DNA of 20,706 nucleotides from a virus: positions 1 through 20,706 of IMG/VR virus record IMGVR_UViG_3300037585_005407. The stretch is one strand, 5' to 3'. Each line of letters begins with the position of its first letter. The first letter of the stretch is position 1. A program made the position numbers and the translations under genes. The notes under the pieces are model-generated. The model had not been told where the DNA came from. It saw nothing but the letters and a program-made list of their open reading frames with translations, and searched no databases. Below, one piece after another: positions 1 to 20,706 of the stretch.

Positions 1-92
1 CTAGTGGCCACGGGGTGATCCTTATAAAATCCTGCTGGCAAGGTAGTATAGCTTGTTGGCTGCCGCTTATCGAGTCTGTCAAATACAGGCAT
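1..92 (-). CDS. Partial phage protein, N-terminal 30 residues only
   Basis: An open minus-strand frame starts with ATG at 92-90 and stays open to the left edge of the window, so only about 30 residues are visible. They begin MPVFDRLDKR and include the stretch TTLPAGFYKD. It lies 36 bp downstream of the stop of the 266-aa gene, in the same direction, so it is probably another gene of the tail region or the first gene of a new transcription unit. No Shine-Dalgarno sequence precedes the ATG. Instead, a good extended -10 motif (TGCTAAAAT) ends 9 nt before the start codon, which suggests a very short or absent leader. I do not recognise the protein, and too little is visible to assign a role. Confidence 0.6.
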   Translation of the reverse strand, partial: MPVFDRLDKRQPTSYTTLPAGFYKDHPVAT

Positions 93-101
93 AACGCCCG
101 A

Positions 102-110
102 ATTTTAGCA
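102..110 (-). promoter_or_regulatory. Candidate extended -10 promoter for the left-edge gene
   Basis: On the minus strand the sequence reads TGC-TAAAAT. The hexamer TAAAAT is a 5/6 match to TATAAT, and it is preceded by the TGN of an extended -10 element. The hexamer ends 9 nt before the ATG at 92, so a normal start site about 7 nt downstream would leave a leader of only about 2-3 nt. No convincing -35 box was seen. The similar motif at 12378-12386, also 9 nt from its ATG, strengthens the call. Confidence 0.35.
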
Positions 111-128
111 CAAGGATATACTGACTAG

Positions 129-929
129 CTAACCGCCCTTGATGGTATTTTCCATAGAAACAATCCAGTCATCCAGTTCCTTGCCGTATTTATTCATATC
201 GGGGTCATCAGACCTGTGGAACCTCTTCACAATATCCTTGCCCCACTTAGGAAAGAACTCGAAAACAGGGATCGCTACATCGGCGTCTATGTTCACATCC
301 ACCCCTGTCGCACCGCCACCTCCAATCTCTGGGGTAAACCCAGCATAAACATACCTAGCCCCCGGCCCCGGCGGGGTGTATGTGCCGCCGCCGTGCTGGC
401 CAATAGTTCCCGTAAATTCTGAAGACCTAACAGGCTCATCTAGGATGTCCTCATAAACAACATACGGGGATGGAGATGTCTTGTACTCTGGGAGTAATAA
501 GTTATCCTCAAATTGATCTAGCCAAGACAACAGGAAATGAACCTCAAACGGATTCAACTTTCTCCTTGTGGCAAAGGTCAGGATAGTAATAACTACCCAA
601 CTCCAAGTTGATAAATCATCCACATACGAATGCTTTATGCTCGACCCAAAACTACTGAAATGGTCTAGGCCGTACCTCTTCCTGTGGGCGCTGTACGCCT
701 CCGACTCGCCCTCCCCTGTTTCAACCTCCCCAAAAGGAAGGCTTGCATGCCAGCCCCCAAAATCGTCCAGCCTCTTTAGTAGCTCAAGCTCAGGCTCACT
801 CCACTCATCTGCCCAGAATGCGGCAGTATAAAGATTCATTGAGTTCTCTGCCACCGCCCTGCTAAATATGTGCTGAGATATATGACCGGGATGACCTAAC
901 GCATAAGTAAAATGGCTTTCCTTGGGCAT
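129..929 (-). CDS. Unknown protein (266 aa), distal gene of the tail operon
   Basis: I do not recognise this protein. Its ATG (929-927) shares one base with the TAA stop of the upstream 160-aa gene (TAATG), so the two are probably translationally coupled. The N-terminal half is mixed and Trp/His-rich, with a hydrophobic stretch near residues 110-120 (WSWVVITILTF) that could be one membrane-prone or buried helix. A Gly/Pro-rich segment follows around residues 175-205 (HGGGTYTPPGPG, then IGGGGATG). The C-terminus is a charged amphipathic helix with KYGKELDDWIVSMEN. That last motif closely resembles the C-terminus of the next gene upstream, which suggests a common binding partner. Because the gene lies at the end of the virion gene cluster, a virion-associated or late function is likely. 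Lysis or an internal protein cannot be excluded. Confidence 0.8.
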   Translation of the reverse strand: MPKESHFTYALGHPGHISQHIFSRAVAENSMNLYTAAFWADEWSEPELELLKRLDDFGGWHASLPFGEVETGEGESEAYSAHRKRYGLDHFSSFGSSIKHSYVDDLSTWSWVVITILTFATRRKLNPFEVHFLLSWLDQFEDNLLLPEYKTSPSPYVVYEDILDEPVRSSEFTGTIGQHGGGTYTPPGPGARYVYAGFTPEIGGGGATGVDVNIDADVAIPVFEFFPKWGKDIVKRFHRSDDPDMNKYGKELDDWIVSMENTIKGG

Positions 930-1411
930 TAGCTTAGCTGGTCTTGGACTGACCTAAGCCACTCCTCTACCTCACGCTCCCATTTGTCCCAGTCCTTTAA
1001 AAGTTCTGGAAATTTCACAACCACCCCCCGTGGTACTTTAGGGAAAGGAGGTAACGGGTTGTTCAACCTCACTGATTTAACTGGGGCGAACTTAGCGAAG
1101 ACTCCACCGCCCCTGTTTTTGCTTGAGCCAGAGGACACCCCAAGGAACTTACTTACTGGCTCATTCAAAAAGGTGACGTAGCCACGCGAACCGTCATCGA
1201 GAACCTTGTAAACCCCTCCAGTCCACAAGTCCAAATACATGTCGTCCGGGCCATCTGTATTTAGCTGCGCCAGCTTGTAGTCTGTCGATGGATTAGAAAG
1301 GAACCAGAGGCGAAAGACTTCATCGTCCGTTAACGCCCTGCTCCCCGCCTCTCCTATAAGAGACCGTATCGTTTCGCTGTCTTCAGCGTTAAGATTTCTT
1401 AGTCTCGGCAT
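929..1411 (-). CDS. Unknown protein (160 aa), tail operon
   Basis: The function is not recognised. The ATG at 1411 lies 23 nt inside the end of the upstream 664-aa gene, with only a weak AGG ribosome-binding element before it, so coupled translation is likely. The first 60 residues look helical and acidic. The middle is Gly/Ser-rich and basic (SSGSSKNRGGG, about residues 93-103). A Pro-rich stretch follows (NNPLPPFPKVPRG), then a charged amphipathic helix at the end containing KWEREVEEWLRSVQD. This terminal helix aligns residue by residue with the end of the 266-aa protein downstream. Its position directly after the nozzle-like gene suggests a small tail or internal virion protein, but nothing in the sequence proves it. 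Confidence 0.8.
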   Translation of the reverse strand: MPRLRNLNAEDSETIRSLIGEAGSRALTDDEVFRLWFLSNPSTDYKLAQLNTDGPDDMYLDLWTGGVYKVLDDGSRGYVTFLNEPVSKFLGVSSGSSKNRGGGVFAKFAPVKSVRLNNPLPPFPKVPRGVVVKFPELLKDWDKWEREVEEWLRSVQDQLS

Positions 1412-3383
1412 AAAGCCTAACGGCGCTTAACTCAAACTGACCATCAGTACCATATACTGCTATCTGATAGTAAATGTTTCTACCTCTGGTGTAGCAAGGC
1501 CAGTTGAGTTCTTCATTCGCTCTTGTCCCAGATTCCTTGTGCTCATTGCTTCCCTTATCAGTAACACATTTTATAGGCTTGGCAACTGGATCACCCCAAA
1601 CTAAACCGCAGCCTTGTGTCTTTGTGTTTGAGTCAACAGCTTGAGCAGACTGCCCTAGCATTAGGTCAATAGAACCCGCACTTGACTCATGCTCAAACTC
1701 AGCGACAAACGATCTTAATAGTTTCTCATGCTGAGGGCTGTTCAGCCTCAAGGCTGGGCTTCTAAGCAGAGACCTAAAGTCATCTTCCTTGTAAATCCCG
1801 CACCCTGTTTTTGTTAAGCACCTAGTCCTTGTGAAGCTACCGCCATCAGCCTTTAAACAGTTATCTGTAGTGTACGCCATCACGAAAACCGACTCCTCAT
1901 CGCAAGTATCATTGCACAAATCAGCAAACTTTTTACTTCCAAGCTTTGTGTAAAGGCTTCCAGATGATTCACCACCAAGAAAGTTTTCTGCTGTGATAGA
2001 ATCTGAATCATAAGGAGCGTTATAATCATTTGATGTTGTTGAGTATATACTGTCAATTGCCGGGGAACACAACGTACTACTGAAGCTGTCCGATCCATCA
2101 CAATTACTTGGCCCTTCCGGGGTTTCCCTAAAGCTCGCAATTTTAGCTTCAGTACACATGCAGTTACTCGTAAGAAAGTCCCCTATACTTGTGTAGGACT
2201 TTGATGTGTGAGTAACAAAGTCATGGAAGCCAGCATCCATGTACGAAACATGCTGGTGCTTAATGTTTATTATTATTGTTTTGGAGTTTTTAGTTGATCC
2301 TTTTTGAGGCCAGCTAATCCAGACCTCATCGGTCAGTGAGTTGTACGAGGCAACTGGCAAGTCACATAAGTCGCTGTTTATGTCCCCGGTGATAACACTG
2401 CTCGCCACATGCAACCACTCTGGCTTATCTGGCTTTGCCCTGTAGGCGTTGTAGTAATACACCCCGTCTCTGCCCAAGTAGAAATGATTGTCCCCAGCAG
2501 AGACGAGCGTGTTCTTGTAGAACGGTAAGGAGTTTCCACCATCTTCCGCTGTGTACCTTTTCTTGAACGAGAGAACATCTGTGCCAGTACCACCAGCTAC
2601 ATCGAATTGCCACACCCCTCTTTCAGTATAGACGAGAAGTGAGTTAGCTAAAGGCTCCATCCCTGTAATGTTCTCGCCGTGTCCAAGGTCTTGATACCCT
2701 GCGAGTGAATCCTCTACCTCAGACTCAATCCTTAATGGGTTTTTGAAGTCACTCCACACAAGCCTGTCAGGTATCCACTCGTTATGTTCGTGGACATTCC
2801 CATAGAACATTAGCCCTCTCCATTCTTTAACGTGCTTGATCCTGTTTAGCCCGATAGCAGAGAACCCCTCGATCTCCTTAACCGAGTTAACATTACTTGA
2901 ACTAATCCCCTCGACTGGCTGGTCTATCTTCCAATGAAGTGGCTTGGCAGAATCGTTCACGAAAACACAATCGTCGCCAAGATACGCAACCTTCCACCTA
3001 CCAGACCCGCTTAGCTCGTCGCCAATTAGTTTCCAGTTTTTTGTTTTTGGGTTGTACGAATACAACCGAGACTTAGTACCAGCAACAAGCTTCCCAATCC
3101 CCTCTGTGGTTTTAACTTGCTCGACCAATGTAATCTCTTCTTCAGCGGCTGAGGAATTTGAAGACTTGTCGAGTAACTGATCCCTTAGGTCTGTGTTAAC
3201 CCCGGCAGCGGGAAAAAGTTTAGTCCAACCCTTAGACCTCTCAAGCGTCCCAGCGGCGTTTACCCTAAAGTTCTGAACCCACCTATGCGCTCCAGCAACA
3301 ACGCTGTCCGGGGAGGTTTGAGGGTCTAACGGCCCAGTCAGCGGTCTTACTTCGTAAAGTTTTGCTCTTGGTGAAACGTGCAT
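1389..3383 (-). CDS. Probable tail nozzle/hub protein, beta-propeller-like, with Cys-rich insert
   Basis: This 664-aa protein has the look of podovirus nozzle-type tail proteins (T7 gp12 or P22 gp10 class), though I cannot run a profile search. The N-terminus (residues 12-52: GPLDPQTSPDS, then VQNFRVNAAGTLERSKGW) resembles the opening of such proteins, where a decorated list of beta blades follows. Residues 90-380 contain repeated short beta hairpins with aromatic and Gly turns (VYTERGVWQF, FYLGRDGVYYY, DEVWISWP), as in a beta-propeller. The end (residues 632-660, YTRGRNIYYQIAVYGTDGQF) resembles the C-terminal beta domain of these proteins. Between them, residues 408-528 hold nine cysteines, unusual for a phage tail protein. 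The ATG at 3383 has no Shine-Dalgarno site; the 17-nt gap after the upstream gene is taken up by the 18-bp repeat. The terminal 23 nt overlap the next gene. Confidence 0.72.
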   Translation of the reverse strand: MHVSPRAKLYEVRPLTGPLDPQTSPDSVVAGAHRWVQNFRVNAAGTLERSKGWTKLFPAAGVNTDLRDQLLDKSSNSSAAEEEITLVEQVKTTEGIGKLVAGTKSRLYSYNPKTKNWKLIGDELSGSGRWKVAYLGDDCVFVNDSAKPLHWKIDQPVEGISSSNVNSVKEIEGFSAIGLNRIKHVKEWRGLMFYGNVHEHNEWIPDRLVWSDFKNPLRIESEVEDSLAGYQDLGHGENITGMEPLANSLLVYTERGVWQFDVAGGTGTDVLSFKKRYTAEDGGNSLPFYKNTLVSAGDNHFYLGRDGVYYYNAYRAKPDKPEWLHVASSVITGDINSDLCDLPVASYNSLTDEVWISWPQKGSTKNSKTIIINIKHQHVSYMDAGFHDFVTHTSKSYTSIGDFLTSNCMCTEAKIASFRETPEGPSNCDGSDSFSSTLCSPAIDSIYSTTSNDYNAPYDSDSITAENFLGGESSGSLYTKLGSKKFADLCNDTCDEESVFVMAYTTDNCLKADGGSFTRTRCLTKTGCGIYKEDDFRSLLRSPALRLNSPQHEKLLRSFVAEFEHESSAGSIDLMLGQSAQAVDSNTKTQGCGLVWGDPVAKPIKCVTDKGSNEHKESGTRANEELNWPCYTRGRNIYYQIAVYGTDGQFELSAVRLYAETKKS

Positions 3384-3401
3384 AATATCTGGCCCAGTTA
3401 T
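3384..3401 (+). repeat. 18-bp direct repeat, copy 1
   Basis: The plus-strand sequence aatatctggcccagttat occurs exactly twice in the window, here and at 12420-12437, in the same orientation and 9,036 bp apart. This copy fills the whole gap between the stop of the 667-aa fibre-like gene and the ATG of the 664-aa nozzle-like gene. Its core CTGGGCCAG is a near-perfect inverted repeat. A chance exact 18-mer pair in a window this size is unlikely, below about 1 in 100 by simple base counting. Confidence 0.8.
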
Positions 3402-5404
3402 CAGTAGTCATTGTGGGTGGTGGCCGAGTATGTGACCCAAGCGCAACCAGCAAAAGCATGACCGCCAGCAGCCCTTGGCGCACTACTCTTGTCTGTAACC
3501 CCAAGAGACCCTGACCCGCCACTCCCCGGAGCGCCAAGGTCAAACCCATTAGACGGCCTAGTAAAAATGAGTTTATTATCGATGTGGCCACTTGTATTGT
3601 GTGATGGCCTAGCCGAATCCCAGACATAACCCCCAGATGCAGGGTGTCCCCCTCTAAGCGTCCCCTTAATTCCAGCACTACTGTCACCCCCGGCCTGTCC
3701 AGCATACTCAAGCTTCCCTATGCCACTTCCAGTCCCAAGCTTTGCGCTTGTGTTTAACGTGCAGATACCTGTCCCACCGTTTGATCTGTTAGTTGTGGCT
3801 GCTGCCCCAAGCTTCCCTCCACCGTCACCGCCCCGCCCAGTAAACTCCCCTGTTACATCGGAGTAACCGCCGCCCTTACCGTTAGAGACTCTAGCAACCT
3901 CAAGCCACTGCCCACTGTTGTCTGCATTGTAAACCTCCAGTACGGTGACGTATCCGTTCCCAGAACCGTTGTTAGATGCGTTTGAATCTGTTGCGTGTGG
4001 CTCACCACACTTAGGCCCGACAGTGGAAGACTCACGCCCTTCCCCTCCCCTATTCCAAGGAACCACTGGGTCTTCGTGGTACGCAGACATGGTGTCCGTA
4101 GTCTGACCGCGAGCCGAGTAGTCAACCACAGCATTAGAGTTATCAATAGTTCTGCACCTGACCTTAGATATGCCATTAGTTGAATCTACACTTGCGTTCA
4201 GTATGTCAAAAGATGCAGCCAATAGCGCCCCTCCCCCTCCAGCCCCGCCGGGAATGTCCAAAGCAACCTCATCTAACTCTCTGTGCATTTTACCAAACGC
4301 AGCAAGAGACTCCCCTGTCGGCGTATAGGTGCTTCTAGCGGGAGTGCTGGAGTGGGAAACGTAATCGTCCCCTTGAACCCAGAACGTCCTACTGTTTTCA
4401 AAATAACTAACCGTATAGTTGCCGTCCCACCCAGCGCCAGAATCTGATTCAGTAAGTTTAATTACATCACCTCTATTGAAACCGTGATCAGTGTAGGTTT
4501 CAAAAACTATCTTAGTCCCGTTGTCGGTTATGTTTTTTATGTATGGAGCGTTATAAGCCTGAGTCACCCAGTCGCCACCAGCAGCACCAGCCCCGCCACC
4601 GCCACGAAGGATAACCCGCATCTGGGTCTTCCCTGTAGGAACAGTCTCCTCGTTTCCCGACCACAATAATTTAGCCTCTGAGCCAGAGGCGCTAAAATCA
4701 GTAACATATTTTGAGAAAGCTTTGACGTAATTACTCAAAGGCCCAGTTACGGTTATGCTGTTGTCTAGGTTCCTTGGCACTACCCAGTAGTGGTAGAGAG
4801 TTTGACCGTCCACAACACTTCCATTCCAATTAACCCCGCCTTTACCGTCATACGCTGGGCCACCGTCAATATCTACATACAAGCAAGTGTTATCAGCTTT
4901 TCTATAATACAGATAACCATCGCTAGTGGTTCCCTCTCTGTCCTGACCCCTTTGAATCCCGCCAGAGGATGGGTCTAAGTCTCTCCTTAACCTAGTTGCT
5001 AAAGTCTTAACCTCCGCATCGGTTAGGGTAGGCTTACTGTTCGTAGGCTTATATTTATAAATGTCATAATGCGTAGCCCCAGCCACACTGTTCCATACAA
5101 GAGGGATGCCGCCATCATGCCTTAGCCCGGCAATAGTTTTCAATATGGGCCTCTTTAAGTTCCCACCGGGGCCACTAATTGGCGGCGGGTCTACCTCTAC
5201 GGTTATTGATTCACAGTCAATGGCACAAACATCACTCTTGAAACTCTCAGTCAGATTTCCGTCCTCGTCCCAGATGTACGCTACAAATTCATAAACATAC
5301 TTTGGAAAATCAACTAACACTTTCTTCAGCCTGTCGCACACGGATGGGGCATCCATGCTCGGCAGCTTGTCTTTTAAATTATTCGGAGTTATTGGGCTTG
5401 GCAT
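3401..5404 (-). CDS. Probable tail fibre/adhesin with N-terminal anchor, FN3-like and glycine-rich domains
   Basis: This 667-aa protein is probably a host-contact fibre or adhesin. Residues 1-64 form an N-terminal module also found at the start of the neighbouring 449-aa protein (MPxxIxPxxLK, then DGxLTxxFK and two Cys), probably a virion-attachment domain. Residues about 87-232 look like a fibronectin-III-type beta-sandwich (PLVWNSVAGATHYDIYKY, YHYWVVPRNLDNSI). Residues 250-400 and 450-660 are glycine-rich (GGGGAGAAGG, GGAGGGG, GAPGSGGSGSLG) and open with a VPxGxTxxxV-type strand, as in phage glycine-rich receptor-binding domains. A small domain at 283-350 with DHGFNRGDVIKL interrupts the glycine-rich part. 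The ATG at 5404 has an AAGGA site 6 nt upstream and follows the previous stop by 15 nt. The fold assignments come from pattern reading, not from a search. Confidence 0.75.
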   Translation of the reverse strand: MPSPITPNNLKDKLPSMDAPSVCDRLKKVLVDFPKYVYEFVAYIWDEDGNLTESFKSDVCAIDCESITVEVDPPPISGPGGNLKRPILKTIAGLRHDGGIPLVWNSVAGATHYDIYKYKPTNSKPTLTDAEVKTLATRLRRDLDPSSGGIQRGQDREGTTSDGYLYYRKADNTCLYVDIDGGPAYDGKGGVNWNGSVVDGQTLYHYWVVPRNLDNSITVTGPLSNYVKAFSKYVTDFSASGSEAKLLWSGNEETVPTGKTQMRVILRGGGGAGAAGGDWVTQAYNAPYIKNITDNGTKIVFETYTDHGFNRGDVIKLTESDSGAGWDGNYTVSYFENSRTFWVQGDDYVSHSSTPARSTYTPTGESLAAFGKMHRELDEVALDIPGGAGGGGALLAASFDILNASVDSTNGISKVRCRTIDNSNAVVDYSARGQTTDTMSAYHEDPVVPWNRGGEGRESSTVGPKCGEPHATDSNASNNGSGNGYVTVLEVYNADNSGQWLEVARVSNGKGGGYSDVTGEFTGRGGDGGGKLGAAATTNRSNGGTGICTLNTSAKLGTGSGIGKLEYAGQAGGDSSAGIKGTLRGGHPASGGYVWDSARPSHNTSGHIDNKLIFTRPSNGFDLGAPGSGGSGSLGVTDKSSAPRAAGGHAFAGCAWVTYSATTHNDY

Positions 5405-5419
5405 TTCTTTTCCTTGTTT

Positions 5420-6769
5420 CTACTTAGTTGTGTAGTTGTCATAAAATAAATTACCTCTGGGGTTGCCCGTGGTTTCGTACCATGTCTGTATGGCAGACGG
5501 ATTTAAAAACGGCTGCTCTGGCGGGCTACTGTGGTCTCTCCACAAAAAGTGCAGATGCCTTTCGGGTTTCCATTTAGTATCAGCCTTGTTATACCACATG
5601 CACCTCTCAGGCTCATCCAACCACCGTTCTTCAAATAATGTTAAAGCGTTAACCCAGTTATAGTCACGGGACAGGGACACCTCGTATGGCAAGGGCGTCG
5701 AATTACCCTCACCCCAAGGGGCATGCAAAAGATGTGCTGCTGTGGATGCGTTAAAAACGGTCATTCTTATTCCAGCTATTTTAGTAAGGATGTTTTGGTT
5801 GACCAACCTTTCCCCTGACTTAACTGACTCTGGGAAATGCCTATCATGGTTTAGGTCAATTGACATGTTTCCTTTCGTGTCATAAACCTTCTCGCCCCCC
5901 GTGGTGGTTATATCAAGCCTAAGGCTTATGTTTGATGTGAAGTAATCAGCATCAAAACTACTCCCGTCCCTATCTAAAACATTCCTCAGGTCTACAAGTA
6001 CGATTCTGGACATCCAGAAACCATTGTTCTTCATAAGGAACGGCTCCTCTCTCTTGCCGTTTAACACAATGTTTCCGACTAGGTGGTGATTGGAGTAACC
6101 TTTGTTGTCTGTAAGCTTAGGGGTGTACCCCCATATCAATATCTCAAGATGCGGCCAAGTGTTCCACAAAAGTCCGTCACCCGGACTTGTGCTAATGCCA
6201 CCAAGCGGTGGCGATGGAGAAGTATCGGGGAGCGTAACCGGGGGATTTCCATCAATTTTACCACCTCCGCTCATAATTCCCGGCATTGACTCAAACACTT
6301 CCGAGAACTCTTTGTTAGAATGAAAAGATACATCATGCCCATGATTTTTTACCACGGCATATCTGATCCCATCGGAGCACTTTAAGTCAATGTATGCTTT
6401 ATCATTCCTAGCTCCTTTGACGTTCCACCAAGTGAAGGAATCATTACCTTTCCCTATTACCGCCTTACAGCAATTACTTCCCGGCTGCACAGGCGGCTTG
6501 GTTACTGGAGGCTTATCATTGTCATCTGGGTTGGTGTCATCCGGGGGAACTTCATCCTCGTCAGGAACAACTGGTTTCCCTCCGCACCCAAGGCCGCACA
6601 ACTGCTGCTTGAAATCATCAGTTAACTGACCATCTGATTTAACAACGCCCTTAAACCAACGCCAAAACGTGATCGTGAACTTCAGATACTTCAGTAACGC
6701 CTTAGCTACCGTATCTGTTTCCTCAGGAATGTTTTCCTTTAACTGTGATGGCTTGATTAGGTTAGGCAT
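5420..6769 (-). CDS. Tail-associated protein with shared N-terminal anchor and Pro/Asp-rich linker (449 aa)
   Basis: The ATG at 6769 is chosen over an upstream in-frame TTG at 6778 because it gives MPNLIKPSQLK, which lines up with the start MPSPITPNNLK of the fibre-like protein downstream. The start overlaps the end of the glycosyltransferase gene by 8 nt. Residues 1-62 are the anchor-like module, ending in DGQLTDDFK and two nearby Cys. Residues about 65-100 are a Pro/Asp-rich linker (VPPDDTNPDDNDKPP). The rest is a Trp-, His- and Asn-rich probable beta domain with no family I recognise; WYNKADTKW, HLHFLWRDHSSPP and the aromatic C-terminus could suit carbohydrate binding. By context it is a second, distinct tip or decoration protein using the same attachment site as the fibre. 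The role beyond the anchor is inference. Confidence 0.72.
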   Translation of the reverse strand: MPNLIKPSQLKENIPEETDTVAKALLKYLKFTITFWRWFKGVVKSDGQLTDDFKQQLCGLGCGGKPVVPDEDEVPPDDTNPDDNDKPPVTKPPVQPGSNCCKAVIGKGNDSFTWWNVKGARNDKAYIDLKCSDGIRYAVVKNHGHDVSFHSNKEFSEVFESMPGIMSGGGKIDGNPPVTLPDTSPSPPLGGISTSPGDGLLWNTWPHLEILIWGYTPKLTDNKGYSNHHLVGNIVLNGKREEPFLMKNNGFWMSRIVLVDLRNVLDRDGSSFDADYFTSNISLRLDITTTGGEKVYDTKGNMSIDLNHDRHFPESVKSGERLVNQNILTKIAGIRMTVFNASTAAHLLHAPWGEGNSTPLPYEVSLSRDYNWVNALTLFEERWLDEPERCMWYNKADTKWKPERHLHFLWRDHSSPPEQPFLNPSAIQTWYETTGNPRGNLFYDNYTTK

Positions 6770-7775
6770 TTGCAGCAATCCTTTCGTCTTCTACAGGGTT
6801 TGGCTTTATCCATCGCCTTATATTGTTTGCGTAAAACCTAATCATCTCTTGGTGCTTATCGTTCTCGGACTGGCTGAGCATGGTTAGAAATATCCTCCCC
6901 AGAATCTTTGCGTTGTAGTCTATTTGCTGCCCCCTTGCTTTAACCCCGCCAAGATCAAGGTGGAAGTGGAATGAAGTTATCTCACCGAAATCGGTGTGTA
7001 ACCCGTTATCCAGCTTCCAACCTGTATGCTCCAGCACCCTGTCACAGGGAACATCTAGGAACCCGGACATATCGCCGTAACCTTGGAAGTGATAAGACTG
7101 TATTTGTTCCGTGCTTGGGAAGTGCTTAACATCGTAAGCATCGCTTGCGCGAGACAAGCACTCCTGTTCGTAGTAGACACTGCTTTTAATTGTCTCCTCT
7201 CTCCACCAATCGGAAAAGTCTTTACGAGAAGTGTAAACCATTGAGCCAGTATAGACGCCGTACCTCTCTTCCATCTTCTGTCTCCACTCGTCATTAGTTT
7301 TAAGGAAGTAGTTAGCGCATTGCGGGTACAGGGCCACTTCGGAATCTATCTTAACGTCTATGGGCCTTACATAGTAAATGTCACCATCAACCATTAACGT
7401 GCTGTTGTGATCCGATAACGCAAAATCAACCGCATCTGGTTTTCGGAACATCAATTCAATAGGGTGGAAATAATGCCACTCCTTTTTGTAACTGTCTGCC
7501 CCGCCGTTAAACATCCCCTTGGATATTTTTCTATTCGATTCGTCGTTAACATTCGACCTACAGTAAACATCCTTAAACCCAAAACGGGTTATCATTGCCT
7601 CTGTCTCGTCATCGCAGATTACATAGATCGGCTGATCGTGAAATAGCCTTATAGAATACAGGGAGAACATCCCCTCCCACAGCCCGTTAACATCGATGAT
7701 TGTACAAAAACTGTCCGGGCCAGAAGGTGTGCCTTTCTTTAACTCAAGACTTCTTATTTCCTCTAGTGAAAGCAT
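6762..7775 (-). CDS. Putative GT-A-fold glycosyltransferase (337 aa)
   Basis: The protein probably transfers a sugar from a nucleotide-sugar donor. The start is ATG at 7775, which shares one base with the TGA stop of the VWA gene (TGATG), rather than the in-frame TTG 9 nt upstream. Residues 22-60 give an alternating beta-alpha pattern (FCTIIDVN, QPIYVICDD) as at the start of a GT-A nucleotide-sugar fold. Residues 127-140 contain a metal-binding DxD-type motif in a typical setting (LMVDGDIYYVRPID, D130 and D132). Downstream, YTGSMVYTSRKDFSDWW at about 175-191 and EQECLS at about 203-208 resemble the acceptor-side region of GT8-like enzymes. No signal peptide or membrane segment is seen, so it should act in the host cytoplasm. 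Its place inside the tail operon suggests it modifies virion proteins or host surface precursors. Donor and acceptor are unknown. Confidence 0.65.
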   Translation of the reverse strand: MLSLEEIRSLELKKGTPSGPDSFCTIIDVNGLWEGMFSLYSIRLFHDQPIYVICDDETEAMITRFGFKDVYCRSNVNDESNRKISKGMFNGGADSYKKEWHYFHPIELMFRKPDAVDFALSDHNSTLMVDGDIYYVRPIDVKIDSEVALYPQCANYFLKTNDEWRQKMEERYGVYTGSMVYTSRKDFSDWWREETIKSSVYYEQECLSRASDAYDVKHFPSTEQIQSYHFQGYGDMSGFLDVPCDRVLEHTGWKLDNGLHTDFGEITSFHFHLDLGGVKARGQQIDYNAKILGRIFLTMLSQSENDKHQEMIRFYANNIRRWIKPNPVEDERIAANA

Positions 7776-10153
7776 CAGGCGCAAACATCCTCGCTGTTAA
7801 AGTCCTCACTAAATATTTCAGTCTTCGATCCCCCTACCCCAATCCTCTCAAGCAGAACACTACCCACCAAGACCCCGTATGTTTTCGGCCCAACAAACTC
7901 GTCGCCCCCGCTTGTTTCGTACCTCTTGTTTTCGAGTTGCTCAAATGGAACCAGATGCCCTTGCGTTGTTTGATACCCTGAGTAGTCCTGTACTGTTATA
8001 GGGTTAACATAGTCTGAACAATAACCCTCAAACAACTTAGGATCTAGCGTATGCTTGAACGGATTGGTGTCCCACCCCTTCGGGTACTGCTCAATCCTTA
8101 TGTGGACATCTTCTCCTGTCGTGTTGAAGTCCATGAAGCGAGCCGAGAACCCGCTTGAAGGGTCTACCGTAAATACCTGTTGATAACCGCCCTCAAGCTT
8201 TCTTGTGCAAAGCCTCGGCTTCCCGTTTTTAAACCCCCACGAAACTGTACCGCTTACGTCAACATCATTGGCAAAAATGCCACGGACTAGATTGCCAGCT
8301 ACTTTGCCGCCGACTGACACCCTGACAGAACTGTTTAAATCGTCACCCAAATCTGGAAACGTAACCTCCAGATTCCCCGCTAAATGAACGGTTAGCCTGT
8401 AGCTCCCCGGCTCTAGCTGGTATTGCTTTGATGTCTGTATCCCCCCGAAGTATTCATCAAAAGGAGCATAGTAACGCTGGCAATTTGTTTCAGCTACAGG
8501 AACCGCCAGACCTTTGGAGACAGGCAGATCGCCGCGCATACCAATTAACCCAACGTACTGCCCGTTACCCGGCTGCAATGAGTCCCATATATCGTTACCC
8601 ATTAAATCAACTCTGCCTTTAAAAACGTCCCAGTTGTTAAAGCCGTGGTAGTTGTACCTGTCCTGTAGGCACGGGTTAACGGTTGGTGTAGCAGTTGGCG
8701 CTGCGATATATTCACACGGAGAACCAGTAGCGTTGTTGTCGCAAATTATTTTGTGTATCTTGCTAAACACATTAACAAGCTCCCCAACGTCATCTGCCTT
8801 ATAGTACAGATTGCAACTAGCTATGTCCGTACCCAGATAAGCATCTATAGATTTACTTGAAGTGTTAGAACAATCATAAATCTGCTTGGTTCCAAGAATA
8901 TTAAATCCGACAACAACAATGATTGTCCCTGCTGCTCGATTCTCTGCCTTGATTGTCCCGGCAGCAGCGCCAGTTCCACTTGTTACCGCAAACGTAAACG
9001 TGGTGACTCCCGTTACCGTAACCGTATGGACGCTATTATACTTTGCTGCATTAGAACCAGTAGCTCCGTTAATGGTTATTAAATCGCCGCTTGTAAACCC
9101 ATGATTAGCAGAAGTTGTTGCCGTGGCTGTCCCGCCTGACTCTGTAATGCCAGATACAGTCTTAGCAACATTAGCCTTGATCGTTGCGGCAACGGTCTCT
9201 GGTGCTGGGTCACAAACATTCTCAACCCCGTCCGTCATTACAACTATTACACGCCTCTTCCCTCCTCGCGCTTTTTCTTTAAGGAGTTCGTAGGCAGATT
9301 CTAGCCCACCACCTATCCCTGTGGCACATGTACTAAGGCTTGCACTCTTGCCTCCGCACTCTTCAGAAACCTCTATGTCGTTAACCCCGCTTATAGCTGA
9401 CTCTTCAGTTGGGGTTAGGTCAACGTGTGTGTAAACATTAGGCCCGTGATTCTTGCTTCCCGCATACGAGATAACCGCAACACGATCAAACTCAAAGGGG
9501 TACAGCGTAGTGTCCCCCTCCTGTTTTGTGTCTGGCATATTGGCTGATCTAACAAGCGCCCTTGATGCCTCTTTGGCAGCATCGATCCTCACAGCGCCAG
9601 CGTCATCCTCTTGCAGCATTGAGCCGCTCCTGTCCATCACCAGAACAATATCACTACCCACCCGCTTACACTCGTCCACAATTGTAACTGGGGCAGAGGC
9701 GTTCAGTCTGTCTAGCTCTCTGACTGCATCGTCTGAAGTCTCCCAATCCCAAACACTATAGGAAGCGAACACTGCCTCAGTAGAGTTTGCATCTACATAA
9801 GCAGCTTTAAAGAGACCATTGCCTTTAGAGCTTAGAACAGCTTCATCAGACGAAGACCAATCCACTAAATCAGTGACATCTTTTTCTTTAGTGGTGTCTC
9901 CAAACTTAAACACTAACCTAGCCGTGAAACGGATCGATTTGCCTTCTTCGACTTGTGCGTCAGTCTCTGGTTTTATGACGAGCTTTTCTATCGCTGGGAC
10001 TATACTGCAAAGTGTTGGGTTAAGAGCCGCAAACTCAGGGTCTGAACACCTTGCGTCATCTGTTGTCGCTGGCTTGTAGTTCTCGGAAACCACGGAAGTG
10101 GATTCTGTTTTCTTATTTAAGCACCCCTCTGTTTTAACTTTACTGAAATCCAT
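7775..10153 (-). CDS. Multidomain VWA virion protein with Ig-like and galactose-binding-like domains (792 aa)
   Basis: The ATG at 10153 shares one base with the upstream TAA (TAATG). Residues about 57-157 resemble a bacterial Ig-like (Big_2) domain (VEEGKSIRFTARL, VDWSSSDEAVLS). Residues 167-470 are a von Willebrand A domain with a complete metal-ion-dependent adhesion site: DRSGS (D174, S176, S178), T278 and TDG (D308). A small domain with HGFTSGDLITINGATG interrupts the VWA fold at about 333-405, before the strand GTIIVVVGFNIL. Residues about 500-780 look like a galactose-binding-type beta-sandwich resembling DUF642 (VDLMGN, GQYVGLIG, LEPGSYRLTVHLAGN, and a closing GVLVGSVLLERIG). VWA domains bind protein or glycan ligands, so this is a candidate adhesin carried on the virion. 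No signal peptide is present, which fits assembly into a particle rather than secretion. Confidence 0.78.
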   Translation of the reverse strand: MDFSKVKTEGCLNKKTESTSVVSENYKPATTDDARCSDPEFAALNPTLCSIVPAIEKLVIKPETDAQVEEGKSIRFTARLVFKFGDTTKEKDVTDLVDWSSSDEAVLSSKGNGLFKAAYVDANSTEAVFASYSVWDWETSDDAVRELDRLNASAPVTIVDECKRVGSDIVLVMDRSGSMLQEDDAGAVRIDAAKEASRALVRSANMPDTKQEGDTTLYPFEFDRVAVISYAGSKNHGPNVYTHVDLTPTEESAISGVNDIEVSEECGGKSASLSTCATGIGGGLESAYELLKEKARGGKRRVIVVMTDGVENVCDPAPETVAATIKANVAKTVSGITESGGTATATTSANHGFTSGDLITINGATGSNAAKYNSVHTVTVTGVTTFTFAVTSGTGAAAGTIKAENRAAGTIIVVVGFNILGTKQIYDCSNTSSKSIDAYLGTDIASCNLYYKADDVGELVNVFSKIHKIICDNNATGSPCEYIAAPTATPTVNPCLQDRYNYHGFNNWDVFKGRVDLMGNDIWDSLQPGNGQYVGLIGMRGDLPVSKGLAVPVAETNCQRYYAPFDEYFGGIQTSKQYQLEPGSYRLTVHLAGNLEVTFPDLGDDLNSSVRVSVGGKVAGNLVRGIFANDVDVSGTVSWGFKNGKPRLCTRKLEGGYQQVFTVDPSSGFSARFMDFNTTGEDVHIRIEQYPKGWDTNPFKHTLDPKLFEGYCSDYVNPITVQDYSGYQTTQGHLVPFEQLENKRYETSGGDEFVGPKTYGVLVGSVLLERIGVGGSKTEIFSEDFNSEDVCA

Positions 10154-11937
10154 TACGAGTATGTAGCTGATGCGGCGTTAGCTGCCTTGGTTAATGTAAG
10201 TGTGTCTTGAACCGTTCCGTCTTTTGATATGAACTCAAACTTCAGCGTGTCATCAGACATCGTTCCCTTTAATGCACCGTGTAGCGCGTTGTACTTCTTG
10301 ACGCTTGTAATGCCAGAGGCCAGCGAACTTGAGTGCCAATCACGCAAGGGAGCGCCCCCTGCGCCGTTCACAATATAAGGAAAGTCCCCAGAACCCTTTA
10401 ACCTTTCATAGCTGTGAGCGTGACCAGAAAGAACAATATCAGCACCCCAGTCCTTGAACGGCCACCTCATTTCTGGTGTGCCAGAATTGCTGGATGCGTT
10501 TTCATCTGACGAGTGAGGAGGGTGATGAAAGTAAACCACTTTCCAATGGCAGTCAGAATCATTCAGCCCACTAGCAAGCCAGTCGGCTTGTGCTGATGTG
10601 TCCCCCCTGTGTGGAGATGTGTTTTGTGAGCCAGCAAGAACCTCTGGCTCAACCGCTGTTCCAGCAGTATTGATCCCGCTGTTAACACAAAAGAAATGTA
10701 TCCCGCCTTTCTTGAAATCATAGAACCTCTCATTACCCGGAAGGGTGAAGTAACTTAAATAATTACTTAAACTTGTGGCTGGGTCTCCTTGGTAATCGTG
10801 GTTGCCAACCGCCGGGAAGAACTTGTTTTCCTTGGCAGTGGATGTGTAGGTCGCAGACTGGCTTGTGCCGAACGGGAAAATGTAGTCACTGTAGTGCTGT
10901 CCAATGTTGACATCGTAGTAATTCTCCCCGGCATCGCTGTCGCTACCGTCCGTATCATAACTGTTGTCACCAGTTGTTACTATGAATGACGGACTCCATC
11001 CTTTTACGAGTGTTGCAACAGCACCCGCATTGGTTCCGTCATAATCGCCAGCACCCGCCGAAGCCCCGTAGTCACCTATCTGAGCGAACACAAGTGATGT
11101 CGCCTCAGCAGCAGCCTCTACAGTTTCCTCACTAGCTTTGGCGTTTCTCCTAGCGGCGAGGATATCAAACGACTCTTGGCAGTTAACATACTGCTTTAGT
11201 TCGTTCTGCTTACTGCACTCATAGATCAAATCCCCTACAGCATCGTTAAACTCAAGGGACAGGAACCTGTACTTTTCGTAGTCGTTATCAAAATCCCTAC
11301 AGTATTCCTTGTGGACATACAGCTTTAATGCGCGAATAAAGTCGGCGTCATCTGGGACAATATCCTCATCTCCGTATGACTGCTGTAACCCCTCCCACTC
11401 CGCTACCAGTACCTCGTTAGAGTTTAGCCAAGGTGACACCCACAGCTTCCCTTTGTCTAAGGCCCATCTGCCCGTAACGGCACGGTAGTGCTTCGACACT
11501 CCCTGCGTGGATACAGCGCCTGACACAACTGCCTTGTAATCGCTTGTACTCTCAGGGTATTTGAACCCCAACGGCAAAGCCTCAAAGCCGCTGTTCTCAG
11601 GGGGGAACACCGTCTTTAGATAGCTCAAGGAATGGCAGTCTACATCAGCCTTTGTGGTCTGCCTGAACAGGGCTGGGTAATCCTCGTCCCCTGCTTGGAT
11701 GGTGTATACTTTACTGATCCTTCCTTTCGGCGCATCAACAACCGTCTTACCCGCTTGGAAATAAGTTGAGCACTGCGGGTAGCGACTTATGTTCTTGGTC
11801 TGGAAGCAAGGAACATACCTCTGAATATGAACCAATCCAGCGGTTATGTTCTTCAGCGCAGGGCCAGATATGTTTTCTGGTAGCCCCTCAGGCCAAATGT
11901 CACTTTGCAGTTCTTCAACTAATTTCCTGTATTTCAT
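10153..11937 (-). CDS. Adaptor-like virion protein fused to a purple-acid-phosphatase-type metallophosphoesterase (594 aa)
   Basis: The C-terminal part (residues about 280-584) carries the full set of calcineurin-like phosphoesterase motifs: GDY (D289), GDNSY (D324 and Y327), GNHD (N379, H380), HHPPH (H472 the likely ligand) and GHAHSYER (H506, H508). The D-x-x-Y spacing and the GHxHxYER ending are hallmarks of purple acid phosphatases, which use a dinuclear Fe-metal centre to hydrolyse phosphate esters. The N-terminal part (about 1-250) is unrelated to phosphatases. It ends in a helical segment (DEDIVPDDADFIRALKLYV, then YEKYRFLSLEFNDAV) that reminds me of podovirus head-tail adaptor proteins. 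An Ala/Glu-rich linker (about 266-279) joins the two. The ATG overlaps the upstream stop as ATGA. There is no signal peptide. A virion-borne phosphatase acting on surface phosphoesters is the favoured reading; the natural substrate is unknown. Confidence 0.8.
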   Translation of the reverse strand: MKYRKLVEELQSDIWPEGLPENISGPALKNITAGLVHIQRYVPCFQTKNISRYPQCSTYFQAGKTVVDAPKGRISKVYTIQAGDEDYPALFRQTTKADVDCHSLSYLKTVFPPENSGFEALPLGFKYPESTSDYKAVVSGAVSTQGVSKHYRAVTGRWALDKGKLWVSPWLNSNEVLVAEWEGLQQSYGDEDIVPDDADFIRALKLYVHKEYCRDFDNDYEKYRFLSLEFNDAVGDLIYECSKQNELKQYVNCQESFDILAARRNAKASEETVEAAAEATSLVFAQIGDYGASAGAGDYDGTNAGAVATLVKGWSPSFIVTTGDNSYDTDGSDSDAGENYYDVNIGQHYSDYIFPFGTSQSATYTSTAKENKFFPAVGNHDYQGDPATSLSNYLSYFTLPGNERFYDFKKGGIHFFCVNSGINTAGTAVEPEVLAGSQNTSPHRGDTSAQADWLASGLNDSDCHWKVVYFHHPPHSSDENASSNSGTPEMRWPFKDWGADIVLSGHAHSYERLKGSGDFPYIVNGAGGAPLRDWHSSSLASGITSVKKYNALHGALKGTMSDDTLKFEFISKDGTVQDTLTLTKAANAASATYS

Positions 11938-12368
11938 TTATTCTGTCTCTTTCCAGACTTCGGCTTGTAATCTTTGGGTAATGCCTTCTCGCCCTCTGTC
12001 TTTGAGAACACAGTTTCCTTTGGGTTAGCCGCAGTTACAGCCTTTGGTTCTGGGGTAGGCGGGGCGGGGGGAGTTACCGAGTCTTGTACCTTGTTGACTC
12101 CCCCAATTTCCTCTCGCCATGTTCGCCTTGATCCTGTTGAGAGCGTCTTTTTTTTTGAATCCTCATATTCGCTTTTAGACAAAGCCCGTATACCATAAGT
12201 TCCAAGAATAGACTCAAGGTAGCCATTCATCGCGGCGTCACTTGAACTGAGAAACCCAGTCCCGGTTTGGCCTAATTCCTCAAACGGTACGAAACCATTA
12301 CCATCCTCTGATGGAACAGGGTTTGACACATTTGACTTGCTCCAATATTTCACTGAGTTGCCAGCCAT
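11934..12368 (-). CDS. Small Pro/Lys-rich protein, first gene of the tail operon (144 aa)
   Basis: I do not recognise the family. The ATG at 12368 (MAGNSVKYWS) is preferred over an in-frame GTG at 12377, because the GTG lies in the spacer just after the candidate -10 box and would not be in that promoter's transcript. There is no Shine-Dalgarno site, so translation may be leaderless. The N-terminal 80 residues look soluble (FVPFEELGQTGTGF, then a helix with NGYLESILGTYG). The rest is a Pro-rich (VTPPAPPTPEPK) and strongly basic tail ending DYKPKSGKRQNK. The gene sits between the capsid gene and the adaptor-like gene, and its stop overlaps the next start as ATGA. A small head-completion, decoration or assembly factor would fit this position; none is proven. 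Confidence 0.75.
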   Translation of the reverse strand: MAGNSVKYWSKSNVSNPVPSEDGNGFVPFEELGQTGTGFLSSSDAAMNGYLESILGTYGIRALSKSEYEDSKKKTLSTGSRRTWREEIGGVNKVQDSVTPPAPPTPEPKAVTAANPKETVFSKTEGEKALPKDYKPKSGKRQNK

Positions 12369-12377
12369 AGCGAACAC

Positions 12378-12408
12378 AGTATAGCAAAAAAGGGGGCAGT
12401 CTTGACAA
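12378..12408 (-). promoter_or_regulatory. Candidate promoter of the tail operon, interleaved with the capsid terminator
   Basis: On the minus strand a -35-like TTGTCA (12408-12403, 5/6 match to TTGACA) and a -10 TATACT (12383-12378, 5/6) are separated by 19 nt, and the -10 is preceded by TGC (extended -10). The -35 lies in the terminator loop and the spacer covers the descending stem and T-tract. A start about 7 nt downstream (around 12371) leaves only about 3 nt before the ATG at 12368. Confidence 0.45.
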
Positions 12409-12418
12409 CTGCCCCCTT
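12386..12418 (-). terminator. Intrinsic terminator after the major capsid gene
   Basis: A perfect 11-bp inverted repeat (12390-12400 against 12408-12418, core GGGGGCAGT/ACTGCCCCC) with a 7-nt loop is followed on the minus strand by an uninterrupted run of six T, two of which are shared with the stem. It sits 33 bp after the capsid stop codon. It should end most transcripts of the head operon, which would separate capsid expression from the tail operon. Confidence 0.88.
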
Positions 12419-12419
12419 G

Positions 12420-12437
12420 AATATCTGGCCCAGTTAT
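12420..12437 (+). repeat. 18-bp direct repeat, copy 2
   Basis: This is the second exact copy of aatatctggcccagttat; the first is at 3384-3401. Here it lies between the capsid stop and the terminator. Together the two copies bracket all genes from the 144-aa protein to the fibre-like protein. No third full copy was found; a 10-base partial match (ggcccagtta) occurs inside the fibre-like gene near 4740. Confidence 0.8.
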
Positions 12438-12444
12438 GCTGGGC
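12428..12444 (-). other. Short hairpin between capsid stop and terminator
   Basis: GCCCAG and CTGGGC form a perfect 6-bp stem with a 5-nt loop, lying 6 bp beyond the capsid stop and 9 bp before the terminator stem. One arm is part of the 18-bp repeat. It has no T-run of its own, so it could stabilise the 3' end of the capsid mRNA or act as a processing site. That role is inference. Confidence 0.45.
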
Positions 12445-12450
12445 GGTTAA

Positions 12451-14394
12451 TTAGTTCCCGTGAAGCGGCACTTGGTTATCGAAGTTTTCGATAATTAAGT
12501 TATCGCTAGGACACTCCACAATGGCCGTCCAAGTCTGAGAGTTCAGAGTGATCTCTCTGGTTGGGTTCTCCATCACGCAAGCGTAATCAGAGTTGACCTT
12601 AGCCAAGTCATCCAAGTTCCCGGTGGTGTGAACCTTTCGGTTGGAAGCAAGGATGCCCGGATAGATACCACCACCCAAGTCGAGGATCATCAAGAAGCGG
12701 CCTTGAGAACCTTTCTTGGCGGCAACACCACTATGAACTCCATCGACGAGAGAAGCCGTAGTGACCATATCATCGAAGAACTCGTTCGTGATGATGTTCA
12801 TCTGAACACCAGCGGGGTTATGAAGCATGTAGGACTGGGTGTAAAACCCGCCAAACAGGCTGCTTGACCCTATATCTGAAGTAACTTCAGTTATTCCCTC
12901 TGCCTTGTAGTAGGCAATCATCGCCTTGAAGATTTGACGAGCCGTCTTTGTGTCCGTGAACACATCAACACTATCCGCTGGCTTGCCTTGATCCTTGCGG
13001 GAACGAGTCAAGTCGAAGATTTTGTTGAACAGGTCAGTTTCAAGGGTTAATTGACCACCCTGCTTATCAGTCACACGACCGCAATCTTGCAACTGGCGAT
13101 AGATACCAACTGAGTTGGCGCGATACCCGATGAGCTTCTGCTCCATACCAGAGGTAAGCTCACTTGGGTTTGTCCCACCCAAACCGGGGTAGCTCTGGAT
13201 TTGATCCAGCGATTTGTAACCAGCTAATGTCTGGTTGGCTCCAATAGGCTGACCCCAGAAGAAAGCGTTAACCCACTCTTTCTGGAACATCAACCCAAGC
13301 TGGCGGTTCCTCTCTGCCAGAGGAACGTCACCGAACTTCTGGAAGAAAGTGTTAGTCGCCATCATCTTCTCCAACCACTCCTTGTAGAACTGGTCAACAC
13401 ATGTGGTGTAACGGCTGGTTTGATACCAGAACGGTACATGCTTCAACGTATTGAGGGCTGGGCGATTCTCGCACCACCTCTCAAAGTCATTGATGTTGTT
13501 CACCCCTTGGACAACCAAGGCCGTGTTTGCCTTAGATATCTCCTTTGAAGCACCAGAAGCCATGTCGGCATCCCATGTTACCGCAGCGCCAGCGCCATAT
13601 CCGCCAATGATCTTAACCTCAACATCAACGAACTCGGTGTCAGCACTAAGATACGCAATATTGGCAGACTCGACCAAACCGCCAACAGATTGAATTACCT
13701 CAAACTCTAAACGGAATGAATCACCACTTGTGTCTTTAGCAAACACAAAGAGATGAGACCCTTTAGGGAAATACTGAGCCGTAATTGGCTGATTACCATT
13801 ACTAGGCGCTCTCAGTTTTAAGATGTTGTAGTTGAGGGCATCTCCACCGGGAGTAGCAATCAACTGACCATCAGCGTGTTCTGCGGCTAAAGCATCACTA
13901 GAGTTAATGGACTTGTATTTATTGCTAGAAGCACCAGAAGTGTAGATGCGCTCCACCCTCCAGTAGTTGTCCTTAATAATGTCCTTCTGTGCAGCAAGGA
14001 TGAACGGGTCAACCTCAGCGGAGCCGCCTTGGACTTTCTTGGTGTTCACCAAGTTTCCAACGGACTTAGCTGAACTCATCAACCAGTCGTACATTCCGTA
14101 CTGTCGCTGACCACAGGTCTTCAACTCCATTTGAGTTGTCAGCATGTGGGTCATATCACGATAGTTACCGTCAGAGTCCTTGAAAATATCATCAAGGTCT
14201 GCTGGTGTCGCAAGGCCAATGTTAGACCTAGTTATCGTGCCGCAAGTGTTGTAGCTGTTCCAGATAGCTGGACTAGCGTTGCACTTTGAGTCCGACATGA
14301 TGTTGGCTTGGTTAGTACCAAAGCCTCCATGCGGATTAGCTGGGGTGGGTGTAGCACTCCCGGCTGATGTTGCCGTATATTTTACAGTTGCCAT
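12451..14394 (-). CDS. Probable major capsid protein (HK97-fold), 647 aa
   Basis: The assignment rests on context and general features: it directly follows the scaffold-like gene, has the best ribosome-binding site of the head operon, and is followed by a strong terminator, as expected for the most abundant virion protein. It is soluble and mixed alpha/beta. A helix-rich middle (about 330-380, FYKEWLEKMMATNTFFQKF) is followed by VDVFTDTKTARQIFKAMIAYYK at about 476-497, resembling the P-domain region of HK97-type capsids, and by a late strand-rich segment (FLMILDLGGGIYPGILAS). At 647 aa it is much longer than the usual 300-450 aa. A beta-rich stretch at about 200-265 (SHLFVFAKD, SFRLEFEVIQS, DVEVKIIGGYG) could be an inserted surface domain. 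The start is ATG at 14394. Without a structure-based comparison the HK97 fold is an inference. Confidence 0.72.
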   Translation of the reverse strand: MATVKYTATSAGSATPTPANPHGGFGTNQANIMSDSKCNASPAIWNSYNTCGTITRSNIGLATPADLDDIFKDSDGNYRDMTHMLTTQMELKTCGQRQYGMYDWLMSSAKSVGNLVNTKKVQGGSAEVDPFILAAQKDIIKDNYWRVERIYTSGASSNKYKSINSSDALAAEHADGQLIATPGGDALNYNILKLRAPSNGNQPITAQYFPKGSHLFVFAKDTSGDSFRLEFEVIQSVGGLVESANIAYLSADTEFVDVEVKIIGGYGAGAAVTWDADMASGASKEISKANTALVVQGVNNINDFERWCENRPALNTLKHVPFWYQTSRYTTCVDQFYKEWLEKMMATNTFFQKFGDVPLAERNRQLGLMFQKEWVNAFFWGQPIGANQTLAGYKSLDQIQSYPGLGGTNPSELTSGMEQKLIGYRANSVGIYRQLQDCGRVTDKQGGQLTLETDLFNKIFDLTRSRKDQGKPADSVDVFTDTKTARQIFKAMIAYYKAEGITEVTSDIGSSSLFGGFYTQSYMLHNPAGVQMNIITNEFFDDMVTTASLVDGVHSGVAAKKGSQGRFLMILDLGGGIYPGILASNRKVHTTGNLDDLAKVNSDYACVMENPTREITLNSQTWTAIVECPSDNLIIENFDNQVPLHGN

Positions 14395-14401
14395 TTTATT
14401 T

Positions 14402-14408
14402 TCCTCCC
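14402..14408 (-). promoter_or_regulatory. Strong ribosome-binding site of the capsid gene
   Basis: The minus strand reads GGGAGGA followed by 7 nt and the capsid ATG at 14394. It is the clearest Shine-Dalgarno site in the window and lies in a 37-bp gap after the scaffold stop. It contrasts with the coupled or leaderless starts elsewhere and fits the need for high capsid output. Confidence 0.75.
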
Positions 14409-14431
14409 TTGAAAAGAGTTAGCCGAGTGTA

Positions 14432-15991
14432 TCACCCCCAAAGAAACTTCTTTATGTTTTTCTGGTTGTCCACATTTACATCCCCTGTCTCTCCAGATGG
14501 AGATACGTTATGGGTTCCTCCAGACAAACTTGGGCTGGTTGGTTTAGCCCCGGAATTACTAACAGCAACAGGGCTTGCGGCTTTCTTCCTTGGGGAAGTT
14601 TTCTTCCCATTAAGAACTTTTGAGTAACGATCCAGCTTTTCTTTTTCCTGTTTGATTATATCGTTCACTGTTCGGCCAAGATCGTTTACATACATGTCCT
14701 TTACATGACTCGGCTCAAGCCTCCAATGCTGGGTTCTTTGCTGCTGGTTCATGTTCATCCAGCTTTCTGTCGTGGCAAACTGCTTGCCGTCATGCGACTT
14801 CTGTGATGACGGCAATGCCGCTATCTCCCGCTCCTTGCCTAATGCGTAATCCACTATCTCCCTATGGACAGGGTTATTCACATCAATGCCGAATCGCTTG
14901 TCCCTGTGTGAGAGCTTCTCCAACTCATACAAATGCTTCTCGCTGCTTCCGATAACAGAATTGATTGCATCGTGAGCGATAGGATCAGAGTCCTTTAACG
15001 CATCACCCCCTTGTTCTTGAATAACTTTAAGGTAGTCATCGCCAACAGACTTCACCACGGTGGCAATACTTTCAGTTGTTCCAGCATCCAGTTGATCTTT
15101 GATCTGAGTCTCGGTAACTTGAGACCTTAGGGAATCCAACTCAGACTTATATCTCTGCTCAGACTCCGCTACAATGCGCTTAGCTTTAGACTGTATTCTG
15201 GCGTCATCGTAATCCACATCATCATACTCAGGTATGTTCGTTGAAACAAAATCTGCATGCTCATCCTCAGAAGCGTCAAAGCGCACACCGGGGTTATCAG
15301 TAACCCACTGTTTCTTGTATTCATTTAGGTTGGCAAGATACTGCTTGTACTTATCCCGTATCCCTTTGTAGCGAGGGTTTCCCTCCATCTCAGCAAATAC
15401 ATCAAGGTCTGACTTGTTGAGGCGCTCTATCTCTCCGAGTCCCCCTTCATCAGGCTCGGACACGGCTGGGACATCTGGTGTCCTGTTAGCGGCATCAGCC
15501 ACAGAACTTGCGGTTTCCCTAATTATGTCCCGTATGTCCTCAGGGTTGAAATCCTTCTTTGCCTTCCTTTTTCTAGGCTTCTTCGGCTTCTCCTCAGCAA
15601 CCTCGGCAACCTCGGCAACCTCCTCTTCGTTATCCTGTACTCCTATCTCATTAGAGGGTTCCTCCTCAGGCTCCGGGTCAGCATCCTTAAACCCTAACCG
15701 CTCCATCATCTTTGATGCAGCAGACTCGGTATCACTCTGGCCGTCTGGAGCAACGTCCTCTTGAGTTTGTTCTTCTGCCGCCTCTTCAGTTGGTGGCTCC
15801 TCTTCAGTTGGTGGCTCCTCTTCCCTGCTTATTGCGGGAACGGTGTTGTCAGCGTATCTCCCAGAGATAGCCGAAAGCGGGTCTCCGCTTGGCTCTAGCT
15901 GATTTTGTGATTGCTGTACCGCTGATACCACGGACAGATAACTTGGGGTTTGTTGCAACCCCACTTGCTTGTCTATTAAGTCTGACGCCAT
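14432..15991 (-). CDS. Probable capsid scaffolding protein (519 aa)
   Basis: Its position directly before the capsid gene and its composition fit a scaffolding protein, which guides procapsid assembly and then leaves or is degraded. The N-terminal 130 residues are Gln/Glu/Pro-rich and probably disordered, with tandem EEEPPT-type repeats (about 57-70) and EVAEVAEVAEE (about 124-134). A basic patch KPKKPRKRKAKK follows at about 135-146. Residues 150-460 are charged and helical with coiled-coil character (SEQRYKSELDSLRSQVTE, EKEKLDRYSKVL). The C-terminus is basic and flexible, then ends NIKKFLWG, comparable to the capsid-binding tail of other scaffolds. The ATG at 15991 overlaps the upstream gene by 16 nt with only a weak ribosome-binding site. 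No protease motif was recognised. Confidence 0.75.
   Translation of the reverse strand: MASDLIDKQVGLQQTPSYLSVVSAVQQSQNQLEPSGDPLSAISGRYADNTVPAISREEEPPTEEEPPTEEAAEEQTQEDVAPDGQSDTESAASKMMERLGFKDADPEPEEEPSNEIGVQDNEEEVAEVAEVAEEKPKKPRKRKAKKDFNPEDIRDIIRETASSVADAANRTPDVPAVSEPDEGGLGEIERLNKSDLDVFAEMEGNPRYKGIRDKYKQYLANLNEYKKQWVTDNPGVRFDASEDEHADFVSTNIPEYDDVDYDDARIQSKAKRIVAESEQRYKSELDSLRSQVTETQIKDQLDAGTTESIATVVKSVGDDYLKVIQEQGGDALKDSDPIAHDAINSVIGSSEKHLYELEKLSHRDKRFGIDVNNPVHREIVDYALGKEREIAALPSSQKSHDGKQFATTESWMNMNQQQRTQHWRLEPSHVKDMYVNDLGRTVNDIIKQEKEKLDRYSKVLNGKKTSPRKKAASPVAVSNSGAKPTSPSLSGGTHNVSPSGETGDVNVDNQKNIKKFLWG
15597..15623. repeat. Three tandem 9-bp units in the scaffold gene
   Basis: gcaacctcg, gcaacctcg and gcaacctcc follow each other without gaps. 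They keep the reading frame and encode the EVAEVAEVAE stretch of the scaffold's disordered N-terminal region. This is a short slippage-type repeat. Confidence 0.8.
15782..15823. repeat. Tandem 18-bp repeat in the scaffold gene
   Basis: Two exact copies of ctcttcagttggtggctc (15782-15799 and 15800-15817) are followed by the first 6 bases of a third. The unit is a multiple of three and encodes the repeated EEEPPT segment, so copy-number change would lengthen or shorten the acidic linker without breaking the frame. Confidence 0.85.
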
Positions 15992-16290
15992 AACAGTTCT
16001 TCAGAAATTCCTATTTTAGTATCCGCGAACGGGTAATCCCCGGCTTGAACCTTTTCCATTAGTTCTAACATTCCCCTTAAATCCCAAACCCTCTGCGCTG
16101 ATTGCCTAGCCGGGGCTAACTTTCGCTCATCCTGACTGGCTTCAACCAGATTTCGGGAAATCTCCTCTTGTAGAGAGGCTATTTCGTTGTGAATTAACCT
16201 CCTAAACAAACGTGCCTCATCTTGCCTCAACCAACTCTGGACTTGGATTAGCTTGCTGTCCTCCACCGGGGACTGGGATACTTGAATCAT
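15976..16290 (-). CDS. Small helical protein between portal and scaffold genes (104 aa)
   Basis: The start is ATG at 16290 (MIQVSQSPVED), which has AGGA 5 nt upstream. An earlier in-frame ATG at 16335 would only add residues lying inside the portal frame and has no better site. The gene overlaps the last 74 nt of the portal gene and the first 16 nt of the scaffold gene. The product is mostly charged helix (QSWLRQDEARLFRRLIHNE, LRGMLELMEKVQAGDY) and probably a coiled coil or small helical bundle. Small helical genes are common at this place in podovirus head modules, but I cannot link this one to a known family. A portal or scaffold assembly partner is a guess from context. Confidence 0.68.
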   Translation of the reverse strand: MIQVSQSPVEDSKLIQVQSWLRQDEARLFRRLIHNEIASLQEEISRNLVEASQDERKLAPARQSAQRVWDLRGMLELMEKVQAGDYPFADTKIGISEELLWRQT

Positions 16291-18502
16291 ACTGTTCCTG
16301 TGCTGGAGGTTGCGGAGCCTGTGGCTGCAACGCATCCAGTATTTGTGAAATTGCTTCCGTATTCTGCTGGGTGTTTTGGGCTATTGGCTCAATAGCCCCA
16401 CCTACCTCTTCCATAATACTGGCCTTAATCTGCTCAGCGATCTGCACCATTTGCTCTTGCTGCTCAGGGTTCTGGCCATCAGCCACCTTCTGTAACTTAA
16501 AGTCTTTGGGTAGCCCCATCATGTGGCCCATCTGGTTGATAACATCCAGAACCTGTTCAAGTCCGATGGATTGCCGAACCTCTGGATCGCTAACGATCAC
16601 TTGGTAAAGCTGCGATAAAGCATTTGCCATTGCGCCATCTGACACACGGTCAAGAGCGTCCCTGTAGGAGCCTATGGTCTCCAGATCAAGGGCTGTCTTC
16701 TGGCCCTTAACTCTTACTGAGCCAGATCGGTCGTCATCTTTTTCAGTAACGGTAAACCCTAACTCGTTAAGGGCATCAACCGTGTTCTGAGAGTTTATCG
16801 TAGCGTAAACAGAGTCCTCCCCATACGCCATCAATGCCTTGTACAATTGTTCCTTCCACGCATTCATGGCGTCATCCACCCCTGTTGCGGTGAACGCCAG
16901 CCTAGTAGTGGTAGTGGAGGCTATCGTCCTGACCTCCTCGGCAGTCTGTTCGTGGCTCGCAACCTGTGCTATCTCCTGAGCAGAGATAACAAGGAGTCTC
17001 TCCAGCATATCTATGATCTGCCTCATCGCACCAACGATCCCGTTCGTATCCAACGTGGAAAAACGAACCGAGTTGAACGCTTCCCTTACATCAGTCTGGG
17101 CAAACTTTTGTTGGCGGGAACTGAACGGAAGAAAGTTAAGGCTCCTGAATAGTTTTTCCCCCCAGTTTTGCAGCCTACTAATGACATCACCATTGACTTG
17201 ATCTGTATCAACAAAGGTAATATTTGCTAAGTTCTGCTTAACCGACAAGAGGTACTGGGTTAGAAGGTTCCCTATCTGATCTTGGAAGGGGACAATCTCC
17301 ATGCTTAGCGAAGCGTTCATTGAACGCCCCTCATCCGGGTCGTAAGCATAGTATACAACCGGGCAATAAGGAACTGGAGCAGCGTATAAGACAGTATTAT
17401 CGTTAGCCAAACAAAAGCGAAACCATACAGGATGATCATAATCACCAAGGCCATACTCAGATGGAACAATTTTTTCAAAATACTCAGTAATTAGAACCGC
17501 CTTATCGTCTTCAGCTTTGCTGTAATACCTGTCCAGTTCCTTCTCCCTGTCAAAAAGCCCAGCACCTTTAGATGAGGACGGGAACTCCATTGTACACGGA
17601 GACACCAACTCTAGGTAAGTCTTTGCGTTGTTTAACAGGTCGGTAGTTCTGCCGTACAGAATCTTATCCGTGTTCCAGAACATGGAATTAGAACGTATGT
17701 CGCCATACCGCATGATCCTCCAGTAGCCAGCAAACGAAGCCCCTGAGTCTGTGTTGAAAGTGGTTGGCCTATGGGCTTGGTCGTGGAATGTTCTACTGGG
17801 ATGCGGTAGGTGATACCTAACACCCTCACGAACATACTTCTCCTCCTCTTCCCCGGCTGAGTTGATGACCACCTGTTTCTCGGAGTGCCACTCTTCCTGA
17901 GGGAACTGCATGCACCATCCGTAATGCAGCATTTGAAAAATAGACTGCTTTAGGACTTCGCTGTAACCATAACTGTTCGTAATCGTTTGCACCCTATCCG
18001 TTATGATCTCCTCCCTCAGCTTGTTGACGGTTGTGTGCTTACCCATCTCGTACTTAAACAATGGGTACTGCCTTCTATCGTTGTAAATCCTAGCCCACCT
18101 GATCGTGACATAGCTCCTCACAATCGGCACAAAAACATTAAAGAACACAGGTATGTTTAAGGACTTGCGTGTCCCTTTAGCGTCTTCAGTTGTCTCAAGC
18201 ATGGAGGTTAGCCCCCAATCCCTGACAGCATCCATAACCGTGTCGCTGTCCAAGTCCTTTGAAAGGATTGAGTTAGCCAACGTGGGGCTTACCTGTTTGA
18301 ATGGAGTGTCCCAAGCCAAGTCCAACGCATGGTAAACCTTGTGGTTTTTAATGCACCATTGCAGCCCATCGTCCACCCTATCCCTAATCCTGTTTAGGAG
18401 GGGGACTGCCTTCTCAGGGACTTCATGGTCTTCATTATCAAAAACCTTCTTGAGACCCTCCGAGTTTACGCCACGCCTGTTTAAAACATTTAAATCAATC
18501 AT
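16217..18502 (-). CDS. Probable portal protein (about 761 aa)
   Basis: The portal forms the dodecameric DNA channel at one capsid vertex, docks the terminase during packaging and joins the tail. The call rests on size, gene order (terminase, small genes, portal, scaffold, capsid) and internal features: a long helical N-terminal half with surface-exposed aromatic segments (YVTIRWARIYNDRRQYPLF, YWRIMRYGDIRSNSMFWN), a middle helical segment (MRQIIDMLERLLVISAQEI) followed by SHEQTAEEVRTIASTTTT, where portals have their tunnel-helix region, and a Gln-rich coiled-coil C-terminus (about 665-740) ending in a Pro/Gln tail. I chose ATG at 18502 (MIDLNVLNRR) because it shares one base with the TGA of the preceding gene (TGATG). 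A GTG 90 nt upstream would bury 30 residues inside that gene. Length is near the large end for portals, comparable to N4-like phages. Confidence 0.78.
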   Translation of the reverse strand: MIDLNVLNRRGVNSEGLKKVFDNEDHEVPEKAVPLLNRIRDRVDDGLQWCIKNHKVYHALDLAWDTPFKQVSPTLANSILSKDLDSDTVMDAVRDWGLTSMLETTEDAKGTRKSLNIPVFFNVFVPIVRSYVTIRWARIYNDRRQYPLFKYEMGKHTTVNKLREEIITDRVQTITNSYGYSEVLKQSIFQMLHYGWCMQFPQEEWHSEKQVVINSAGEEEEKYVREGVRYHLPHPSRTFHDQAHRPTTFNTDSGASFAGYWRIMRYGDIRSNSMFWNTDKILYGRTTDLLNNAKTYLELVSPCTMEFPSSSKGAGLFDREKELDRYYSKAEDDKAVLITEYFEKIVPSEYGLGDYDHPVWFRFCLANDNTVLYAAPVPYCPVVYYAYDPDEGRSMNASLSMEIVPFQDQIGNLLTQYLLSVKQNLANITFVDTDQVNGDVISRLQNWGEKLFRSLNFLPFSSRQQKFAQTDVREAFNSVRFSTLDTNGIVGAMRQIIDMLERLLVISAQEIAQVASHEQTAEEVRTIASTTTTRLAFTATGVDDAMNAWKEQLYKALMAYGEDSVYATINSQNTVDALNELGFTVTEKDDDRSGSVRVKGQKTALDLETIGSYRDALDRVSDGAMANALSQLYQVIVSDPEVRQSIGLEQVLDVINQMGHMMGLPKDFKLQKVADGQNPEQQEQMVQIAEQIKASIMEEVGGAIEPIAQNTQQNTEAISQILDALQPQAPQPPAQEQYDSSIPVPGGGQQANPSPELVEAR

Positions 18503-18750
18503 CAGACTATTTTGGGGCTGTTCTTGATCAGCCTCTCCTTGGAGTATTGTAACACAATCCTGTTCCTCACTGCCCGACTCACCTTTTTCCACACCTTCAG
18601 ATAGACGTAAGTGTCGCCGACCTTCTCGGTTTTGTCGTGGTAGACCAAACTCCTTAGTCCTTTCCCTTTAACAGGGGAGCACCCAGAAACCTCTAAATCC
18701 AAACTAACGGTACAATCTGGGTTGTCGATTACTGTAACATTAGGCTTCAC
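18502..18750 (-). CDS. Small basic unknown protein (82 aa)
   Basis: No family is recognised. The start is GTG at 18750 (MKPNVTVIDNP), overlapping the upstream gene by 11 nt, and no ATG lies in frame nearby. The stop overlaps the portal ATG (TGATG), which supports both starts and a coupled operon. The N-terminal half looks like beta strands (TVSLDLEVSGC, TYVYLKVWKKV) and the end is a basic helix (RAVRNRIVLQYSKERL). It could be a small head-assembly or connector accessory protein; only the neighbourhood points that way. Confidence 0.65.
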   Translation of the reverse strand: MKPNVTVIDNPDCTVSLDLEVSGCSPVKGKGLRSLVYHDKTEKVGDTYVYLKVWKKVSRAVRNRIVLQYSKERLIKNSPKIV

Positions 18751-19000
18751 CTTTGCTTAGGAGTATCGTTACCGCCTTTGGCGTGTCGCCCCCCTGGGCC
18801 GCAACCTCTTCGTCACCTTCTTCCTCGTACTCAACCCCGTACTTCTCGACGGTGCTTGGGTCAACCAACCCGACCAAGGCTCCATTCTTCTCTTCAACAG
18901 TAATATCCATAGTTATGGAATGCGTCTCACCGGGGTCACACTCTGCCAAGGCGGCTCGCATTTCCGGGGTGCTAAGGTCTATTGTAACTAGATTTGCCAT
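18740..19000 (-). CDS. Small acidic protein, first gene of the head operon (86 aa)
   Basis: The ATG at 19000 has GAGGG 4 nt upstream, so translation starts normally. The product begins VTIDLSTPEMRAALAECDPG, has a strand pair (HSITMDITVEE) and an acidic stretch (YEEEGDEEVAAQGGD), and ends AVTILLSKGEA. Short acidic proteins of this build often sit next to portal genes in phages and are annotated as hypothetical; I recall the pattern but not a function. It is the promoter-proximal gene of the leftward head operon and is divergent to the terminase across 32 bp. Confidence 0.72.
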   Translation of the reverse strand: MANLVTIDLSTPEMRAALAECDPGETHSITMDITVEEKNGALVGLVDPSTVEKYGVEYEEEGDEEVAAQGGDTPKAVTILLSKGEA

Positions 19001-19027
19001 AAAGCCCTCTGTTCGTTTACATTAGCA
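18994..19027. promoter_or_regulatory. Candidate bidirectional promoter between head operon and terminase
   Basis: Rightward, TTGCCA (18994-18999) and TACATT (19018-19023) are 18 nt apart, and TACATT ends 9 nt before the terminase ATG. Leftward, the same bases read TGC-TAATGT (19027-19019), an extended -10-like element that would give a short leader carrying the GAGGG site of the 86-aa gene. The two -10 hexamers overlap by 5 bp, as in known bacterial promoters with back-to-back symmetric -10 boxes. The leftward hexamer is a weak match on its own. Confidence 0.35.
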
Positions 19028-19032
19028 CACAT

Positions 19033-20505
19033 ATGCCGTTAGACGCTAGTGGCTACTGGTATCCATCAATAAGCCCAAAACAATTAGAGATATTCAACTG
19101 CACAAAAAGGTACTTGCTTGTAAGCGGGCCTCGATACTCCAGTAAGACTATTGGAGTATTGCACAGATTGGTAAGGCATTGCTGGGAAACCAAGAGTGGC
19201 CGTGTTGGAATATTCTGCAAGACGATACGAAACGCAAAGTCTGGGGTATGGAGCGATCTGATTGATATCATAATTCCAGAATGGATAGAGAACCTTGAGG
19301 GCTTTGAGTTAACTGTGCCTCCCAAAGTGGACGGCGTAACCAAGATGCACTACATGAGGATATCCAATATCCACGGGAACGAAACCGAAATACAGCTACA
19401 CTCCCTTGATAACGATCACGATATCGAGGAGAAAATTAAAGGCACAAGGTTCTCGATGATCTTCTTCTCGGAGCTTTCCAACTTCAAAGACAACTGCGTG
19501 TTTACCATCAGTAAAGGCCAGCTTCGGCTACCCGGCTTAGACTACGGCAGACACCAATGGATCGGGGACACAAACCCTGCTGAGGAGGGAACTAATAGTT
19601 GGATTTACAAGCTATGGTATGAAGACCCAAGCAAAGAAGACCACCCTGACCCGGAGTACGCCAGCCAGTTCTCTATCATAGAGGCAATGATCCATGACAA
19701 TCCCTACTTATCCGAGTGGGATAAGAAGGACTTGATAGCCACATTCCGTGGAGACCCAGAAATGTACGACAGGTATGTTCTTGGGAAATGGACGGCCTCC
19801 TCAACAGACTCCCACTTCGGTAAGGTTTTCAAGCCAGACATTCACGTTATTGGGGACATAGATAGCCCAATAGAAGACGAGTGGGAAGTGATCCTACCGT
19901 CAGAGGGATGTACGGAACTTATAGGAGGGTGGGATTTAGGTGACAGGAACCACGCATTCCACATACTTGAAAAAATAGAAACCGTTAACGGGATAAGGTG
20001 GTCAGTTCTTGATGAGCTAGTCGTCCTTCACGCAGACGTAAGCTTGGAAGACTTTGCGGGGGAAGCATTAGATCGAATAGAAAGAGTGGAGGGATGTATT
20101 GACGGACAGGTTAGATGGACTCATTGGTCTGATAACTCATCAATGATACGGTACAGGGCGTCTGCAAACACATACGACCACAGGGTTATAGCCGCAGCAA
20201 GTGATGGTAAGATAAACCTAATAGGAGCGCCAAAGTTTAGCGGATCAGTCAGGCAACGGGTGAAGCTTATAAAGGACTTGCTGATGCAGAACAGATTACA
20301 CGTTAGTGCTCAGTGCAACAGAACAATAGAAATGCTTAAATTCCTTAGGAAAGGGAAGTCTGCTGGACAATATGTCATTAACGATGACAATAAACATAGC
20401 TTTGATAGCCTCAGCTACGCTCTGATCGGCGAGATGAGTGCTGACCTAATAATATCCAGCGCCCCGACAAGCGGAAAAATTGGGTTAACCTCCGTCCCAA
20501 TCTAA
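19033..20505 (+). CDS. terL: Terminase large subunit (490 aa)
   Basis: This is the DNA-packaging motor: an ATPase that pumps DNA into the procapsid and a nuclease that cuts the concatemer. In the ATPase half, a Walker A-like GPRYSSKT lies at 32-39, a Walker B-like FSMIFFSE with catalytic E147 at 140-147, and a coupling motif GDTNP at 178-182. In the C-terminal RNase H-like nuclease half, metal-binding acids fit D301 (GGWDLGD), D367 (HWSDNSS) and D458 (KHSFDSL). The length is typical. Walker A has Ser in place of the usual Gly before Lys, and Walker B has Ser in place of Asp, both tolerated in some phage terminases. It is the only plus-strand gene here, has no Shine-Dalgarno site, and converges with a basic minus-strand frame whose stop overlaps its own. 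No small subunit was identified. Confidence 0.93.
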   Translation: MPLDASGYWYPSISPKQLEIFNCTKRYLLVSGPRYSSKTIGVLHRLVRHCWETKSGRVGIFCKTIRNAKSGVWSDLIDIIIPEWIENLEGFELTVPPKVDGVTKMHYMRISNIHGNETEIQLHSLDNDHDIEEKIKGTRFSMIFFSELSNFKDNCVFTISKGQLRLPGLDYGRHQWIGDTNPAEEGTNSWIYKLWYEDPSKEDHPDPEYASQFSIIEAMIHDNPYLSEWDKKDLIATFRGDPEMYDRYVLGKWTASSTDSHFGKVFKPDIHVIGDIDSPIEDEWEVILPSEGCTELIGGWDLGDRNHAFHILEKIETVNGIRWSVLDELVVLHADVSLEDFAGEALDRIERVEGCIDGQVRWTHWSDNSSMIRYRASANTYDHRVIAAASDGKINLIGAPKFSGSVRQRVKLIKDLLMQNRLHVSAQCNRTIEMLKFLRKGKSAGQYVINDDNKHSFDSLSYALIGEMSADLIISSAPTSGKIGLTSVPI

Positions 20506-20706
20506 TCTTTGGCGGCTTGAACGCCTTGGCTTTTCTTCTTGCCACCCTTTTTCTTTTTTACTGGTGCGTATGGTTTGGTTTTCTTTTTCACTTTCTTTCT
20601 AGCTCGTACTCTAGGTCGGCCACTTTTCTTAGTGCTGCCTTTGTCCACACTGGGACTGCTCTTGCTGCGTACGGGAACTGCGGGTGCTTCATTAGCTCCT
20701 CCACGT
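20502..20706 (-). CDS. C-terminal part of a lysine-rich protein, cut by the window edge
   Basis: A minus-strand frame enters from the right edge and runs 67 codons to TAG at 20504-20502, overlapping the terminase stop by two bases. The visible part is strikingly basic: GRPRVRARKKVKKK, then PVKKKKGGKKKSQG. The GRPR core resembles an AT-hook and the Lys-rich tail resembles histone H1-like tails, so a DNA-binding or condensing protein is possible. A second minus-strand frame is also open across the first 39 codons from the edge (see 20588-20706). This frame may therefore be an independent gene, or only the final Lys-rich part (from GTGAAAAAG on) may be real and joined to the other frame. Confidence 0.5.
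   Translation of the reverse strand, partial: RGGANEAPAVPVRSKSSPSVDKGSTKKSGRPRVRARKKVKKKTKPYAPVKKKKGGKKKSQGVQAAKD
20588..20706 (-). CDS. Overlapping short frame with a strong ribosome-binding site, right edge
   Basis: In another minus-strand frame the sequence is open from the edge to TGA at 20590-20588. It contains an ATG (20692) with GGAGG 5 nt upstream, which would give a 34-aa product beginning MKHPQFPYAARAVPVW and ending in a charged helix (KVADLEYELERK). Its composition looks protein-like. It is either the end of an upstream gene, a tiny gene, or the first part of a product that shifts by -1 into the Lys-rich frame at its last sense codon (A-AAG-TGA). Confidence 0.4.
   Translation of the reverse strand, partial: VEELMKHPQFPYAARAVPVWTKAALRKVADLEYELERK

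Follow-up and report, generated by a model that had tools for sequence, protein, structure and literature searches.

Enzymes carried by phage particles usually sit on fibres, spikes or tail tips. The protein described here combines two parts whose closest described counterparts belong to separate systems. Its N-terminal half resembles head-to-tail adaptors of the T7 gp11 type (T7, P-SCSP1u, SU10, N4 and cyanophage A4) in predicted fold, length and gene position (structural alignment Z of ~10–11.6), but shares no detectable sequence similarity with these adaptors, which stop at an embracing helix or loop and lack an enzyme. In T7 this 'embracing helix' runs along the exterior of the clip and stem of the portal, next to the capsid (PMC6702177), as it does in the adaptor of P-SCSP1u (PMC10575957). 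The C-terminal half shares with mammalian and plant purple acid phosphatases (PAPs; structures 2bq8 and 1kbp) the fold, seven metal ligands and the DxG, GDxxY and GHxHxYER motifs, but differs from them in being fused to a virion protein and in that the motif tyrosine is lost in close relatives with otherwise intact sites. PAP-like proteins of Chloroflexota, Bacteroidota and Ignavibacteriota differ in their leader-like N-termini, their frequent PA14, CBM, Ig or sorting domains and the lack of an adaptor domain.

Among phages, genes annotated as purple acid phosphatase occur in Microbacterium phage Rowlf and, with variable presence, in the EK1 podoviruses. DumpQuist gp46, which carries the same annotation, was rejected as a relative on matching neither our adaptor nor our PAP profile. 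ORF22 of Thermobifida phage P1312 encodes a metallophosphoesterase for which its authors propose teichoic acid as target, but it has a signal peptide and a CBM and is proposed to be secreted rather than to serve as an adaptor. Plasmodium GAP50, a eukaryotic protein of PAP fold titled an anchor, is a precedent for repurposing of the fold only. An adaptor-PAP fusion did not appear in the mainly open-access literature covered on phage PAPs and metallophosphoesterases, an absence that is weak evidence. As far as we searched, an enzyme built into a head-to-tail adaptor is undescribed.

Results

The window analysed here, 20,706 bases of a virus, is IMG/VR record IMGVR_UViG_3300037585_005407. The fusion gene occupies positions 10153–11937 as an open frame with an ATG start and no internal stop, encoding 594 amino acids plus a stop codon and having full-length homologues; the coordinates given in a first-pass annotation are exact, and the strand is minus. 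It overlaps the end of an upstream gene for a 147-aa protein (11934–12377, minus strand), a conserved neighbour of the adaptor, and the start of the next downstream gene (7775–10153, minus strand), which encodes a 792-aa protein with a von Willebrand factor A (VWA) domain (Pfam VWA_2, 5.6e-11). The latter protein has an apparent Ig-like N-terminal part and adjoins the adaptor gene across much of the family, and its VWA domain, encoded in an operon for virion proteins, may serve as a second module for binding surfaces.

Farther upstream on the minus strand lie a putative major capsid protein (12451–14394), assigned from position and conservation with no Pfam or PHROG match, a putative scaffolding protein (14432–15991; position and composition) and a putative portal protein (16217–18592; position and size, with no family match). 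Downstream, at 1389–3383 on the same strand, is a virion structural protein (PHROG 3287, 1.6e-27) that we call nozzle-like by inference. The order on the minus strand is hence portal-like, scaffold-like, capsid-like, 147-aa protein, adaptor-PAP, VWA protein, other genes and nozzle-like protein. A terminase large subunit is encoded on the plus strand (19033–20505; PF04466, 1e-8; PHROG 2, 2.7e-27), with only remote similarity to halovirus and Gordonia phage terminases.

Residues 1–262 (11152–11937, minus strand) have the features of a T7 gp11-type head-to-tail adaptor, an assignment supported by predicted fold and gene position rather than by sequence. Pfam, PHROG and PDB sequence searches did not identify this domain; a profile of 28 N-domains found no PDB chain at E 1, and cultured phage records gave no N-domain match even at E 1. 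An AlphaFold model of the N-domain built with 28 aligned homologues (pLDDT 84) retrieved by Foldseek 16 PDB matches at E <0.001, all of them phage tail, neck or portal-tail complexes, among them cyanophage A4, SU10, GP4, crAss001, VP1 and KHP30. Matches to adaptors span model residues 1–257, with Foldseek E values of 3e-7 to 7e-4 and VIA-align Z scores of 8–11.6. In VIA-align the best 40 rows are neck, portal-tail or tail-complex chains of phages or gene transfer agents (Moo19, Z 11.6; T7 gp11, Z 10.6, rmsd 5.5 over 163; N4, Z 10.4), and unrelated proteins start at about Z 5.2. The helix bundle and beta 'fiber dock' of gp11-type adaptors are present in the prediction, although the rmsd to solved adaptors is large (5–7 Å). 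Among the BFVD matches are proteins bearing the names head-to-tail adaptor and tail tubular protein A.

Across the loci examined, the adaptor gene comes after the capsid-like gene and before the nozzle-like one, in so far as these fall inside the locus. Both this gene position and the matches to phage neck chains bear out the first-pass proposal that the N-terminal ~250 residues are a head-tail adaptor. One objection which that annotation raised against itself, that this part might be an Fn3-type domain of the kind associated with phosphatases, is not supported, its structural matches being phage adaptors. At residues 254–271, where an embracing helix would be expected, AlphaFold predicts a helix at low confidence. 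The flexible linker (residues 263–280; 11098–11151, minus strand) has pLDDT <50 in 263–265 and 267–279, and alignment indicates it to be longer in relatives. The linker region of the window contains no Met from which the PAP could be translated separately by an internal start.

Residues 281–584 (10186–11097, minus strand) constitute a metallophosphoesterase domain of the purple acid phosphatase type, as the first-pass annotation had proposed and as sequence, fold and ligands together uphold. Pfam Metallophos (PF00149) matches residues 284–510 (E 8.6e-13); Metallophos_C (PF14008) reaches E 0.069 and 14.3 bits in the window against a cut-off of 23, and 22.3 bits in the relative L074. Mammalian PAPs are the closest solved relatives by sequence (rat PAP, 2.3e-5). 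The full-length model of the protein has a pLDDT of 77, and PAP structures align to its C-terminal half with Z of 26–28, the top match being human PAP 2bq8 (Z 28.2, rmsd 3.1 over 268 residues). Metallophosphoesterases other than PAPs score well below this (GpdQ, 20.1; PhoD, 19.1; Mre11, 17.1). GAP50 (3tgh, Z 25.6) ranks with the best of the structural matches.

Alignment with PAPs and 84 cellular relatives places seven metal ligands in five motifs, all present in the window and all on the minus strand: D289 of the DxG motif (codon 11071–11073), the bridging ligand D324 of GDxxY (10957–10968, through to the codon of the PAP tyrosine Y327), N379 and H380 of GNH (10798–10803), H471 of V-x2-H (10525–10527), and H506 and H508 of GHxH (10414–10422). 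Of the motif residues listed in the first-pass annotation all but one stand, and its GHxHxYER block is real; the exception is H472, whose place as ligand is taken by H471. The latter aligns with the histidine of mammalian PAPs and is invariant in a clade that is presumably marine, to judge from IMG data-set numbers, whereas H472 is Asn in L010 and L016. In 14 sequences of this clade (L013 excluded) the ligands are invariant at 7/7 positions, with 88 of 305 columns invariant overall (chance expectation ~1.7e-4).

The D-x-x-Y tyrosine, also pointed out in the first-pass annotation, is present in the window but varies within the group: position 327 is A in L002 and G in L003, L020 and L021, with A, G or M in some relatives. 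Close relatives that are intact in other respects show this change, so the metal site may not be identical to that of classical PAPs. The tyrosine-less intact forms L002, L003, L020 and L021 have an Asp at the next position (GDNSAD, GDNSGD, GDNTGD), which is perhaps a substitute ligand. With a complete two-metal site, as in most relatives, the PAP domain of the window is most likely catalytically competent.

IMG/VR scans with the whole protein, the terminase and alignments of the N- or C-domain yielded 53 distinct related adaptors, 32 of which have the PAP domain; those with PAP share the conserved portal-scaffold-capsid-adaptor-nozzle operon. The search for the same fusion suggested in the first-pass annotation thus succeeded, the full-length fusion recurring in 31 other distinct adaptors on many independent contigs. 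A chimera made during assembly, a second objection in that annotation, or a frame misread across two unrelated genes has nothing in its favour beyond the novelty of the domain pair and is negligibly probable given this recurrence. The halves of the gene are also matched in G+C (0.489 and 0.494), and in both of them dN is very low against a saturated dS. Between the window and L002 or L003 the saturation of synonymous sites leaves dN/dS undefined. The annotation's remark that no standard phage family has this pair of domains agrees with the lack of cultured matches to the N-domain, of a family for the protein in PHROGs or NCBIfam, and of a described example.

Other modules take the place of the PAP domain in part of the family. 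Pfam identifies DUF5977 repeats there in nine adaptors (L043, L082, L092, L094, L098, L100, L101, L234 and L252), and a CHB_HEX_C_1/Fn3-associated (chitobiase-C/Fn3-like) domain in three (L075, L089 and L250); in L039, L077, L084 and L214 the protein stops shortly past the adaptor domain. DUF5977 is a stalk domain of bacterial fibrillar adhesins (PMC8286594). Presence of PAP requires four changes on the N-domain tree, so that a single gain followed by losses is possible. One adaptor-PAP relative, L222 (3974–6079, plus strand), has an intein/Hint insert within its adaptor domain (Hint_2, 2.9e-8; Intein_splicing, 4.7e-6), which is unusual in a phage neck protein. Four gut phage records (MT835841, MT835888, MT837099 and MT839322) match the PAP half only, at 25–27%; the first of them, the unannotated human-gut record L202 (MT835841.1), has a remote PAP-like ORF of ~317 aa at 3957–4907 (profile E 8e-12).

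All seven ligands are kept in 21 of 31 scorable PAP domains, very divergent carriers (L215, L220, L222, L235 and L255) included. Three or four ligands are lost in three domains (L013, four; L078 and L224, three each), and all seven in another seven (L080, L083, L085, L086, L088, L091 and L207), which keep the remainder of the domain, xYER included. L013 (1032–2849, minus strand), from the marine clade whose other sequences are intact, has the substitutions D289N, N379D, H380R and H506Q, a recent inactivation. The tree of PAP carriers implies four changes between intact and lost states, and with some deep branches weak the number of events is approximate, pointing to about four independent ligand losses. 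The dead clade contains the PAP-less L077, L084 and L214, whose PAP was presumably deleted after its death.

In the one lineage in which selection was measured (L085, L086, L088 and L091), Nei-Gojobori dN/dS is 0.09–0.15 for the dead PAP half (dS 1.2–1.9) and 0.05–0.15 for the adaptor half (dS 1.0–2.4). The similarity of these values indicates that the dead domain is constrained as a protein and is not decaying. Catalysis, the role emphasised in the first-pass annotation, cannot be the whole story, since purifying selection maintains the domain in related phages that have lost every ligand, and the seven relatives without any ligand imply that some phages of the group do without catalysis.

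These observations could be taken to mean that the neck retains the PAP fold for adhesion or for stabilising the ring, with catalysis ancestral and incidental even where the ligands remain. Retention of the domain through about four independent ligand losses, purifying selection on its dead form, the occurrence of DUF5977 or Fn3-like modules in its place and the PAP-fold anchor GAP50 among the best structural matches all agree with such a purely structural or binding collar. Intact ligands in 21 of 31 domains, however, very divergent carriers among them, would be unexpected if catalysis were neutral, and we consider this explanation unlikely, though it is the most serious competitor to a surface enzyme.

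The nearest cellular relatives of the PAP half are PAP-like proteins of Chloroflexota, Bacteroidota, Ignavibacteriota and others (37–45% identical). Their ligands are nearly always intact, a count biased at D289 and H471 as the search patterns include those motifs. Sampled relatives have leader-like N-termini, and in several of them the PAP part is combined with PA14, GLEYA, CBM96, bacterial Ig or T9SS sorting domains, which suggests that they are extracellular and glycan-associated; the adaptor domain is absent from the cellular loci examined. In the PAP tree the sampled cellular sequences all fall on one side of a branch (SH-aLRT 90). The PAP domain of the adaptor would accordingly be a relative of secreted bacterial enzymes.

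This extracellular affinity, together with the position of the adaptor-PAP gene in a structural operon, speaks against an intracellular nuclease or counter-defence phosphoesterase that merely rides on a structural protein. Nuclease and anti-defence activities do occur among phage metallophosphoesterases (PMC12287305), but mycobacteriophage Gp48, the model for such a role, is an early protein, and we regard this role as very improbable in the present case.

Discussion

We propose that the fusion protein is the adaptor of a short-tailed phage, extended at its C-terminus by a flexible linker and a PAP domain. The fusion, its recurrence, the state of the ligands, the synteny and the selection are observed and the folds are predicted, while the ring, the collar position, the activity, its substrate and a role in adsorption are inferred. 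The adaptor part would form a 12-subunit ring on the portal. As the embracing helix of described adaptors lies outside the portal and a flexible linker follows, the PAP domain is expected on the exterior of the particle, with as many as 12 copies around the collar. During adsorption, intact PAP domains would most likely hydrolyse phosphoesters of the host surface or of the polysaccharide coat covering it. Since about four lineages keep PAP after ligand loss, the fold very likely has the further task of binding the host surface or stabilising the collar; the retention of dead forms and the exchange with DUF5977 adhesin stalks or Fn3-like modules argue for the same additional role. Taken as a whole, from the outside collar to likely surface phosphoester hydrolysis combined with binding or stabilising, we judge the evidence for this proposal evenly poised.

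Surface-phosphoester chemistry explains the intact forms most economically, while the substrates named in the first-pass annotation (teichoic acid, lipid A phosphates, phosphorylated glycans and polyphosphate) are guesses. PAPs and related enzymes are broad phosphatases, and many of the relatives come from data sets that we take to be marine, both of which would fit an enzyme whose substrates are soluble or released (nucleotides, extracellular DNA, polyphosphate or organic phosphate) and providing phosphate for host or virion. An enzyme bound to the neck in up to 12 copies per particle would, however, be a poor phosphate scavenger, and such a function appears improbable, if slightly less so than an intracellular one.

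The particles of this group probably carry a ring of phosphatases or pseudophosphatases around the neck. A broader generalisation, which we offer tentatively as falling somewhat short of an even balance, is that in a large lineage of uncultured short-tailed phages the adaptor C-terminus may act as a display socket at the neck, on which the usual occupant, a PAP enzyme, has repeatedly become a conserved pseudoenzyme that binds surfaces, the intact, partly dead, dead and deleted forms being stages of this change. If our proposal is true, up to twelve phosphatase domains would stand at the neck of a widespread group of uncultured phages, raising the possibility that these phages edit phosphate groups of the host surface on arrival. 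With the domain occurring naturally on one scaffold in every state from intact through partly and fully dead to deleted, it would then be directly testable whether a virion enzyme becomes a binder once its catalysis is unneeded.
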